From assembly GCF_017305435.1 (NCBI RefSeq), contig NZ_JAFKIP010000002.1:558001-622000 (forward strand): DNA of 64,000 nt. Direction: 5' to 3'. Both the position numbers and the translations under genes were made by a program. The stretch's first letter is position 1; every line of letters starts with the position of its first letter. Shown one piece after another: positions 1 through 64,000 of this stretch. A model generated the notes under the pieces. The model saw only the letters and a program-made list of their open reading frames with translations, was not told the DNA's origin and ran no database searches. This DNA is from Microbacterium sp. Its GTDB lineage: Bacteria > Actinomycetota > Actinomycetes > Actinomycetales > Microbacteriaceae.

Positions 1-2224
1 GCAGGAGCGTCGAGAGCGCGAGCCGGAGCGCGAGCGCAGCGGACGCCTGGCCGGCGTCGGTCTGGTTGTAGGCGCGCTCCTTGACCAGTTCGAGGTAATC
101 GTCGCAGAACGTCCAGAAGAACGATTCGGTGACTTCGAGCGCACGCGCATGGTCGTACCCCTCGAACGCCGCGGTCGCATCGCGCACGACGACGTCGAGG
201 GTCGCGAGCATCGCTGCATCCAAGGCGTGGGTGACCTGCGCCCCCTCGGGTACGGGGAACGAGAGCACGAACTTCGCCGCGTTCAGCACCTTGATCGCGA
301 GGCGGCGCCCGATCTTCACCTGCGTCGGGTTCTGCGGGTCGAAGGCGGCGTCCGCGCCGAGTCGGCTGGATGCCGCCCAGTACCGCACCGCGTCGGTGCC
401 GTGCTGATCGAGGATGTCCGCCGGCGTGACGACGTTGCCCTTCGACTTCGACATCTTCTTGCGATCGGGGTCGACGATGAAGCCCGAGATCGCGGCATCC
501 GTCCACGGCGCGCGATCGTCCTCGAGGGCGGAGCGCACCATGGTGGAGAAGAGCCACGTGCGGATGATGTCCTGGCCCTGCGGGCGCAGATCGAACGGGG
601 CCACGACGCTCCAGAGCGCGTCATCTCGCTGCCAGCCGCCCGCGAGTTGCGGGGTGAGCGATGACGTCGCCCAGGTGTCGAAGATGTCCTTCTCTCCTTC
701 GAACCCGCCCGCGGCCCCACGCTGCGCCTCCGTGTAGCCCGGCGGCACGTCGCTCGTCGGGTCGATCGGCAAGGAGGAGGCGTCCGCCGTGATGACGGCG
801 CCTTCCATGCGGTCGCCGTTCTCATCGAGCGGGTACCAGACCGGGATCGGCACACCGAAGAAGCGCTGGCGCGAGATGAGCCAGTCGCCGGTCAGGCCGT
901 TCGTCCAGTTCTCGTAGCGCACGCGCATGAAGTCGGGATGCCACCCCATGCCCCGCCCGAGCGCGATCAGCTTCTCCCGGAACGCCGCGTCTCGCGCGCC
1001 GTTGCGGAGGTACCACTGACGCGTCGACACGATCTCCAGCGCCCGGTCGCCCTTCTCGTAGAACTTCACCGGGTGGCTGAAGGGCTTCGACACCTCGAGC
1101 AGCTCGCCCGAGGACTCGAGCAGCTCCACCATCTTCTTCTTCGCGCTGAAGACCGTGAGGCCGGCGATCTCGGAGTAGGCGGCACGCGCGGCATCCGTCG
1201 CGAGGGCGGCGGGAGCGTCGGGGAGGATCCGGCCGTCCTGACCCAGGATCGTGCGGTTCGGCAGGTCGAGCTCGCGCCACCAGATGATGTCGGTCACGTC
1301 GCCGAAAGTGCAGACCATCGCGATGCCCGAACCCTTGTCCTGCTGCGCGAGCGGGTGCGCGAGGACCGGGACCTCGACGTCGAAGACCGGCGTGCGCACC
1401 GTCTGTCCGAAGTACGGCTGGTACCGCTCGTCACCGGGGTTGGCGACGAGCGCGACGCATGCGGCGAGGAGCTCGGGGCGGGTCGTCTCGATGTGGATGT
1501 CACCCGAGCCGTCGGTCTTGTGGAACGCGAGGCGGTGATAGCTCGCCTGCTGCTCGCGGTCCTCGAGCTCGGCCTGCGCGATCGCGGAACGGAAGTCGAT
1601 GTCCCAGAGCGTCGGAGCCATCGCCTGGTACGCCTCGCCGCGCTCGAGGTTGCGCAGGAACGCGAGCTGGCTCGTGCGGACCGTGTCGTCCGAGATCGTC
1701 CGATACGTCTGCGTCCAGTCGACGGAGAGGCCGAGCTGGCGGAAGACCGCCTCGAACGCCTTCTCGTCTTCGAGGGTCAGCTCCTCGCACAGCTCGATGA
1801 AGTTGCGGCGGCTGATGGGCACCTGATCGGCGGGCTTGAGGCTCTTCGCGTCGCCGCGGAACGGCGGGGTGAAGTCGGGGTCGTAGGGGAGGGACGTGTC
1901 GCAGCGGACACCGTAGTAGTTCTGCACGCGGCGCTCGGTCGGCAGGCCGTTGTCGTCCCACCCCATCGGATAGAACACGGTCTTGCCCCGCATGCGCTCG
2001 AACCGCGCCTTGACGTCGGTGTGCGTGTAGCTGAAGACATGGCCGATGTGTAGCGACCCCGAGGCGGTCGGCGGAGGCGTGTCGATCGAGTAGACGCCGG
2101 CGCGACCCGCGGCCTCGGCGGCAGCACGGTCGAACAGATACGTGCCCGCGGCGGTCCACGCGGCATCCCACTTCTGCTCGAGGCCTTCCAGTGCGGGCTT
2201 GTCGGGAATCTGCGCGTCGGCCAT
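1..2224 (-). CDS. valS: Valine--tRNA ligase, C-terminal part outside the window
   Basis: Class Ia aminoacyl-tRNA synthetase that charges tRNA-Val with valine in the cytoplasm. The frame is open from an ATG at 2224 to the window edge, about 741 residues, so roughly the last 120 residues expected for the family are missing. The HIGH signature (HIGHVF) lies near residue 60 and the KMSKS loop (KKMSKSKGNVV) near residue 590. The N-terminus starts MADAQIPDKPALEGLEQKW and the ATG is preceded by GGAGACACCC, a fair ribosome binding site. It is the valine rather than the isoleucine enzyme because a separate ileS with a T-box lies at 4897. Identification is firm. Confidence 0.95.
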   Translation of the reverse strand, partial: MADAQIPDKPALEGLEQKWDAAWTAAGTYLFDRAAAEAAGRAGVYSIDTPPPTASGSLHIGHVFSYTHTDVKARFERMRGKTVFYPMGWDDNGLPTERRVQNYYGVRCDTSLPYDPDFTPPFRGDAKSLKPADQVPISRRNFIELCEELTLEDEKAFEAVFRQLGLSVDWTQTYRTISDDTVRTSQLAFLRNLERGEAYQAMAPTLWDIDFRSAIAQAELEDREQQASYHRLAFHKTDGSGDIHIETTRPELLAACVALVANPGDERYQPYFGQTVRTPVFDVEVPVLAHPLAQQDKGSGIAMVCTFGDVTDIIWWRELDLPNRTILGQDGRILPDAPAALATDAARAAYSEIAGLTVFSAKKKMVELLESSGELLEVSKPFSHPVKFYEKGDRALEIVSTRQWYLRNGARDAAFREKLIALGRGMGWHPDFMRVRYENWTNGLTGDWLISRQRFFGVPIPVWYPLDENGDRMEGAVITADASSLPIDPTSDVPPGYTEAQRGAAGGFEGEKDIFDTWATSSLTPQLAGGWQRDDALWSVVAPFDLRPQGQDIIRTWLFSTMVRSALEDDRAPWTDAAISGFIVDPDRKKMSKSKGNVVTPADILDQHGTDAVRYWAASSRLGADAAFDPQNPTQVKIGRRLAIKVLNAAKFVLSFPVPEGAQVTHALDAAMLATLDVVVRDATAAFEGYDHARALEVTESFFWTFCDDYLELVKERAYNQTDAGQASAALALRLALSTLL

Positions 2225-2324
2225 GGGTGTCTCCTCGAGCGATATTGGCGGCACTGTGTGAGCGTGCCTGAGTGTGGGTTGTGCGCTCAGTCTACCGGCG
2301 CGTCGGCAGCGCGGTGCCCGGTAT

Positions 2325-2414
2325 CCGCGTCGGATGCCGAGGAGATGACGGATGCTGAGGACCACATCCGGGCGTCCGGTCCTCAGAATCCGCCATCTCC
2401 TCAGAAACCTCCGG
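2325..2414. repeat. 90-bp direct repeat with internal stem-loop, left copy
   Basis: This 90-bp unit recurs at 3387-3476 in the same orientation with 84 of 90 positions identical by my count. Inside it, 2342-2362 and 2378-2399 are imperfect inverted repeats (arms of about 21 bases ending in CTGAGGACC / GGTCCTCAG) around a loop of about 14 bases. The differences between copies fall partly in the arms, but both copies keep the stem. The two copies bracket the DUF559 gene. It lies between valS (leftward) and the DUF559 gene (rightward), so it is not simply a terminator for either. Confidence 0.85.
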
Positions 2415-2519
2415 CCGGCCCCGCCCATCGCCCTCTCCACAGGCGTGCGATTCGGCCGATTGTCCACCGATCCGCCGCTCCGCACATTGCCGATTCCGTC
2501 CACGCGGCACGCTGTGGTG

Positions 2520-3370
2520 ATGTCTGTGGGATCAACGGTTCAAGGGTTCGGCGGTGTTGCTCGGGTGCGGGTCGTCCGGCAGCGGGGCTGGAGCGAGCGG
2601 GCGGTTCGCCACGCCGTGGACTGCGGTGAGGTGATGCGCCCTCGAAAAGGGTGGCTCGCGCTGCCCGGGGCCGACCCCTACCTCATCGCCGCCGCTCGTG
2701 ATGGTGTCGTGCTCTCATGCATCACTCAGGCCTCGCGTCTCGGGCTCTGGGTCCTGGACAGGGCGATCGGCCGCATGTCGCCGCGAGTCCGAACGCGGGC
2801 GGCGTGCGTGTCGGCGTCGAGTCGGCCACCGGCCTGCGCCACGCAACGACACACTGGGCGAGGCCTATCGTGCCGCGCCATCCGGACGCCCTCATCGACC
2901 CCATCGAGAACGTGCTCGGCGTCGTCGCGGACTGCCTCGAGCACGAGCAAGCGCTCGCGATCTGGGAATCTGCCCTTGATCGCCGCTTGATCACCCTGCC
3001 CGAATTGCGACGTCTGCCCTACCGGGGGCGAGCTCGCAACCTGTGCGACAGCGCCTCACCGTTCCACGGCTCAGGGCTCGAGTCGTTCGTCCCACCGCGT
3101 CTCGTCTGGCTACGACTGCCGATCGTCCCGCAGGTGTGGATCGTGGGGCATCGCGTCGATTTCCTCATCGGAGATCGGCTCGTGCTTCAGATCGACGGCG
3201 GCACCCACGTCGGTGCGCAGCGCGACAGCGATATCCGCCACGATGCTCAGCTCCTGCTCCTCGGCTACCACGTCATCCGCGTCGGATATGACCAGGTCGT
3301 GAACCGCTGGCACGAGGTGCAAGACCTCGTCATGCGCGCTGTCGCCCAGGGGCTCCACCTGATGCGGTGA
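2520..3370 (+). pseudogene. DUF559 (Vsr-like) endonuclease-domain protein, broken by a -1 frameshift
   Basis: Two overlapping frames together give one full-length protein of about 283 residues. The first part (from ATG 2520) has the AbiEi-antitoxin-like winged-helix start typical of these proteins, ending ...CITQASRLGLWVLD. The second frame resumes GDRPHVAASPNAGG and ends in a DUF559 PD-(D/E)XK nuclease fold: VDFLIGDRLVLQIDGGTHVG, RDSDIRHDAQLLLLGY, then VIRVGYDQV. The shift sits in a short G run near 2760; adding one G (GAC AGG GGC GAT) restores the frame. It could be a real mutation or a homopolymer sequencing error. The exact role of such single-gene DUF559 proteins is unknown. It is flanked by 90-bp repeats. 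Confidence 0.8.
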
Positions 3371-3386
3371 ACGCAGTCCCCAGACA

Positions 3387-3476
3387 CCGCGTCGGATGCC
3401 GATGAGATGACGGATGCTGAGGACGATATCCGGGCGTCCGGTCCTCAGAATCTGTCATCTCCTCAGGAACCTCCGG
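3387..3476. repeat. 90-bp direct repeat with internal stem-loop, right copy
   Basis: This is the second copy of the unit at 2325-2414, with six substitutions and no length change. The internal hairpin arms run about 3403-3423 and 3440-3460. The last 14 bases overlap the 3' end of the leftward acetyltransferase gene, so the repeat supplies its final codons. The copy starts 16 bases after the stop of the DUF559 gene. Confidence 0.85.
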
Positions 3477-4005
3477 GCACGGTCCTCGACCACTCGCCGC
3501 GCGTGAGCGCGAACGCCAAGTGCGGCATGTCGACGCCGCGGTAGTGGGTGGTGAAGGTGCGGCGCACCGTCATCCCGAGGCGGATCGCGACGTTCATGGA
3601 TGGCACGTTGGTCGCGCGCACCTTCGCGTAGAGGTCCTCCGCCTCGAGAGTGCGGAACGCCCAGTCGCGGCAGGCCGATGCAGCCTCGATCGCGTACCCG
3701 CGACGCCAGTGCGCCCGCTGGAAGAGATAGCCGACCTCGATGACCTCATCGTCCTCGATCTTCTGCCGGGTGATGCCGCACTGGCCGATCATCCCGCCCG
3801 TCTCGCGCAGGACGACCGCCCACAGGCCGAAGCCGTCCTGGGCATACCGCTCCTGCAGGCGACGGAGCCAGGCGAGCGACTCGGCGTCGCTGAAGGCGCC
3901 TTCGTAGGCGACCATGACGACGGGGTCGTGCAGGATCGCGCGGAGCGCGGGCAGGTCGTCGTCGGTCATCTCGCGCAGGTCGAGCCGCGGTGTCGACAGG
4001 ATCAC
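3463..4005 (-). CDS. GNAT-family N-acetyltransferase (RimJ/RimL type)
   Basis: This is a 180-residue acyltransferase expected to move an acetyl group from acetyl-CoA to an amine or protein N-terminus; the substrate is unknown. The RimJ/RimL-type layout is visible: opening VILSTPRLDLREMTDDDLPAL, a central IGQCGITR strand, then the acetyl-CoA loop region RAHWRRGYAIEAA and NVPSMNVAIRLGM near the C-terminus. The start is a GTG whose bases overlap the stop of the upstream pentapeptide gene (GTGA), implying translational coupling. Its stop codon lies inside the right 90-bp repeat, so the C-terminal residues (VPGGS) are repeat-encoded. Confidence 0.88.
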   Translation of the reverse strand: MILSTPRLDLREMTDDDLPALRAILHDPVVMVAYEGAFSDAESLAWLRRLQERYAQDGFGLWAVVLRETGGMIGQCGITRQKIEDDEVIEVGYLFQRAHWRRGYAIEAASACRDWAFRTLEAEDLYAKVRATNVPSMNVAIRLGMTVRRTFTTHYRGVDMPHLAFALTRGEWSRTVPGGS

Positions 4006-4676
4006 GACTCGATCCGGATACCCAGCGCGTGGGCGAATGCCGGGGCGTGCAGCTCTGCCTGGCGCGGGGAGAGCCAGAAGCCTGCCAACCCGCGCGGATC
4101 GGAGAAGGAGAGCGCCTCGAGCCCGCGCAGGTCGACGTCGTCGCCGCGCACTCCGCGGGTATCCACCTCGTCGGCGCGGGACCGCTCGAACCGCACGCGC
4201 GCGAGCCGCGCGTCGGGCAGGTCGAGAGCGCCGATCTGGCAGTCGACGACGAGCAAGTCCGCGACCTCGGCGGCAGCCAAGGAGAGATAGTCGATGCGCA
4301 GTCCGCGCAGGATGACGGCATCCCACGACCCGCGCAGCGCGTCGACTGTGCCGATCCGGCCTCCGTCTATCTCGACCGAACGCCACGAGGCATCCTTCGC
4401 GCTCAGCTCGGCTGCGCGGATCTCGGTGATCGCGACGTCGGAGAGAGCCGTGCCGCCGAGGTCGATGCGACCGACGGATGCCCCGGCGATTCGCGACTCC
4501 GCCACGCGGCCATGCGCCGCCGAGACGTCACCTCGCAGCCCTTCGATATGCGCTGCGATCACGTCCGCGCGGGGCGACAGACCGGCGTGAGCGTCGAGCA
4601 GCGTGGGAAGATCGGGGGCCGCCGTGCGGGGCGGACGCGGGCCGGTCGATCCGGATCGGGAGCGGACGGGCGTCAT
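4002..4676 (-). CDS. Pentapeptide-repeat-like protein
   Basis: The 224-residue product has degenerate five-residue periodicity, A(D/E)LSxxx / xxLRGLRI type, through most of its length (for example VGRIDLGGTALSDVAI, LDLPDARLARVRF, VDLRGLEALSF). Such repeats fold as a right-handed beta-helix. The start chosen is the ATG at 4676 (MTPVRSRSG); a start 57 bases further out would run into the ileS leader promoter. It overlaps the acetyltransferase gene by four bases and probably forms a two-gene operon with it, diverging from ileS. Function is unknown. Confidence 0.75.
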   Translation of the reverse strand: MTPVRSRSGSTGPRPPRTAAPDLPTLLDAHAGLSPRADVIAAHIEGLRGDVSAAHGRVAESRIAGASVGRIDLGGTALSDVAITEIRAAELSAKDASWRSVEIDGGRIGTVDALRGSWDAVILRGLRIDYLSLAAAEVADLLVVDCQIGALDLPDARLARVRFERSRADEVDTRGVRGDDVDLRGLEALSFSDPRGLAGFWLSPRQAELHAPAFAHALGIRIES

Positions 4677-4698
4677 ACCGGCCAGCCTAGGCGCCCGG

Positions 4699-4896
4699 TA
4701 TGATGGGGTGATCAGCTGTGATCCGGCCATCACCGGGGAGCTCGCGGAAGAGACTCGGTCCGCCGAGAGGTAGAACCGCGCGGGGCAGGCCCGTCATCGC
4801 CGCAGGAGAGTGGTCCGTCCCGGCGGACAAGCGGGGTGGTACCGCGGTCGCACGATCGTCCTCGCAGGAAGCATCGCACGCACCTGCTGGAGAGAC
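4699..4896 (+). promoter_or_regulatory. T-box riboswitch leader of ileS, actinobacterial translational type, with -10 box
   Basis: The leader carries the T-box signature GGTGGTACCGCGG at 4835-4847, whose TGGT (4837-4840) would pair with the uncharged tRNA acceptor end. Upstream, a very short stem I contains an ATC codon at 4721-4723 inside GTGATCCGGCCATCACC, matching an isoleucine specifier. A TATGAT -10 box lies at 4699-4704. There is no terminator before the ATG. The ribosome binding site (GGAGAG, 4889-4894) is close to the end of the leader, as in the known translational T-boxes of actinobacterial ileS. Uncharged tRNA-Ile is expected to free the ribosome binding site. Confidence 0.9.
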
Positions 4897-7800
4897 ATGA
4901 CCTACCCCCGCAACTCCGCCTTCGGACCCGCCGCCGACAGTGTCGCGCCGAGCCCGCGGTTCCCCGAGATCGAGCGCGAGGTCCTGGCGTTCTGGGACCG
5001 GGACAACACGTTCCGCGCCTCGATCGCGCAACGCAGCGGCGCGGAAGAGTGGGTCTTCTACGACGGGCCGCCGTTCGCCAACGGCCTGCCGCACTACGGT
5101 CATCTCCTCACCGGCTATGCCAAGGACCTCTTCCCGCGCTTCCAGACGATGCTCGGCAAGAAGGTCGATCGCGTGTTCGGTTGGGACACGCACGGACTCC
5201 CCGCGGAGCTCGAGGCGATGAAGCAGCTGGGCATCACGGAGAAGAGCGAGATCGAGGACATGGGCATCGCCGCCTTCAATGCGAAGGCGAAGGAGTCCGT
5301 GCTCGAGTACACCCAGCAGTGGGAGGACTACGTCACCCGGCAGGCCCGCTGGGTCGACTTCGAACGCGGCTACAAGACGCTCGACACGGGCTACATGGAG
5401 TCGGTACTGTGGGCGTTCAAGACCCTGTGGGAGAAGGGTCTCGCGTACGAAGGTCACCGCGTGCTCCCGTACTGCTGGCGCGACGAGACGCCGCTGTCGA
5501 ACCATGAGCTGCGCATGGACGACGACGTCTACAAGATGCGTCAGGACCCGTCGGTGACGGTCACGTTCCCGCTCGTCGGGGTGAAGGCCGAGAGCCTCGG
5601 GCTGACCGGCGTCCGCGCGCTCGCCTGGACGACCACCCCGTGGACGCTGCCGACGAACCTCGCCCTCGCGGTCGGCCCCGATATCGAGTACGTCGTCGTC
5701 CCGGGCGGTCCCGCCGGCGCGGCGGACGTCCCGGCCGGCGACGACGCCGAGGGGGCGACCGCGCACCGCTACCTCCTGGCATCCGACCTGCTCGTGAACC
5801 ACGCGAAGGAGCTCGGCTATGAGAGCGCGGCGGCGGCGTCGGAAGCGGTCGAGCGGACGCTCCGTGGCGAGGAGCTGCGCGACGTGCATTACGACCGGCT
5901 CTTCGACTACTACGCGGATGCCGAGGTGTGGGGCACCGACACCGCTTGGCGCATCCTCGTCGACGACTACGTCACGACCACGGACGGCACGGGCATCGTC
6001 CATCAGGCGCCGGCCTACGGTGAGGACGACCAACGCGTGACGGCGGCCGCCGGCATCCCGCTCATCATGAGCCTCGACGACGGCGGGCGGTTCCTGCCGC
6101 AGGTGACCGACGTCGCCGGCGAGCTGTGGATGGATGCCAACCGGCCGCTCATCCGACTGCTGAGGGCGCAGGGTCGCCTCCTTCGCGAGGCCTCGTACGA
6201 GCACTCCTACCCGCACTGCTGGCGGTGCCGGAACCCTCTCATCTACAAGGCCGTGTCGAGCTGGTTCGTGCGGGTCACCGACATCAAGGACGACCTCATC
6301 GCGGCGAACGAGCAGATCACCTGGGCGCCCGAGAACGTCAAGCACGGGCAGTTCGGCAAGTGGCTCGAGGGGGCGCGCGACTGGTCGATCAGCCGCAACC
6401 GGTTCTGGGGCTCGCCGATCCCCATCTGGAAGAGCGACGATCCGGAGTACCCGCGCGTCGACGCCTACGGGTCTCTCGAGGAGCTCGAGCGCGACTTCGG
6501 ACGCCTGCCGCGCAACGGGGCGGGGGAGGTCGATCTGCACCGCCCGTACATCGACGAGCTGACGCGCCCGAATCCCGATGACCCGACCGGTCTCTCCACG
6601 ATGCGGCGCATCGAGGACGTCTTCGACGTGTGGTTCGACTCGGGCTCCATGCCGTACGCGCAGGTGCACTATCCGTTCGAGAACCGTGAGTGGTTCGACA
6701 CGCACGCGCCCGCCGACTTCATCGTCGAGTACATCGGCCAGACCCGTGGCTGGTTCTACGTCATGCACGTGCTGTCGGTGGCGCTGTTCGGCCGCCCCGC
6801 GTTCAGCGGCGTCGCCTGCCACGGCATCGTCCTCGGCAGCGACGGCCAGAAGATGTCGAAGTCGCTGCGCAACTATCCGGACGTGAGCGAGGTGTTCGAC
6901 CGCGACGGCTCCGATGCGATGCGCTGGTTCCTCATGGCGTCGTCGGTGCTGCGCGGTGGCAACCTCATCGTCACCGAGGAGGGCATCCGCGCGGGCGTCC
7001 GCGAGTTCCTCCTGCCGCTGTGGAACGCGTGGTACTTCTTCGCGACCTATGCCAACGCCGCGGGAGGGGCCGGCGGCCAGGGATACGAGGCGCGCTGGCG
7101 CACCGACTCGACGGACGTGCTCGATCAGTACGTCCTGGCGCTCCTGGGCGACGTCGTCCGCGATGTCGCCACCGACCTCGAGGCACTCGATTCGACCACC
7201 GCCGCCGCGCGCCTGCGCGACTTCGCCGAAGCGCTGACGAACTGGTACATCCGCCGTTCCCGCGACCGGTTCTGGGTGGGTGCGGATGCCGCCGACGAGG
7301 CATCCACCGAGGCGTTCGACACCCTGTACACGGTGCTCGAGACGCTCACGCGCGTCGCCGCGCCGCTGATCCCGCTCGTGTCGGAACGGATCTGGCAGGG
7401 CCTCACCGGCGGGCGCAGCGTGCACCTGGAGGACTGGCCGGATGCCGACGCGTTCCCCGCGTCGCCGGAGATCCGGACCGCGATGGATGCCGTGCGCGAG
7501 GTCTCGTCGGTCGCGAACGCGCTGCGCAAGAAGGAGGGCAAGCGCGTGCGCTTGCCGCTGCCGCGCCTCACGGTCGCACTCGAGCATGCCGACGCGCTCG
7601 GCCAGTTCGAGGACATCCTGCGCGACGAGCTCAACGTCAAGGAGGTGGAGCTCGTCCCGCTCACCGATGGGCTGGCCGAACAGTACGGCATCAGTCAGCG
7701 GCTCGCGGTCAACGCGCGCGCCGCCGGCCCGCGCCTCGGCAAGCAGGTGCAGCACGTCATCGCGGGCGCCAAGGCCGGCGCGTGGAGCGTCGACGACGGC

Positions 7801-8274
7801 GTGGTCGTCGTCGACGGCATCGCCCTCGCCGAGGGCGAGTACGAACTCACCCTCGAAGCCGGCGGGGTCGCAGAGGGCACGGCGATCGCTCTCCTCGCGG
7901 GCGGCGGATTCGTCCTCCTCGACACGACGACGACGCCCGAGCTGGAGGCGGAGGGTCTCGCTCGCGATGTGATCCGTGCCGTGCAGGACACCCGCAAGGC
8001 GGCAGGGTTCGACGTCAGCGACCGGATCTCGCTCGCGCTGCTGTTCGACGACGAAGCGGATGCATCCGCCATGGCATCCGCGTTCTCCGTGGCCGACGTC
8101 GCCGGCGAGACGCTGTCGCTCACGTATGCCGTGCGCTCGCGCGTAGAGACCCTCATCGATGCGGGCTCGGTCGCCACCGAGTCGGTGGAGTTCGAGAATG
8201 TGATCGACGCGGGCACGTACGCCAACCGGGCGCCCTTCACCGTGTCCGTCGGCCGGATCGGAGTGCAGGCATGA
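4897..8274 (+). CDS. ileS: Isoleucine--tRNA ligase
   Basis: Class Ia synthetase of 1125 residues that charges tRNA-Ile, close to the length of the long (eukaryote-like) IleRS form. The HIGH-type site reads [12 protein letters not shown] near residue 65, the editing domain follows ([15 protein letters not shown] near 247), and the KMSKS loop [13 protein letters not shown] is near residue 650. The ATG at 4897 ([11 protein letters not shown]) fits the GGAGAG site and the T-box leader. The stop overlaps the folC start by four bases (ATGA). Expression is probably controlled by the T-box in response to tRNA-Ile charging. Confidence 0.97.
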
Positions 8275-9623
8275 ACGACCGCACGCGCGCGGACGCCGTG
8301 TATGCGGCTCTCCTGACCCGACAGGGCGAGCGGTGGGTGCAGCCGCGGGTCGAGCGCACTCGTCAGGTACTGGAACTCCTCGACGATCCGCAGAAGACGT
8401 ATCGCGTCATCCACGTCACGGGCACGAACGGCAAGACCTCGACGGCTCGGATCGCCGAGTCGATCGTGCGCGCAACGGGTCTGCGCACGGGACTGTTCAC
8501 GAGTCCGCATCTCGAGCGGTTCACCGAGCGGATCACGATCGACGGCGAGCCGATCGACGACGGACTGATCGCGGATGCCTGGGCGGAGATCGAACCGTTC
8601 GTCGGCATCGTCGACGCACAGATGGAGGCGACCGGCGATGCGCCGCTCACGTTCTTCGAGCTCCTGACGGTACTCGCGTTCGTCGCGTTCGCCGACGCTC
8701 CCGTGGATGTCGCGGTCATCGAGGTCGGCATGGGGGGTTCGTGGGACTCGACGAACACCGCGGACGGGGATGTCGCCGTGTTCGCACCGATCGACCTCGA
8801 CCACGCGGACAAGCTCGGCGACACGATCGAGGAGATCGCGACCGTGAAATCCGGCATCATCAAGGAAGGCGCCGCCGCTGTCTCGGCCGCGCAGGCTCCC
8901 GCGGCTCTCAGCGTGCTGCAGCGCGCGGCGTCGGCGCGGGGAGCGACCCTCGCGGTCGAGGGTGATGCTTTCGGGCTGTCCGCCCAGCACCTCGCCGTCG
9001 GTGGGCAGCAGATCAGCGTCCAGGGCCTCGCCGGGGGCTACGACGACCTGTACCTGCCGCTGTACGGCGCGCACCAGGGGCACAACGCGGCGCTCGCGAT
9101 CGCGGCCGTCGAGTCGCTGATCGGCGGCGGAACCCAGCGACTCGCTCCGGACATCGTCGCCGACGGCCTCGCGCAGGTCACCTCGCCCGGTCGGCTGCAG
9201 CTCGTCGGCGTCGCGCCGACGGTCCTCGTGGATGCCGCGCACAACCCCCACGGCGCGCGCGCCCTCGTGCAGGCGCTCGGCGACTCGTTCGACTTCGACG
9301 AGTGGGGCATCGTGCTCGGTGTCTTCGGCGACAAGGATGTCGCAGGCATCGTCGCGGCGATCGCGCCCGCGGCCACGCACGTCTTCGCCACTTCTCCCGA
9401 CTCGGATCGCGCCGCGGAGGCAGACACGATCGCCGATCTCGTGGAGGGCCTCGGCGGTCAGGTCAGCGTGCACCGCGACCTGGCGGAGGCCGCGGAGGCG
9501 GCGCGGGAGTGGGCGTCGGCATCCGAGCGCCGCGCCGTCGTCATCGCGGGGAGCGTCGTCCTGGCGGGCGAGGCGCTGCAGCTCGCGGCCGAAGAGAATT
9601 GGAAGGACGGGTGGGTCGCGTGA
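8271..9623 (+). CDS. folC: Folylpolyglutamate synthase / dihydrofolate synthase
   Basis: ATP-dependent ligase of 450 residues that adds glutamate to folates (and to dihydropteroate in bifunctional forms). The Mur-ligase-like P-loop [11 protein letters not shown] lies near residue 50, followed by [15 protein letters not shown] and the magnesium-binding [12 protein letters not shown] segment. The C-terminal domain carries [10 protein letters not shown] near residue 322. Its ATG overlaps the ileS stop and its stop overlaps the next start (GTGA), so it is translationally coupled on both sides. Length and motifs are normal for the family. Confidence 0.95.
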
Positions 9624-10039
9624 GCGCGGACTCAGCGGATGCCCCGCGGCGGGCGCCACGTGTGCGGCGACGGCGCGGTGCGCGGGAGTCGCTCGCCGCC
9701 ATGGTCCTCGGCTGCGAGACGCTCGTCGTCTTCCTCGGCGGGCTCGTGCTCTACGGGCTGAAGGCGCTCCCCGCGGGGATCGAGCCGTGGTGGGGGATCG
9801 TGCTCGGTTCGGGGTTCGCCGTGCTGCTCGTCGTGACCTCGGCGTTCGTGCGCTACGACTGGGGGATCGCGCTCGGCTGGTTCTGGCAGCTCGTGATCGT
9901 CCTGGCGGGGTTCCTGGAGCCCGCGCTCGCTGTCGTCGGTCTCGTTTTCGGAGCGATGTACGCGTATGCGACGATCAAGGGAGGCGCGCTCGACAAAGCG
10001 AACGCGCAGCGCGCCGCAGGCGACACGAATGGAGAATGA
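9620..10039 (+). CDS. DUF4233 family membrane protein
   Basis: This is a 139-residue protein with a basic N-terminus (RRAPRVRRRRGARESL) and about four hydrophobic segments between residues 25 and 120, consistent with an integral membrane protein. DUF4233 proteins typically sit between folC and ndk in actinobacteria, and this one does. The GTG start overlaps the folC stop (GTGA). The function is unknown; the conserved neighbourhood suggests housekeeping rather than accessory function. Confidence 0.85.
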   Translation: MSADSADAPRRAPRVRRRRGARESLAAMVLGCETLVVFLGGLVLYGLKALPAGIEPWWGIVLGSGFAVLLVVTSAFVRYDWGIALGWFWQLVIVLAGFLEPALAVVGLVFGAMYAYATIKGGALDKANAQRAAGDTNGE

Positions 10040-10040
10040 C

Positions 10041-10454
10041 ATGTCCACGGAAGAGACCCTCGTCCTCGTGAAGCCCGACGGCGTCGCGCGCGGACTGACC
10101 GGTGCGATCCTCGCGCGCATCGAGGCGAAGGGCTATGCGCTCGTGGACATCAAGCTCGTCGAGCCCGACCGCGATCTGCTCGCGCAGCACTACGCGGAGC
10201 ACGAGGGCAAGCCCTTCTACGAGCCGCTGCTGGAGTTCATGCTCTCCGGTCCGTCGGTCGCGATCCGGCTCGCCGGCAACCGTGTGATCGAAGGCTTCCG
10301 CTCGCTCGCCGGCACGACGGACCCGACGACCGCCGCGCCGGGCACCATCCGCGGTGACTTCGGTCGCGACTGGGGTGTCAAGGTGCAGCAGAACCTCGTG
10401 CACGGGTCGGACAGCCCCGAGTCCGCCGTTCGCGAACTCGCGATCTGGTTCTGA
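10041..10454 (+). CDS. ndk: Nucleoside diphosphate kinase
   Basis: This 137-residue enzyme moves the gamma-phosphate between nucleoside triphosphates and diphosphates through a phosphohistidine. The active-site segment NLVHGSDSPESA near residue 116 contains the catalytic histidine, and the family opening ETLVLVKPDGVARGL is intact. The ATG at 10041 is preceded by GGAGAATGAC, which gives a usable ribosome binding site. The gene begins one base after the upstream stop codon and closes the ileS-folC-DUF4233-ndk run; a leftward gene converges on it 15 bases after the stop. Confidence 0.96.
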   Translation: MSTEETLVLVKPDGVARGLTGAILARIEAKGYALVDIKLVEPDRDLLAQHYAEHEGKPFYEPLLEFMLSGPSVAIRLAGNRVIEGFRSLAGTTDPTTAAPGTIRGDFGRDWGVKVQQNLVHGSDSPESAVRELAIWF

Positions 10455-10469
10455 CGAAACCTCAGCGCG

Positions 10470-11087
10470 TCAGAAGATGACGTCGAGCAGCTGCGGGATG
10501 GCATCCAGTCGCAGCTGCGCGAGGAGCAGTACGACGGCGTAGGTGACGATCGCCATGAGCGGCACCCACGCGGCGAGCTTGCTGCCGACGGCACGCACGC
10601 GCGCGGCATCGGAGATCACGCCGGCGCGCAGCAGGTACACCCAGACCGCGTAGAAGGTCGGGATCGTGACGAGCCACGTCACCATGCACCACGGGCACAG
10701 CGTGCCGAGGAAGAAGATGCTCTGGCTGATGAGCCACAGCACGAAGCCGAACGCGAACGTGATGCCCGCGGCGAAGGCGAGCCAGAACCAGCGCGCGAAC
10801 CGAGCGCCCGAGAGGACGGCCATGCCGACGACGATCGGCGCGACCCAGCCCGTGAGGCCGAGGATCGGGTTCGGGAAGCCGAAGACGCTGCCCTGCCACG
10901 AATCGAGGTTCGCGGTGCACTGCACGATGATGCTGAAATCGCACGACGCCGGCCCGGAGCCCGGGTTCTGAAGCGCGTGGAACTTCTCGACCGTGAGCGC
11001 GAAAGCCGCCCCCCAGCCGATCACTCCCGCGATGACGAGCCACACGGCGAGGGCTTTCGGGCGGGACTCGATGGTGCGCGACGACAT
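10470..11087 (-). CDS. Vitamin K epoxide reductase (VKOR) family protein
   Basis: The 205-residue membrane protein has five predicted helices. It has the bacterial VKOR layout: a loop Cys pair (CDFSIIVQC, near residues 49-57) and the redox CxxC in LCPWCM near residue 131. In actinobacteria such proteins reoxidise DsbA-like partners using menaquinone, supporting disulfide formation outside the membrane. The ATG at 11087 (MSSRTIESRPKALAVW) is chosen because a longer frame upstream is low-complexity and arginine-rich. No thiol oxidase partner is fused to it, unlike some cyanobacterial VKORs. Confidence 0.92.
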   Translation of the reverse strand: MSSRTIESRPKALAVWLVIAGVIGWGAAFALTVEKFHALQNPGSGPASCDFSIIVQCTANLDSWQGSVFGFPNPILGLTGWVAPIVVGMAVLSGARFARWFWLAFAAGITFAFGFVLWLISQSIFFLGTLCPWCMVTWLVTIPTFYAVWVYLLRAGVISDAARVRAVGSKLAAWVPLMAIVTYAVVLLLAQLRLDAIPQLLDVIF

Positions 11088-11386
11088 GGCGTGATTATGG
11101 CATCCGTGCCTTTGCGGCGCGCTCAGAATGCGCCTCGCAGCGGCGCCGCGCGCCGTCACGCGCATTCCGGAGCGGAAAGTGGAATAATGGGCGCGATGCC
11201 GCCGCGGCCGCGCCGCAGCGCATCACCGAAGACTTCGGGCGATGAACGCCCTTCGCAGTACGAGCCCCGCCGCCGAGCGGGTGAGGCTGCAGACCGTATG
11301 AGTTCGCGGCACCTCCGGACCGGAGCGAGACCGCCAGATCTGCCGGGAGTGGCCCGCGGAGCCGCCCCGCAAGGAGTACGCCAGAG

Positions 11387-13891
11387 ATGGCCGATGAGCA
11401 CAATGACATCCCCGATTCCGACCGCGACAACGCCGAACAGACGCTGACGCCCGACCAGGCTCTCGGCTCCGACGCGCCCGCGACACCCGACGACGGCGAC
11501 GTCGTCGCGGAGGCGGAGGCGATCGTCGCCTCCGAAGAGGCCGCCGACGCGGCGGAAGACGCCGCCGCGGTGGCCGACGCGGAGAGCATCGTCGACGACG
11601 CAGCCGCCGCCGAGGAGGTCGCCGAGGAGGCGGTCGTCGCCGATGCCGAGCAGATCGCGACGGATGCCGAGGACGCCGAGAGCGCGGCCGATGCCGCCTT
11701 CGAGGCCGCAGCGGCACAGGCTGCGCCGGTGGAGGACGAACCGGCGGCGCCGGAGCCCGTCACCGCGGTCTCCCTCGGACTGCTGCCCGCGGAGTTCGTC
11801 TCGCAGGTGTCCACGCAGCTCTTCTTCTACGCCCCCGAGCCCATCGCGCAGCCGTCGCGCCCGGGCGACGACGATCGCGATGACCGCGAGGACCAGGGTT
11901 CCGGCCCGGGTTCCAGCGCGCGCCGCCGCGGCCGCCGCCGGGGCGGCGCGCCGATCGGTGACCTCGATGAGGCATCCGGTGCCGACCGCGCGGAGCGGAC
12001 GGAACGAACCGACCGTGGCGGGCGTCAGCCGCGCCAGCGCGCTGTGGAGCTCATCACCGAGCCGCAGCGCATCAAGGGATCGACGCGTCTCGAGGCGAAG
12101 AAGCAGCGCCGTCGCGACGGTCGTGAGGCCGGTCGCCGCCGCACCGTCGTCACGGAGGCCGAGTTCCTCGCCCGCCGCGAGGCCGTCGACCGCGACATGA
12201 TCGTGCGCTCGAAGAACGGGCGGATTCAGATCGCGGTGCTCGAGGACAACGTCCTCGTCGAGCACTACGTCGCGCGCAGCCAGGAATCCTCTCTCATCGG
12301 CAACGTCTACCTCGGACGCGTGCAGAACGTGCTGCCCTCGATGGAGGCGGCGTTCGTCGACATCGGCCGCGGCCGCAACGCGGTGCTGTACTCGGGCGAG
12401 GTCGACTGGGATGCCGTGGAGACCGGCAATCAGCCGCGCCGCATCGAACTCGCGCTGAAGAGCGGTGACCGTGTGCTCGTCCAGGTCACGAAGGACCCGG
12501 TGGGACACAAGGGCGCTCGCCTGACGAGCCAGATCTCGCTCCCCGGCCGCTACCTCGTGTACGTGCCGGGCGGCGCGATGAACGGCATCTCGCGGAAACT
12601 CCCCGACACGGAGCGTGCGCGGCTCAAGCGCATCCTCAAGGAGGTCCTCCCCGAGTCGAGCGGCGTCATCGTGCGCACGGCGGCGGAGGGTGCGACCGAG
12701 GACCAGCTGACTCGCGACGTGCAGCGTCTCACGAGCCAGTGGGAGCACATCTCGAAGCAGGTCGAGACGCAGCAGGCACCGTACCTGCTGCACTCCGAGC
12801 CGGACCTTCTCGTGAAGATCGTCCGCGACGTCTTCAACGAGGACTTCTCGAAGATGCTCATCCAGGGGGAGGACGCGTACCAGACGATCACGTCCTACCT
12901 CGCGGGCGTCGCCCCCGACCTCCTCGAACGCATCGAGAAGTACGAAGAGGACCAGGACCCGTTCGACCGGTTCCGCGTCACCGAGCAGATCGAGAAGGCG
13001 CTCGACCGCAAGGTCTGGCTGCCGTCGGGTGGGTCGCTCGTCATCGACCGCACCGAAGCGATGACGGTGGTCGACGTCAACACCGGCAAGTTCGTCGGGT
13101 CGGGCGGCAACCTCGAAGAGACGGTCACGAAGAACAACCTCGAAGCGGCGGAGGAGATCGTCCGCCAGCTGCGTCTGCGCGATATCGGCGGCATCATCGT
13201 CGTCGACTTCATCGACATGGTGCTCGAGTCGAACCGCGACCTCGTGCTGCGTCGGCTGATCGAGTGCCTGAGCCGCGACCGGACGAAGCACCAGGTCGCG
13301 GAGGTGACCTCGCTCGGACTCGTGCAGATGACCCGCAAGAAGCTCGGCCTCGGTCTCTTGGAGACTTTCAGCGAGCCGTGCGAGGTGTGTGCGGGCCGCG
13401 GAGTGATCGTCCACCACGATCCGGTCGTGAAGCACCGCGCGCCCGTGACGAACGGCTCCGGGAACGCGCGGCGCCCCCGCTCCACGAGCTCCTCGTCTTC
13501 GACCGGTGCGAACGGCGGCGGCACGCACGTCATCACCGAGGGCGCGAAGTCCGCGCTCGCGGCGATCGCGGCATCCACGATTCACCCGGCGACGGGGGAG
13601 GCCGTGGCGGATGCCGCGTCGAGCCCGGTCGCGGCGGACGTCGTCGTCGAGGCGCGTGAGAGCGTGAAGAAGCCGCGTCGCAAGCGGGGCGAAGGGCGCG
13701 CTCGGAGTGAGAAGAGCGACCGCCCTGAAGGCGGGGCCGCGAAGACGGAGAAGGATCTGCTCCTGGATTCTGTGCTGAGCGCCCTCCCGGAGCCCAAGGC
13801 GCCCGGTCAGGGTCGGGGGCGGCGCCGCGTCACGACGGCGGCGCTGAGCGGTACGCCGGTCGACGCGACGCCGGTCACGACGGAGGACTGA
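11387..13891 (+). CDS. rne: Ribonuclease E/G family endoribonuclease
   Basis: This 834-residue protein processes rRNA precursors and degrades mRNA. A long Ala/Glu/Asp-rich N-terminal extension covers about the first 150 residues, then an Arg-rich stretch. The S1-type RNA-binding region follows (SSLIGNVYLGRVQNVLPSMEAAFVDIG, here split; near residue 305). Catalytic acidic positions appear in VVDVNTGKFVG (near 562) and IIVVDFIDM (near 605). The zinc-link cysteines are in EPCEVCAGRG (near 664). The C-terminus is basic and disordered. The 298-base region upstream (11088-11386) contains no other gene; family members often regulate their own leader, but I see no decisive structure. Confidence 0.93.
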   Translation: MADEHNDIPDSDRDNAEQTLTPDQALGSDAPATPDDGDVVAEAEAIVASEEAADAAEDAAAVADAESIVDDAAAAEEVAEEAVVADAEQIATDAEDAESAADAAFEAAAAQAAPVEDEPAAPEPVTAVSLGLLPAEFVSQVSTQLFFYAPEPIAQPSRPGDDDRDDREDQGSGPGSSARRRGRRRGGAPIGDLDEASGADRAERTERTDRGGRQPRQRAVELITEPQRIKGSTRLEAKKQRRRDGREAGRRRTVVTEAEFLARREAVDRDMIVRSKNGRIQIAVLEDNVLVEHYVARSQESSLIGNVYLGRVQNVLPSMEAAFVDIGRGRNAVLYSGEVDWDAVETGNQPRRIELALKSGDRVLVQVTKDPVGHKGARLTSQISLPGRYLVYVPGGAMNGISRKLPDTERARLKRILKEVLPESSGVIVRTAAEGATEDQLTRDVQRLTSQWEHISKQVETQQAPYLLHSEPDLLVKIVRDVFNEDFSKMLIQGEDAYQTITSYLAGVAPDLLERIEKYEEDQDPFDRFRVTEQIEKALDRKVWLPSGGSLVIDRTEAMTVVDVNTGKFVGSGGNLEETVTKNNLEAAEEIVRQLRLRDIGGIIVVDFIDMVLESNRDLVLRRLIECLSRDRTKHQVAEVTSLGLVQMTRKKLGLGLLETFSEPCEVCAGRGVIVHHDPVVKHRAPVTNGSGNARRPRSTSSSSSTGANGGGTHVITEGAKSALAAIAASTIHPATGEAVADAASSPVAADVVVEARESVKKPRRKRGEGRARSEKSDRPEGGAAKTEKDLLLDSVLSALPEPKAPGQGRGRRRVTTAALSGTPVDATPVTTED

Positions 13892-13938
13892 TCCGGGCGG
13901 CGCGGGCCGGCGGCGGGCATCCGCGGGACATCCGCTCG

Positions 13939-14223
13939 TCAGCGGGTCGTGGCTCGCGCACGCCGCTCCCGCGCCGTCACCCGCAGACCCGACGCGATGA
14001 GCCGGCGTACGAGCTCGTGCCCGCTCACGTGCTGCGCCCCGGCAGCGACGAGACGCGCGTGCGCGTCCTCGGGGACGTCGTAGTGATCGAGGTCGAAGCC
14101 GCGATGCGGGATGCCCTGGGCAGACGCGAACGCGTGCAGTTCGGCGAGATCGGTGTCGCTCACCAGATGCGCCCACAGCCTGCCGTGAGCCGGCCAGCGC
14201 GGGTCGTCGATCAGGATCACCAT
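13939..14223 (-). CDS. DUF4031 domain-containing protein
   Basis: This is a 94-residue protein with the signature opening [20 protein letters not shown] and a central [12 protein letters not shown] motif characteristic of DUF4031. The start at 14223 is preferred because the family begins immediately with this motif; the upstream extension is unrelated. The gene is leftward, convergent with rne and divergent from rplU. The function is not known. Confidence 0.85.
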
Positions 14224-14264
14224 CGCCCCATCGTAAGCATCCGCGACACGCGCATCGGATGCTT

Positions 14265-14293
14265 TTGCCCGCTGGGCCCGCATCCGGTAAAGT
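14265..14293 (+). promoter_or_regulatory. Likely sigma70-type promoter of rplU-rpmA
   Basis: A TTGCCC -35-like box (14265-14270) and a TAAAGT -10-like box (14288-14293) are separated by 17 bases, leaving a leader of about 100 bases before rplU. The placement upstream of a ribosomal protein operon fits. The leader could bind the L21 protein or another factor but shows no clear structure. Confidence 0.5.
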
Positions 14294-14402
14294 AGTCCCT
14301 TGGTGCGTCGAGGTTCCGCCTCCGCGCCCGCAGACTCGTCAGAGGCGATTCGCCTCGGAAGACAATCGGAGCCGAGCGCTCCACAGAAGAAACAGGTGTG
14401 AA

Positions 14403-14711
14403 GTGGTTTACGCAGTTGTGCGCGCCGGAGGCCGGCAGGAAAAGGTCGAGGTCGGCACGATCGTCGTGCTCGACCGTCAGCAGGCCAAGGTCGGCGACAA
14501 GATCGAGCTCCCCGCGGTCCTCTTCGTGGACGGCGACGCCGTGACCACCGATGCGGACAAGCTCGCGAAGGTCACGGTCACCGCCGAGGTCCTCGGCGAG
14601 GAGCGCGGTCCGAAGATCGTGATCCAGAAGTTCAAGAACAAGACCGGCTACAAGAAGCGCCAGGGGCACCGTCAGGACCTCACGCGCGTCAAGATCACCG
14701 GCATCAAGTAA
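14403..14711 (+). CDS. rplU: 50S ribosomal protein L21
   Basis: The 102-residue product begins [18 protein letters not shown] and ends with the conserved [12 protein letters not shown] segment. The start is GTG at 14403, preceded by GGTGTGAA; there is no ATG alternative consistent with the family N-terminus. It sits 18 bases upstream of rpmA, the standard arrangement, and is most likely co-transcribed with it from the promoter near 14265. Confidence 0.96.
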
Positions 14712-14729
14712 GCCACGGGAGAAGACGAG

Positions 14730-14987
14730 ATGGCACACAAAAAGGGCGCAAGCTCTACCCGTAACGGGCGTGACTCCAACGCACAGCGACTGGGCGTGAA
14801 GCGCTTCGGCGGCCAGCAGGTCCTCGCCGGCGAGATCATCGTCCGCCAGCGCGGCACGCACTTCCACCCCGGCGCGAACGTCGGCCGCGGCGGCGACGAC
14901 ACGCTGTTCGCCCTCGAGGCGGGCGCGGTCGAGTTCGGCACGAAGGGCGGCCGCAAGGTCGTCAACATCGTGGCGGCGGCTGAGTAA
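14730..14987 (+). CDS. rpmA: 50S ribosomal protein L27
   Basis: The 85-residue protein begins [17 protein letters not shown], the conserved L27 N-terminus that reaches the peptidyl transferase centre. There is no N-terminal leader cleaved by a Prp-type protease as in Firmicutes. A hairpin at 15005-15032 lies between this gene and obg. Confidence 0.97.
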
Positions 14988-17422
<2,435 letters not shown>

Positions 17423-17463
17423 TCGGTGCGACTCGGCATCCGTCGGCTCGTTACACTGGGCGG

Positions 17464-18732
17464 ATGACTACCCCGGCGATGACCGCAACGACGGCGCGCG
17501 AGCGCATGGAGTTCGCGAAGACCGCTTCTCGCAGCGTGGGACTGCTGAGCGACGCGGCCAAGGCGGATGCGCTGCGTACGATCGCGACGGCGATCGAGGA
17601 CGCGGCGACCGACATCGTCGCCGCCAATGCCGAGGATCTGCGCCGCGGCGAGCAGAACGGCCTCTTGGCCGGACTACTCGACCGCCTCCGGCTCGACGAG
17701 GCCCGCGTGCATGCCCTCGCAGCCGCTGTGCGGGACGTCGCCGACCTGCCCGACCCCGTTGGGCGCATCCTCGACGAGCGCACGTTGTCCAATGGCGTCC
17801 ACCTGCAGAAGGTGTCTGTCCCGTTCGGTGTGATCGGGTCGATCTACGAGGCGCGACCGAACGTGACCGTCGACATCGCCGCCCTGGCTCTGCGCTCGGG
17901 CAACGCCGTGGTGCTGCGCGGCGGGACCGCGGCGCAGTCGAGCAATGCGACGCTCGTCGCCGTCATGCGCGGCGCACTGGCATCCGTCGGCATCGACCCC
18001 GAGGCGATCCAGACGGTCGATGACTTCGGACGCGACGGCGCGGACGCGCTCATGCAGGCCCGCGGGCTCGTCGACGTGCTCGTGCCGCGGGGGAGCGCGC
18101 AACTCATCGAGACCGTCGTGACGCAGTCATCGGTCCCGGTCATCGAGACGGGTGCGGGCGTCGTCCACATCGTCCTCGACGCGTCGGCGCCGCTCGAATG
18201 GGCGCAGCAGATCGTCGTGAACGCGAAGGTGCAGCGTCCGAGCGTCTGCAACGCGGTCGAGACGGTGCTCGTCGTGCGGGATGCCGCGGACCGCCTCGTC
18301 CCGCCCGTGGCGGCCGCACTGGAAGACGCCGGCGTCACGATCCACGGCGACGACGACGTGCGCGCGCTCGTACCGGGTGCGGTGCCCGTGATGGATGCCG
18401 ACTGGGCCACCGAGCACATGAGCCTCGATCTGTCGATGCGCGTCGTCGACGACCTGGACGAGGCTCTCGACCACATCCGCCGCTACTCGACGCACCACAC
18501 CGAGTCGATCATCACGACCGATGAGCGCAATGCGGAGCGGTTCCTCGCCGAGGTGGACTCGGCCGTCGTGATGGCCAACGCGTCCACGCGCTTCACCGAC
18601 GGGGGCGAGTTCGGGTTCGGGGCCGAAGTGGGCATCTCGACGCAGAAGCTGCACGCCCGCGGGCCCATGGGGCTCCCGGAGCTGACGAGCACGAAGTGGC
18701 TCGCGCGCGGCGCCGGGCAGATTCGCGCCTGA
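17464..18732 (+). CDS. proA: Gamma-glutamyl phosphate reductase
   Basis: Second proline synthesis enzyme, reducing gamma-glutamyl phosphate with NADPH. It has 422 residues of the aldehyde dehydrogenase superfamily: EARPNVTVDIAALALRSGNA near residue 140, the catalytic cysteine region QRPSVCNAVET near residue 262, and the C-terminal FGFGAEVGISTQKLHARGP, here split, near residue 380. The ATG at 17464 lies 41 bases after proB. Confidence 0.96.
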   Translation: MTTPAMTATTARERMEFAKTASRSVGLLSDAAKADALRTIATAIEDAATDIVAANAEDLRRGEQNGLLAGLLDRLRLDEARVHALAAAVRDVADLPDPVGRILDERTLSNGVHLQKVSVPFGVIGSIYEARPNVTVDIAALALRSGNAVVLRGGTAAQSSNATLVAVMRGALASVGIDPEAIQTVDDFGRDGADALMQARGLVDVLVPRGSAQLIETVVTQSSVPVIETGAGVVHIVLDASAPLEWAQQIVVNAKVQRPSVCNAVETVLVVRDAADRLVPPVAAALEDAGVTIHGDDDVRALVPGAVPVMDADWATEHMSLDLSMRVVDDLDEALDHIRRYSTHHTESIITTDERNAERFLAEVDSAVVMANASTRFTDGGEFGFGAEVGISTQKLHARGPMGLPELTSTKWLARGAGQIRA

Positions 18733-18772
18733 ACCGCCTAAACTTGACTCACCCGAACCGAACGGAGCCCGA

Positions 18773-19000
18773 ATGACCATCGCCACGATCATCGCCCTCG
18801 CCACCGAGACGGCGGAGCATCACGGCAACGTCCAGGGCGAGACCTTCGTCTTCGGCGCGATCGCCATGGTCGTGTTCCTCGCGCTCGGCTTCGTCACGCT
18901 GTCGTACCGCAACGTGGCGAACCGTCACGCTCACAAGGCCGAGGCCTACGCCAAGGCGCACCCCGTCGATCAGGCGCAGGTGGGCCACGGCCACCACTGA
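18773..19000 (+). CDS. Small membrane protein between proA and nadD
   Basis: This 75-residue protein has one strong hydrophobic segment at about residues 26-45 (FVFGAIAMVVFLALGFVTL) and a histidine-rich C-terminus ending GHGHH. The ATG at 18773 follows ACGGAGCCCGA. It is 9 bases upstream of nadD and probably co-transcribed. I do not recognise a named family; the short C-terminal His cluster could bind metal but that is only a guess. Confidence 0.7.
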   Translation: MTIATIIALATETAEHHGNVQGETFVFGAIAMVVFLALGFVTLSYRNVANRHAHKAEAYAKAHPVDQAQVGHGHH

Positions 19001-19009
19001 GGCAGGCGG

Positions 19010-19606
19010 ATGGCTTCGGAGCGCGCCCCGCGGATCGGGGTCATGGGCGGGACGTTCGATCCCATCCATCACGGACACCTCGTCGCGGCCAGCGAAGTCG
19101 CTCAGTCCTTCGACCTCGACGAGGTCGTCTTCGTGCCCACGGGTCGTCCGTGGCAGAAGGACAAGGTGACCGAGAGCGAGCACCGCTACCTCATGACGGT
19201 GATCGCCACGGCATCCAACCCGCGCTTCACGGTGAGCCGCGTCGACATCGACCGCGACGGACCGACGTACACGATCGACACCCTGCGGGAGCTGAGGCAG
19301 GCGCGACCGGATGCCGAGCTCTTCTTCATCACGGGCGCGGACGCCATCGAGCAGATCCTCAGCTGGCGCGATCACGGCGAGCTGTGGGATCTCGCCCACT
19401 TCGTCGCCGTCTCGCGGCCCGGGCACGTGCTCAGCACGGAAGGCCTGCCCACGGAGAACGTGAGCCAGCTCGAGATCCCCGCTCTGGCGATCTCCTCGAC
19501 CGACTGCCGCGCACGCGTGCGTGCGGGAAACCCGGTGTGGTATCTCGTCCCCGACGGCGTCGTCCAATACATTGCGAAGCACCACCTGTACCGGAGCGAG
19601 GCATGA
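19010..19606 (+). CDS. nadD: Nicotinate-nucleotide adenylyltransferase
   Basis: This enzyme of 198 residues makes nicotinate adenine dinucleotide in NAD synthesis. The nucleotidyltransferase motif [12 protein letters not shown] is near residue 14, and the second conserved motif [10 protein letters not shown] (the ISSTxIR equivalent) is near residue 163. The ATG at 19010 fits the family N-terminus. Its stop overlaps the next start by four bases (ATGA). Confidence 0.96.
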
Positions 19607-20574
19607 GCACACCCGATCAGCCCGACACCCCTCAGCTGACGCGGCGTCAGCTGCGCGAGTTGCGCAACACCGCATCGAACCCGATCATCACACCCGAGCA
19701 GGCACAGGAGAGCGCGGCCGCGGTCGCCGCGCCGCTGCCTCGGGCCGCTGAGCCCGTGACGGTCGAGGACGCCCCGACCGAGCAGGACGTCGACCTCGGT
19801 TCGCCCGCGCTGACCCGTCGTGCGGCACGCCAGCAGGAACGTCTGCGTACGGCGTCCGTACCCGTCGTCGACGAGGACATCGACGCGCACGAGGACCCGG
19901 ATTCGGCTGACGCCCCCCGGGAGGACCCCGGCAGCGTCGACGTCGCCGACCCGGACACGGCCGCGGAGGCTCTCGCGGAGGCGCAGAGCGAGTCTCCGGA
20001 CATCGAGGTCGCCCCGGTGGAACCCGAGACGACGGACGCGGACAGCGGGGATGCCGACGACGAGCCTCGGGCGGTCGTCGCACCGACGTTCGGGTCGGGT
20101 CTGCTCGCCGGAGAGGGCGTGGAGCTCGACCTGCCGGCATCCTTCGATCAGCTGCTCACCCGCGGAAGCGCGGCCACCGGATCGCTGGCGGCATCCAACG
20201 CCCTGATCCTCTCGCAGACTCCGGAGACCGGGGCCTTCACCTCGCCGATCGCGGGCACCGGTGAGGTGCTCGTCACCGGCACCTACAGCCTTCCGGAGTC
20301 GTTCGGGTCGACGGGCACGTCGCGCGGATCGTCGGACGGCAAGGAGATCGACGCGATCCTCGTCGACGGAGAGCTGCCCGCGACCTCGTCGCCCACGCCG
20401 ATCGCGGCGAGCTCCGCGATCAGCACCATCAAGAGCGCCGAAGACATCATCAAGCCGCCGGCCCCCGAGAAGGGGAGCCGCCTCATGATCGCCCTCGGCA
20501 TCACCGCCGGCGCGCTCGCGCTCGCCCTCATGGGCGTGCTGATCGTCGCCCTCTTCACGGGAGCCTTCCGTTGA
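19603..20574 (+). CDS. Acidic protein with a C-terminal membrane anchor, unknown function
   Basis: The protein has 323 residues. It starts [20 protein letters not shown], then is mostly Ala/Glu/Asp/Pro-rich and probably disordered. A repeated TRRxxRxxxR pattern appears near residues 12-20 and 69-80 ([23 protein letters not shown]). One transmembrane helix lies at about residues 298-320. It is translationally coupled to nadD (ATGA) and to rsfS (TTGA). Similar disordered-plus-anchor proteins are common at this place in Microbacteriaceae; the role is unknown. Confidence 0.75.
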
Positions 20575-20945
20575 CCGCATCGCCCCGCACGACCGAACTC
20601 GTCCAGATCGCTGCCGCGGCAGCGGACAGCAAGGGCGCCGAGGATCTCGTCGCCTTCGACGTGTCCGAGCCGCTGCCCCTCGTCGACGCGTTCCTGCTCG
20701 CGACGGGCTCGAGCGAACGCAATGTCGCCGCGATCGCGGATGCCGTGGAAGAGGCGATGCTCGAGCAGGGCGTCAAGCGTCTGCGGCGCGAAGGCAAGCA
20801 CGAAGCGCGCTGGATCCTCGTCGACTTCGGCGATCTGGTCGTCCACGTCTTCCACGAGCAGGAGCGGGTCTTCTATGGCCTCGAACGGCTCTGGACGGAC
20901 TGCCCCATCATCCCGACGGGCGTCCCCGTCGACGCGCCCGAGTAG
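20571..20945 (+). CDS. rsfS: Ribosome silencing factor RsfS
   Basis: This 124-residue protein binds L14 and blocks subunit joining under nutrient limitation. It carries the family segments VAFDVSEPLPLVDAFLLATGSSERNV (split here) and the HEARWILVDFGDLVVHVFHEQER region. It uses TTG at 20571 overlapping the previous stop codon; no better start is present upstream. It is the last gene before the tRNA and the island boundary. Confidence 0.94.
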   Translation: MTASPRTTELVQIAAAAADSKGAEDLVAFDVSEPLPLVDAFLLATGSSERNVAAIADAVEEAMLEQGVKRLRREGKHEARWILVDFGDLVVHVFHEQERVFYGLERLWTDCPIIPTGVPVDAPE

Positions 20946-21021
20946 GGGCTCGGTTCGTGGCATCCGCTGCGATGTAGTAGCATCGAAGGGTTGCCGCGGG
21001 AGCGGTAACGACCCAGAGAAT

Positions 21022-21097
21022 GGGCCTGTGGCGCAGCTGGTAGCGCACCTGCATGGCATGCAGGGGGTCAGGGGTTCGAGTCCCCTCAGGTCCACCA
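21022..21097 (+). tRNA. tRNA-Ala (anticodon GGC)
   Basis: The 76-base gene folds as a cloverleaf: acceptor GGGCCTG with CAGGTCC, anticodon stem CCTGC/GCAGG with loop ATGGCAT giving anticodon GGC, and T arm GGGGTTCGAGTCCCC. The terminal CCA is encoded (21095-21097). It lies directly upstream of the excisionase and integrase genes, and tRNA 3' ends are the usual target of such tyrosine recombinases. The gene is intact, so the integrated element has restored it. Confidence 0.96.
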
Positions 21098-21124
21098 AAA
21101 CTCCCGGTAAAGCACCGAATCTTC

Positions 21125-21142
21125 ACTCCCTGATCAGGGAGT
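21125..21142. promoter_or_regulatory. 18-bp perfect palindrome behind the tRNA
   Basis: ACTCCCTGATCAGGGAGT reads identically on both strands. It lies 28 bases after the tRNA and 112 bases before the excisionase start. It is probably an operator for the excisionase-integrase genes or an arm-type recombinase site. It has no T run, so it is less likely to be a terminator. Confidence 0.55.
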
Positions 21143-21254
21143 TTGAATGTTTGGTAGTCGTTTACTGGACACTTCGCCGGGTCGCCGCAGTGCGCTTTCG
21201 GACCTTCTCGGAGTATCTGGAAGGTACGCGGCAAGGCCCGCGCACCTTCGCTGT

Positions 21255-21488
21255 ATGGACGGTGTTGGCACCTCAGAGTCGGGACACGGGAACTACGTGT
21301 CGCTGGCTGAGCTTGCCGCGCAGCTCAAAGTCTCCGTGCAGACGATCTACGACCTGCGGAGCAAGGGTCGTGGCCCCCGTGGGTTTCGTGTCGGCACGCA
21401 GCTGAGGTTTCGTGAGAGCGAGATCGACGCGTGGGTCCAGCGCATGGAGCTGGCCGACGAGCAGCGTCACGCCGGCGGTGCGTCATGA
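21255..21488 (+). CDS. Excisionase-like helix-turn-helix protein
   Basis: This is a 77-residue DNA-binding protein of the MerR-like/HTH_17 type: YVSLAELAAQLKVSVQTIYDLRSKGRGP then FRVGTQLRFRESEIDAWVQRM, both split here. This architecture is typical of recombination directionality factors encoded next to integrases. The ATG at 21255 gives the compact domain. It overlaps the integrase start by four bases (ATGA), so both are made together. Confidence 0.82.
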   Translation: MDGVGTSESGHGNYVSLAELAAQLKVSVQTIYDLRSKGRGPRGFRVGTQLRFRESEIDAWVQRMELADEQRHAGGAS

Positions 21489-22756
21489 ACGGCGGGCGGC
21501 CACGCACCCTGATCGGCTCGTACGGAACCATTAGCGTGACCAGGCGAGGCGCGTCCTACGTAGCGTTGGCGCGCATTCGCGACGCCGACGGGCGTCTGCG
21601 CAGAGTGACGGGTGCTGCACGTACGGAGTCGGCCGCTCGAGCCCGTTTGAAGGAGCGCCTGCTGGACAGGCCGGGCTTCGGTTCGGGAGGCCTGCTCGAT
21701 CTCAGCAGCTCCTTCCGTGACCTCGCTGATCTGTGGCTCGAGGATCTGGAGATGCGCGAGCTGTCGGACGGGACGAAGAAGAACTACCGCGATGATCTCC
21801 GCCTCCGCGTGCGGCCGCAGTTCGAGCACTTCTCGCTCGGTGAGATCACCACGGGCCGCGTGGAGTGGTTCCTCCGCTCTGAGAGGGCTGTGTCGTTCTC
21901 TCGTGCGCACCACTCGCGGACGATTCTCAATCAACTCTTCGGTTTTGCTCTCCGGCACGATGCGATCCCGCGGAATCCGGTGCAGGGAACAAGTCCATTG
22001 CGTCGGCCGAAGGGCGAGCGTCAGGCGTTGACCGTTGAGCAGATCAACGCGATCCGCGATGCCGCGGGTCGCTGGCGGACCGGACCCGACGTCAAAGGGC
22101 CCAAGCCCGACGGGCAGGTGCGCGACATCATCGAGGTGCTCCTCGGCACCGCGCTGCGCATCGGCGAGTGCCTCGCTCTCCGAGTGTGCGATGTCGAGGA
22201 CGGTCCCAGCGGGATGACGATCTCGGTGACGGGGACGGTCGTGTTGCGCACCGGCAGCGGCGCCGTGCGTCAAGACCACCCGAAGACCGAGCACTCTATC
22301 CGCCGAATCGCGGTTCCCGATTTCGCTGCGGACGTCGTTCGAGCACGGCTGGCCGGCATCCTGACTACCGACCCGGAACGGACCATCTTCGCCAATCGTG
22401 CGGGCGAGCCACTGAGCCCGTTCAATGTGCGACGTACCTTCCGAGCGTTCCTCGAGTTGGCAGATCTCGCGGGGGAGGGGATCACGTTGCGCTGGTATCG
22501 GCGGACCGGTGCAACGGTCATCGCGCGCGGGGCGAGCGCCGACGCTGCCGCCACCTTCCTCGGCCACGGATCGACAGCGATCACAGAAGGGCACTACATC
22601 GAGCCCGACCGCAGCGTGGATCGGGGGCCGGCAGGAATCCTCGAACGGACTCTACGCCGGGTGAACCCCGATACTTCGCTGCTCTCGACCGACGACGGAT
22701 TGGTGGATGATCTGGCGCTCGACTTCCTCGACGAGGAAGACATCGAAGCGGCCTAG
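21485..22756 (+). CDS. int: Tyrosine site-specific recombinase (integrase)
   Basis: This is a 423-residue phage-type integrase that would insert the element into tRNA-Ala. It has an N-terminal AP2-like arm-binding domain, a SAM-like core-binding domain (about residues 80-170), and a catalytic domain. Catalytic residues are visible in GTALRIGECLALR (Arg, near 225), RWYRRTGATVIARG (Arg, with Trp-Tyr in place of the usual His at the first position, near 336), LGHGS (His, near 360) and HYIEP (Tyr, near 371). It is coupled to the excisionase gene. Confidence 0.93.
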   Translation: MNGGRPRTLIGSYGTISVTRRGASYVALARIRDADGRLRRVTGAARTESAARARLKERLLDRPGFGSGGLLDLSSSFRDLADLWLEDLEMRELSDGTKKNYRDDLRLRVRPQFEHFSLGEITTGRVEWFLRSERAVSFSRAHHSRTILNQLFGFALRHDAIPRNPVQGTSPLRRPKGERQALTVEQINAIRDAAGRWRTGPDVKGPKPDGQVRDIIEVLLGTALRIGECLALRVCDVEDGPSGMTISVTGTVVLRTGSGAVRQDHPKTEHSIRRIAVPDFAADVVRARLAGILTTDPERTIFANRAGEPLSPFNVRRTFRAFLELADLAGEGITLRWYRRTGATVIARGASADAAATFLGHGSTAITEGHYIEPDRSVDRGPAGILERTLRRVNPDTSLLSTDDGLVDDLALDFLDEEDIEAA

Positions 22757-22759
22757 TGG

Positions 22760-23050
22760 CTATTCGATCGGTCGACCTCGATCATTCGTGCCCCAACTCG
22801 CGATCGGCCCGCCATCTGGGCCGTGGTTCCGCAGGAACTCGCCGTGGACGCGCTCGCAGGCGAGGCGGAGGGTGTTTGACCAGCCGATGACTGCGCCGCG
22901 GAAGCTGACACGGTAGCGAACGTCGTCGTCGCTCACTCGGCGGATCTCGATCGTGCCGTACACGCGGTCGTGTGCGTCGAGCAGGCTCCAGGTGCCCGTG
23001 GGATTCTCCTGCGCTGCCAGGAGCGGGTGCCACCGGCGCTGGTCGACCAT
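22760..23050 (-). CDS. Hypothetical protein, 96 residues
   Basis: The frame from ATG 23050 encodes MVDQRRWHPLLAAQENPTG and then a compact globular sequence with a VYGTIEIRR strand and a WSNTLRLACERVHGEFL helix. It is convergent with the integrase, with only three bases between the stop codons. I do not recognise a named family. The composition is typical of real coding sequence. Confidence 0.6.
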   Translation of the reverse strand: MVDQRRWHPLLAAQENPTGTWSLLDAHDRVYGTIEIRRVSDDDVRYRVSFRGAVIGWSNTLRLACERVHGEFLRNHGPDGGPIASWGTNDRGRPIE

Positions 23051-23142
23051 AGGGTTCCTCCTCCGGCCGACACGGATGAGGGTAGAACGACCTGCAGACA
23101 TCGCCGTGTGAATCGTGGGCGCTGGGTGCGCACCTTCATGCC

Positions 23143-23418
23143 ATGAGCGATCGTGAGCGCGCTGACGCCGTCCTCGAGCACGTGGCTGTGCTCGCGTTCC
23201 TGTACTACCCCGGCATCGAGGTCGATGATCCGAGTTACCGCCTCGCCGACGACATCGAATGGTGTCTCGCGCGGCTGGGCGGTGTGGCCGACGTCGAGCG
23301 GGAACGGATGCGTGCGCTCTTCGAAAGAGCGATCACGGACCCCACCGCGACGCGCGAGGAGTTGTTCACGGCTCTCGTTGAGCTCGACGGAGTTCTCGCA
23401 GTGGAGCACCATGAGTGA
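23143..23418 (+). CDS. Hypothetical protein, 91 residues
   Basis: This small acidic protein, starting MSDRERADAVLEHVAVLAF, is predicted all-helical. It overlaps the next gene by eight bases, so the two are probably one transcription unit. No family is recognised. The promoter probably lies in the gap 23051-23142, shared with the leftward gene. Confidence 0.6.
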   Translation: MSDRERADAVLEHVAVLAFLYYPGIEVDDPSYRLADDIEWCLARLGGVADVERERMRALFERAITDPTATREELFTALVELDGVLAVEHHE

Positions 23419-24379
23419 CGCGCAGCCGAGCGACGACGAGCGGGCAGCGCGCCTGGCGGCGCAGCGGAACGCATGGAACGACGCGCACCCGACCTACTAC
23501 GCCGAGTACCGTGAGCGGAACCGTGAGGACATCCGCCGGAAGAACCGCGAGCGGGAGCGTGATCGTGCTCAGCGCGAGCGGGAGGAGAAGGCGCGCCGTC
23601 AGAAGGGGATCGATCGCGCAAGCGCGTGGGCAGCGGAGCACCCGGAGGAGCGTCAGCAAGCGCGCGAGCGCTACAAGCAGAAGCACCCGGAGACGTACAA
23701 GCAGGCTCAGCGCGACTATTATCACCGGAACCGCGACGCGATCGCCGAGCGGCGGCGGGCGCGTGAGGCTGCAGACCCAGCGAAGGCGAACGAGGCTCGA
23801 CGCCGCGCGGTCGACCGGGCCCGGGCTGCCGGCCGCGACCCGGCATGGTCGCCCACTCCTGACCAACGTGCGACCTATCGTGAGCGCGAGAACGAGACAA
23901 GGCGCCTGCAGCGTCGCCGTGCGCGTGCCGGGTTGCCCGAGCGTCGGCTTCACCGGGTCCTAGCGCCGGAGCGACGTCACAACGATGCAGCGGCCGACGC
24001 CTTCTTCGCGCAGAAGCGGAGCGGTGAGGACATCGCCCGAATCAGAGATCAGGACGAGCCGACTCCTCCGGACTTGGTGCACGCGTGGCAGGAGCGTTCG
24101 GAGAACTGGCGTGTGGTGCGCGAGATCCTTGCGGTCGCTGAGGAGTACTTCACCGATCATGAGGTCGAGTTACGGGCGCGCGTCGCTGAGGTATCCCGCG
24201 CGCGGTTCCGGGGCGGGATGCTTCCCCTCGACGTGTACACGGAACCGCGCCGTCACGCTCTCGAGTTCGCAAGCCGGGGCTATCTCCGCGCCAACGCTGC
24301 CTCCCCGACATCATCGCTGACGATCTTTCGCTGGCTCACGACCGATTACGCCCAACGGCGACCCGACATCACGCTTTGA
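23411..24379 (+). CDS. Charge-rich protein with Tyr/Arg repeats, unknown function
   Basis: The protein has 322 residues. The first about 150 are extremely rich in Arg, Glu and Lys and contain a loose repeat of about 15-25 residues: HPTYYAEYRERNREDIRRK, HPEERQQARERYKQK, HPETYKQAQRDYYHRNRD. Similar R/K/Y-rich repeats occur in phage and actinobacterial proteins, some linked to HNH or endonuclease VII domains, but no nuclease motif is visible here. The C-terminal half (from about residue 200) looks globular and ends FRWLTTDYAQRRPDITL. Nucleic-acid binding is plausible from the charge, not shown. Confidence 0.6.
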   Translation: MSDAQPSDDERAARLAAQRNAWNDAHPTYYAEYRERNREDIRRKNRERERDRAQREREEKARRQKGIDRASAWAAEHPEERQQARERYKQKHPETYKQAQRDYYHRNRDAIAERRRAREAADPAKANEARRRAVDRARAAGRDPAWSPTPDQRATYRERENETRRLQRRRARAGLPERRLHRVLAPERRHNDAAADAFFAQKRSGEDIARIRDQDEPTPPDLVHAWQERSENWRVVREILAVAEEYFTDHEVELRARVAEVSRARFRGGMLPLDVYTEPRRHALEFASRGYLRANAASPTSSLTIFRWLTTDYAQRRPDITL

Positions 24380-24469
24380 TCGATCCCTGAGCGGGCAGCG
24401 GCGTGGACAGCGAGATACAGCCGTTCTGCCAACTGGTGAGCGTCGAATTGTGGGCGTTCGCGGCCGGTG

Positions 24470-24889
24470 TTACGGCTTCCACACCATCAGCACGACTATC
24501 GCGACCAGGCAGATGGTTGCGATACCTGAGCTCACCGCGACGCGTGTGTAGCGCTGCCTCGGTCCCTGCCGTTCCGGGTGGAGGTATGTGGGGATGACGA
24601 TCCCGAGCGTAAGCGCAACGGCGATCACATACAGGATGAGGGATCCCAGAATCCAGGGGGTGGTGATGGAGAGGTCGTATTTTGGGTCGGCCATACCCAT
24701 GACTCCGAATCCGGTGACAATCACGAGGAGGGACAGGTAGGTCAGGAAGCGGAGGCCTTTCGGTGACGCCGTTGCGCGGGCGGTGTCTCCGGTGCGGAGC
24801 GCCCGGAGGCCGGTCATGGGCACTATGGCGATGGGGCCGATGATGAAGACCGCGGTGGCGACGTGCAGGATGCTGAACAGAAGGTCCAA
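24470..24889 (-). CDS. DUF2269-like integral membrane protein
   Basis: The 139-residue protein has four predicted helices, starting MDLLFSILHVATAVFIIGP, with further segments near residues 48-66, 80-100 and 116-136. The layout resembles DUF2269 membrane proteins. It lies 27 bases downstream of the ABC transporter ATPase gene on the same strand and may be its third component or be co-regulated with it. The function is unknown. Confidence 0.6.
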   Translation of the reverse strand: MDLLFSILHVATAVFIIGPIAIVPMTGLRALRTGDTARATASPKGLRFLTYLSLLVIVTGFGVMGMADPKYDLSITTPWILGSLILYVIAVALTLGIVIPTYLHPERQGPRQRYTRVAVSSGIATICLVAIVVLMVWKP

Positions 24890-24916
24890 GGAGTTTTCCT
24901 TTGCTGGGGCCGCTGG

Positions 24917-25612
24917 TTAGGCGGCCGCGGAGACGGTGTCGACGAGTGCGCCGTCGACGAGGTTGACGACGCCGTGCATCTGGGGGAGGTGGACGAGGTC
25001 GTGGGTGACGAGCAGCGTCGAGGTGTTCAACTCGTCGGTGAGGCGGAGGATGAGTTCGATGATGCTGGCACCGCGTTCCTGGTCGAGGGCGCTGGTGGGT
25101 TCGTCGACGAGGAGCACGCTGGGGTCGTTCATCAGGGCGCGGGCGATGTTCACTCGCTGGCGTTGCCCGCCGGAGAGCTGGTGGGGTCGTTTGTCTCGGT
25201 GGTCGGCAAGTCCGACCGCGTCCAGAAGCGTCTCGGCGCGTTTGGCTGCGTTGCCACGGTTTCGGCGGGAGTGGCGCGCGCCGAGCTCATTCATGACGGA
25301 GAGCTGCTCGAGCGCGGTCAGGGACGGGATGAGGTTGGACTGCTGGAAAACGATGCCGATCTTGTCCCGGCGGGTCTCAGTCGCCTCGCCGGGACTGAGG
25401 CGGGTGGCATCGATGTCGTCGATGATGACCTGCCCGTTGTCGGGGCGGATGAGGGTCGCGGCGACGGCGAGGAGGCTGGACTTGCCGGAGCCGCTGGGTC
25501 CGGTGATGCCGGTAACGGTTCCTGGGTGAGCGGTGAGGCTGACCTGGTTGACGGCGGTGACGCGATTGTCGCCGTCGGGGAAGGTGAGGGTGATGTTGTC
25601 GAGGCGGATCAT
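24917..25612 (-). CDS. ABC transporter ATP-binding protein (MacB/LolD type)
   Basis: This is a 231-residue ATPase. Walker A GPSGSGKSS is near residue 39, the Q-loop FQQSNLIPSL near 88, the signature LSGGQRQRV near 143, Walker B VLLVDEPTSALD near 163, and the switch HD in LLVTHDLVHL near 200. It overlaps the permease gene by four bases, and the pair forms a MacB/FtsX-type exporter. This class usually exports or extracts peptides and lipoproteins rather than importing nutrients. Confidence 0.9.
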   Translation of the reverse strand: MIRLDNITLTFPDGDNRVTAVNQVSLTAHPGTVTGITGPSGSGKSSLLAVAATLIRPDNGQVIIDDIDATRLSPGEATETRRDKIGIVFQQSNLIPSLTALEQLSVMNELGARHSRRNRGNAAKRAETLLDAVGLADHRDKRPHQLSGGQRQRVNIARALMNDPSVLLVDEPTSALDQERGASIIELILRLTDELNTSTLLVTHDLVHLPQMHGVVNLVDGALVDTVSAAA

Positions 25613-26679
25613 CGGTTGCTCCCGAGGGCGGTGAGGGGGTCGGCGGAGGTCACGGAGCGGAGCGCGAATGCGGCTCCGGCGAGGCCGAGCGTGATCATGA
25701 TCGCGCCGGGCAGCAGTGTCGTGAGTGGATTCAGGAGGAACGGCAGGGCGGTACCGGCGAGCGTGCCAAAGAGGGTGACCACTCCCAACCCGATTCCTAT
25801 CCCCAGCAGCAGCACGATCAGCGCCTGACCCAGTGCGTCCCGGACGAGAGAGGAGGTGCTTGCGCCAAGTGCTTTGAGCACGGCGATGTCACCCTTGCGT
25901 TGCATGGTCCAGACGGTGAAGAACGCGCCGATGACGAGGCCGGAGATCCCGAACAGCATCGTGACCATCAGCAGAAGCGACCCGATCTCGGAGCGGAACG
26001 CGCTGAGCGCGGTCAACGACCCCAGGACGGTTTGGGAGACGGTGGAGGTCGCGGTGTCCACGGTCTCCCAGTCCGGTGACCCGGTGACAGCGAGAACCGT
26101 CGCGTAAGCATCGGGGTTGCCAGTGGCAGCCGAATAGGTCTGCCAGTCGGACAGGGTCATCTCCACCACCGGGGTGTGGCTGTACCAGGCATCGCCAGCG
26201 ATCGTTTCGACCGTGTACGTGGTCCCCGCGATTGTCACGTCATCGCCGATAGCGACGTCGAGGTCTTTGGCTGCGGGAGCGGAGAGGCTCACCCGACCAT
26301 CCTGGGAGGGGGCGGTGGCGTTAAATCCGGGTTGCACGCCGAAGATGGCGATCGCGATGCGGGCGTCGCCGGCCTCTGCCCGGGTCTGGCTGATCCCGAT
26401 AGGTTCTGCCGAGGTGACGCCGGCCGCGGTGTCCCAAGCAGTTTTCTGCTGTTCGGTGATGGTGGAGTCAGAGAAGCTTGCAGCCGCACCGTCCGTGGTG
26501 GGCGCAGAAAGGGTCACCCGATCTGCCGGGATCGACAGGACGGCGGAGATGTTCTGGACGGCAAGGCCACCGGTGAGGCCGCTGAGGAAGCCGACGAGAA
26601 CGGTGATGAGGGCAACGACCGACCCGATCAAGACGAATCGGCCGCGGGCGAAGCGTAGGTCGCGGAGCGCGACGAACAT
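25609..26679 (-). CDS. FtsX/MacB-type ABC transporter permease
   Basis: The protein has 356 residues with the MacB layout: one helix at residues 16-36, a large extracytoplasmic domain (about 40-235), then three helices within residues 240-350. The conserved cytoplasmic coupling segment KGDIAVLKALGAS is near residue 266. It is transcribed divergently from the sensor kinase gene, and such pairing of an exporter with a two-component system is common in sensing and resisting cell-envelope-active peptides. The substrate cannot be read from the sequence. Confidence 0.87.
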   Translation of the reverse strand: MFVALRDLRFARGRFVLIGSVVALITVLVGFLSGLTGGLAVQNISAVLSIPADRVTLSAPTTDGAAASFSDSTITEQQKTAWDTAAGVTSAEPIGISQTRAEAGDARIAIAIFGVQPGFNATAPSQDGRVSLSAPAAKDLDVAIGDDVTIAGTTYTVETIAGDAWYSHTPVVEMTLSDWQTYSAATGNPDAYATVLAVTGSPDWETVDTATSTVSQTVLGSLTALSAFRSEIGSLLLMVTMLFGISGLVIGAFFTVWTMQRKGDIAVLKALGASTSSLVRDALGQALIVLLLGIGIGLGVVTLFGTLAGTALPFLLNPLTTLLPGAIMITLGLAGAAFALRSVTSADPLTALGSNR

Positions 26680-26824
26680 GAGATTCCTTTCCGGTCACCC
26701 GACCTGGGGACACCTACCACTTTTCCTTTCTCGACCTGCCATCTCATCGCCTGCCAGCACAGGCTTTGCCGACTGAAGGGTGGTTGGGAAAGTCGTCCTT
26801 TCGGAGGATTCCGCAGTCATAGCC

Positions 26825-28030
26825 ATGCGTAAGATTCGGTCCATGCCCCACACCGCGCTCACCCCAGTGTTCTTGGGTCTTCGCACCGGGCTGCATGTAC
26901 TTTTCGCCGCTCTCGCCGTTCTGGTCATCGTCCGCGCGGTGATTTCACCGACGGAGAGCAGCTTCGCCGCTATCGTCCTCACACTGGTGATGATCGCCAC
27001 ATACGGGGTCGGGGCGATAAGGACCAGGACCACGGGTCGGAGTGGCCGCGTGCTGCGCCTGCTGTGGTTGGCGGCGCTCACGCTCCAGTGGGTGGTCCTG
27101 TTATGGCTGACACCCGAAGCCGCGTACCTCGTCTTTCCTCTGTTCTTCCTCTACCTCCATCTCCTCGGCCCCTGGTGGGGTGCTGCAGCGATCGCCGTCG
27201 CGACCGTGACTGCCATCTGTGCGCTTGGCATCCATAACGGATGGAGTCTCGCGGGAGTCGTCGGCCCACTGATCGGCGCGGGAGTCGCCCTCCTGATCGG
27301 TCTTGGCTACCAGGCTCTGGCCCGAGAGGCGGAACAACGCGAGACCCTCATGCATGAACTGCTCGCTACCCGAGGACAGCTCGCTGCAACCGAACACGAA
27401 TCCGGAGTCCTCGCCGAACGCGCCCGGCTGGCTCGCGAAATCCACGACACCCTCGCCCAAGGCCTCTCCAGCATCCAGATGCTGCTCTACGCCGCCGACA
27501 AAGCCGACCCTGACCGACCTGGCGCGGAGCACATCCGGCTTGCCCGAGAAACGGCGGCCAGCAATCTTGCTGATGCACGCCGGTTCGTCCGTGAACTGAC
27601 CCCACCCGATCTTGACGACCGCGGCCTTGGCGGAGCGCTGCGGAGGCTCGCCGACTCTCAATGGGCTGCGCAAGGACTCCACGTCAACGTGCGTGTATCC
27701 GACACACTCGATCTACCGATGCACGTCCAGACGGCGCTGCTGCGAATCGCGCAGGGAGCTATCGCCAACGTCATCCAGCACGCACACGCCACCACCGCAA
27801 CGATCACTCTCGCCGCAGATCACGAACGGCTGCAGTTCACCATCGCCGACGACGGCAAAGGCTTCGACCCCCAGCTCGCATCCACCGAATCGCGCGGTCG
27901 CTCAGATTCGTTCGGACTCCAGGCGACCCGCGAACGAGCAGAACAACTCGGTGGCAGCCTCGCCATCGACACCCACCCTGGCCATGGAACTCAGCTGACC
28001 ATCGAGCTCACCCTGGAGCAGACCACATGA
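26825..28030 (+). CDS. Sensor histidine kinase (HisKA_3, NarL-partner type)
   Basis: The protein has 401 residues. Five or six membrane helices occupy about residues 10-165, there is no large extracellular domain, and a coiled segment leads to the HisKA_3 box RARLAREIHDTLAQGLSSIQM (split), with the phospho-acceptor His near residue 208. The ATPase has the N box region NVIQHAHATTATI and DDGKGFDP. The ATG at 26825 (MRKIRSMPH) is preferred; ATG 26843 is also possible. The stop overlaps the regulator start (ATGA). Confidence 0.88.
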   Translation: MRKIRSMPHTALTPVFLGLRTGLHVLFAALAVLVIVRAVISPTESSFAAIVLTLVMIATYGVGAIRTRTTGRSGRVLRLLWLAALTLQWVVLLWLTPEAAYLVFPLFFLYLHLLGPWWGAAAIAVATVTAICALGIHNGWSLAGVVGPLIGAGVALLIGLGYQALAREAEQRETLMHELLATRGQLAATEHESGVLAERARLAREIHDTLAQGLSSIQMLLYAADKADPDRPGAEHIRLARETAASNLADARRFVRELTPPDLDDRGLGGALRRLADSQWAAQGLHVNVRVSDTLDLPMHVQTALLRIAQGAIANVIQHAHATTATITLAADHERLQFTIADDGKGFDPQLASTESRGRSDSFGLQATRERAEQLGGSLAIDTHPGHGTQLTIELTLEQTT

Positions 28031-28653
28031 CCCGGCTTCTGATCGCCGACGACCACCCCATCGTCCGCGCTGGACTGGTGGCTCTCTTCGCCCTCGAGGA
28101 GGACATAGACGTCATCGCGGAAGCTGCCACACCCGACGAAGCGGTTTTCGCCGCAGAACACAGCAACCCTGACGTAGTACTGATGGATCTCCAGTTCGGC
28201 GCCCAGGCCTCCACAACCGGAGTCGACGCGACACGGCGTATCCGCGCCCTCGACGCAGCCCCGTATGTCCTCGTGCTCACCAACTACGACTCTGACGCCG
28301 ACATCCTGGGAGCCGTGGAAGCCGGCGCCAGCGGCTATCTCCTCAAAGATGCCCCACCCCACGAGCTCGCAGCAGCCGTCCGCGCCGCCGCCGCAGGCGA
28401 AAGCGCCCTCGCGCCCGTCATCGCCTCAAGACTTCTGAGCCGCATGCGAGCACCCCAAGCGAACCTCAGCAGTCGCGAGATGCAAGTACTCAAGCTCGTC
28501 GCCGCTGGCCACTCGAACACCGACATCGCAACAGAACTCTTCGTCAGCGAGACCACCGTCAAATCCCACCTCGCCCACATCTTCACCAAGCTCGCCGTCA
28601 CCTCACGCACCGCAGCCGTATCCGCAGCCAGACAACGCGGCATCCTGCGCTAA
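28027..28653 (+). CDS. NarL/FixJ-family response regulator
   Basis: This is a 208-residue regulator. The receiver domain has acidic pocket DDHP near residue 8, phospho-acceptor Asp in VVLMDLQFG near residue 57, and the Lys in LLKDAPPHELA near residue 112. The LuxR-type DNA-binding domain follows: LSSREMQVLKLVAAGHSNTDIA with SETTVKSHLAHIFTKL. It is translationally coupled to the sensor gene and is likely to control the divergent exporter genes. Confidence 0.92.
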   Translation: MTRLLIADDHPIVRAGLVALFALEEDIDVIAEAATPDEAVFAAEHSNPDVVLMDLQFGAQASTTGVDATRRIRALDAAPYVLVLTNYDSDADILGAVEAGASGYLLKDAPPHELAAAVRAAAAGESALAPVIASRLLSRMRAPQANLSSREMQVLKLVAAGHSNTDIATELFVSETTVKSHLAHIFTKLAVTSRTAAVSAARQRGILR

Positions 28654-28861
28654 ACCCGCGGCACGACGTCATCCCGCATGACACGGCAGCCCGCAACACG
28701 GTCGGTCAGCGGGCGAGCCCGACGATTGAGCTGGACCAGGCGTGCGATGTTCACAAAAGTCTCGAACAGCGATTCCAACTTGGATCGTATAATCAGTACG
28801 CCGACTTGCACGGTGATCCTTGGTCGAACGGGCGGCACGCGCAAACCTCACCCGAGTGGGT

Positions 28862-29437
28862 TCATGGGCGATGATCCGAGTCCTCGGCTTCCGCCATGAA
28901 CGCGTCCTCGACCGCCCGCCTGCGCGCGACGTCTTCGACGACAAACCGACGGAAGTCGGCTGCGCGGTCCTTGATCGCCGCCTCTTCGACGGCTGGCGCG
29001 GGATCCTCCCCAGGCCAAGCGGTCTGACGTGTCGCCCGGTCGCGGTCGATGCGCGAGCCGCAAGCGGCGACCCAGTCGTGCAGGCGCTCGCGCGCCTCGG
29101 CGAAGTCCTGGTGCCAGCCGAGGGGAGCGGAGCCATGCTGCTCCTCGTCGTAGGCGCAGAGCCAGTGCAGGTGCAGGGCGGAGAGCTCCCAAACGAGTTC
29201 GGAGTGGCGATGCCACAGCGGCGGGATGATCGACGGTCCGAGGCCGTATGTGCGTCGTAGCCAGTTCACCCACCTGTCGAGCTCCACCCACTCGAATGCA
29301 GCTCGATCCGAGGTGAGCACGTTCCAGTTCACCGGGCGGGGCACGCTCGGCAGGCCATCGACCTCACCTTCAGGGCCGTCCGGCGTCGGTGGCTCGAACT
29401 CGTAGCCCGGAAAGTGCAGGGGCTCGTCGGCGGTCAT
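28862..29437 (-). CDS. Conserved hypothetical protein of the transfer module
   Basis: This is a 191-residue soluble protein, rich in Trp and His in the centre (WVNWLRRTYGLG, LWHRHSELVWELSALH, GWHQDFAEARERLHDWV). It is the last gene of the leftward transfer operon, seven bases after ssb. I recall similar proteins beside coupling-protein genes in actinobacterial elements but cannot name a domain with confidence. The 208 bases beyond it (28654-28861) hold no gene that I can support. Confidence 0.65.
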   Translation of the reverse strand: MTADEPLHFPGYEFEPPTPDGPEGEVDGLPSVPRPVNWNVLTSDRAAFEWVELDRWVNWLRRTYGLGPSIIPPLWHRHSELVWELSALHLHWLCAYDEEQHGSAPLGWHQDFAEARERLHDWVAACGSRIDRDRATRQTAWPGEDPAPAVEEAAIKDRAADFRRFVVEDVARRRAVEDAFMAEAEDSDHRP

Positions 29438-29444
29438 CAGTCGC

Positions 29445-29873
29445 TCAGATGACCACGGGCCGGACGGCGGGCTTTGCCGTCGACGGGGCGGATGCCGCCA
29501 CCGGGGGAAGCGCGTTGCGGCGGCGTTGCAGGATGTAGTTCGTGCGCGCGGAGTCGTGCCCGAGTCGCTTCGCGACGAACTCCTCGGTCCCGACCGTTTC
29601 GCCGTCGCGCTCCCGCGTCGAGGTGTGCGTGTAGCCCTCGGCGATGAATACGTCGCCCTTGTTGAACATCGCGTACGCCCGTTCCGCGTTGCGCCGGAAC
29701 ATCACGAGGTCGTGGTAGGTGGTCTCGGTCTGGGTGAATGTGCCGTCTTCGTTGCGTTCGAAGTGCTCCTGCCCGATGCGCGCCCAGAACCGGGCTTCGC
29801 CTTTCGCGTTGAATGCGAGCTGAGGCTGCGACGCGATGAACCCGGAGAGAGACTGCTGGGTGTGGATAGTCAT
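29445..29873 (-). CDS. Single-stranded DNA-binding protein of the element
   Basis: The 142-residue OB-fold protein has the SSB order: FIASQPQLAFNAKGEARFWARIG, the TYHDLVMFRRNAERAYAMFNKGD strand-loop, and a VAKRLGHDSARTNY segment. It lacks the acidic C-terminal tail (it ends AVRPVVI), so it may not dock partner proteins like the housekeeping SSB. It is embedded in the transfer operon, consistent with protecting single strands during transfer. A second SSB lies at 60089. Confidence 0.82.
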   Translation of the reverse strand: MTIHTQQSLSGFIASQPQLAFNAKGEARFWARIGQEHFERNEDGTFTQTETTYHDLVMFRRNAERAYAMFNKGDVFIAEGYTHTSTRERDGETVGTEEFVAKRLGHDSARTNYILQRRRNALPPVAASAPSTAKPAVRPVVI

Positions 29874-29927
29874 CGGATGCTCCTGCCAGGGGGCCGCATG
29901 TCGGCCATCACCCGTTAGGTGCGTCGC

Positions 29928-31700
29928 CTATCCCCGCCGCAGTTGTTCCTCGACTCGAGCCCGTTCAGCGCGAAGTTCTGCAGCGTCGGACCGGGCAGTC
30001 CATTCGCGCATGCGCGTGACGATCGGCGGCGCCGACCTCAGCAGCAGGAGCGCCGTGCCGTACGGCAGCGTGCGAATCACGTCGGGCGGCATGATCGGAA
30101 CCCGGCGCGTTGATCGCTGGTTAGAGCGCATACCGCGTTCACCGATCGTGATCGAGTCGGTGGCCTCGTCGCGGTCGCCAATCAGGGTGGCGATGTCTTG
30201 GAGGTCTCTAGACCCTGAGGCGCCGCCGAGCACGATCTTGGCGATGCTCGCGTCCCAGATCGCCGTGGCTGCGTTGTCGCCCCACCGCTGACGGGCCTGC
30301 GCGAGCGACTGAAGCACCGGCATCGTGGTGACACCGGTGCCTCCACCTTCGGCCATCAGGACAGGCAGCGACGGCAGAGGGGCGAGGTTGCCGATCTCAT
30401 CCAGCGCGAGAAGCAGCGGCGGGTCGAGGCGGGCGCCTGGGGATCTCGCGGCAACGCGCCTCGCGGTTTCGACGAGGTCTTCGACCAGCGCGGCGACGAG
30501 CGAGGAGGATGCGCCGGCGCCGGCGCCCGTCGCGAGAAGGTACAGGGTGCCGTTGCGTCGAAGAAAGGTCTCCGGATCGAACTGCTCGTCCTCGCTCGGG
30601 CTGACGGCGTCGAGAACACGGGGGTCAGCCAGAGCCGCCAACGCCAGGGAGACGCCCTGCCAGATCGAGTCGCGCGTGCGGGGGTCGGCGTCGATCATCG
30701 CCTCAAGCGACTCGGCCCATCCCGTCGCGGCCGCAGGATTGGACGTGAGGATCGCGACGGCATCCTTCGCCGCGGCCGGATCGAGCGTCCAGCGAAAGAG
30801 CTCACCAGGTGAGCGGCCGTCGAGCGCCGCGGCGTGCAGCAGCGACTGAAGGGCCGTACGGGTCTTGCCCTCCCAGAAGCCGCCGTTTTCCACCCCAACG
30901 CTCGACAGGCCCGTACCGGCCGCAAGCCCCGCGGCGCGAATCATCGCGGTTAGTGGGAGCTCGCAGCCGCGTACCGGAGACCACCGCAAGCCCGCCGGTA
31001 CGCCCGGGGCAAGATGCTGTGGATCGAACACGGCGACGGGCCCTCGACTCATCCGCGAGCGAATGGTGGTCGTGAGGTTGTCCGGCCTGGTGGAGGTCGT
31101 GACGACGGCGCCAGGTGCGTCGAGGATCGCGTTGATGACGACGTGGGCGCCCTTGCCCGACCGGGGAGGGCCAATGACGAGGATCGAATCCTCAACCGAC
31201 GTCCACACCTTCGTTCCTCGCGCCACTCCCACGAGGTAGCCGACGTCCTCGCATCGCGGCTTGTCGACGGACGCGCGAAGGTGGGCAGCGCGCTTCAGCA
31301 ACGCGCGATCGGAGGCAGCGCGGCGCACGTCGGCCGCGGTCGCGATTCCGGCGATCCTGTTCGGGTCGGATCGGGAATGACGAGTGTGGTTTCGGATGAC
31401 GCGCCAGACCCACCACCCCGAAACGCTGAGCAGCGCCACAAACGCCACGACGACAGCCCAGTACGCCACGGCGTTGAGCCCAGGAGATCCGAGTGCCGCC
31501 CCCGGGTCAGCGGGGGAGCCGAAGACACCGAGCCCCGCGGCCAGACCACCTGTCGGCTGCTCCGCTCCTGATAGGAAGGCGGCGAGATTGCCGCCCACAC
31601 GAAGGATGCCGGCGATCGCAACGGCCCCGCTGACAGCGAGCAACGCGACGTTGGTCAGCCCGTCAGGACCGGAGACACCGACACCGTGGGGACCCGTCAT
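29928..31700 (-). CDS. TraG/VirD4-type coupling protein
   Basis: This 590-residue ATPase links the transferred DNA to the mating channel. Two N-terminal helices lie around residues 15-40 and 70-95. The Walker A is in VIGPPRSGKGAHVVI near residue 158, the conserved FDPQHLA segment follows near 205, and the Walker B LLALDEIGNLAPLPSLP near 428. The C-terminal part matches the TraM-recognition region. The start at ATG 31700 overlaps the upstream stop (ATGA); a GTG-like start further out is not needed. Confidence 0.9.
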   Translation of the reverse strand: MTGPHGVGVSGPDGLTNVALLAVSGAVAIAGILRVGGNLAAFLSGAEQPTGGLAAGLGVFGSPADPGAALGSPGLNAVAYWAVVVAFVALLSVSGWWVWRVIRNHTRHSRSDPNRIAGIATAADVRRAASDRALLKRAAHLRASVDKPRCEDVGYLVGVARGTKVWTSVEDSILVIGPPRSGKGAHVVINAILDAPGAVVTTSTRPDNLTTTIRSRMSRGPVAVFDPQHLAPGVPAGLRWSPVRGCELPLTAMIRAAGLAAGTGLSSVGVENGGFWEGKTRTALQSLLHAAALDGRSPGELFRWTLDPAAAKDAVAILTSNPAAATGWAESLEAMIDADPRTRDSIWQGVSLALAALADPRVLDAVSPSEDEQFDPETFLRRNGTLYLLATGAGAGASSSLVAALVEDLVETARRVAARSPGARLDPPLLLALDEIGNLAPLPSLPVLMAEGGGTGVTTMPVLQSLAQARQRWGDNAATAIWDASIAKIVLGGASGSRDLQDIATLIGDRDEATDSITIGERGMRSNQRSTRRVPIMPPDVIRTLPYGTALLLLRSAPPIVTRMREWTARSDAAELRAERARVEEQLRRG

Positions 31701-32287
31701 GCGACGATCCCGAAAACACACGTGCCGGAGATTCTCCCCACGAGGACAATCTCGCCCTCGGCGGTCACGCGGCAGAGCCCCGGTTCCAGCAACGCTCGAG
31801 CGGACCCGTCCGCAGAAGCCTTGATGTGACGCACGATGATCGCTAGGGCTACCTCTTCACCCGGGAGGAATCCCTCTTCGCCGTATACAACGCGAGGCGG
31901 CTCGATCAAGGGCGTCGCATCTATGAGTGCTGCGGGTGCGGCCGGTGGCCCCGCCTGAGCGCTCGACCCTGCGTCCCGGACCTGCGGCGGCGCACTCGGG
32001 GCGACCGAGCCTTGCAGCGGCCGGGTGATGAGATCGGTAAAGATCGTGCCGTCTGCCTCGTGGACGACGACCCGCACCGGCGACCCGCGAGCGAGCAGGA
32101 CCGTGTCTATGACTTCCGCAAAGGACGCGCGGGCCCAGGGTGCCCCGAACCGAGGCGGTTCGAACGGCGTCCCATCGACGGCGACGGTCATCGTGCCGTC
32201 CGCCGAGATCGTCATGGTGATCACGGGAAGGACCGCTGGCACGCGGATCGCGTCGGTGGATCGTCGTAAAGCGTGCGCTGTCGTCAT
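31697..32287 (-). CDS. Conserved hypothetical protein of the transfer module
   Basis: This is a 196-residue protein with an N-terminal beta-rich part (VPAVLPVITMTISADGTM, VRVVVHEADGTIFTDLI), a Pro/Ala linker and a C-terminal part ending ISGTCVFGIVA. It overlaps the VirB4-like gene and the coupling-protein gene by four bases on either side, so its stoichiometry is probably tied to both. No family is recognised. Confidence 0.7.
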   Translation of the reverse strand: MTTAHALRRSTDAIRVPAVLPVITMTISADGTMTVAVDGTPFEPPRFGAPWARASFAEVIDTVLLARGSPVRVVVHEADGTIFTDLITRPLQGSVAPSAPPQVRDAGSSAQAGPPAAPAALIDATPLIEPPRVVYGEEGFLPGEEVALAIIVRHIKASADGSARALLEPGLCRVTAEGEIVLVGRISGTCVFGIVA

Positions 32288-33778
32288 TTCACGCCCTCCG
32301 TCATCCGGCTCGTCGTGTCGAATGCTGCAAGCTCCGCGGGATGCAGTTGGTGCTGAACCACGAAGCTACGATCCTTGATCCGCCAGAGGCCTTGACCCGT
32401 TGCCAAGCCGGGCAGCAGGCTTTGCTCAGTGCCGGTGAGGCCCAGTGCGGTCGCAGTCGCTCCGAGTTGGTCCGCTTCCTGCCGGTAGATGATTCGGGTC
32501 TCCGCGTTGGCGAGGAGGGATGATGCGATCGCGCGCATGGCGGAGCCCTGGTCGCCGACGTTGTCGAGGTCGGAGAGCTTGTGGAAGACGAGCAGATTCG
32601 CGATTCCGTAGTGGCGCGCGAGCCGCCACTGCGCATCCATGCGTCGCAGGAGGGCGGGATGCGACATGAGGCGCCAGGCTTCGTCGTAGATGACCCAGCG
32701 CTGCCCACCGTGAGGGTCGAGGAGGGCGGATTCCATCCAGGCGGAGGAGCACGTCATGAGGACAGAGACGAGCGTCGTATTCTCGGCAACGCGCGACAGA
32801 TCGAGGGAGATCATCGGCAGAGTCGGGTCGAAGGTGACGGTGCTGGGACCGTCGAACAGTCCGGCGAGATCTCCGGCAACCAGCCGACGGAGTGCATGCC
32901 CGACGACCCTGCCGTCCTCGACGAGGCGGCGGTCGGATTGTCGGGATACGTCCGGGGAGAGGATGCGTTCCACGACCATCGGCAGAATCGGGGTCTCACA
33001 TGAGCGCACAGTGTCCGCGAGAGCGAGGTCGATCGCGGTGTGCTCCAGCGGGCTGAGTGGTCGTTCGATCACCGTTTCGGTCAAGGCCCCGATGAGGTCG
33101 CGGCGACGAGAGGCGACCTGACCGGCCCAGCTCTCGTCGGAAACGCCAGACGGGCGATGCCCTTCGTCGAGCGGGTTGAGTCGGTTCGCCATGCCGTGTC
33201 CGAGCACGATTGCCTGTCCACCGACCGCTTCGGCGACGGCAGTGTGTTCGCCCTTCGGGTCGCCGGGTACGTAGACGCGGCGACCCGAAGGGGATCGAGC
33301 GCGTGTAGAGGCTCTTCACGAGCGATGACTTACCGGAGCCCACGATCCCTGCCAGGACGATGTTCGGCGCGGTGATCATCCCACGTGAGTACAGCACCCA
33401 CGGGTCATATACGAATGACGCACCCGAGTAGAGGTCCTGGCCGACGAAGACGCCTTGCGAGCCGAGTCCGCCTTCGGCGAGGAACGGGTAAGCTCCGGCG
33501 AGCGTCGCACTGGTGTCCTGGTGGCGCGGTATCCGCAGGCGGCCGGGGGTTCGGAGCGCCGCGGGCCGCGACTCCCCGGCGGCAGGCAGGTAGGCCGTCG
33601 CGCGTAGATCCGCGCGCTGAGCTTCGACCGCGGCACGGTCGGATTCGGTGCCCGCAGCGCGAGTGACGGCACTAAGACGCTGGGATGCCTTTCGTCGGGC
33701 ACGACGCTCCTTCCTACGTTCGCCTGCCGGGTCCACGAGCGTTGTGGTGTGAATGCGCTCACCCCCTTGCGCGTTCAC
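32284..33778 (-). pseudogene. VirB4-like conjugation ATPase, interrupted by a +1 frameshift
   Basis: Two frames together make a 497-residue ATPase. The first ends GIVGSGKSSLVKSLYTRSIPFG (Walker A, split). The second continues RRVYVPGDPKGEHTAVAEAV, the expected next segment, and contains Walker B-like RWVIYDEAWRLMS. The switch is at a CCC run (GGG on the coding strand) at 33284-33286; removing one base restores the frame. The start is GTG at 33778, overlapping the upstream stop (GTGA). If real, the mutation should prevent transfer; a homopolymer sequencing error is equally possible. Confidence 0.85.
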
Positions 33779-34257
33779 AGCGACATCCCGTTGCGGCGGT
33801 GAACCTTCGCACCAGACCCCTGGATGGCGGAGGGGCCAGGGCGCTGAAACGAGTCGTTCGGATTGACGCGGGGCGCGAGTGATTCCGAGACCGGCGGTGC
33901 GACGACGGCGGAGGATCGCCATGCAATTCGGCTGGAGTGCTGAGATGCCCGATCCAAGGCCAGGCCTGCCCGAGCAACAAGGGTCGACGCGCGGCGCAGC
34001 GCGAGGGCGGCTGCATGGGCTTCCTCCACCCCTGCCCAGTGATCGCCGTCGTCAGTCCGGGCGATCGCGTCCGAGCTGGTGTGCGCGAACGCGAGCTGAT
34101 CGAGCACCTGTTCGAGCGACCTCAGGCCGCCCAACAGGTCCCCGACCACCTCGTACGTCTGTGCCGGGTCATCGAACGCGCGCGTGGCGTGCGCGAGAGC
34201 GCGCAGAGCGTGACATGCTTCCTCGCCATCGACGACAGGATCCTGAAATGTAGGCAT
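33775..34257 (-). CDS. Helical conserved protein of the transfer module, homologous to the gene at 60519
   Basis: The 160-residue protein has a central helical part (YEVVGDLLGGLRSLEQVLDQLAFAH, HWAGVEEAHAAALALRRASTL) matching the protein at 60519 in order: a TRxxxxP start, a long helix with LEQV, then a short loop with xHxAG and an Ala-rich helix. A disordered tail follows. It lies 55 bases after the SCO6880-type gene and overlaps the VirB4-like gene (GTGA). The function is unknown. Confidence 0.72.
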   Translation of the reverse strand: MPTFQDPVVDGEEACHALRALAHATRAFDDPAQTYEVVGDLLGGLRSLEQVLDQLAFAHTSSDAIARTDDGDHWAGVEEAHAAALALRRASTLVARAGLALDRASQHSSRIAWRSSAVVAPPVSESLAPRVNPNDSFQRPGPSAIQGSGAKVHRRNGMSL

Positions 34258-34312
34258 TGCGTGTCCCTTGCAACAGAAGTCGTCAGTCAGGTGCGCGAGG
34301 TGTCCCCGCGCG

Positions 34313-35776
34313 TCATACGGTTCGGCACAGGGGCAGCGCGGCGACGGTGAACGCTTGCGCCTGCTGACCCACGAGCCTCCGTGTTTCGCAGGCAGCTTGC
34401 ACGGCGGCCTGCTCGATCGCCGCGACTGCGGCATCCAGCTCGTCGACGCTCGGCGCCGACACCGCTACGAGACCGGTGAAACGCAGCACGCCGTGACCAG
34501 CCGTGAGGTCTGACTCTTGCTGCACGACGTCGTTGTATTCGGCGGTTCGCGCGGCATCCTCGATCTGCCCGACCTTCGCCCGCTGCGCGGCATCCGAGAG
34601 AAGTCCTACCTTCTTTCTCCTGATGTCTCGCGCGGCGAGGTCGGCACGTACCGGTGTGCACGTCAGAGTGAATGTGCGTTGGATGCCCGAGGTCAGCAGC
34701 AAGGGGGAGAGGAAGCCTGGGTACACCTGTGACCTCGGCCACTCCGAGATCCAGAGAACCGCGTGGTGGGCCGAGTCGGTACGCAGCCGGTCCCAGGTTT
34801 CGGAAACTGCGATGGGGCCGGCCGTTGCGAGAGATCGACCGATGTCCCCGTGTCTCTCGAGCGCGGGAGCGGCTGCGGGATCGTATGCGGAGCGCAGCAC
34901 GACCGCGACCTCGCCTGGGCTCAGCCAGCCTGTGGGCGTTAGGTCGGCTGCCCGCAGTGCTGCCACGAACGTCGTCATCTCCTGACGCAGTACGCTCGCG
35001 GCCCCCTTCATGCCACCCCCGGCGGCGCGGATCTGGCGGGCCGCCGCGCGCATGTCGAGCGCGAGGGCGATTGTCGTCTCATGCCGTTCGCCGGCAGGGC
35101 CGGCGCGCTCAATGAGCTCCTTGTACGTGACGGCGGGCCAAGAGTCATCGTCGACGCCATGCCGGGCCCACCATTCGGCGAGCCCGCTTCCGGAGCTGGG
35201 CACTGTGCGCTCGGAGATCTGCACGCGCGCGATGCGGCCCGACCGGCAGACCGTCCCGAGCACTCGCCCCCAGCCGGCCACCCGACGCTCCTGTTCGCCG
35301 CTGTCGAGAAGAACGAACGCCGGATGCGTGATGCCGGCGATTACCGTCAGGGTCTGGGCATGAGGGTCTTGGATCATGGCGGCGCCCGTCTCGGGGTCGA
35401 CCCACTCGCGGAGCGCGGCGGCGTCGCCGGGGAGTGCGAGCGTGCCCGCGGGGCGCGGCTTGACCAAGTCCGCGCGGAATCGCAGCTGCCCGCCGATGCT
35501 TCGCCACACCCAGCGGATAGAGATCGGCACCCACTCAATGAGCTTCCGACCACCCACGGGAACGAAGGCAAGAGCGACGCTCGTCACCCAGATCGGTGAC
35601 GTGAGGCCGAAGAGGATGCCGCCGCCCATGTACACCGCACTCGTGAATGCGACTAGCCCGACGGCGAGTGTCACGAGCTGTGCCACGGAGAGGCCGAGCA
35701 TCACGCCCCGCTTGGACAGACGCGAGAACTGAACCGGGTGCAGTTGGTTTGCGCGCGGGGCGTTGTTCGCTGTCAT
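34313..35776 (-). CDS. SCO6880-family conjugation protein
   Basis: The 487-residue protein has two N-terminal helices (about residues 27-70) like VirB3/PrgI, then a soluble domain resembling the N-terminal part of VirB4 ATPases. No Walker motif is present. The order (SCO6880-type, small helical protein, VirB4-like ATPase) is the usual one in actinobacterial elements. It overlaps the VirB6-like gene start-stop (ATGA). It is probably part of the inner-membrane channel base. Confidence 0.85.
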   Translation of the reverse strand: MTANNAPRANQLHPVQFSRLSKRGVMLGLSVAQLVTLAVGLVAFTSAVYMGGGILFGLTSPIWVTSVALAFVPVGGRKLIEWVPISIRWVWRSIGGQLRFRADLVKPRPAGTLALPGDAAALREWVDPETGAAMIQDPHAQTLTVIAGITHPAFVLLDSGEQERRVAGWGRVLGTVCRSGRIARVQISERTVPSSGSGLAEWWARHGVDDDSWPAVTYKELIERAGPAGERHETTIALALDMRAAARQIRAAGGGMKGAASVLRQEMTTFVAALRAADLTPTGWLSPGEVAVVLRSAYDPAAAPALERHGDIGRSLATAGPIAVSETWDRLRTDSAHHAVLWISEWPRSQVYPGFLSPLLLTSGIQRTFTLTCTPVRADLAARDIRRKKVGLLSDAAQRAKVGQIEDAARTAEYNDVVQQESDLTAGHGVLRFTGLVAVSAPSVDELDAAVAAIEQAAVQAACETRRLVGQQAQAFTVAALPLCRTV

Positions 35777-37122
35777 GCTGTCGTCCTCTCGCGCGGAGTC
35801 GGCATCGGTCGCGGGGCCGGGGTCTGTGTGCGCGGCTGTGGGACCGGTTGCCCTGCAGCTGGCGAGACCGTCGGTGCCGGTGGCATGTCTGCCGGAATGG
35901 CACCCTCGGCATGTCCCATGGCTGTTGATCCGGTGGCGTTGCCGAGCTTGGGTCCGACGGAGGCAGCCTTGCCGACCACCTGACCGCCGACGATGACTGC
36001 GGCGGCCGGGCCGGCGGCCGCCGCAGCGCCTGAAGTTCCTGCGCCGGACGCTGCTGCACCAGACGCACCCGCGCTGGCACCAGATCCAGGGGTGTTGGCA
36101 GCGGCGCTCGTCGCCACCGGGGGCGCCGACCCACTCGAGGCGCCACCTCCGTCGAGGATCGACTTCGCCGACTTCGCGCTCGCGGGGCTCACTGGCACGG
36201 GGACGGGCCGATTCAGCGCGCCCTTAGCCTCCTGTTCAGTCGACATCGCGTGGTACATATCGACGCCGACGAACGAGATGAACTTGTAGGTCATGTATGG
36301 CGCGAAGGCTGCGACGAGCATGAGTACGACTCCGGCCACGGGATCGCTGATGGAGGCGAGATCAAGGTCGATCGGCGCCGCGGTCTGGTTGATCGCGACG
36401 AGGAAGAGGACGACAAGCACGAGCTTGGAGAACACGAGGGCCACAACGAACGCCACCCACTTGCCGAACCAGCCGCGAGTGGCATCCCAGGAGAATCCGG
36501 CCAGTGCGATCGGCGCGAACACGATCGCCACCAGGAGCAGGGCTTTTCGGATGAGGAGCGAGAACCACACAATCGCGGTGGCTGCGATCGCGAGTCCTGC
36601 GAGGAAGATCGTCATGATCGCGCCGACGCCGGGGCTCGCGATGTTGATCGCGACCAGGCCGGCGGCCATCAGGGCGATTCTGTCGCCCATTCCCTCCATC
36701 GTGTTTCCGGTTGCCTGGACGATCCCGATGGCCAGCTGATCCGTGACCTCCAGCAGCGTCGCCGTCAGGGCGATTGCGACGAACGATCCGAGCACGGACT
36801 TGCCGAGCCCCACAGCAGCCCGGGAGAGCGCAGTCGGATCGCGATGCGCCAATCCGGTGATCAGTTGCAGGCAGAAGAACACGAGCATGACGAAGAGCGC
36901 GACGCCGAAGAGCAGGTTGTACACCTGGGTGTACTGGTCACCGGTGACGTCGACGAGGGTGGTCGTGTCGAACACCGCCCAGACGGCTTCGAAGAACCAC
37001 GCGGCGGCTGCGGCGAGCGTATGGGCGAGCCAATCGAAGGGCGCGGCAACGAGCGACGTGACACCCGACCCGACGGTCTGGCACACCTCGGCGATCGCCG
37101 GGATATCGCAGACTCCGCCCAC
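35773..37122 (-). CDS. VirB6/TrbL-like channel protein
   Basis: The 449-residue membrane protein has about seven helices between residues 20 and 300 and then a long Ala/Ser/Gly/Pro-rich tail ending with basic residues. The N-terminal MGGVCDIPAIAEVCQ segment, with two cysteines, and the multi-helix middle are typical of the TrbL-like inner-membrane channel component of actinobacterial conjugation systems. It starts with GTG at 37122 behind an AGAGGA site. The low-complexity tail probably faces the cytoplasm. Confidence 0.82.
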   Translation of the reverse strand: MGGVCDIPAIAEVCQTVGSGVTSLVAAPFDWLAHTLAAAAAWFFEAVWAVFDTTTLVDVTGDQYTQVYNLLFGVALFVMLVFFCLQLITGLAHRDPTALSRAAVGLGKSVLGSFVAIALTATLLEVTDQLAIGIVQATGNTMEGMGDRIALMAAGLVAINIASPGVGAIMTIFLAGLAIAATAIVWFSLLIRKALLLVAIVFAPIALAGFSWDATRGWFGKWVAFVVALVFSKLVLVVLFLVAINQTAAPIDLDLASISDPVAGVVLMLVAAFAPYMTYKFISFVGVDMYHAMSTEQEAKGALNRPVPVPVSPASAKSAKSILDGGGASSGSAPPVATSAAANTPGSGASAGASGAAASGAGTSGAAAAAGPAAAVIVGGQVVGKAASVGPKLGNATGSTAMGHAEGAIPADMPPAPTVSPAAGQPVPQPRTQTPAPRPMPTPRERTTA

Positions 37123-37155
37123 TCGCGTCGTTCCTCTCGATCGACCGCGTCTCGC

Positions 37156-37425
37156 TCAGACGGACTGACCGACACCCCAGAAGAAGTTCACGAGCGTGAC
37201 CGACGCCCCGCAGATGAGTGCCGCGCCGCACGCCACCAGAACGCCGAGCTTGCCCCGTGAGGCGAGATGGGGGTTCGATGAGTTGGCTCCATACCCCCAC
37301 GCGACAGCGGCGATGATGAGGGCGAGCACGGCGAGAATGAGCCCGACTGTCATCACTGCGCCGACGATGACGCGGAGTTGCTCGATGCCGGGAAGTCCCG
37401 ACCCGTTGGGAACGATGTCGATCAC
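37156..37425 (-). CDS. DUF6112 small membrane protein (second copy)
   Basis: The 89-residue protein has two helices (about residues 14-37 and 57-82) and the ending VNFFWGVGQSV. The start GTG at 37425 (VIDIVPNGSGLPG) has AAGGAG eight to twelve bases upstream. It is a paralogue of the adjacent gene at 37525. The size and position next to the VirB6-like gene resemble a VirB2-type pilin subunit, but this is inference. Confidence 0.78.
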   Translation of the reverse strand: MIDIVPNGSGLPGIEQLRVIVGAVMTVGLILAVLALIIAAVAWGYGANSSNPHLASRGKLGVLVACGAALICGASVTLVNFFWGVGQSV

Positions 37426-37524
37426 GGTCGTGCTCCTTGTCTGCGCAGAAACGAACCTGCGTACAAGGTGCGTGCGGCGTCCCCGAGATTCCGTCGACCC
37501 GCGCAGTCCGTGCACGCACTCTGG

Positions 37525-37791
37525 CTAGAGCTGTTGGCCGACCCCAATGAGGAAGTTCATCCAGGCGACCGCCGCGCCGGCAAGTGCCGCTGCGCCGACG
37601 GCGACAAGAAGGCCGGTACGGGCTCTCATGGCCGACTGGTAGTTTCCGCTCGTCGACGCAATAGCCCATGTGGCGGCACAGACGAGGATCGCGAGCACCG
37701 CGAAGACCAGGACATACATGAGGAGAGCGCCGACGATCGCGCGGAGGTCACCCGCACCTCCAACTGCTCCGAAGTCGGGGAAGATGTCCAT
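37525..37791 (-). CDS. DUF6112 small membrane protein (first copy)
   Basis: This is an 88-residue protein with the same plan as its neighbour: MDIFPDFGAVGGAGDLR, a helix, a short basic loop (SAMRARTG) and a second helix ending in WMNFLIGVGQQL. It begins 8 bases after the stop of the peptidase gene. Two tandem copies suggest distinct roles or a heteromeric assembly. Confidence 0.78.
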   Translation of the reverse strand: MDIFPDFGAVGGAGDLRAIVGALLMYVLVFAVLAILVCAATWAIASTSGNYQSAMRARTGLLVAVGAAALAGAAVAWMNFLIGVGQQL

Positions 37792-37796
37792 TCCGG

Positions 37797-38972
37797 TCAC
37801 GCCCGTGCGCCCGTCGCGCACGCCGTCCTGCCAGATGTCGAGGAATCCAATCCTTCAGCCCCATGCTCGGCGAGCCACGGGTCTGCGTCGATAGCCGGCT
37901 CGAACGCACCGCCGGGACGGATCTCGAAGTGGAGGTGAGATCCCGTGGATTTGCCGGATGCCCCCACATCCCCAATATGGTGCCCCGCGGTGACGCGTTC
38001 GCCGACCGTCACGTGTACGCCGGTTTGCCACATATGCGCGTAGGCCGACGCCACCCGCCGTCCGTTGACCGTGTGCTCGATGACTATCAGCTGTCCGTAA
38101 CCCCCATACGGGCCTGCCCAGCTGACGATCCCGTCCGCGATCGCGAAGATTGGCGTGCCGTCTGCCGCGGAGAAGTCGGTTCCTGCATGGAACGCGGGTC
38201 GACCGGTCATGGGGTCAGTACGCCCGCCGTACCCGCTGGACCGCACCCACGTATCGCTCGGGAGGGGGAAGACGATTCGCGTTGTCTCGGGGAGGGAGTC
38301 GACAGGTGCGCCGCCTCCAGCCCCCGACGCGATCGGCCGGGTCAGCGCGACGAGGATGGCGTCCGCGACGGGCTGATAGTCCTGGTAGCGGTCGGGGAAG
38401 GCAGAGCGCTCGACAGCTTGCGCAGCCGAGCCGGGATCAGCTGACTGCCAGCCCGCGATGTCGAGGAGCCCCGCAGGAGAGGGGAAGTTGGGTCCTTCTG
38501 CTCCGCCGAAGAACGCGCGCACCTGGTACTCCGGATCCATGAGCTCGTCGACGGTGCCCCAGCCGGAGGTCGGGCGCATCTGAAAGAGGCCGAGTGAGTC
38601 GTGGTCGCTGCCGACGCCGTCGTTGGGCATGCCGAGCGAAGTGGGATGGGCGGCGTTCGCCAGCATCCTCAGGGTCGACTCGGTGAGCGCGGCCATCAGA
38701 CCGATCAGCACCCCCTGCCGCCCCACACCCTCAATACCGCTGCCGACAGTGATGATCGTCGCGGCACGGGTGAGTTGTGCCTGCCCGAGGGTCACCGACA
38801 CGCCGTCGCTCCGTTTCGCAGTCAATGTGTCGGGCACGTCGGTCACGACGAGCTGGCCGGATGTCTGGCAGGCAGCGAGCGCGGCGGGGGAGAGGACGAG
38901 AGGGAGCGCGATCAAGCCGGCGAACGGCAGGGTGAACAGAACCACGGCGAGAGCGATGACGAGCTTCTTCAT
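37797..38972 (-). CDS. M23 peptidase with lysozyme-like N-terminal domain
   Basis: The 391-residue protein has a signal-anchor helix at residues 4-32. A lysozyme/transglycosylase-like region covers about 85-200 (ALTESTLRMLAN, DSLGLFQMRPTSGWGT). A LytM/M23 zinc peptidase domain covers about 240-370, with ligands in AFHAGTDFSA and the HLHFE motif. It probably opens the wall locally for the mating channel, the role of VirB1-type proteins. It begins 12 bases after the preceding gene. Confidence 0.87.
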   Translation of the reverse strand: MKKLVIALAVVLFTLPFAGLIALPLVLSPAALAACQTSGQLVVTDVPDTLTAKRSDGVSVTLGQAQLTRAATIITVGSGIEGVGRQGVLIGLMAALTESTLRMLANAAHPTSLGMPNDGVGSDHDSLGLFQMRPTSGWGTVDELMDPEYQVRAFFGGAEGPNFPSPAGLLDIAGWQSADPGSAAQAVERSAFPDRYQDYQPVADAILVALTRPIASGAGGGAPVDSLPETTRIVFPLPSDTWVRSSGYGGRTDPMTGRPAFHAGTDFSAADGTPIFAIADGIVSWAGPYGGYGQLIVIEHTVNGRRVASAYAHMWQTGVHVTVGERVTAGHHIGDVGASGKSTGSHLHFEIRPGGAFEPAIDADPWLAEHGAEGLDSSTSGRTACATGARA

Positions 38973-38984
38973 GCGCGACGTCCG

Positions 38985-39665
38985 TCACCGGAGCGGGTTG
39001 TCGACCTCGGAGAGCCGGAGCAGGCGGCATTCGTCGAAACTCGGCTCGCAGGCGATGAAGAGTGTGAACGCGATCGGTCGAGACGTCTCCTGAGCCTGCG
39101 TCCCCACGATGCCGGAGCGATGGCGTGTTCCCGTGATCGTGTACGCGATGGTCCCGGGGAGTAGTTGACCAGGTGCCGCTTGATCGACCGCGTCGCTCCA
39201 GGATGCCGGCACGAACGCCTCGTCGATGGTCAGCCACTGGCGCGTGCCGTAGCTGCGCAGCGTCAACCACGCCTCCGCCGTCGGCAGATAGGTGCGAACA
39301 TCGGAGACGAGCCCGGCGGTCTCAATACCAGAGGGATCCCCTGCGTCGACGATCACCTGTGCGTAGTCGGCCGGATCGAAGTCCGTGGTGGAGTCCCAAT
39401 TGACGAGCGCGCCTGCTGCTTCGCGCGCGAAGGCCTCGGCATCCGATGTCGAGCGGATCGGGGGGAGCGTTGCGCTCGAGGCGCTCGGTTTAGGGCTGAC
39501 GTTCGAGGCAGCCGGGGCCGGCGGCTCGACCTCAGTCGTCGGAGTGCTGGGCGACGGTGCCAGTACAAGTCCGTACAAGCCAACGCCGACAAGTGCCGCC
39601 AGCACACCGAACCCGATCGAGAGGAAAAGGACGAGGCGCCGCCGGGGGCGCAGCGCGGCGATCAT
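38985..39665 (-). CDS. Conjugation protein with one membrane helix, VirB8/TcpC-like by position
   Basis: The 226-residue protein has a basic N-terminus (ALRPRRRLVLF), one helix at about residues 11-33, a Pro/Ser-rich linker, and an external domain of about 150 residues. This layout is that of VirB8-type proteins, but there is no diagnostic motif. The start is ATG 39665 in a TGATG overlap with the ParB stop; GTG 39668 one codon further out is an alternative. Confidence 0.65.
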   Translation of the reverse strand: MIAALRPRRRLVLFLSIGFGVLAALVGVGLYGLVLAPSPSTPTTEVEPPAPAASNVSPKPSASSATLPPIRSTSDAEAFAREAAGALVNWDSTTDFDPADYAQVIVDAGDPSGIETAGLVSDVRTYLPTAEAWLTLRSYGTRQWLTIDEAFVPASWSDAVDQAAPGQLLPGTIAYTITGTRHRSGIVGTQAQETSRPIAFTLFIACEPSFDECRLLRLSEVDNPLR

Positions 39666-40675
39666 CACGCGATCTTCCGTCCCCGCTGGACACGTGCGCT
39701 GCGGAGCGCCGCGAAGAACTCGACGGTCGAAGCGAGCGTCGCTTCGAACTGCTCGAGTTGCTCGTCCGTCAGTTCAGTAGCCACAGCTGCGACATCGAAA
39801 TGGGTCCACCAGAGATCCAGGTCTTCCCACACACGCACGAACGCGCGGACGGGAAAGACGTGTGCCGTATCACCACGAGACCTGGATGGCCGCCGGCCGC
39901 GCTTCGCCTCCTTGACTCTCGCAAGAGCCGCGTTTGCCAATTGCTCGAGTTCGTCGGGCGGCTCGAAGTCCTCGGGTGCTTCGAAGTCCTCGAACTGTTG
40001 TGGCGGTTCCGGCTCGAGGAGTTGCCGGATTCGCGCGTGCGACGCGGCGACACTTCCTCCCTCGTCGATGAGCCGCAGTTCTTCGCTCGCCTTCTCCTTC
40101 AGTGCAGGGTCGGCGCCGGGGTCAGCGACAACGCGCTGCAGTTCGGCGATGCGTTCCAGCGTGGTGTATGACGCCTTTCCGGTGACCATCTGGGCTGCCT
40201 GGGTGCGACTCTTGCCTGACTTGAATTGCGGTGGTGCCACGGTGGCACCACCGTCTTTTCCATCCCGGGAATCCGGACGGCTGAAACGCGTCGCGGACTG
40301 CCGGCGAGTCGCGTCGTCGGCGATCTGATCCTTCAGTTCGGTGTACAGGGAGGCCGCCTCTGTCGGCGTGAGCGGCTTGTGGAGAAGGTTCTCGGCCTGC
40401 TCTGCCAACAGCTCGGCGAGCCGATCCGAGATCCCGGACCTCACCCACACCTTGATCGTCTTCTCGCCCAGCCGCTTCAGCGCTTCGAGCCGACGGGCAC
40501 CGCACACCAGGACGCCTTCCGGTGTCACGGTGACCGGCTGGAGCAGTCCGTCGCGGGTGATCGACTCGGCAAGCTCATCGATGTCCCCGAATTCGGTACG
40601 GTGCCGCTTCCCGACGACGATCGACTCGATCGATCGTTCGAGCTCGATGTGGCCGACTCTGGTTCCCACGGTCAC
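39665..40675 (-). CDS. ParB-like nuclease-fold DNA-binding protein
   Basis: The 336-residue protein has an N-terminal ParB/Srx-type domain (HRTEFGDIDELAESITRDGLLQPV, then GVLVCGARRLEALKRLG near residue 60), split here. A helix-turn-helix-like region follows (KSRTQAAQMVTGKASYTTLERI), and an acidic Glu/Pro-rich segment near residue 215. No parA is next to it; the gene lies inside the transfer operon and overlaps both neighbours. It may regulate or stabilise the element rather than segregate a plasmid. Confidence 0.82.
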   Translation of the reverse strand: MTVGTRVGHIELERSIESIVVGKRHRTEFGDIDELAESITRDGLLQPVTVTPEGVLVCGARRLEALKRLGEKTIKVWVRSGISDRLAELLAEQAENLLHKPLTPTEAASLYTELKDQIADDATRRQSATRFSRPDSRDGKDGGATVAPPQFKSGKSRTQAAQMVTGKASYTTLERIAELQRVVADPGADPALKEKASEELRLIDEGGSVAASHARIRQLLEPEPPQQFEDFEAPEDFEPPDELEQLANAALARVKEAKRGRRPSRSRGDTAHVFPVRAFVRVWEDLDLWWTHFDVAAVATELTDEQLEQFEATLASTVEFFAALRSARVQRGRKIA

Positions 40676-41571
40676 CGCCTCGATCGATCTGCGGGTGCGG
40701 CGAGACTCACCGCGAGGACGAGATCGTCATCCGTCAGCAGCGAACGCAACGGTTCACCGATCAGCAGTCGAAGCAGGATGCCGCGGCCGGCTGTCGTCCG
40801 GGCGACCTCCGGTTCCGGGTTGCCGAGGACAGCACGGAGCAATCCGTTCCACGATGCGGACGACAGGTCGAGGAGGGTTCTTCCGTGGACGTCGCGCCGG
40901 AGCGATTCCCAGGCGGTAGCACGCGAGGGGACCTCACTGAGTCGTGCACAGATGTACTCCATCGCGGTCCGCGCGGGCGTGCGCGGCCAGCCGAGCAAGG
41001 TCATGAAGGCGATCGCATTCTCGACTGCCTCTCCAATCCCGGCGCCGTCCGAAGAGCCGCCGTCATCGAGCGCGTCCCCGGCCCCCTGCACACGCAGTGA
41101 CGGGTGATAGTCGCTCAACGGGTTCTCTCGGTCGCTGAATCGCTCGGGGTCATGGAACGACGAGAACTCGGGTCGGCGCGCCTGGTAGACCGAGCACAGC
41201 AGGCCGTTCGCCCGTTCCTCGGCGATCAGCGTCACCTGCACGGCCCGAGTGACTACCGCCCAGGGGTCGTCGGCATTGCGCACGGCCGACGAGCGCATTG
41301 CGTCGAATGCGGCCGCGGCGGCATCCCATGGATCGAGTCCGTGCTTGCGCGCCAGCTTTGCGTAGCGCCGAACGACATACTCCATGAGCGCTCCGGCTTC
41401 GGCGTCGCGACGCCAGGCGCCGTGGTCCTGCGCGGCGAGGCGTTCGAGCACTTCGCGCAGCCCCTCCGAGCTCTCGAACAAGGCGGGCACGCTCGCCGAC
41501 TCGGAGGAGTCCGGACGGCGCTGCGAGTGCACCGATGCGGCGGCATCTGAGCGGGAACCCTGGCTCGACAT
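40672..41571 (-). CDS. Hypothetical protein of the transfer module with sigma-region-like helices
   Basis: The 299-residue protein begins MSSQGSRSDAAAS. The middle (YAKLARKHGLDPWDAAAAAFDAMR, VTRAVQVTLIAEERANGLL, both split) resembles a helical sigma-2-like fold by appearance only. The start at ATG 41571 is preferred to an upstream extension of low-complexity Arg/Ser. It overlaps the ParB gene by four bases. The function is unknown. Confidence 0.65.
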   Translation of the reverse strand: MSSQGSRSDAAASVHSQRRPDSSESASVPALFESSEGLREVLERLAAQDHGAWRRDAEAGALMEYVVRRYAKLARKHGLDPWDAAAAAFDAMRSSAVRNADDPWAVVTRAVQVTLIAEERANGLLCSVYQARRPEFSSFHDPERFSDRENPLSDYHPSLRVQGAGDALDDGGSSDGAGIGEAVENAIAFMTLLGWPRTPARTAMEYICARLSEVPSRATAWESLRRDVHGRTLLDLSSASWNGLLRAVLGNPEPEVARTTAGRGILLRLLIGEPLRSLLTDDDLVLAVSLAAPADRSRR

Positions 41572-41581
41572 GGCAACCTCG

Positions 41582-41998
41582 CTACCGACCGATTCCAGAA
41601 CGACGGACGGACCCGTGATCAGCGCGGCCGTTTCCGAACGCCTCCACCGGCGGTAGGTGAAGGGCCCGTTCTCGGATTGCGCGGCGAGTTGCCGCGACCC
41701 CCTGCGTCGGGAAAGCGCGCGCTCGCCGGGCGAGCGAGGACTCGAGGTCGATTCCCTGGCCCGCGACGCGCCCGGTGACGGCGGGAACGAGTTCCGTAGG
41801 TCGCATCCAGACCACCTCGCTTCGAACCCGCTCAGCGCCGGATAGGGACAGCGGCTGCCTCGCAAGCGAAGGATCGCCGTGCCGCGCCAATTCGGAGACC
41901 TCTTCGGGTGACCGCTTATCGACGAGTTCACGTTCACGCTCGGACGCGTCCACGCGAAGCGGCGGGCCGGGTCGCTCGACTCGCTCGTATTCGTTCAT
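41582..41998 (-). CDS. Conserved hypothetical protein, 138 residues
   Basis: The charged protein begins MNEYERVERPGPPLRVDA. The core (LSGAERVRSEVVWMRPTELVPAV, ESSLARRARAFPTQGVAATRRAI, each split) is consistent with real coding sequence. The ATG at 41998 is preceded by a near-perfect AGAAGGAGGT site. It overlaps the DUF2637 gene stop by four bases. I do not recognise the family. Confidence 0.65.
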   Translation of the reverse strand: MNEYERVERPGPPLRVDASERERELVDKRSPEEVSELARHGDPSLARQPLSLSGAERVRSEVVWMRPTELVPAVTGRVAGQGIDLESSLARRARAFPTQGVAATRRAIRERALHLPPVEAFGNGRADHGSVRRSGIGR

Positions 41999-42651
41999 GA
42001 CGTAACCTCCTTCTGAACCTCAGGTGTGCCGATCGTCCCCGCGAACCACCGGCCGACTGTCGACGGATGAACTCCCGTGGCGCTCGCAATCTCCTTGTTC
42101 GACATCCCGCGCTGACGCATCAGCGCGGCAACGCTTCTACGGGCACCCTTCTCCGGAACCTCGACCAGCGAGCGAACCGGAACGACTTCTGTGGACAGGT
42201 CTCGTGACGTCTCTGCTGTGGAGGAAACGTGAAGCCGGAATCGCTGGGTGAGAACGACCGTCAGGTGAGTGATCGCGAGAAGCACCAGCGGCGGTACTGC
42301 GGCAACCGACGCTGCAAGCACGGGAAGAACATCGGCATCGGCCGCGACGACGGCATGGATCGAGTTCGCGGCGACCGATACGGCAGCGCCGATCATGAGC
42401 AGCATCCACGGATACCACGCACCCCGCTGTCCGGCGAGCGCGACGACGGCAACGGTTCCGACGACGATTATTCCGTCCACAATGAGCGGCCACGCCCACG
42501 CCTGCGTCGCCGCGATGCCGGACGCATGGGCGAGATCCGCGAGAGCGGTGAACGACAACCAGAACGCACCGACAGCGATGAACACGGTGCCGACTACCGC
42601 GGTCCATACGGCAATCCGTCCTGACCGCGGCTCCGTCGTAGCGGGGATCAC
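41995..42651 (-). CDS. DUF2637 membrane protein with C-terminal helix-turn-helix
   Basis: The 218-residue protein has four helices within residues 12-135, the DUF2637 (SpdB-like) layout. A C-terminal helix-turn-helix follows: MRQRGMSNKEIASATGVHPSTVGRWF near residues 185-205, split here. SpdB-like proteins are linked to spread of Streptomyces plasmids. It starts at GTG 42651 overlapping the primase stop (GTGA). Confidence 0.82.
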   Translation of the reverse strand: MIPATTEPRSGRIAVWTAVVGTVFIAVGAFWLSFTALADLAHASGIAATQAWAWPLIVDGIIVVGTVAVVALAGQRGAWYPWMLLMIGAAVSVAANSIHAVVAADADVLPVLAASVAAVPPLVLLAITHLTVVLTQRFRLHVSSTAETSRDLSTEVVPVRSLVEVPEKGARRSVAALMRQRGMSNKEIASATGVHPSTVGRWFAGTIGTPEVQKEVTS

Positions 42652-43538
42652 GAGATCACCTGCCCGCTGAGCGAGCGGGATGCTGAGCTGCCACCACTGA
42701 TGCGAAAGGGCGGCGTCTGCCCCACCACCGTTCGGTACGCAGACCGGATGGTCGTCAGGATCTCAGCCTGATGCAACCCCGCGTGCTCCGCAGCAGGCCC
42801 GAGTAGGTTGCGCGCGCTCTGATCAGTGACGCCGTTCTCGGCGAGCCGGCATGCGGCCCAGTACAGGGCGCGGTTCCGCTCGCCCTCAGCCCGTGCGGCC
42901 AGCCACGCCGCGAGACGCTCCGCGTCAACATCGCGGCGTGTCTCCACAGGCCTCGTCGCAGCAGGGGTCGGCCTCGGGTCGAGAAACTGTCGAAGCGCTG
43001 ATCCGTCGATTGACACGGCGTGCCCGCGTCCGGCGCCGATCAGCTCATACGCAGACCGGTTGCCTTCGAAAAGCACTTGCGACGGCGGCACGATGACGTA
43101 GCCGCCCTCACCCCGGAAGTCGATGCCGGCGCGGGCGGCCTGCCACGATGCCTGAACGCGATCAGGGTCTGCGGGGTAGTAGGCGTGCATCCCACCGGAT
43201 GCCGTCTTCACCAGCGCCTGCCAGCGATCCACGAGACCTTCCCGGCGAGCGAGCTCGAAGGCAGCGAATCCGCGCACCCGCCCGTGCACATCGATGTCTA
43301 CGACCTCGACGGCGGAAGCTCGCCCGGTCGGCATGCCGATGTTCGCTTCGGGCCATCGAGACCACCATCGGGCGATCTGGCGGTCGTCGGAGGTCGCGTC
43401 GCGGAACCCGTGCTCTGTGAGCGGCCGCTTCTCCGCTGGCTTGCAGGGGAAGATCGGGACTCCTGCCGCAGCGAATCGAGCGGCGCCTTCCCGCGGCGAG
43501 AGGCCGATCATTCCGGCGAACAGGGCGAGGGTGTCCAT
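42648..43538 (-). CDS. Bifunctional primase/polymerase (archaeo-eukaryotic primase type)
   Basis: The 296-residue protein has the Prim-Pol N-terminal domain. It opens with GVPIFPCKPAEKRPLTEHGF near residue 28, then WWSRWPEANIGMPTG, with catalytic acids in EVVDIDVHG near residue 78, and SGGMHAYY near 118. The C-terminus ends in a helical region. It would prime element DNA after entry. It starts at ATG 43538 in a TGATG overlap with the ArdC-like gene. Confidence 0.87.
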   Translation of the reverse strand: MDTLALFAGMIGLSPREGAARFAAAGVPIFPCKPAEKRPLTEHGFRDATSDDRQIARWWSRWPEANIGMPTGRASAVEVVDIDVHGRVRGFAAFELARREGLVDRWQALVKTASGGMHAYYPADPDRVQASWQAARAGIDFRGEGGYVIVPPSQVLFEGNRSAYELIGAGRGHAVSIDGSALRQFLDPRPTPAATRPVETRRDVDAERLAAWLAARAEGERNRALYWAACRLAENGVTDQSARNLLGPAAEHAGLHQAEILTTIRSAYRTVVGQTPPFRISGGSSASRSLSGQVIS

Positions 43539-44638
43539 CACAGATCCCGGGCCGAGAACGCTGATTCGGGGGACGAGTTCCGAACCCTCACGCGGCGGAC
43601 ATCATCGAACTGTTCCACCGGGCCAGCAACGAGAGTCTGAAGTGCACCCCGCTGCGCTTCCCTCGTCAGACCCGGAGGGTCGCCCGAGCCGACTTGCATC
43701 GTGCGCAGCCCCTTGAGGATCGCGACCGCTGCCGTGCGGACTCGCTCACCGGTCGCTTGCACGACTTCCACCGGCGTCTTTCCCTCGACGGATGTTGCCC
43801 ATGTCGCCACATACGGGATCGTGTAGCCCGATGTGTCGAGGCCGTGGGCCGCTCCGATCATCAGAGCAACGGACTCCGCTTCGACTTCCCCGATCCCGCG
43901 GTGGAGTACGGCATCGGCGTTGTCAGGGCCGTGCAGCATCACGTGCGCCAGCTCGTGCGCCAAGGTCTTCGCACGCGCCGCGGGGTCTATGTCACCCCGA
44001 ATGGCAACGCTTCGAGTGAGGTAGTCGGTCATGCCGTTGGCTCCGCCGAGAGCGCGATCGCTCCCAACAATGCGCAGCGTGTACCCGTGTTCGCGTACGA
44101 GGGATGCAAGACCATCCCAGAGACCCTGTGGCGCCTCGCCCGCGAGCAAATGCGGAGTGTGGGCATGGGGGATCGGGACACCGCTCGTCTGCGAGGCATC
44201 CCATACGTATGCGGGCCGCACGCCCACCATCCGCGTGCGCACTTCGTCGTTGCGTCTCGGGGTCTCGCGAGGCGCAAGACGACGCCATGACTCGGCGACG
44301 TGTGGGGTGGGGGAGGCGAATCGCGCGAGGATCGGCGCAAAGATCAGGTAGCCGGTCTGGCCGCGGGCGACCGACCTCCCAAGCGTGCGCCATTGCCGGA
44401 ACCCCGCGACGTACGTCGGCGTGGGCTCAGCGACCCTGCCCTGCTCGAACGCAGCAAGGTGCTGCACCCAGATGAGCATGGTGTTGTTGAACGAACGAGA
44501 GCGGAATCGCGCGGCGAACTCAAGAGCCTGCACCCAGTCGTTGCCCGTCACGAGCGTGCCCACGGCATCCGCCAGCTGAGCGTGCAGCCGTTCGAGCTTC
44601 GCCTCAGTGGAACCGACTGCGGGGGGTTGGTGTGTCAT
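43538..44638 (-). CDS. ArdC-like antirestriction protein with IrrE-type metallopeptidase domain
   Basis: The 366-residue protein has an N-terminal ssDNA-binding ArdC region (WVQALEFAARFRSRSFNNTMLIWVQ, split) and a zinc-protease motif LAHELAHVMLHG near residue 235. Such proteins are made early in recipient cells and protect entering DNA. The ATG at 44638 has a near-perfect AGAAGGAGGT site nine bases upstream. It is the first gene of the leftward transfer operon, facing the phased operator array. A second ImmA/IrrE-type protease lies at 45526. Confidence 0.85.
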   Translation of the reverse strand: MTHQPPAVGSTEAKLERLHAQLADAVGTLVTGNDWVQALEFAARFRSRSFNNTMLIWVQHLAAFEQGRVAEPTPTYVAGFRQWRTLGRSVARGQTGYLIFAPILARFASPTPHVAESWRRLAPRETPRRNDEVRTRMVGVRPAYVWDASQTSGVPIPHAHTPHLLAGEAPQGLWDGLASLVREHGYTLRIVGSDRALGGANGMTDYLTRSVAIRGDIDPAARAKTLAHELAHVMLHGPDNADAVLHRGIGEVEAESVALMIGAAHGLDTSGYTIPYVATWATSVEGKTPVEVVQATGERVRTAAVAILKGLRTMQVGSGDPPGLTREAQRGALQTLVAGPVEQFDDVRRVRVRNSSPESAFSARDL

Positions 44639-44868
44639 GGCGTGGGCACCTCCTTCTGATCAGCCGACAGAGCGGCTTCCTGTGGGAGGTACGCGCGATC
44701 TCACCGGAGCCGATGGGCGAGCGCGCGAACGACCGACCCGAGACGGTCGCATAACTGTTCACGCTCGCGCGGGGCGGCTTCACGAAATTCGGGCGCGCCC
44801 GCAGGCCGGCTGTGTGGGGGTGGAGTGCCGACAAGTCCTCTGTACCGTCCCCGGCGATGACCTCCTCT

Positions 44869-44970
44869 TTGAGCATGCTCAAATGGCTTTGGAGTTGTTT
44901 CTAGCACCGACATTGATCATGCGCAACGGTTGATTTGAGCATGCCCAACGGGTACGTTGAGCATGCTCAA
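44869..44970. promoter_or_regulatory. Four phased copies of a 14-bp palindromic operator
   Basis: TTGAGCATGCTCAA is present exactly at 44869-44882 and 44957-44970, with one variant at 44935-44948 (TTGAGCATGCCCAA) and one at 44913-44926 (TTGATCATGCGCAA). Start-to-start spacings are 44, 22 and 22 bases, i.e. whole helical turns, so bound proteins would lie on one face. The array is between the leftward transfer operon (start 44638) and the XRE regulator (start 45038). The 398-base region 44639-45037 holds no other feature that I can support. The adjacent XRE protein is the obvious candidate ligand. Confidence 0.8.
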
Positions 44971-45037
44971 CGCCCGTCGACGGGCGCTCACAAACGACAA
45001 GCCTTGCCTCACCCGAGGGGAAGGGTGGTCTACCGAA

Positions 45038-45460
45038 ATGACAGAAGACGAGAGCAAAGTGGCCGCGGAAGACCTCGCGAAACGCCTCAGGCTGCTTCTC
45101 GACGTCGCGATCACCGAGTCGGGTTCCGAACCGACCTACGCCCAGATCGCGGCGTTCCTCGAGAAGCGTGGGATCAACCTGTCGAGATCTCGATGGACAT
45201 ATATGGTCAACGGTCACCGCTACGTGCAAGACCCCGCGCTATTCGAAGGGCTCGCTGCGTTCTTCGACGTGGATGCCGCGTTCCTGCTCGGGGAGGACGG
45301 CGCAGCGACCCCGGACAAGGTCACCGCGCAGCTGGATCTTGTGCGAGCGATGCGAGCCGCGAAGGTGAAGTCCTATGCCGCGCGCACGCTGGGAGATATC
45401 TCCCCGAAGGCCCTTCAGGCGATCAGCAGATTCCTGGATGAGGAAATGACACACACCTGA
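45038..45460 (+). CDS. XRE-family helix-turn-helix regulator
   Basis: The 140-residue protein has the HTH in the middle: EPTYAQIAAFLEKRGINL, then SRSRWTYMVNG and the DPALFEGLAAFFDVDAAFLLG tail typical of XRE regulators. A C-terminal helical region (VRAMRAAKVKSYAARTL) may dimerise. The ATG at 45038 has a GAGGGGAAGGG upstream. It lies beside the phased operators and the ImmA/IrrE-type protease gene, the pattern of protease-controlled repressors such as ImmR-ImmA. Confidence 0.85.
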   Translation: MTEDESKVAAEDLAKRLRLLLDVAITESGSEPTYAQIAAFLEKRGINLSRSRWTYMVNGHRYVQDPALFEGLAAFFDVDAAFLLGEDGAATPDKVTAQLDLVRAMRAAKVKSYAARTLGDISPKALQAISRFLDEEMTHT

Positions 45461-45525
45461 GCAGTGCCCTTGCCGGTCCGTTGTGACCCCCCACCGGCAC
45501 ATGCTCCCCGGACGGGAGTGACATC

Positions 45526-45990
45526 GTGAATATCGAGCAGACCGTGCCGACGGCCGTCGCAGACCTTGCGCTGGGTAGCACCTTCACCTTTGACGATCTC
45601 GTTGGGGCAATCCAGGATCACCGGCAGCGCACACTCCGAATCGTGGAACTTGCGGATCTCGGCGACCACGATGGCATCTGCGCGGTGTGGCTCATCACCG
45701 AGAACGAAGACCTCGTCCTTCACGCGCACAGCGACTCCGTCCTCCATCGCCAGCAGTTCGTCCTGCACGAGTTCGCCCACATGATCCTCGGGCATGGAGA
45801 AGACGACGAATGTTCGACGGAAGACTTCCTGCTTCCCGACATCCCCGCCCGGACTCGGCGTCGACTACTCACTCGTCAAGATTTGGACTCTCACACCGAG
45901 ATCGCGGCGGAGGCCTTGGCTGATCATCTCGCTGCGGCGATCAGAGGATCGGTGTACGGCGAATCGCGCTACCTCGAGATCTTCGGGTGA
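45526..45990 (+). CDS. ImmA/IrrE-type metallopeptidase
   Basis: The 154-residue protein has the zinc site FVLHEFAHMILGH near residues 78-90. The N-terminal half (TLRIVELADLGDHDGICAVWLI, split) resembles the family. The start is GTG at 45526, with no better ATG. In known systems such proteases cut a partner repressor after a signal. Its stop overlaps the next start (TGATG), so it is made together with the membrane protein. Confidence 0.85.
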   Translation: MNIEQTVPTAVADLALGSTFTFDDLVGAIQDHRQRTLRIVELADLGDHDGICAVWLITENEDLVLHAHSDSVLHRQQFVLHEFAHMILGHGEDDECSTEDFLLPDIPARTRRRLLTRQDLDSHTEIAAEALADHLAAAIRGSVYGESRYLEIFG

Positions 45991-47009
45991 TGCAGACCTT
46001 CGTCGCGGTGCTGATGTGGCTGCTCGTGGCGAGCCTGCTCATCTTGCGCCGCGGACGAGCCGAGCGGAGCATCACCTACGCGGCGATCACGATCGCGGTC
46101 GCGATGACGATCAACGTCGATGCGGTCTACCGCTTCATCGATGCACTCCTCGGCGGCTCGAATGTCGCCACCCTCATCGGGGACTGCGCGCTCATGGTCG
46201 GGATCTTCTTCCTTGGCCGAGGGATCATGAAAGCGGGGGAGTATCAGCCCGGCCCAGTTCGCATTGCGCTGGGCCCCGTTGCCCTCCTGGTTGCGCTGAG
46301 CGGCGTCGGGATCGCCTTTCTGCTCATCGACCGTGGCGCCACGACGACCAACTTCATGATTGATCTCGGAGCGCAGCCTGCCGCAGCTGCGTACTCCATG
46401 ATCCAGTTCACCTACTACGGGATCGTCGTTGGCACCATGGCAGTCCTCGCGAGTCGCCAGTATCGGCTGAGCGTTGGTCTACAGCGTCTGCCGGCCGGCT
46501 GTCTCGTCGTCGGCGCGATCCTCGGAGTCGCTCTCTGTGTCGTCGTCCTCATCATGGACATCGCACACCTTTCCGGGCGTGCAGACGTGATGGCTGACGT
46601 GTCTATCGCGTATGGACCGCTTTACATGTTGACCTTCCTCTTCCTCTGCGTCGGACTCGCTGGGCAGCCGACAGCGCGCTACCTGAGCGCGCGCCGGAGG
46701 GCAGCGCGAACACGCACGCTCATCAAGGAACTGTCGCCCGCATGGCGAGCGGCGACGATCGTTCGCCCGGGATTGAGTCAGACGGATGCCGCGTCCGTGC
46801 AAACCGATCGCCTCGAGGCGCAGCTGCATAGACAGGTCGTAGAGATTCGCGACGCGATGATCGACCCGCGCGTGTCGTTCTCTCTCAGCGCAGATGACCG
46901 TCTCGTCCTTGAACGAGCGGAGCAGCATCTCCTCGGAACAGACGGAGCTCGACTTCACCCGTCGTCTGCACCGGCCACACGGCGTAACTCTCAACGAGGG
47001 GCGGCATGA
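45990..47009 (+). CDS. DUF6545 (MAB_1171c-like) membrane protein
   Basis: The 339-residue protein has seven predicted helices over about residues 3-225. A cytoplasmic tail follows in which LSPAWRAATIVRPGLSQ and RLEAQLHRQVVEIRDAMID match the DUF6545 pattern. Proteins of this type occur beside XRE and protease genes in actinobacteria; some databases call them putative transporters. A receptor-like role is plausible from the seven-helix-plus-tail layout. It overlaps the hydrolase gene by four bases. Confidence 0.8.
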   Translation: MQTFVAVLMWLLVASLLILRRGRAERSITYAAITIAVAMTINVDAVYRFIDALLGGSNVATLIGDCALMVGIFFLGRGIMKAGEYQPGPVRIALGPVALLVALSGVGIAFLLIDRGATTTNFMIDLGAQPAAAAYSMIQFTYYGIVVGTMAVLASRQYRLSVGLQRLPAGCLVVGAILGVALCVVVLIMDIAHLSGRADVMADVSIAYGPLYMLTFLFLCVGLAGQPTARYLSARRRAARTRTLIKELSPAWRAATIVRPGLSQTDAASVQTDRLEAQLHRQVVEIRDAMIDPRVSFSLSADDRLVLERAEQHLLGTDGARLHPSSAPATRRNSQRGAA

Positions 47010-48160
47010 GAAACCCGATCGCGCTGGCAGGCGTGATGGCGGCCGCAGCGTCCCTATCGTTGGGCCTCGGTTTGGTGATCACGCGGCGGCTGACCGCCCC
47101 TCCAGGCCCGCGCCGGTTCGAACTGGCCATCCGTGCTGTCGAACAAGATGGCGACCGGCGAGCAATCGTGCTCGATCGAACGCATCAAACTGAGTCCCCA
47201 GGTGAGTTTACTCTGCTGTTTCGAGGAGGCCAGTGGGTGCAGCTGTCTGCCGAGGTGCTTGATCGCGGGCCTCGGCGCCTCGCACGTGAAGTGACGGCAA
47301 CTGCACCGGGCTTCACGCCGTCAGCCGACGAGCCCGCATCCTGGAGCGGCATCTACTTCATGACGCCCGTCGATGCGGGCCTCAGCGCCTACGACATTGC
47401 CATCCCCACTCCGTCGGGGCCCGCGCCAGCGTGGCGTATCGGTCGCAGCGACTCGCAGTCAACGAGGTGGGCAATCCACATCCATGGGCTCGGCAGCCCG
47501 CGAGCCGGAACACTGCGCGGTGTGCAAGTCACCACCGAGCTGGGCTACACGTCCCTCGTCGTCAGCTACAGGAACGATAGCGAAGGCCCAAGGCGCGGAA
47601 CTGGTCGGTCAACCCTCGGCGCCACTGAAGTCGACGACGTCGACGCTGCGATCCAGTACGCCATCGATCAGGGCGCGCGTCGCGTCGTTCTCTTCGGCTG
47701 GTCAATGGGAGCACAGGTCGCACTCCAACTCGCTGCACGGCCGCGTTACGGGCGGCTGATAGCCGGGCTCGTGCTTGAGTCGCCCGTTCTCGACTGGGTC
47801 GCGACGATCAAGGCGAACTGCGCTCGCGCCGGGCTGCCCGCCGCGGCAGGGCTCCTCGCCATCCCGTGGCTCACATCGCCTTTGCTCGCGCGCGCAATCG
47901 GCCTGCCCGGCACCATCCCTCTCGGCGATCTCGACTGGATCGCACGCGCGCAGGAGCTGGCAGCCCCTACTCTGATCCTCCACGGAACGAACGACGGCTC
48001 GGCGCCGTCGGCCCTCTCTCGCGAGCTCGCAGTGCTGCGTCCAGATCTCGTTCAACTCGAAATCTTCGACTCAGATCACACGATGACGTGGAACTCCGAC
48101 CGAGAGCGTTGGCGGTCCACTGTTGCTGCCTGGCTTACTGCCAAGGTGACAGCTGACTAA
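47006..48160 (+). CDS. Membrane-anchored alpha/beta hydrolase
   Basis: The 384-residue protein has an N-terminal hydrophobic segment (residues about 4-26) and a hydrolase domain. The nucleophile elbow GWSMGAQ is near residue 231; Asp in LHGTNDGSAP near 328 and His in DSDHTMTW near 357 complete the triad. The domain is of the serine aminopeptidase/lysophospholipase type. It is coupled to the DUF6545 gene and could make or trim a lipid or peptide signal; the substrate is unknown. Confidence 0.83.
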   Translation: MRNPIALAGVMAAAASLSLGLGLVITRRLTAPPGPRRFELAIRAVEQDGDRRAIVLDRTHQTESPGEFTLLFRGGQWVQLSAEVLDRGPRRLAREVTATAPGFTPSADEPASWSGIYFMTPVDAGLSAYDIAIPTPSGPAPAWRIGRSDSQSTRWAIHIHGLGSPRAGTLRGVQVTTELGYTSLVVSYRNDSEGPRRGTGRSTLGATEVDDVDAAIQYAIDQGARRVVLFGWSMGAQVALQLAARPRYGRLIAGLVLESPVLDWVATIKANCARAGLPAAAGLLAIPWLTSPLLARAIGLPGTIPLGDLDWIARAQELAAPTLILHGTNDGSAPSALSRELAVLRPDLVQLEIFDSDHTMTWNSDRERWRSTVAAWLTAKVTAD

Positions 48161-48329
48161 TCCTGGCCCGCCGAAGCTCCCGCCTCGGTTGATCCGACCG
48201 GGGTGGAGAATACGCCTTTGTGCGTCAATCATCACCCGATTGTCGGTGAAGGCAGCGTAGTGATTGCGAGCGGTTGCGAGCGGGCGAGAATCGCGGAATT
48301 ACGCGGATCTTCGGTTGTGGAGAGTGGAG

Positions 48330-48366
48330 CCGCGGAGTTGTGCGCCCGGGCTTCCGCGGACTTTTT
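48330..48366 (+). terminator. Likely rho-independent terminator behind the hydrolase operon
   Basis: The inverted repeat CCGCGGA / TCCGCGG (48330-48336, 48353-48359) is followed by AC and five T. The 16-base loop is large. It lies in the 277-base gap between the hydrolase stop and the convergent cation transporter stop; I see no gene there. Confidence 0.45.
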
Positions 48367-48437
48367 GCGGACTCGGTGCGGACAAGCATCTGACGGGACG
48401 GGCTACCGGCCGGGCCTCGTGCTTGACGGGGCACACG

Positions 48438-49079
48438 CTATTCCGATTTCATCTCACTGAGGACCTCGAAGGGAGACTCGATGTCTCCGCGCCACGCTTC
48501 GATGCCTTCACGGACGGCGAGGGCTGCGACGACGAGCGCGGCGACAGAGTCGGCCCACCACCATCCGAGAAGGCTGTTCAGAATCAGACCGATGAATACG
48601 GCGCCGGAGAGGTAGACACAGAGCAGTAGCTGCTTCGCGTCGGCGAGGACGCTCTTTGATCCCAGTTCCCGGCCCGTGCGCGGTTCATACCAGGCCAGCG
48701 CCGGCATCACCAGCAAGCTCAACGCGGTGATCGCGAGGCCGCGCGGACTGTGCTCGGGTGCGTCTCTCGAGACAAGACTTAATATCGCGTCGACGGTGAC
48801 GTAGGCGGCGAGGGCGAAGAACGCCAGCCCGATCGCGCGAACCGTGGCCTTCTCCCACCGCTCAGGGTCCTTCCGGGTGAACTGCCACGCCACCGCGACC
48901 GCCGAGAGCACTTCGACGACAGAGTCCAAACCGAACCCAATGAGGGCTGCAGAAGAAGCGAGCACACCCGCCCAGATCGCGATGACCGCTTCCAGCACGT
49001 TGTAGGTGATCGTGAAGGCGACGATGAACCGCACGCGACGATGCAGCCGCTCCCGTCGCTCAGGCGTGAGCGTCGTCAC
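48438..49079 (-). CDS. Cation diffusion facilitator family transporter
   Basis: The 213-residue membrane protein has five or six helices. The CDF acidic residue positions are seen in ALIGFGLDSVVEVLSA near residue 48 and WWWADSVAALVVAA near residue 175. It lacks the long cytoplasmic domain of many CDF proteins. It starts at GTG 49079 overlapping the CmtR-like stop (GTGA). The context predicts export of Cd, Pb or Zn. Confidence 0.85.
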   Translation of the reverse strand: MTTLTPERRERLHRRVRFIVAFTITYNVLEAVIAIWAGVLASSAALIGFGLDSVVEVLSAVAVAWQFTRKDPERWEKATVRAIGLAFFALAAYVTVDAILSLVSRDAPEHSPRGLAITALSLLVMPALAWYEPRTGRELGSKSVLADAKQLLLCVYLSGAVFIGLILNSLLGWWWADSVAALVVAALAVREGIEAWRGDIESPFEVLSEMKSE

Positions 49080-49429
49080 GGTGCGACCTCGCAGCAGCCG
49101 GGAACCGTGCAGGATGCGTCGACGCACGGCGCGTTCTCATCGACCGCCAAGGTGACATCCACGAGAGCGGTGAGCGCGACGGCCAGATGGCCATCAGCAA
49201 TCTCATAGCGTGTCTGACGCCCCTCGGGCTCGGCGATCACGATGCCGCAGTCGCGAAGGCAGGTGAGGTGGTTGGAGACATTTGACCGGGACAGCTCGAG
49301 TTCGCGAGCGAGTACAGCCGGATAGCTCGGGCCGCCGAGCAGGGTCATCAGTATCCGCGATCGTGTCGGGTCGGCCATAGCCCGTCCCAGTCGATTCATG
49401 ACATCCAGGCGATTCGCAATAGTCAGCAC
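49076..49429 (-). CDS. cmtR: CmtR-like ArsR/SmtB cadmium/lead sensor
   Basis: The 117-residue winged-helix repressor closely follows Mycobacterium CmtR: LGRAMADPTRSRILMTLLGG, SRSNVSNHLTCLRDCGIV with the two metal-binding Cys, and a C-terminal NAPCVDASC region carrying the third. The start is GTG at 49429. It lies inside an inverted repeat, so the transcript is probably leaderless or nearly so. It is co-transcribed with the cation transporter. Metal would release it from DNA. Confidence 0.88.
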   Translation of the reverse strand: MLTIANRLDVMNRLGRAMADPTRSRILMTLLGGPSYPAVLARELELSRSNVSNHLTCLRDCGIVIAEPEGRQTRYEIADGHLAVALTALVDVTLAVDENAPCVDASCTVPGCCEVAP

Positions 49430-49455
49430 TCAATGACTATACAGTGCTTGCTGTA
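49419..49455. promoter_or_regulatory. Probable CmtR operator
   Basis: ATAGTCA (49419-49425) and TGACTAT (49434-49440) form a perfect inverted repeat with eight bases between. A second pair, TACAG (49440-49444) and CTGTA (49451-49455), is adjacent. The first pair spans the GTG start codon of the sensor gene. Confidence 0.55.
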
Positions 49456-49655
49456 CCGACCGCACGTCTTCGCCGGGGACCAACGAGCCCACGCATCGCG
49501 CACACCTCAGCCGCGACCGTGCGACGGCGACACGGCCCCGGGGCCATCGACTATTGCGGGTTACCGTACCCCGGTTGAGTCTGCAAGGCCCTTACTGGGC
49601 GCGTGGCAAGCGGCTTACGTTACCGGCGTTCAAACCCCTTCGAAAGGAGACGGCC

Positions 49656-50060
49656 ATGACGGTCACCGAGGACATGCTGCGCACCTACCCGAAGAGTCTC
49701 GGGAATGTGGATGAGAGGGTGCTGGCGCGTTGTATCGACGCGTGTGTGGAGTGCGCGCAGGCCTGCACTGCGTGTGCGGACGCTTGCTTGAGCGAGGAGA
49801 TGGTCGCGGAGCTGACGAAGTGCATTCGCACCAATCTGGATTGCGCCGACCTGTGCGCGGTCACGGCGCGCGTGCTGTCACGGCACACCGGGTACGACGC
49901 GAACATCACCCGCGCGGCCGTGGAGGCGTGCCGATCGGCGTGTAAAGCGTGCGCGGACGAGTGCGAGCGCCATGCAGACATGCACGAGCACTGCCGTGTG
50001 TGCGCGGAATCATGCCGACGCTGCGAGCAGGCCTGTGAGGAACTGCTGCGCAGCCTGTAG
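49656..50060 (+). CDS. Cysteine-rich four-helix-bundle copper storage protein (Csp type)
   Basis: The 134-residue cytosolic-type protein has no signal peptide. I count 18 cysteines arranged along the helices (CIDACVECAQACTACADAC, then CRVCAESCRRCEQAC). In Csp proteins these line the bundle core and bind many Cu(I) ions. The ATG at 49656 follows GAAAGGAGACGGCC. It is the first gene of the copper block. No obvious operator was found in front of it. Confidence 0.9.
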   Translation: MTVTEDMLRTYPKSLGNVDERVLARCIDACVECAQACTACADACLSEEMVAELTKCIRTNLDCADLCAVTARVLSRHTGYDANITRAAVEACRSACKACADECERHADMHEHCRVCAESCRRCEQACEELLRSL

Positions 50061-50093
50061 AGAGTCACATCGAGCACAGAAGGGACGCCTCTG

Positions 50094-50711
50094 ATGTCGA
50101 AAACCGATAACGATCAGCACACCTCAGATCACCAACACTCGGAAGACGACAAGCCCCGCACGTCAGCTGCAATGTACCTGCGATTCGCGGCGATGATCCT
50201 CACTGCCATGGTCGTCATGTACTGGGTCATGTTCGTGGGTTCATGGGAGTGGAGCCACATCCGCTTCAGTCAAAGCCGGGTGTTCATGGCCATCACCATG
50301 GGCGGCGCCATGGTGCTCGTGATGATCGCCTGGATGCTGAACATGTACAAGAACACCAAGGCGAACATCGCCATCGTCGGCGTCGGAATCCTCCTGATCG
50401 CCGGAGGCGTGGTTCTCGATCGCAGCCAGATTACCGTCGGCGACACCTCGTTCATGAACGCAATGATCCCGCACCACTCCCTCGCCATCACCCGATCCGA
50501 GCGCGCACAGATACAAGACGTGCGTGTCTGCGAGCTGGCCGTCGAGATTATCGAGGCGCAGAAACGGGAGATCCTCCTGATGGACTGGCTTATCGACGAC
50601 ATTCAAACCAACGGGCCGGCAACCACCCCGGAAGAGGCAGCCTCGCGAGCCGTGCCAACCTTCTCGGGAGAAGCAGACCGAAGCTGCGCGAACGAAACCC
50701 CCACCGAGTAG
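50094..50711 (+). CDS. DUF305 membrane protein
   Basis: The 205-residue protein has a His-rich N-terminus (QHTSDHQHSEDD), three helices within about residues 28-115, and a DUF305 part with MNAMIPHHSLAI near residue 120. It is truncated relative to two-repeat DUF305 proteins, having one HH motif. It lies 33 bases after the storage-protein gene. Copper binding by the His-rich region is inferred from context. Confidence 0.83.
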   Translation: MSKTDNDQHTSDHQHSEDDKPRTSAAMYLRFAAMILTAMVVMYWVMFVGSWEWSHIRFSQSRVFMAITMGGAMVLVMIAWMLNMYKNTKANIAIVGVGILLIAGGVVLDRSQITVGDTSFMNAMIPHHSLAITRSERAQIQDVRVCELAVEIIEAQKREILLMDWLIDDIQTNGPATTPEEAASRAVPTFSGEADRSCANETPTE

Positions 50712-50811
50712 TTCTGGACTGTCCGCCCCCGGACGCGCGGCGCCTTCCCGCTGGCAGGCGAGCGTGAGAATTTCCTCGCCCCCCGCGCGCTGAGCGTGAC
50801 AGAACGCCTAC

Positions 50812-50830
50812 TATACCCTAGGGGGGTATA
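50812..50830. promoter_or_regulatory. CsoR operator
   Basis: TATACCCTAGGGGGGTATA, a GC-tract-centred pseudo-palindrome of the kind bound by copper-sensing CsoR repressors, ends ten bases before the csoR ATG (50841). It overlaps the promoter region and predicts autoregulation and copper induction of csoR-copZ-copA. Confidence 0.85.
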
Positions 50831-50840
50831 GTATGTAGTC

Positions 50841-51122
50841 ATGAACGGTTACGCGGGAAACAAAGATGATCTGCTCAAGCGGCTGAGCCGGGCCGAAGGG
50901 CAGGTGCGCGGCATCGCGCGAATGGTCGACAACGACAAGTACTGCATCGACATCCTCACCCAGGTGTCGGCGGCGACGAGCGCGCTGGAGACGGTCGCGT
51001 TGTCGCTGCTGGCGGATCATCTGTCCCACTGCGTCGCTGAGGCTGCAGTTGAAGGCGGCCCGGTAGCCGAAGAGAAGATCCGAGAAGCGAACGAGGCGAT
51101 CGCTCGCCTTGTCCGCTCCTGA
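50841..51122 (+). CDS. csoR: CsoR-family copper-sensing repressor
   Basis: This is a 93-residue helical repressor: LLKRLSRAEGQVRGIARMV near the start, then the metal site Cys in KYCIDILTQ and the His and Cys in ADHLSHCVAEA. These are the three Cu(I) ligands of CsoR. It heads a copZ-copA operon with a perfect-looking operator upstream. Confidence 0.94.
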   Translation: MNGYAGNKDDLLKRLSRAEGQVRGIARMVDNDKYCIDILTQVSAATSALETVALSLLADHLSHCVAEAAVEGGPVAEEKIREANEAIARLVRS

Positions 51123-51153
51123 CGTCTACCCCTGAACCGAAAGGACACACATC

Positions 51154-51480
51154 ATGACCACGAACGAGCGCACCGACCTGGGCCTGACCGACTCCGCCGC
51201 CGGATGCAGCTGCTGCGCCACGGCATCCGTCCCCGACACGCAGCCCGCCGCATCCACGATCACCGCTGAGGTGCTGGTTGAGGGGATGACCTGCTCGCAC
51301 TGCGTGATGAGCGTCACCGAGGAGATCTCCGCGATCGACGGTGTCGATAACGTCTCGGTCGACCTGAAGGCCGGCGGAACCTCACGGGTCACGATCCACA
51401 GCGCCGAGCCGATCGATGCCGCACGCGTGCGGGCCGCGGTAGAGGAGGCGGGGTACGCCCTCGCCGGCACACCCGCATGA
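51154..51480 (+). CDS. copZ: CopZ-like heavy-metal-associated chaperone
   Basis: The 108-residue protein has one HMA domain: [17 protein letters not shown] near residue 42 with the CxxC copper ligands. The N-terminus carries another cysteine cluster (GCSCCATA). It overlaps copA by four bases (ATGA) and would deliver copper to it. It is longer than typical CopZ because of the extra N-terminal segment of about 35 residues. Confidence 0.92.
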
Positions 51481-53750
51481 GCACCGTCGATGTGGACCTC
51501 GATATCTCGGGGATGACCTGCGCATCCTGCGCGACCCGGATCGAGCGCAAGCTCAACAAGATCCCGGGGGTGGAGGCGACGGTCAATTACGCGACCGAGA
51601 AGGCGCGCGTGCACGCCGACGGCGTGGAGACGGCGCAGCTGATCGCGGCGGTCGAATCCGCCGGCTACTCCGCGGCGCTTCCCGCGCCGATCATCGATGA
51701 GTCCACATCGGCCGCAACACCTGCCGACGACGTCGAGTTGGTTACCCTGCGCCGCCGGCTGCTGATCAGCACGGCCCTGGCCGTGCCGGTCGCGCTGATG
51801 TCGATGATCCCGTTGCTGCAGTTCACGAACTGGCAGTGGCTCGCGCTGACCCTGACCGCGCCGGTCGCGGTGTGGGGCGCCTGGCCGTTCCACCGTGCCG
51901 CGTTCGTGAATGCCCGCCACGGCGCCGCGACCATGGACACGCTGATCAGCCTCGGGGTGATCGCCGCATTCGGGTGGTCGCTGTATGCGCTGTTCTTCGG
52001 GATGGCGGGGATGCCGGGCATGCACATGACCTTCACCCTCTTCGGCAGCCCGGAAGCGGGAAGCGGGGAGATCTACCTGGAAGTCGCCGCCCTCGTCACG
52101 GTGTTCATCCTCGCCGGCCGGTACGCCGAAGCCCGGGCGAAGAAGTCTTCTTCCGAGGCGTTGCGCGCCCTGCTCGAACTCGGCGCCAAGGACGCCACGC
52201 GCCTCGTCGGCGGGGTGGAGCAGCGTGTTCCGGTCGCACAGCTTGCCGTCGGGGACCGGGTGCTGGTGCGCCCCGGCGAGAAGATCCCCTCGGACGGGCT
52301 CGTCGTCGACGGCGCCTCGGCGATCGACGCCAGCATGCTGACCGGGGAATCCGTGCCGGTCGAGGTCACCGTCGGATCCCGCGTCGTGGGCGCCACCGTG
52401 AACGTTGGCGGACGCCTGATCGTCGAGATCACGAGGGTCGGGGCGGACACGGAGCTGGCGCGGATGCAGCGGCTGATGGATGACGCTCAGACCGGCAAGG
52501 CGCGCGTGCAGCGTCTCGCCGACCGGGTCTCGGCCGTGTTCGTTCCGATCGTGATCCTCCTGGCGATCGTCGCTTTCGTCGGGTGGATGCTGGTCGGTGG
52601 GTCCGTCGAGGTCGCGTTCACTGCTGCGGTGGCGACGCTGATCATCGCCTGCCCGTGCGCGCTGGGCTTGGCCACTCCGACCGCGCTGCTGGTCGGCACC
52701 GGACGCGGGTCACAGCTGGGCATCCTCATTCGTGGGCCGCAGGTGCTTGAGCAGACCCGTCAGGTCGACACGATCGTGCTGGACAAGACCGGAACCATCA
52801 CCCAGGGCGCGATGACCGTCACCACCGTCTCGGCGGCGCCCGGCGTTACCGATGACGAGTTGCTGCGGATCGCCGCCGGCGCGGAGTGGGGATCCGAACA
52901 CCCCGTCGCGCGGGCCATCGCGAGCGCTCATGGTGGCGCGGCACCGGTGGCGGAGTCGTTCGCGTCGCACGCCGGGTTCGGCGTCCAGGCCGTTCTGGAA
53001 GGCTCGCTCGTCGTGGCTGGACGCCCGGAGTGGGTGGAGGACCAGTGGTCCGTTCATCTGCCGATCCGTTTTCGCGGTGAGGCTGAGGTGCTGGAGGCTG
53101 CTGGGGGCACGGTGATCGCGGTCGCCCGCGACGGGGACTTCCTCGGCATCGTCGCGGTCTCCGACACCCTCAAGCCCACCAGCGCGGACGCGATCGCCCG
53201 ATTCCGCGCCCTGGGCCTGCGTCCCGTGCTGCTCACGGGCGACAACGCCGGCGCCGCCGAGCACATCGCGGGGCTGGTCGGCATCGATGAGATTCGGGCT
53301 GGGGTCACCCCCGCAGGAAAGCTCGACGCCATCCGGCAGCTGCAATCCGCGGGGCGTGTGGTGGCGATGGTCGGTGACGGTGTGAACGATGCCGCCGCCC
53401 TCGCCGCGGCCGACCTCGGCATCGCGATGGGGGGCGGGACGGACGCCGCCATCGCCGCCAGCGACGTAACCATCGCCTCCGGCGATCTCCTGGTTGTCGC
53501 GGATGCGATCCGGCTGTCGCGCCGGACGCTGGGCACCATCAAGGGCAACCTGTTCTGGGCGTTCGCGTACAACATCGCCGCGATCCCGATCGCGATGCTC
53601 GGCCTGCTCAACCCCCTGGTTGCCGCCGCAGCGATGGCCCTGTCGTCGGTGTTTGTGGTGACCAACAGCCTCCGCCTGCGGCGGTTCCGCCCAGCGTCGG
53701 CGCCGACGGTGCCGACCGCACCCGTGGCGCGAGAACCGCAGCACGTTTGA
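51477..53750 (+). CDS. copA: Copper-exporting P-type ATPase (CopA)
   Basis: The 757-residue pump has an N-terminal HMA domain with CASC at residues 15-18, the actuator TGES in MLTGESVP near residue 285, the intramembrane CPC in [13 protein letters not shown] near residue 392, and phosphorylation motif DKTGT near residue 436. The hinge GDGVND is near residue 637. All canonical residues of P1B-1 copper pumps are present. It is the third gene of the CsoR-controlled operon. A strong hairpin follows the stop codon. Confidence 0.95.
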
Positions 53751-53752
53751 GA

Positions 53753-53786
53753 CCTGGCGGCTGGCGGTTCCACGCCGGCCGCCAGG
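53753..53786 (+). terminator. Strong hairpin after copA
   Basis: A 14-bp stem (CCTGGCGGCTGGCG / CGCCGGCCGCCAGG, one G-U pair) has a six-base loop and begins three bases after the copA stop codon. There is no T run. It probably ends or stabilises the csoR-copZ-copA transcript. Confidence 0.7.
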
Positions 53787-53821
53787 GACGATTACCCTGA
53801 AGAGGAGGAGGTGAGTTCTCG

Positions 53822-54238
53822 ATGATCACTCTCGCGCAGCATCTGCGTCGCGGCCCTTCCGGGCTGGGTCATTCTGTGCTGTTGCTCATCGCCCTCACCG
53901 CCGCGCTCATCATCGGGCTGCTCGCCATGCACGCGCTGGCCGCCCCGACAGCCCACGCCGAGCCTGCCGCCGCCGTGTCCGTGCAGGAAGCCGGCGCCGC
54001 CCACGGCCACGATGCGCCACCGGCTGACGACGGTTGCCCGGACTGCGGGGGGCATGAAGCCATGCTCGCGATGGCGTGCGTCCTTGCCCTCCTGGTCGTA
54101 TCGCTGCTTTTCCTCCTGCCCCGCGCTGGCGTCAGCTGGGGTGTCGTGTTCGGCCGGGCCGGACCCCTCATGGTCGCCGGCCGGGCAGCGCTGTCTCGAC
54201 CACCCTCTCTTCTCGTTCTTTGCATCAGTCGAACGTGA
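53822..54238 (+). CDS. DUF6153 family protein
   Basis: The 138-residue protein has two hydrophobic segments (about residues 18-40 and 80-97) around a short external loop rich in His and Cys (HGHDAPPADDGCPDCGGH). This is the DUF6153 layout found in actinobacterial copper regions. The ATG follows GAAGAGGAGGAGGTGAG. The loop could bind metal but no role is established. Confidence 0.78.
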   Translation: MITLAQHLRRGPSGLGHSVLLLIALTAALIIGLLAMHALAAPTAHAEPAAAVSVQEAGAAHGHDAPPADDGCPDCGGHEAMLAMACVLALLVVSLLFLLPRAGVSWGVVFGRAGPLMVAGRAALSRPPSLLVLCISRT

Positions 54239-54328
54239 TGGCAGCTCGCTGACCCGTTAAGGGCAGCCGAGCTTTCGCGCGCGATCACACCGATCGTGCG
54301 CGCCACACAGACGACTGAGGAGAACCAC

Positions 54329-54922
54329 ATGAAGAACCGTGCCGCGGCGACCGCCGCGATCACCCTGACCGCCCTGCTCGCCCTCGCTGGCTGCGCCGGC
54401 GCCACCGGCAGCGGCGGGATGCCCAACATGCCCGGAATGGGCTCGTCGGCATCCGCATCCCCGGCCGCCGACGTGAACAACGCCGACATGCAGTTCACGA
54501 TGATGATGATTCCCCATCACGAACAAGCCGTTGAAATGGCCGACATGATCCTCGCCAAGGACGGCATCGACGAGCGCGTCATCACCCTGGCCGAGCAGAT
54601 CAAGGCCGCCCAAGGCCCGGAGATCGAGCTGATGGAGTCCTGGCTCGATGACTGGGGCACCCCGATGGGGGACATGGACGGAATGGACCACGGAGGGATG
54701 ATGTCGGACACCGACATGCAAGCCCTCCAGGACGCCACCGGTGCGGAGGCCTCCCGCCTCTTCCTGGAGCAGATGATCGTCCACCACGAAGGCGCGATCG
54801 ACATGGCGCAGACCGAAGTCGAGAACGGCCAGAACGCCGACGTGATCGCCCTCGCAGAGGCCATCATCGCCTCACAGACCACCGAGATCACCACGATGGA
54901 GGAGATTCTCGCGACACTCTGA
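54329..54922 (+). CDS. DUF305 lipoprotein
   Basis: The 197-residue protein has a lipoprotein signal peptide (ALLALAGCAGA, with the modified Cys near residue 23). It has two DUF305 repeats, each with the HH motif: MMMIPHHEQAVEMADM near residue 62 and MIVHHEGAIDMAQ near 150. A Met/His-rich linker (GDMDGMDHGGMMSDTDM) lies between. The Met- and His-rich makeup suggests extracellular copper binding. The ATG at 54329 follows GAGGAGAACCAC. Confidence 0.88.
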   Translation: MKNRAAATAAITLTALLALAGCAGATGSGGMPNMPGMGSSASASPAADVNNADMQFTMMMIPHHEQAVEMADMILAKDGIDERVITLAEQIKAAQGPEIELMESWLDDWGTPMGDMDGMDHGGMMSDTDMQALQDATGAEASRLFLEQMIVHHEGAIDMAQTEVENGQNADVIALAEAIIASQTTEITTMEEILATL

Positions 54923-54928
54923 CCGTCA

Positions 54929-54957
54929 GGGGCCGGCCGCACCCGACGGCCGACCCC
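54929..54957 (+). terminator. Hairpin after the DUF305 lipoprotein gene
   Basis: GGGGCCGGCCG / CGGCCGACCCC forms an 11-bp stem with one mismatch and a seven-base loop, six bases after the stop codon. There is no T run, so termination is only probable. Confidence 0.5.
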
Positions 54958-54978
54958 CGACCCAGGGAGACCGCCACC

Positions 54979-55860
54979 ATGAAGACACATACACGCACTC
55001 TCGCCGCTTTTGGCCTCGCCACCACGGTTGTCCTGACCGCCGCCGCATGCGCGGCTGTACCCGAGAATGAGACCTCGCTCGATCTCATACCGCACGTCCA
55101 CGACGTCGCTTTCGACCCGGACGGGGCGGTGCTGGTCGGCGCACACACCGGTGTCTACCGGGTCGACCCGACGACCGACGACACCTCCCTGGTCGGGAAG
55201 ACCACCTTCGATGCGATGGGACTGACCGTCCACGCGGACACCATCCTCGCGTCCGGCCACCCTGACCCGGCCAACCAGGACCACACCTTCACTGCCCCCA
55301 ACGTGGGCCTGGTCCGCTACAGCGACGCCGGCTGGGAACAGGTGTCGCTGGCAGGCGTCACCGACTTCCACCTTCTCGCCGCCACCCCCGCCGCCCCCGA
55401 CTTCCTCCTCGGGCTTCCGTCCGACCGGGCGGTCCTCGCCGCGAGCGGTGATGCCGGGCAGACCTGGGAGGACCTTGGCCCGCTGACGGCACGGGACATC
55501 AGCATCGACCCGATGAAAGCCGATGTGGTCACTGCCACCACTCCGGAGGGTCTGATGGTCAGCCGCGACGGCGGCATCACCTTCACCGCGGTCGCCAACG
55601 CCCCGGCGCTTCTGGTGATCACGGCCGACCCGACAGCGGAGGAGGGCATCATCGGGGTCGATGCGGACGGCATGATCTGGACCGGAAGCACGACCGAGGG
55701 GGCCGTCTGGAAGACCGCCGGGCACGCCACCGGCGCCGCCTCGGCAATCGCGGCCAGCTTCGACGGAGCTGTCGCCATCGCTGACGAGGGCGGAGTGCGC
55801 ATAACCACCGACGCCGGAAAAACCTGGCGGACTGTCATCAGGACGGACGCTTCACAATGA
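54979..55860 (+). CDS. Lipoprotein with BNR/WD-like beta-propeller repeats
   Basis: The 293-residue protein has a signal peptide and lipobox-like [10 protein letters not shown]. Repeated beta-propeller blades follow, with BNR-like [23 protein letters not shown] and [11 protein letters not shown]. Similar proteins are labelled F510_1955-type glycosyl-hydrolase-like and occur with copper genes, but I see no catalytic residues. It overlaps the in-frame ATG upstream of the next gene. Confidence 0.8.
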
Positions 55861-55895
55861 ACCCGACGTCCGCCGATCACCGAGAAGAGAAGATC

Positions 55896-58397
55896 ATGAG
55901 CAACACGACGCGAACCGTGGTGTTGGAAGTCGAGGGGTTGTCCTGGGCGTCCTCAAAGGCCACGGTCGAGGCCACCCTGCTGCGGCAGGCGGGTGTCACT
56001 GATGTCGAGGCGAACCCGGTCTCCCAGACCGCGAACGTGACCTACAACCCGGAGCTGACCTCACAGGATCAGCTGCGGCAGTGGATCATCGAGTGCGGCT
56101 ACCACTGCGCCGGGCAGTCCGTCCCCGAGCACATCTGCGATCCCGCCGACGACCCCACCCGGCCGGCGCACACCGACCACCGCCCGCCCCCGACCGAACC
56201 ACACGTGCCGCCGCCCGGGGATGCACGGCCCCTGGGCCCGACGACCCCGGCTCACGATCACGCCGCCATGACCAGCCCCGCACCTGTGGGCGGCGAGACC
56301 TCCGCGGATCAGGTCCCACGCCAAGCCCTGGATCACGGAGGCCACGAGATGGCAGACCGCAGCATGCAGGATGTGATGGGGCACGGCGGAAGCCACGCGG
56401 GAATGTCCATGGCCTCGATGATCCGCGATATGCGCAACCGGTTCATCGTGGCCGCCGTGCTGTCCGTCCCGATCATCTTGTGGTCCCCGATCGGCCGGGA
56501 AGTGCTGGGGTTCACCGTGCCCGCACCGTTCGGGCTGCGCGATGACGTGTTCTCGCTGATCCTCTCGCTGCCGGTGATCTTCTACTCCGCCTGGATCTTC
56601 TTCGATGGGGCCTTCCGTGCGCTCCGAGCCCGCACCCTGGACATGATGGTGCTGGTCGCCGTCGGTGTCGGCACCGGCTGGCTGTACAGCGTGGCGGTCA
56701 CCCTCACCGGCGGCGGTGAAGTGTTCTACGAAGCCGCCACCGTGCTTGCCGCGTTCGTGCTGCTCGGCCATTGGGTGGAGATGCGCGCCCGCGGCGGGGC
56801 GAACGACGCGATCCGCACCCTGCTCGAGCTCGCCCCTCCCCGCGCAGTCGTGCTCCGCGACGGCGAAGAGGTCGAGGTGCCCACCGCCGACGTCGTCCCC
56901 GGCGATCTCATGCTGGTCCGACCCGGCGCGAAGATCCCCACCGACGGCACCGTCGAAGAAGGCGACTCGGAGATCGACGAATCCATGGTGACCGGCGAGA
57001 GCCTCCCGGTCCTCAAAACGCCCGGATCCGAGGTGATCGGCGCCACCGTCAACACCACCGGGACCCTCCGGGTACGGGCCACCAAGGTCGGCGCCGACAC
57101 CGCCCTCGCGCAGATCGTCGCGCTCGTCCAGGAGGCGCAGAACTCCAAAGCCCCCGGGCAACGCCTCGCCGACCGGGCGGCGTTCTGGCTGGTCCTGGTC
57201 GCCCTGATCGGCGGCACGGTCACCTTCCTCGCCTGGCTGCTGATCGGCGCCCCAGTGCCTACAGCGATCCTGTTCGCCATCACCGTCGTGGTGATCACCT
57301 GCCCCGACGCGCTCGGCCTGGCCACACCGACTGCGATCATGGTCGGCACCGGACTCGGCGCCAAACGCGGCGTGCTGTTCAAGAACGCCAGCGCCCTGGA
57401 ATCCGCTGCCCATATCGATACGGTCGTCCTCGACAAGACCGGCACTCTGACCAAGGGCGAACCCGAAGTCACGGACTACCTGCCGATCGGCATGAACGAC
57501 ATCGAACTGCTCTCCCTCGCGGCCGCAGCGGAACGCGAATCTGAGCATCCGCTCGCCAGGGCGGTCGTCGCCTACGCCGACGCCCGCAACATCCCCCGAC
57601 GCACCGCCAGCGCATTCCGGAATGTGACCGGGCTCGGCGCTGTCGCCACCGTCGACGGCCACCGCGTGGTGATGGGCAACACCCGTCTGATGGCCGATGA
57701 GGGCATCGACATCAGCCCCATCGAGGCAGCCCTCCACGGACTGGCCTCCACCGGACGCACCGCCATCGCATTCGCGGTGGACGGCGAGGCAGCTGGGGTG
57801 ATCGCGCTGGCGGACGCGCCGCGAGAGACCGCCGCGGCAGCGGTCACGGCCCTCCACGAGGCTGGCATCGAGGTCGTTATGCTCACCGGCGACAACGAGC
57901 CCACGGCAAAGCGGATCGCCTCCCTGTTGAGCATCGACACCGTGATCGCCGAAGTCCTCCCCGAGGACAAGTCCGCACGGATCGCCGAGCTGCAACGGGC
58001 GGGCAAGAAGGTTGCCATGGTCGGCGACGGCGTGAACGACGCCCCCGCCCTCGCTCAAGCAGACCTGGGCGTCGCCATCGGCGCGGGAACCGATGTGGCC
58101 ATCGAGACCGCCGATGTCGTGCTGATGCGCTCCGACCCTCTCGACGTCGCGATCGCGCTGCGGATCGGGAAAGGCACCGTCCGAAAGATGCGACAGAACC
58201 TCGGCTGGGCCATCGGCTACAACGCCGTCGCCCTCCCGATCGCCGCCGGCGTCTTCGTCTCCTCGCTGGGGATCATGCTCAGCCCGGAGATCGCCGCCAT
58301 CTCGATGTCCGGCTCCAGCGTCATCGTCGCCGTGAACGCGCTCCTGCTCAAGAGGCTGCGCCTCCCCTCACCTGCCGCTCCCGCTGCAGCATCCTGA
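55896..58397 (+). CDS. P1B-type metal ATPase with CPD motif and degenerate HMA domain
   Basis: The 833-residue pump has an N-terminal HMA-like domain in which the usual CxxC is replaced by WASS (residues 17-20). A His/Met-rich linker (about residues 95-185, with HDHAAM, HGGHEM and [10 protein letters not shown]) follows. The intramembrane motif is CPD in [12 protein letters not shown] near residue 469, not CPC or CPH. The phosphorylation motif DKTGT is near residue 513 and GDGVND near 710. It is therefore a probable second copper pump of altered specificity. An in-frame ATG at 55857 overlapping the previous stop is an alternative start; the one given has GAGAAGAGAAG upstream. Confidence 0.88.
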
Positions 58398-58435
58398 CAG
58401 TCCCCCCTGCCTGACCCCAACCCGAGGAGAATCCC

Positions 58436-58630
58436 ATGACACACCACCACAACGGCGACGCGACCGACAACGCAGAACTGGTCACGGACCCGGTCTGCGG
58501 GATGCTGATCGACCCTGCGACAGCCGCCGCAACCCGAGAGCACGACGGCACGACGTTCTACTTCTGCTCAATCGGATGCGCCAAGGCTTTCGACGCGGAT
58601 CCCCACCGATACGGACACCCACACCGGTGA
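58436..58630 (+). CDS. YHS-domain protein
   Basis: The 64-residue protein has a YHS core: LVTDPVCGMLIDPATAAA and FYFCSIGCAKAFDADPHRY, with the paired Cys typical of the domain. It also has His-rich ends. YHS modules are often fused to or next to copper ATPases. It lies 38 bases after the ATPase gene, with GAGGAGAATCCC before the ATG. Confidence 0.85.
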   Translation: MTHHHNGDATDNAELVTDPVCGMLIDPATAAATREHDGTTFYFCSIGCAKAFDADPHRYGHPHR

Positions 58631-58701
58631 CGGTCCGGCAGTACTGGTGGGGCGTGGACCGCCATGCGCACCCACCGCGAGCACATCGGCTAAGCAGGTA
58701 A

Positions 58702-58938
58702 CCCCTCGACAGCGCCGCCGCTGACGCCCGGCGGCGCGGCCTCCTCGTCCACGAGCTGGAAGAGGCCGCGATCACCGACCGTGCAGCCCGCATCAGCGCC
58801 CTCCGCAGCGGCACGACCCCCACGGGCGGGCTGTACGCCCGCGACGCATCCGGACTCGCCACCGACTACGAGAACATCGCCCGCGAGCTGCTGACCCGCG
58901 TCGCGGACATCGAGCAGGAAGTGAGCGTCGCATCATGA
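58702..58938 (+). pseudogene. C-terminal remnant of a probable ParA-family ATPase
   Basis: An open frame of 78 codons without a start begins directly after a stop codon at 58699-58701. It ends GLATDYENIARELLTRV... then TGA, overlapping the next ATG (ATGA). The sequence (LLVHELEEAAITDRAAR, then the tail) looks like the last quarter of a ParA-type protein, which would normally precede a small DNA-binding partner, as here. The rest of the gene is missing, so this is a junction where a neighbouring segment was lost or inserted. The family assignment is moderate. Confidence 0.5.
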
Positions 58939-59540
58939 GCGAACCGCAGATCGAGCGCCCCAACCTTGCAGACGCCTTCAAAGGCTCCGGCAGCGGCCGC
59001 GCAGCCAGCCTCGGCGGCCTCCTACCCAAGAACACCCGCCCCGCCGACCCCGCGACGGCCGACACGGCAGTAGCAGTCGAGCCGGCCGCCCCGCGGCAGA
59101 AGCCGACGCCCAACCCCGCCACCGAACGCCCGACGGCTGTTCGCCGCGCCGCGGCACAGCACGCGGGCGTGCAGAACGTCGCCGTCTACCTCGAGCCCGA
59201 CATCCTCGCCCTTGTCCGCGCCGCCAAGACCCGCACCACGACAGCGGGGGAGCCGGACAAGACCTACGACGAACTCCTCGTCGACGCCCTCGACCACATC
59301 CCCACCGAGCAGCTGCGCGCCGAGTTCGCCAGCGCACCCACCGAGCACAGCGCAGGCCCGCTGCAACGCCGCGCCCGCCGCGCACGAGGCAGCGGCGGCA
59401 TCCAGATCCAGCTACGCCTCGACGGCGACCAACGTCGCGCACTCGACGAGCTCACCGCCGATGCCGGCGCGCCCTCGCGCAGCGCGCTCGTCGCCGCGGC
59501 CTACCGGCTGCACCTCGCCCCGCACGACCACGAGAGCTAA
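58935..59540 (+). CDS. Plasmid-type DNA-binding (ribbon-helix-helix-like) protein
   Basis: The 201-residue protein has an unstructured Pro/Ala-rich start (MSEPQIERPNLADAFKGSG), a middle helical part (VQNVAVYLEPDILALVRAAK), and a C-terminal segment IQIQLRLDGDQRRALDELTA followed by APSRSALVAAAYRLHL that resembles a ribbon-helix-helix fold. It is the probable partner of the truncated ParA. It is translationally coupled to that remnant, which shows the two were one operon. The 293 bases after it (59541-59833) hold nothing recognisable. Confidence 0.65.
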   Translation: MSEPQIERPNLADAFKGSGSGRAASLGGLLPKNTRPADPATADTAVAVEPAAPRQKPTPNPATERPTAVRRAAAQHAGVQNVAVYLEPDILALVRAAKTRTTTAGEPDKTYDELLVDALDHIPTEQLRAEFASAPTEHSAGPLQRRARRARGSGGIQIQLRLDGDQRRALDELTADAGAPSRSALVAAAYRLHLAPHDHES

Positions 59541-59833
59541 CCGGCTCAACCGACGCAATCATGCGACGACAGCACACCACAGCGAGCCGACACGGAGGCC
59601 GGCCCGCAGAAGGAGCCGCTGCGCGGCGCAGACACTCTCACGCACTCTTTGACCTGTCCGGCTGTCGAGGATACGACGGCTCCACTGCGGGCCAACGGCT
59701 TTCGCGGCATATCCTCCCTCGCTGCGCTCAGTCCGGTATTCCACGGTCCGTTGCTCCCTCCGCTGCGCCCGCCGCTAATCCCTCGATTGCCGGAAGGCAA
59801 AGAGAAACGGTTGGTAAGGAGAAGGGCAGAGCA

Positions 59834-60079
59834 ATGGCTGAGCAGATCACGGTGTACACCACCGGCCCGGCATGCGCACGCTGCACGCTGACCAAGAACG
59901 TGATGACGAGCAAGGGGATCGCGTTCGTCGAGGTGAACATCAGGGACGACGAGGCGGCACGCACGTATGTCGTGGAGGACCTGGGCTACACCGAGGCACC
60001 CGTCGTCGTCATCACCGACGAGGACCACTGGAGCGGCTTCCGCCCCGACCACATCGACCGGATCGCCAACAACCGATAG
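59834..60079 (+). CDS. NrdH-type glutaredoxin-like protein
   Basis: The 81-residue protein has a thioredoxin-fold redox motif CARC in TTGPACARCTLTK near residues 14-17 and the cis-proline segment EAPVVVI near residue 55. It matches NrdH-type redoxins, with GFRPDHIDRI near the end. The ATG at 59834 follows GGTAAGGAGAAGGGCAGAGCA. It is 9 bases upstream of ssb and looks like plasmid backbone rather than ribonucleotide reductase context. Confidence 0.82.
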   Translation: MAEQITVYTTGPACARCTLTKNVMTSKGIAFVEVNIRDDEAARTYVVEDLGYTEAPVVVITDEDHWSGFRPDHIDRIANNR

Positions 60080-60088
60080 GAGAGAACC

Positions 60089-60451
60089 ATGTCCGTCCGC
60101 ACCATCGCCGGAAACCTGGCCGCCGACCCCGAGGTCGTGCAGGCCGGGAGCATCCAGATCACCAAGCTCCGCGTCATCGAGAACACGGGGGAGTACCGAC
60201 AGGACAAGTGGCAGGCCCACGACACCCCCACGACGCACTTCATCGAGGCCCGGTTCGAGCTGGGCGAGAACGCGGCCGCCTCCCTGCACAAGGGCGACGC
60301 CGTAATCGTCACCGGCCGCGAGCACACGTCGAGCTGGGGCGAGGACGCCAACAAGCAGTATGGCCGCGTCATCGACGCCGACAGCATCGGCGCGGACCTC
60401 GCTCGCGCGACCGTCACCATCAGCCGGAACACCCGCGACGACCAGCAGTAG
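60089..60451 (+). CDS. Single-stranded DNA-binding protein (second copy)
   Basis: The 120-residue OB-fold protein has SVRTIAGNLAADPEVVQAG, the THFIEARFELGENAAASLHKGD strand, here split, and VIVTGREHTSSW. It differs strongly from the SSB at 29445. It ends TRDDQQ, without the usual acidic DDDIPF tip. A perfect hairpin follows at 60461. Confidence 0.82.
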   Translation: MSVRTIAGNLAADPEVVQAGSIQITKLRVIENTGEYRQDKWQAHDTPTTHFIEARFELGENAAASLHKGDAVIVTGREHTSSWGEDANKQYGRVIDADSIGADLARATVTISRNTRDDQQ

Positions 60452-60460
60452 CCACCTACG

Positions 60461-60492
60461 ACACGGCCGGGGCCCCACCGCCCCGGCCGTGT
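60461..60492 (+). terminator. Perfect hairpin after the second ssb
   Basis: ACACGGCCGGGGC / GCCCCGGCCGTGT is a perfect 13-bp stem with a six-base loop (CCCACC). No T run follows. It separates the redoxin-ssb pair from the next gene and is probably a terminator. Confidence 0.75.
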
Positions 60493-60518
60493 CCGTGACG
60501 TCAGAGAAGGTAAGAAAC

Positions 60519-60878
60519 ATGGCCGTGAACGAAGAACACCGTCAGGTTGAGGTCGCCCGCGACCTCTCATCCCAGGCTAGAATCCTCGTGCACTCGACCC
60601 GAGACGTCCCGGCGCCGTTCGATTCCTACACGCTTCTTGGTGAGCTGGTCGCCACCGTCGACGACCTCGAACAGGTCTGTCAGCAGCTCGGGGCCTGGCA
60701 CTCACGCGTCGTCGACGGCGAGCACTACGCCGGCGAGGACAACCGAGGGGATGGGGCGACAGGAACCGTCACCGCCTCTGCCGAGCTCCAACGGGCCGCC
60801 GCCGCGCTCGGCGCCGCCTCCGAAGCCCTCCGAGCCGCGCATTCCGCGAACGGCGTGGTGCGCTGGTTCGACGCATGA
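60519..60878 (+). CDS. Helical protein homologous to the transfer gene at 33775
   Basis: The 119-residue protein has the same plan as the protein at 33775: STRDVPAPFDSYTLLGELV, then VDDLEQVCQQLGAWHS, a GEHYAG loop and an Ala-rich helix (LQRAAAALGAASEALRAAHS). The ATG follows AGAGAAGGTAAGAAAC. It overlaps the next gene by four bases. Its presence links the plasmid-like part to the transfer module. The function is unknown. Confidence 0.7.
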   Translation: MAVNEEHRQVEVARDLSSQARILVHSTRDVPAPFDSYTLLGELVATVDDLEQVCQQLGAWHSRVVDGEHYAGEDNRGDGATGTVTASAELQRAAAALGAASEALRAAHSANGVVRWFDA

Positions 60879-61219
60879 GCAGCGCACGAACTTATGTGCA
60901 GCGACTCGTCGACGCCATGCTCGACGCTGCTCAGTCCGCTGCCCCGAAAGCCGAGCACAGCATCACCCTGACGCCCGAGAACTCGCTTCTGCTCCCGATC
61001 CACGCCACCGAGCTGCCCCGCATCGTCGACGGCGTGGACGGCGCATACCGCGGCCACGTCTACCGCGACTGCATGGTGTGGGATCAACTTGTCCTCGATC
61101 ACCTGGTCATCGTGACGCCCGTCGTCGGCCGGGTCACCGAGGATTCGCATGGACCGACCTACTTTGGCGACCTGCGGAGCGGCACCTTCGGCACCGAACC
61201 GCCGCCGAGCGAGGAATAG
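60875..61219 (+). CDS. Hypothetical protein, 114 residues
   Basis: This small protein begins MSSARTYVQRLVDAMLDA and has a beta-rich second half (YRGHVYRDCMVWDQLVLDHLV, split). It is translationally coupled to the gene at 60519 (ATGA). I do not recognise a family. Composition and coupling support that it is a real gene. Confidence 0.62.
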   Translation: MSSARTYVQRLVDAMLDAAQSAAPKAEHSITLTPENSLLLPIHATELPRIVDGVDGAYRGHVYRDCMVWDQLVLDHLVIVTPVVGRVTEDSHGPTYFGDLRSGTFGTEPPPSEE

Positions 61220-61307
61220 CCCCATGCGCAGCAATGCCCCGACCGCACTCTCTCTCGGCCGGGGCGTTGTACGCGACAATAGAGCCACCGAGCGACAGGA
61301 GAGCGCC

Positions 61308-61574
61308 GTGAAGATCCCCAAGGCCTTACGGCTGTGGTGGCACGACGGCGCCGGAGTGCGCGTTCTCCGCTACAGTGGCCGCCAGTGGACCGTCCAGGCC
61401 CTCGTGAGCTTCATCTGCACCCTGGCCAGCCTCATACCTGTGGAGAGCTTCCTGGGCCGCTCCATGCTCGTCGTCGTGCCGTACCTCCTGGTGCCGGCCG
61501 GTCTCGCCGCTGCGGCCTTCGCGATCACCGCCGCGGTGCTGACACACCGGTTCCGGCGCACAAGCCGAGGCTGA
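61308..61574 (+). CDS. Small two-helix membrane protein
   Basis: The 88-residue protein starts at GTG 61308 (VKIPKALRLWWHD), preceded by GACAGGAGAGCGCC. It has two hydrophobic helices (about residues 28-46 and 54-78) and a basic end (TAAVLTHRFRRTSRG). It is the last gene of the plasmid-like block. The function is unknown; the 116 bases after it contain no gene that I can support. Confidence 0.6.
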   Translation: MKIPKALRLWWHDGAGVRVLRYSGRQWTVQALVSFICTLASLIPVESFLGRSMLVVVPYLLVPAGLAAAAFAITAAVLTHRFRRTSRG

Positions 61575-61690
61575 CGTTTGCAGCTTCGACCGGGAGTCTC
61601 ATGCACAGGGCGAGTACGCCCACCGTCTTGGATTCCCTACTCGGCGACGCGGCTGTGAATTCAATGCTGGGCGGAAGCCTTCAGCGTTCG

Positions 61691-62086
61691 TCAGCGTGCG
61701 AGGAACGTGGTCTTGATCTTGTGGGATACGGCGTCGCGCAATGGCCGCACCGCGTCGGCGTCCCATGCCTCCGGGTTGGGGAAAGACCATTCAAGAACCT
61801 CCCCACGGGGTGCGGACGGCAGTGCCAGCCCGGGCTTCATCAGTACCACGACGTCGGCGGCTTCCAGGTCGCCCGGGGTAACCGCGCGCGGCAGTCGATC
61901 GGTGATGTCCATCCCCAATTCCGCGACGGTCGCGGCCACGGCGGGGTTCACTTCCTCGGCGGGGGAAAGGCCGGCGGACTTGGCCGTGAATCGATCGCCG
62001 GCCAGGTGCTCCAGCAGCGCGGCGGCCAGTTGGGAGCGGCCCGCATTGTGCTGGCAGATGAACAAGACGGTCGGAATGCTTGGCAT
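61691..62086 (-). CDS. arsC: Arsenate reductase, low-molecular-weight phosphatase type
   Basis: The 131-residue protein has the PTP loop VLFICQHNAGRSQLAA near residue 7, with the catalytic Cys and the NxGRS signature. It has an actinobacterial mycothiol- or thioredoxin-linked ArsC size. It ends in an unusual HKIKTTFLAR tail. It is the last gene of the leftward ars operon. It reduces arsenate to arsenite for export by ACR3. Confidence 0.85.
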   Translation of the reverse strand: MPSIPTVLFICQHNAGRSQLAAALLEHLAGDRFTAKSAGLSPAEEVNPAVAATVAELGMDITDRLPRAVTPGDLEAADVVVLMKPGLALPSAPRGEVLEWSFPNPEAWDADAVRPLRDAVSHKIKTTFLAR

Positions 62087-62122
62087 TTGGGGTCTTCTCC
62101 TAAAATCCGTGGCGTTGGGGTG

Positions 62123-62329
62123 TCAGCTCGCGCATTGGGATTGGGCGCAGGAAGCGCAGCACATCTCCCTTTTGGGCGCGAGCTGGCGAGGGTTGCCGAC
62201 GACGTTGTTGAAGAATGACTCCTTCTCGCACTTGTGGAGATGCTCGGTGCAGAGAGCGGCGCCGCAGTGAGGACAGACGGCAACCGCGGGAACGGCGATG
62301 TCCAGAGTGGCGTGTTTATAACAGATCAT
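62123..62329 (-). CDS. DUF2180-type zinc-finger-like protein
   Basis: The 68-residue protein has MICYKHATLDIAVPAVAVC and then CPHCGAALC and a REMCCASCAQSQC end. The Cys and His spacing is that of DUF2180 proteins, which are frequent in actinobacterial ars operons. It is 36 bases from arsC. It may bind metal or arsenite; there is no established function. Confidence 0.75.
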   Translation of the reverse strand: MICYKHATLDIAVPAVAVCPHCGAALCTEHLHKCEKESFFNNVVGNPRQLAPKREMCCASCAQSQCAS

Positions 62330-62375
62330 GAGTGTTCCTTCAATGGTGGGCAACAGTGCTGCTGCTGCCGAGGGC

Positions 62376-63488
62376 TCAAGTGGTGATGTCCTGCACGCGT
62401 CGGCGATCGATGTGAAGATCCTCGTTGGTGGCGGGGAAAAGTCGACCGCGCAACGAGAGGGCGACGTAGACAAGTCCGACGAGCACCGGGACTTCGATGA
62501 GGGGACCGACAATGCCAGCCAGAGCTTGCCCGCTGGTGGCGCCGAAGGTGCCGATAGCGACGGCGATAGCGAGTTCGAAGTTGTTGCCGGCGGCCGTGAA
62601 AGCGAGCGTCGTGGTGCGTTCGTAGCTCAGGCCGATGGTCTTGCCAGTCCCGAACCCAATAAGGAACATCGCGATGAAGTAGGCCAGGAGGGGCAGGGCG
62701 ATGCGGGCGACGTCGAGGGGACGGTCGATGACTTGCTGCCCTTGAAGGGCGAAGAGCATGACGATCGTGAAGAGGAGGCCGCCGAGGGCGAGTGGGCTGA
62801 TCCGGGGGAGGAAGACCGTTTCGTACCAGGCGCGGCTGCGGCGGCGTTCTCCGATGCGGCGGGAGAGGTACCCAGCGAGTAAGGGGATACCGAGGAAAAC
62901 GAGCACGCTGAGGGTGATGGCCCAGATGGAGAACTCGGCGCTGGTTGTGGAGAGGCCCAGCCAGGTGGGAAGGATCTGCAAGTAGAACCAGCCGAGAGCG
63001 GCGAACGCGATCACTTGGAAGACGGAGTTGATGGCGACGAGGAAGGCTGCTGCTTCGCGGTCCCCACAGGCGAGATCGTTCCAGATGAGGACCATCGCGA
63101 TGCAGCGGGCAAGGCCAACAATGATGAGCCCGGTGCGGTATTCGGGGAGGTCGGGGAGGAGCAGCCAGGCAAGAGTGAACATCAGCGCGGGGCCGACGAG
63201 CCAGTTGAGGACCAGTGAGGAGATCAGTAGCCGCTTGTCGCGGGCGACGATCGCTGCGTCGGAGTACCGCACTTTGGCGAGGACGGGATACATCATGACC
63301 AGCAGTCCGACGGCGATGGGGATGCTGATGGTGCCGATCGACGCCGCGTGAAGGAATTCTCCGAAACCGGGGGCGAGGACGGCGAGGGCAAGACCTGCGC
63401 CCATGGCGAGCAGGATCCATACGGGCAGGTATCTGTCCAGTGTTCCCAGACGGGCGGGCGCGATAGTCGTGCTCACTTCACTCCTCAT
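62376..63488 (-). CDS. acr3: ACR3-family arsenite efflux transporter
   Basis: The 370-residue protein has ten helices. The ACR3 features are present: VGLARCIAMVLIWNDLACGD near residue 125, with the Cys important for transport, and FTAAGNNFELAIAVAIGTFG near residue 295. The start given is ATG 63488; GTG 63476 directly behind GAGGAG is an alternative that would shorten it by four residues. It would expel arsenite by proton-motive force. Confidence 0.93.
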   Translation of the reverse strand: MRSEVSTTIAPARLGTLDRYLPVWILLAMGAGLALAVLAPGFGEFLHAASIGTISIPIAVGLLVMMYPVLAKVRYSDAAIVARDKRLLISSLVLNWLVGPALMFTLAWLLLPDLPEYRTGLIIVGLARCIAMVLIWNDLACGDREAAAFLVAINSVFQVIAFAALGWFYLQILPTWLGLSTTSAEFSIWAITLSVLVFLGIPLLAGYLSRRIGERRRSRAWYETVFLPRISPLALGGLLFTIVMLFALQGQQVIDRPLDVARIALPLLAYFIAMFLIGFGTGKTIGLSYERTTTLAFTAAGNNFELAIAVAIGTFGATSGQALAGIVGPLIEVPVLVGLVYVALSLRGRLFPATNEDLHIDRRRVQDITT

Positions 63489-63523
63489 TCATAGATGAAC
63501 TTCGATATGAAGCGTAGCAGAAT

Positions 63524-63539
63524 ATCGACAGACGTCGAT
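63524..63539. promoter_or_regulatory. Inverted repeat between arsR and acr3, possible ArsR operator
   Basis: ATCGAC / GTCGAT (63524-63529, 63534-63539) is a perfect inverted repeat with four bases between. Related ATCGA/TCGAT words recur at the window end in front of arsR. It lies in the 74-base gap upstream of acr3. Confidence 0.45.
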
Positions 63540-63562
63540 GCTCTCCGTGGAGCGGCTGAGTC

Positions 63563-63931
63563 TTATGCGGTGGCGAAGAAGCGCGATACCCGGTCGAGAG
63601 CCCCCGGTACGAGAGTGAAATAGGCCCAGGTTGCGCGCTTGCTACGGGTGAGGAACCCCGCCGCGGTGAGGACCTTCAAGTGGTGCGAGACGGTCGGCTG
63701 ACTGAGGCCGATGGGTTCGATCAGGTCGCACACGCAGGCTTCCGAGTTCTCGGATGCGGCAACGATGGAAAGCAGCCGCAGGCGGGCGGGGTCCGCCAGA
63801 GCCTTCATGGTCAGAGCCAGGGCCTCGGCCTCCTCCACAGTCATCGGTTCACGAACGAGCGAGGTGCAGCAGCTATCAGCGCCGGTCTCGGCGATGGCAG
63901 TGATGTCGGTGACGTCGAGCGTGGTGACCAT
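63563..63931 (-). CDS. arsR: ArsR-family arsenic-sensing repressor
   Basis: The 122-residue winged-helix protein has the core MKALADPARLRLLSIVA near residue 42, a metal site in SEACVCDLIEP near residue 64, and recognition helix LSQPTVSHHLKVL. An N-terminal Cys pair (DSCCTSL) is also present. It heads the leftward operon arsR-acr3-DUF2180-arsC. Arsenite would release it from DNA. Confidence 0.92.
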   Translation of the reverse strand: MVTTLDVTDITAIAETGADSCCTSLVREPMTVEEAEALALTMKALADPARLRLLSIVAASENSEACVCDLIEPIGLSQPTVSHHLKVLTAAGFLTRSKRATWAYFTLVPGALDRVSRFFATA

Positions 63932-63934
63932 GCA

Positions 63935-64000
63935 TCGACAATAGCCGATATTGACAGGGATCTATAGGGCGAGTAGGAATGAACATCGAAGCTTGTCGAT
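63935..64000. promoter_or_regulatory. Divergent ars promoter region with inverted repeats
   Basis: CAATA-gccga-TATTG (63939-63953) and ATCGA...TCGAT (63985-63989, 63996-64000) are inverted repeats. TTGACA (63951-63956) with TAGGAA (63974-63979) after 17 bases resembles a rightward promoter. A rightward gene outside the window is therefore likely to be co-regulated with arsR. Confidence 0.45.

What the first reader, a model, noticed from the sequence alone, without database searches (positions are those of the whole stretch)
44869..48160. Regulator, protease, seven-helix protein and hydrolase as one switch module
An XRE regulator, an ImmA/IrrE-type protease, a DUF6545 membrane protein and a membrane-anchored alpha/beta hydrolase form one tightly coupled operon (TGATG and ATGA overlaps between the last three). 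Protease-plus-XRE pairs control integrative elements elsewhere (ImmR-ImmA of ICEBs1). Here a seven-helix protein with a cytoplasmic tail could be a receptor and the hydrolase could make or destroy a signal. The operators in front also face the transfer operon. I know no described system with exactly this four-gene composition; that is recall, not a search.
Basis: partly seen in the sequence, partly recalled or inferred. Interest (0 to 1): 0.75.

Follow-up and report, generated by a model that had tools for sequence, protein, structure and literature searches.

The report
Receptor-protease-enzyme switch of mobile DNA
A jumping DNA element of actinobacteria carries a four-gene control switch (gene regulator, protein-cutting enzyme, receptor-like membrane protein and a hydrolase that may act on a signal), conserved in many relatives, and the same regulator-protease-membrane set turns up elsewhere with other enzymes swapped in, which suggests an undescribed way for these bacteria to sense a small molecule.

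Summary
XRE 45038-45460, ImmA-like zinc protease 45526-45990, a seven-helix protein 45987-47009 and a membrane-anchored alpha/beta hydrolase 47006-48160 lie behind four TTGAGCATGCTCAA-type sites (44869, 44913, 44935, 44957), facing an ICE's replication/transfer operon. All four genes occur together in 72 of 78 related loci (three of the six exceptions run off contigs). Four or five operators stand in 66 of 75 loci. Catalytic residues are kept. Beyond this ICE family, EspR-like XRE + ImmA + seven-helix protein is a recurrent trio: ImmA within 3 kb in 91 of 93 loci with a full-length seven-helix protein, XRE too in 80. The gene coupled behind it is often an enzyme, of differing class: hydrolase, P450, amidase, amidohydrolase, FAD oxidoreductase-like, aldo/keto reductase, MpaB oxygenase, PAP2-like. 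Enzyme class follows the seven-helix ML tree with the fewest changes possible. Several membrane-half residues are class-specific, several tail residues shared. Most likely: a small-molecule receptor controls the protease, which destroys the repressor; the enzyme acts on the ligand. Sequence and family facts are shown; cleavage, sensing and ligand are inferred. New variant of the ImmR-ImmA type of switch.

The parts
44869..44882 (.). Operator O1, perfect palindrome TTGAGCATGCTCAA
   Evidence: perfect in 59 of the 64 four-site relatives
44913..44926 (.). Operator O2 (TTGATCATGCGCAA); overlaps the proposed -35 of the leftward promoter; G at position 11 in 64 of 64 four-site relatives
44935..44948 (.). 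Operator O3, between proposed -35 and -10 of the rightward promoter
44957..44970 (.). Operator O4, at the end of the proposed rightward -10 and over the likely start site
44898..44926 (-). Proposed leftward promoter of the replication/transfer operon (-35 TTGCGC 44926-44921, -10 TAGAAA 44903-44898, spacer 17)
   Evidence: my reading of the sequence and of the alignment; not tested
44930..44958 (+). Proposed rightward promoter of the switch operon (-35 TTGATT 44930-44935, -10 TACGTT 44953-44958, spacer 17)
   Evidence: my reading of the sequence and of the alignment; not tested
45038..45460 (+). EspR-like XRE regulator, 140 aa, presumed repressor
45526..45990 (+). ImmA/IrrE-like zinc protease, HEFAH plus downstream E; motif intact in relatives
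45987..47009 (+). Seven-helix membrane protein, N-out/C-in by loop charges, long cytoplasmic helix and DUF6545-like tail
47006..48160 (+). Alpha/beta hydrolase with N-terminal membrane helix; presumed triad S233, D330, H358
43538..44638 (-). First gene of the divergent operon: ArdC-like protein, presumed target of the switch
42648..43541 (-). Primase/polymerase, second gene of the divergent operon

Best explanation
This is the master switch of an actinobacterial integrative and conjugative element. The EspR-like XRE protein sits on four operators, three of them two helical turns apart, and shuts both the divergent replication/transfer operon and its own operon. The seven-helix protein is a receptor for a small molecule: its membrane half binds the ligand and its cytoplasmic tail holds and controls the ImmA-like zinc protease. 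When the ligand state changes, the protease destroys XRE and the element is switched on. The hydrolase changes the ligand (most likely destroys it, so that cells already carrying the element lower the signal around them; making it is the alternative). The same trio is used elsewhere in Actinomycetes with other enzymes. Shown: genes, operators, conservation, coupling, topology by charge, enzyme swapping that follows the receptor clade. Inferred: DNA binding and repression, cleavage, control of the protease by the receptor, and the enzyme's action on the ligand.
For: Four genes together in 72 of 78 loci, ImmA and seven-helix genes overlapping by 4 nt in 70 of 72. Divergent ArdC gene detected in 60 of 78 and primase/polymerase in 70 of 78 (some loci end early). 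Four or five operators in 66 of 75 loci, O2 with its special G in 64 of 64 four-site loci; the alignment puts O2 on the leftward -35 and O3/O4 on the rightward promoter (promoter reading mine). HExxH intact in 77 of 77; catalytic S and D in 73 of 73 and H in 72 of 72 proteins with a residue there. Topology by loop charges and model. Wider family: ImmA within 3 kb in 91 of 93 full-length seven-helix loci, XRE too in 80; ImmA hits 95 within 2 kb (533 kb) and 0 beyond (459 kb), XRE hits 78 and 4. The enzyme coupled downstream changes class and follows the seven-helix tree: 9 changes for 10 classes in the quick ML tree, 7 for 8 classes inside one genus; 10 with FastTree, shuffles 36.5. XRE follows less well: 13 against 8 on the same loci. 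M124, D191 and H194 mark the hydrolase class (14, 12 and 12 of 14), while R282 and D289 are kept in 49 of 51 and G223 in 50 of 51 rows of six classes. No peptide gene that I would accept as conserved in the three gaps examined, which points to a non-peptide signal.
Against: No experiment. Foldseek gives no significant match for the seven-helix model (best a GPCR, E 0.015, TM 0.37). Co-segregation of enzyme and receptor would also arise if whole operons are inherited together; the ImmA tree follows almost as well (11 against 10 on the same loci). On the FastTree tree PAP2-like needs 4 changes, P450 2 and FAD 2. 50 of 107 tree rows carry no enzyme label and were not counted. In L114, L115 and L118 the regulator, not an enzyme, follows the receptor, and many loci have no coupled frame. 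11 of 93 loci have ImmA but no XRE nearby and 2 (L128, L150) have neither. The ImmA, XRE and membrane profiles were retrained on hits from these same loci before counting. A homologue of the hydrolase is a common chromosomal gene, 178 of 297 genomes of the order, so its substrate need not be a special signal. I287 is C in the amidohydrolase class and E286 is lost in most of the FAD class. The tail core is filled in only 61 of 107 rows on average.
Confidence: 0.55

Rival explanations
1. The enzyme is only an output of the switch (for example host modification, detoxification or exclusion of a second element), and the membrane protein senses envelope state rather than a ligand made or destroyed by the enzyme.
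For: The enzyme gene overlaps the switch genes; BlaZ-like outputs exist in receptor/protease/repressor systems (recalled). Hydrolase homologues are ordinary chromosomal genes.
Against: Enzyme class and receptor clade match with the minimum number of changes, also inside one genus; residues specific to the hydrolase class lie in the membrane half.
Confidence: 0.22
2. The seven-helix protein is a transporter (as NCBI names its family) that moves the enzyme's substrate or product; regulation through ImmA is indirect.
For: NCBIfam name 'MAB_1171c family putative transporter' (below cut-off); a knockout of MAB_1171c lowered biofilm by about half and was discussed as transport (PMC8707978, passages).
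Against: No significant fold match, and 46 of the 50 matches listed are GPCRs, none a transporter; top-residue frequency across classes is highest in the cytoplasmic tail core, 0.59 against 0.29-0.41 elsewhere; ImmA is the near-constant neighbour.
Confidence: 0.1
3. DNA-damage or stress switch of the IrrE/DdrO kind in which ImmA responds to a cytoplasmic cue and the membrane protein only tethers it.
For: ImmA/IrrE-type proteases respond to DNA damage in ICEBs1 and Deinococcus (PMC6540685 and PMC2701414, passages; DdrO recalled).
Against: A tether would not need a seven-helix body with class-specific residues and a swappable enzyme.
Confidence: 0.1
4. Toxin-antitoxin or addiction module.
For: XRE plus COG2856 protease pairs were listed as candidate toxin-antitoxin systems (PMC2701414, passages).
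Against: That paper set aside three XRE pairs with a membrane protein, because no type II system with a membrane component was known to it; here the operators face the transfer operon.
Confidence: 0.03

Closest known systems
ImmR-ImmA switch of ICEBs1 (with RapI-PhrI)
   Same: ICE; XRE-type master repressor with a zinc protease of the ImmA family
   Different: EspR-like regulator with a four-operator array; membrane seven-helix protein and enzyme in the operon; no Rap/Phr-like cassette seen. ICEBs1 facts from passages of PMC6540685
BlaR1-BlaI-BlaZ / MecR1-MecI (recalled)
   Same: Logic: membrane receptor, zinc protease, repressor, and an enzyme acting on the ligand
   Different: There receptor and protease are one protein and the repressor is of another family; here they are separate genes in the 77 ICE-type loci with both
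MAB_1171c family NF042915 / DUF6545
   Same: Same body and tail by profile; this family gave most of the wider loci used here
   Different: The window protein scores below both curated cut-offs; no function established that I found
EspR of mycobacteria
   Same: XRE aligns over 112 residues
   Different: Low similarity; EspR is titled nucleoid-associated protein / ESX-1 secretion-associated regulator in the PDB entries, not an ICE repressor with an ImmA partner
Streptomyces conservons (recalled)
   Same: Conserved signalling set with a variable cytochrome P450 at the end
   Different: Unrelated proteins (sensor kinase, Roadblock, GTPase)
AICEs
   Same: Actinobacterial, tRNA-linked integrase, Prim-Pol
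   Different: AICEs use a single FtsK-like translocator (PMC3218068, passages); this element has VirB4/VirD4-like genes

Membership tests
ImmR-ImmA type ICE switch | XRE regulator next to an M78-type zinc protease in an ICE | tested here: met
   the Pfam M78 score itself is below the cut-off (18.3 against 22), HExxH kept in 77 of 77
ImmR-ImmA type ICE switch | Operators of the regulator in front of the transfer operon | tested here: inconclusive
   a conserved palindrome array is there; that XRE binds it was not tested
ImmR-ImmA type ICE switch | Protease cleaves the regulator | not testable with these tools
   needs purified proteins or cells
ImmR-ImmA type ICE switch | Rap-Phr peptide cassette | tested here: not met
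   no convincing conserved small frame in the ArdC-XRE, XRE-ImmA or post-hydrolase gaps; no Rap-like family among the Pfam hits, which did not cover every gene of the element
MAB_1171c family (NF042915) | Score over the curated cut-off of 100 bits | tested here: not met
   91.2 bits, E 6.7e-26
DUF6545 (PF20182) | Score over the gathering cut-off 24.4 | tested here: not met
   22.1 bits; tail residues shared with the wider family
EspR | Sequence match over HTH and C-terminal part | tested here: inconclusive
   E 2.8e-4 by phmmer
BlaR1/MecR1 receptors | Sensor and zinc protease in one polypeptide | tested here: not met
   separate frames in 77 of 77 ICE-type loci that hold both
Transporter | Fold match to a transporter | tested here: not met
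   665 matches with E up to 10, 0 at 0.001 or better; only the first 50 are listed, 46 of them GPCRs
AICE | Single FtsK/SpoIIIE-type translocator instead of a T4SS | tested here: not met
   TraG/VirD4-like gene over Pfam cut-offs and a VirB4/TraC-like gene below cut-offs

The most novel reading that the evidence does not exclude
A separate class of bacterial transmembrane signalling: seven-helix receptors with private small-molecule ligands act through a dedicated ImmA protease on an EspR-like repressor, each receptor clade being paired with its own ligand-making or ligand-destroying enzyme. Mobile elements use it to sense recipients or kin; Streptomyces-like genomes use several such channels side by side.
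Probability: 0.35. Interest if true: 0.9.

Novelty: new variant of a known kind. Interest (0 to 1): 0.72.

Why it matters
It would explain how a large ICE family of Micrococcales and relatives decides to transfer, give a function to a membrane family named only 'putative transporter', and offer enzyme identities (P450, amidase, amidohydrolase, hydrolase) as clues to the ligands.

Tried and rejected
Peptide signal: small frames (18-110 aa) in three gaps of the representatives were clustered. ArdC-XRE gap, 33 regions: clusters of 32, 5, 4, 4 and 3 loci; the big one looks like translation of the operators themselves (my reading of the sequences). XRE-ImmA gap: no frame. Behind the hydrolase, 36 regions: clusters of 15, 12, 10, 8 and 7 loci; the first looks like arginine-rich chance frames, the second is an HTH protein, the third its opposite strand. 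Rejected for now, not excluded.

Transporter and GPCR kinship: Foldseek best E 0.015, TM 0.37; read as a generic seven-helix resemblance, not as kinship.

Function of the hydrolase from the neighbours of its chromosomal homologues: ten loci fetched, the homologue called in 9 of 10; nine neighbour genes scanned, all with Pfam names: RNase D-like exonuclease, SufE, rhodanese, AFG1 ATPase, ammonium transporter, SelR, DUF3000, DNA ligase, RibD; no clue.

Hydrolase side of the membrane: mean flank charges 2.50 (N side) and 2.60 (C side) over 72 proteins; undecided.

Element ends: no second copy of the tRNA-Ala end, and no exact repeat of 16 bases or more with 20900-21450, within the window; right end not found.

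Operators in other modules: 18 distant loci, hand-picked. CATG-centred near-palindromes in 8 of 18 (L114, L115, L118, L133-L137; two sites in L136, 46 bases apart), none in the other 10. Single copies are no more than shuffles give, so only the shared centre is noted.

Defence: weak capH, capP and RmrA matches only (E 0.024, 0.011, 0.041). Phages: the membrane protein has no match. XRE-operator DNA in plasmids: no match, while the membrane protein has 15 plasmid records.

Literature: searches listed no paper whose title or abstract start describes the trio or the four-gene set; one paper holds MAB_1171c. Only open-licence papers are held, so this is weak evidence of absence. Of papers I saw passages only: PMC8707978, PMC6540685, PMC2701414, PMC3218068.
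Full report
WHAT IS THERE. The window lies on contig C6 of G000, a Microbacterium-like genome: the three nearest named relatives of the membrane protein are Microbacterium strains, 91-92% identical. Four frames follow each other on the + strand: XRE 45038-45460, ImmA-like protease 45526-45990, seven-helix protein 45987-47009, hydrolase 47006-48160. In front lie four copies of one 14-base palindrome at 44869, 44913, 44935 and 44957, spaced 44, 22 and 22 bases. On the other side, on the - strand, begin an ArdC-like gene, a primase/polymerase and a DUF2637/HTH gene, followed by transfer genes: ParB-like, M23 peptidase, two DUF6112, TrbL/SCO6881-like, SCO6880 family, VirB4/TraC-like (below cut-offs), TraG/VirD4-like, SSB. 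An integrase at 21431-22756 stands beside tRNA-Ala 21022-21097. So this is an integrative and conjugative element with T4SS-type genes, not an AICE in the sense of PMC3218068 (passages seen). I did not identify a relaxase.

IS IT MORE THAN CHANCE. One scan of 84,980 species genomes with the seven-helix protein gave 78 loci. All four genes are found in 72 of 78. Of the other six, L087, L099 and L110 run off their contig, L060 and L088 lack a detectable XRE, L106 lacks the hydrolase. ImmA and the seven-helix gene overlap by 4 bases in 70 of the 72. Among the 72, L080 has an interrupted ImmA frame, and L043 and L061 have a hydrolase cut by the contig end. The set is not one recent clone: of 77 membrane proteins, window included, 40 remain when thinned to under 90% identity. 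Hosts include Microbacterium, Cryobacterium, Arthrobacter, Leucobacter, Agromyces, Tessaracoccus and Brevibacterium. The divergent primase/polymerase is seen in 70 of 78 and ArdC in 60 of 78 loci, though many loci are truncated.

OPERATORS. In the 75 loci with XRE, 64 show four sites (up to 3 mismatches), 2 five, 5 three, 2 two, 1 one and 1 none; the last, L040, has almost no upstream DNA. In the 64 four-site loci the spacings are 43 to 47, then 22 (61 loci) or 23 (3), then 22 (36) or 23 (28); O1 is the perfect palindrome in 59 and O2 has G at position 11 in 64 of 64. There are 274 sites with at most two mismatches in 31 kb upstream against 8 in 1,394 kb elsewhere. In the alignment of 36 rows, of which 26 were displayed, a conserved TTG box lies before O3 and a conserved TA-containing box between O3 and O4: I read this as the rightward promoter (TTGATT 44930, TACGTT 44953, spacer 17). 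On the - strand, TTGCGC inside O2 and TAGAAA at 44903-44898, spacer 17, would be the leftward promoter; the constant G of O2 is part of that -35. A repressor on these sites should shut both; that is inference.

THE PROTEINS. XRE matches solved EspR chains over residues 12-123 (E 2.8e-4) and is the most conserved of the four: mean identity to the window 82% against 69, 59 and 61% for ImmA, membrane protein and hydrolase. ImmA keeps the HExxH residues in 77 of 77 and the downstream glutamates in 76 of 77; the exception is L080. The seven-helix model has mean pLDDT 84.6, with one very long helix 199-259 that I read as running from the membrane into the cytoplasm, and a small helical tail. Loop charges of the representatives fit N-out/C-in: mean K+R 4.4, 3.0, 2.4, 7.7 in the presumed inner loops, 0.5, 1.4, 0.3 in the outer ones. 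Foldseek gives no significant neighbour. The hydrolase model (mean pLDDT 83.5) is an alpha/beta hydrolase behind a membrane helix 4-30 and a beta-rich stretch, nearest to Pyrococcus esterase Pf2001 (E 5e-12). S233 and D330 are kept in 73 of 73 and H358 in 72 of 72 proteins with a residue at that place.

BEYOND THE ICE FAMILY. I fetched 103 further stretches chosen by the membrane protein or its family (20, 5 plasmids, 60), picked by hand from longer listings. Of these, 93 hold a full-length (300 aa or more) seven-helix frame, 8 only a short one, 2 none; ImmA lies within 3 kb in 91 of the 93 and XRE as well in 80; 2 full-length loci (L128, L150) and all 8 short ones have neither (the counter printed adds loci with neither partner twice). 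ImmA hits are 95 within 2 kb of the membrane gene (533 kb) and 0 further away (459 kb); XRE hits 78 and 4. The profiles used had been retrained on hits from the same loci. The order of genes shuffles: ImmA-7TM-XRE-hydrolase in L114 and L115, ImmA-7TM-hydrolase-XRE on the Arthrobacter-type plasmids L133-L135, XRE-ImmA-7TM-hydrolase in L113 and L137.

THE SWAPPED ENZYME. Looking for a frame that starts from 70 bases before to 120 behind the end of the membrane gene gave 82 frames; those of 140 aa or more were clustered. Clusters and the members I tested by Pfam: 15 PAP2-like (three of five tested gave PAP2 at E 1e-5 to 5e-5, all below the cut-off; L116 and L126 gave none); 6 amidohydrolase (L138, L176); 6 amidase (L139, L198); 6 cytochrome P450 (L189); 5 FAD oxidoreductase-like (L141 over a cut-off, L146 and L148 below); 4 of the window's hydrolase family (L113, L133, L135, L137; L134, L114 and L115 have it too); 2 MpaB oxygenase (L136, L172); 2 aldo/keto reductase (L179); one pair (L187, L190; L187 tested) without a name. 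Other frames were XRE, ImmA or a second seven-helix gene, or singletons, of which L157, L158 and L194 gave no Pfam hit. In L143 and L145 an alpha/beta hydrolase lies convergently beside the membrane gene. 57 of 107 tree rows were labelled; rows from loci with two seven-helix genes, singletons and loci without a coupled frame were left unlabelled. On the FastTree tree the label needs 10 changes, least possible 9, shuffles 36.5; taken singly, PAP2-like needs 4, P450 2, FAD 2, the other listed classes 1. On a quick IQ-TREE tree it needs 9; inside the largest genus, 31 rows and 8 classes, 7, the least possible, where shuffles on the FastTree tree give 21.1, at least 18. On the same loci the ImmA tree needs 11 (membrane protein 10) and the XRE tree 13 (membrane protein 8). 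Identity within against between classes is 0.36/0.18 in the membrane half, 0.32/0.23 in the long helix and 0.54/0.37 in the tail core. In the hydrolase class M124 is kept in 14 of 14, D191 and H194 in 12 of 14, D45 in 11 of 14; of these only D45 is among the three commonest residues of another class (2 of 15 PAP2-like). R282 and D289 are kept in 49 of 51 and G223 in 50 of 51 rows of the six classes tabulated; I287 is not (C in all 6 amidohydrolase rows), nor E286 (1 of 4 in the FAD class). This is what one expects of a receptor with a class-specific pocket and a common output, though shared inheritance of whole operons would give part of it.

THE HYDROLASE HAS A HOUSEKEEPING COUSIN. The membrane protein matches in 25 of 297 and XRE in 33 of 297. 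So the element carries a private relative of a common membrane hydrolase. Its substrate may be an ordinary envelope or lipid-type ester of these bacteria; that is a guess.

HOW IT MOST LIKELY WORKS. OFF: XRE on four operators represses transfer and its own operon. ON: the receptor, in the right ligand state, lets ImmA remove XRE. The hydrolase, made whenever the switch operon leaks or fires, changes the ligand. If it destroys a ligand made by other cells, the circuit reports the presence of cells without the element, comparable in logic to PhrI in ICEBs1 (PMC6540685, passages); if it makes the ligand, the circuit is quorum-like. I put 0.85 on repression of both promoters, 0.7 on cleavage of XRE by ImmA, 0.6 on control of ImmA by the seven-helix protein, 0.5 on the enzyme acting on the ligand; these are judgements.

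WHAT IS NEW. Protease-plus-XRE control of ICEs is known. A membrane receptor-like partner and a swappable enzyme in the same operon are not described in the papers that my searches listed (open-licence full texts only). The one experimental hint on the wider membrane family that I saw is a biofilm loss of about half in a MAB_1171c knockout (PMC8707978, passages).

Noticed in passing
window 21022-22756: tRNA-Ala next to a tyrosine integrase probably marks one end of the element; no second copy of the tRNA end lies in the window, so the other end was not found.
   Followed up: partly
window 48438-50060 and beyond: Behind the switch: cation efflux, ArsR-type regulator and DUF326 genes, then long frames at 51477-53750 and 55857-58397 that look like metal P-type ATPases (recalled motif, not scanned); probable metal cargo.
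   Followed up: no
window 43538-44638: The ArdC-like first gene of the divergent operon also carries an M78/IrrE-like stretch (20.8 bits, cut-off 22), so two ImmA-like metal sites face each other across the operators.
   Followed up: no
L136, L141, L147, L179, L215: Pairs of seven-helix genes in one locus, with one or two ImmA genes, as if receptors worked as pairs.
   Followed up: no
L123, L125, L129, L131: Short seven-helix relatives (about 240-295 aa) without XRE or ImmA nearby, beside two genes of about 555 and 640 aa.
   Followed up: no
L114, L115, L118, L133-L137: Near-palindromes centred on CATG upstream of related modules, resembling the core of the ICE operator.
   Followed up: partly
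L059, L060, L063, L067, L070, L079 behind the hydrolase: A small excisionase-like HTH frame follows the hydrolase in a cluster of 12 relatives, six of them printed (the name is recalled).
   Followed up: no
G000 contig C4 185514-185527: The only other operator-like site (one mismatch) in the genome.
   Followed up: no
L134 (plasmid pCZY of Paenarthrobacter ureafaciens) and hits H1-H15: The four genes in another order sit on pCZY (sample from a nicotine environment); 15 plasmid records match the membrane protein, 10 of them typed conjugative, several from tobacco roots.
   Followed up: partly
L080 about 9540-10004: ImmA frame interrupted in one relative while the other three genes are found.
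   Followed up: no
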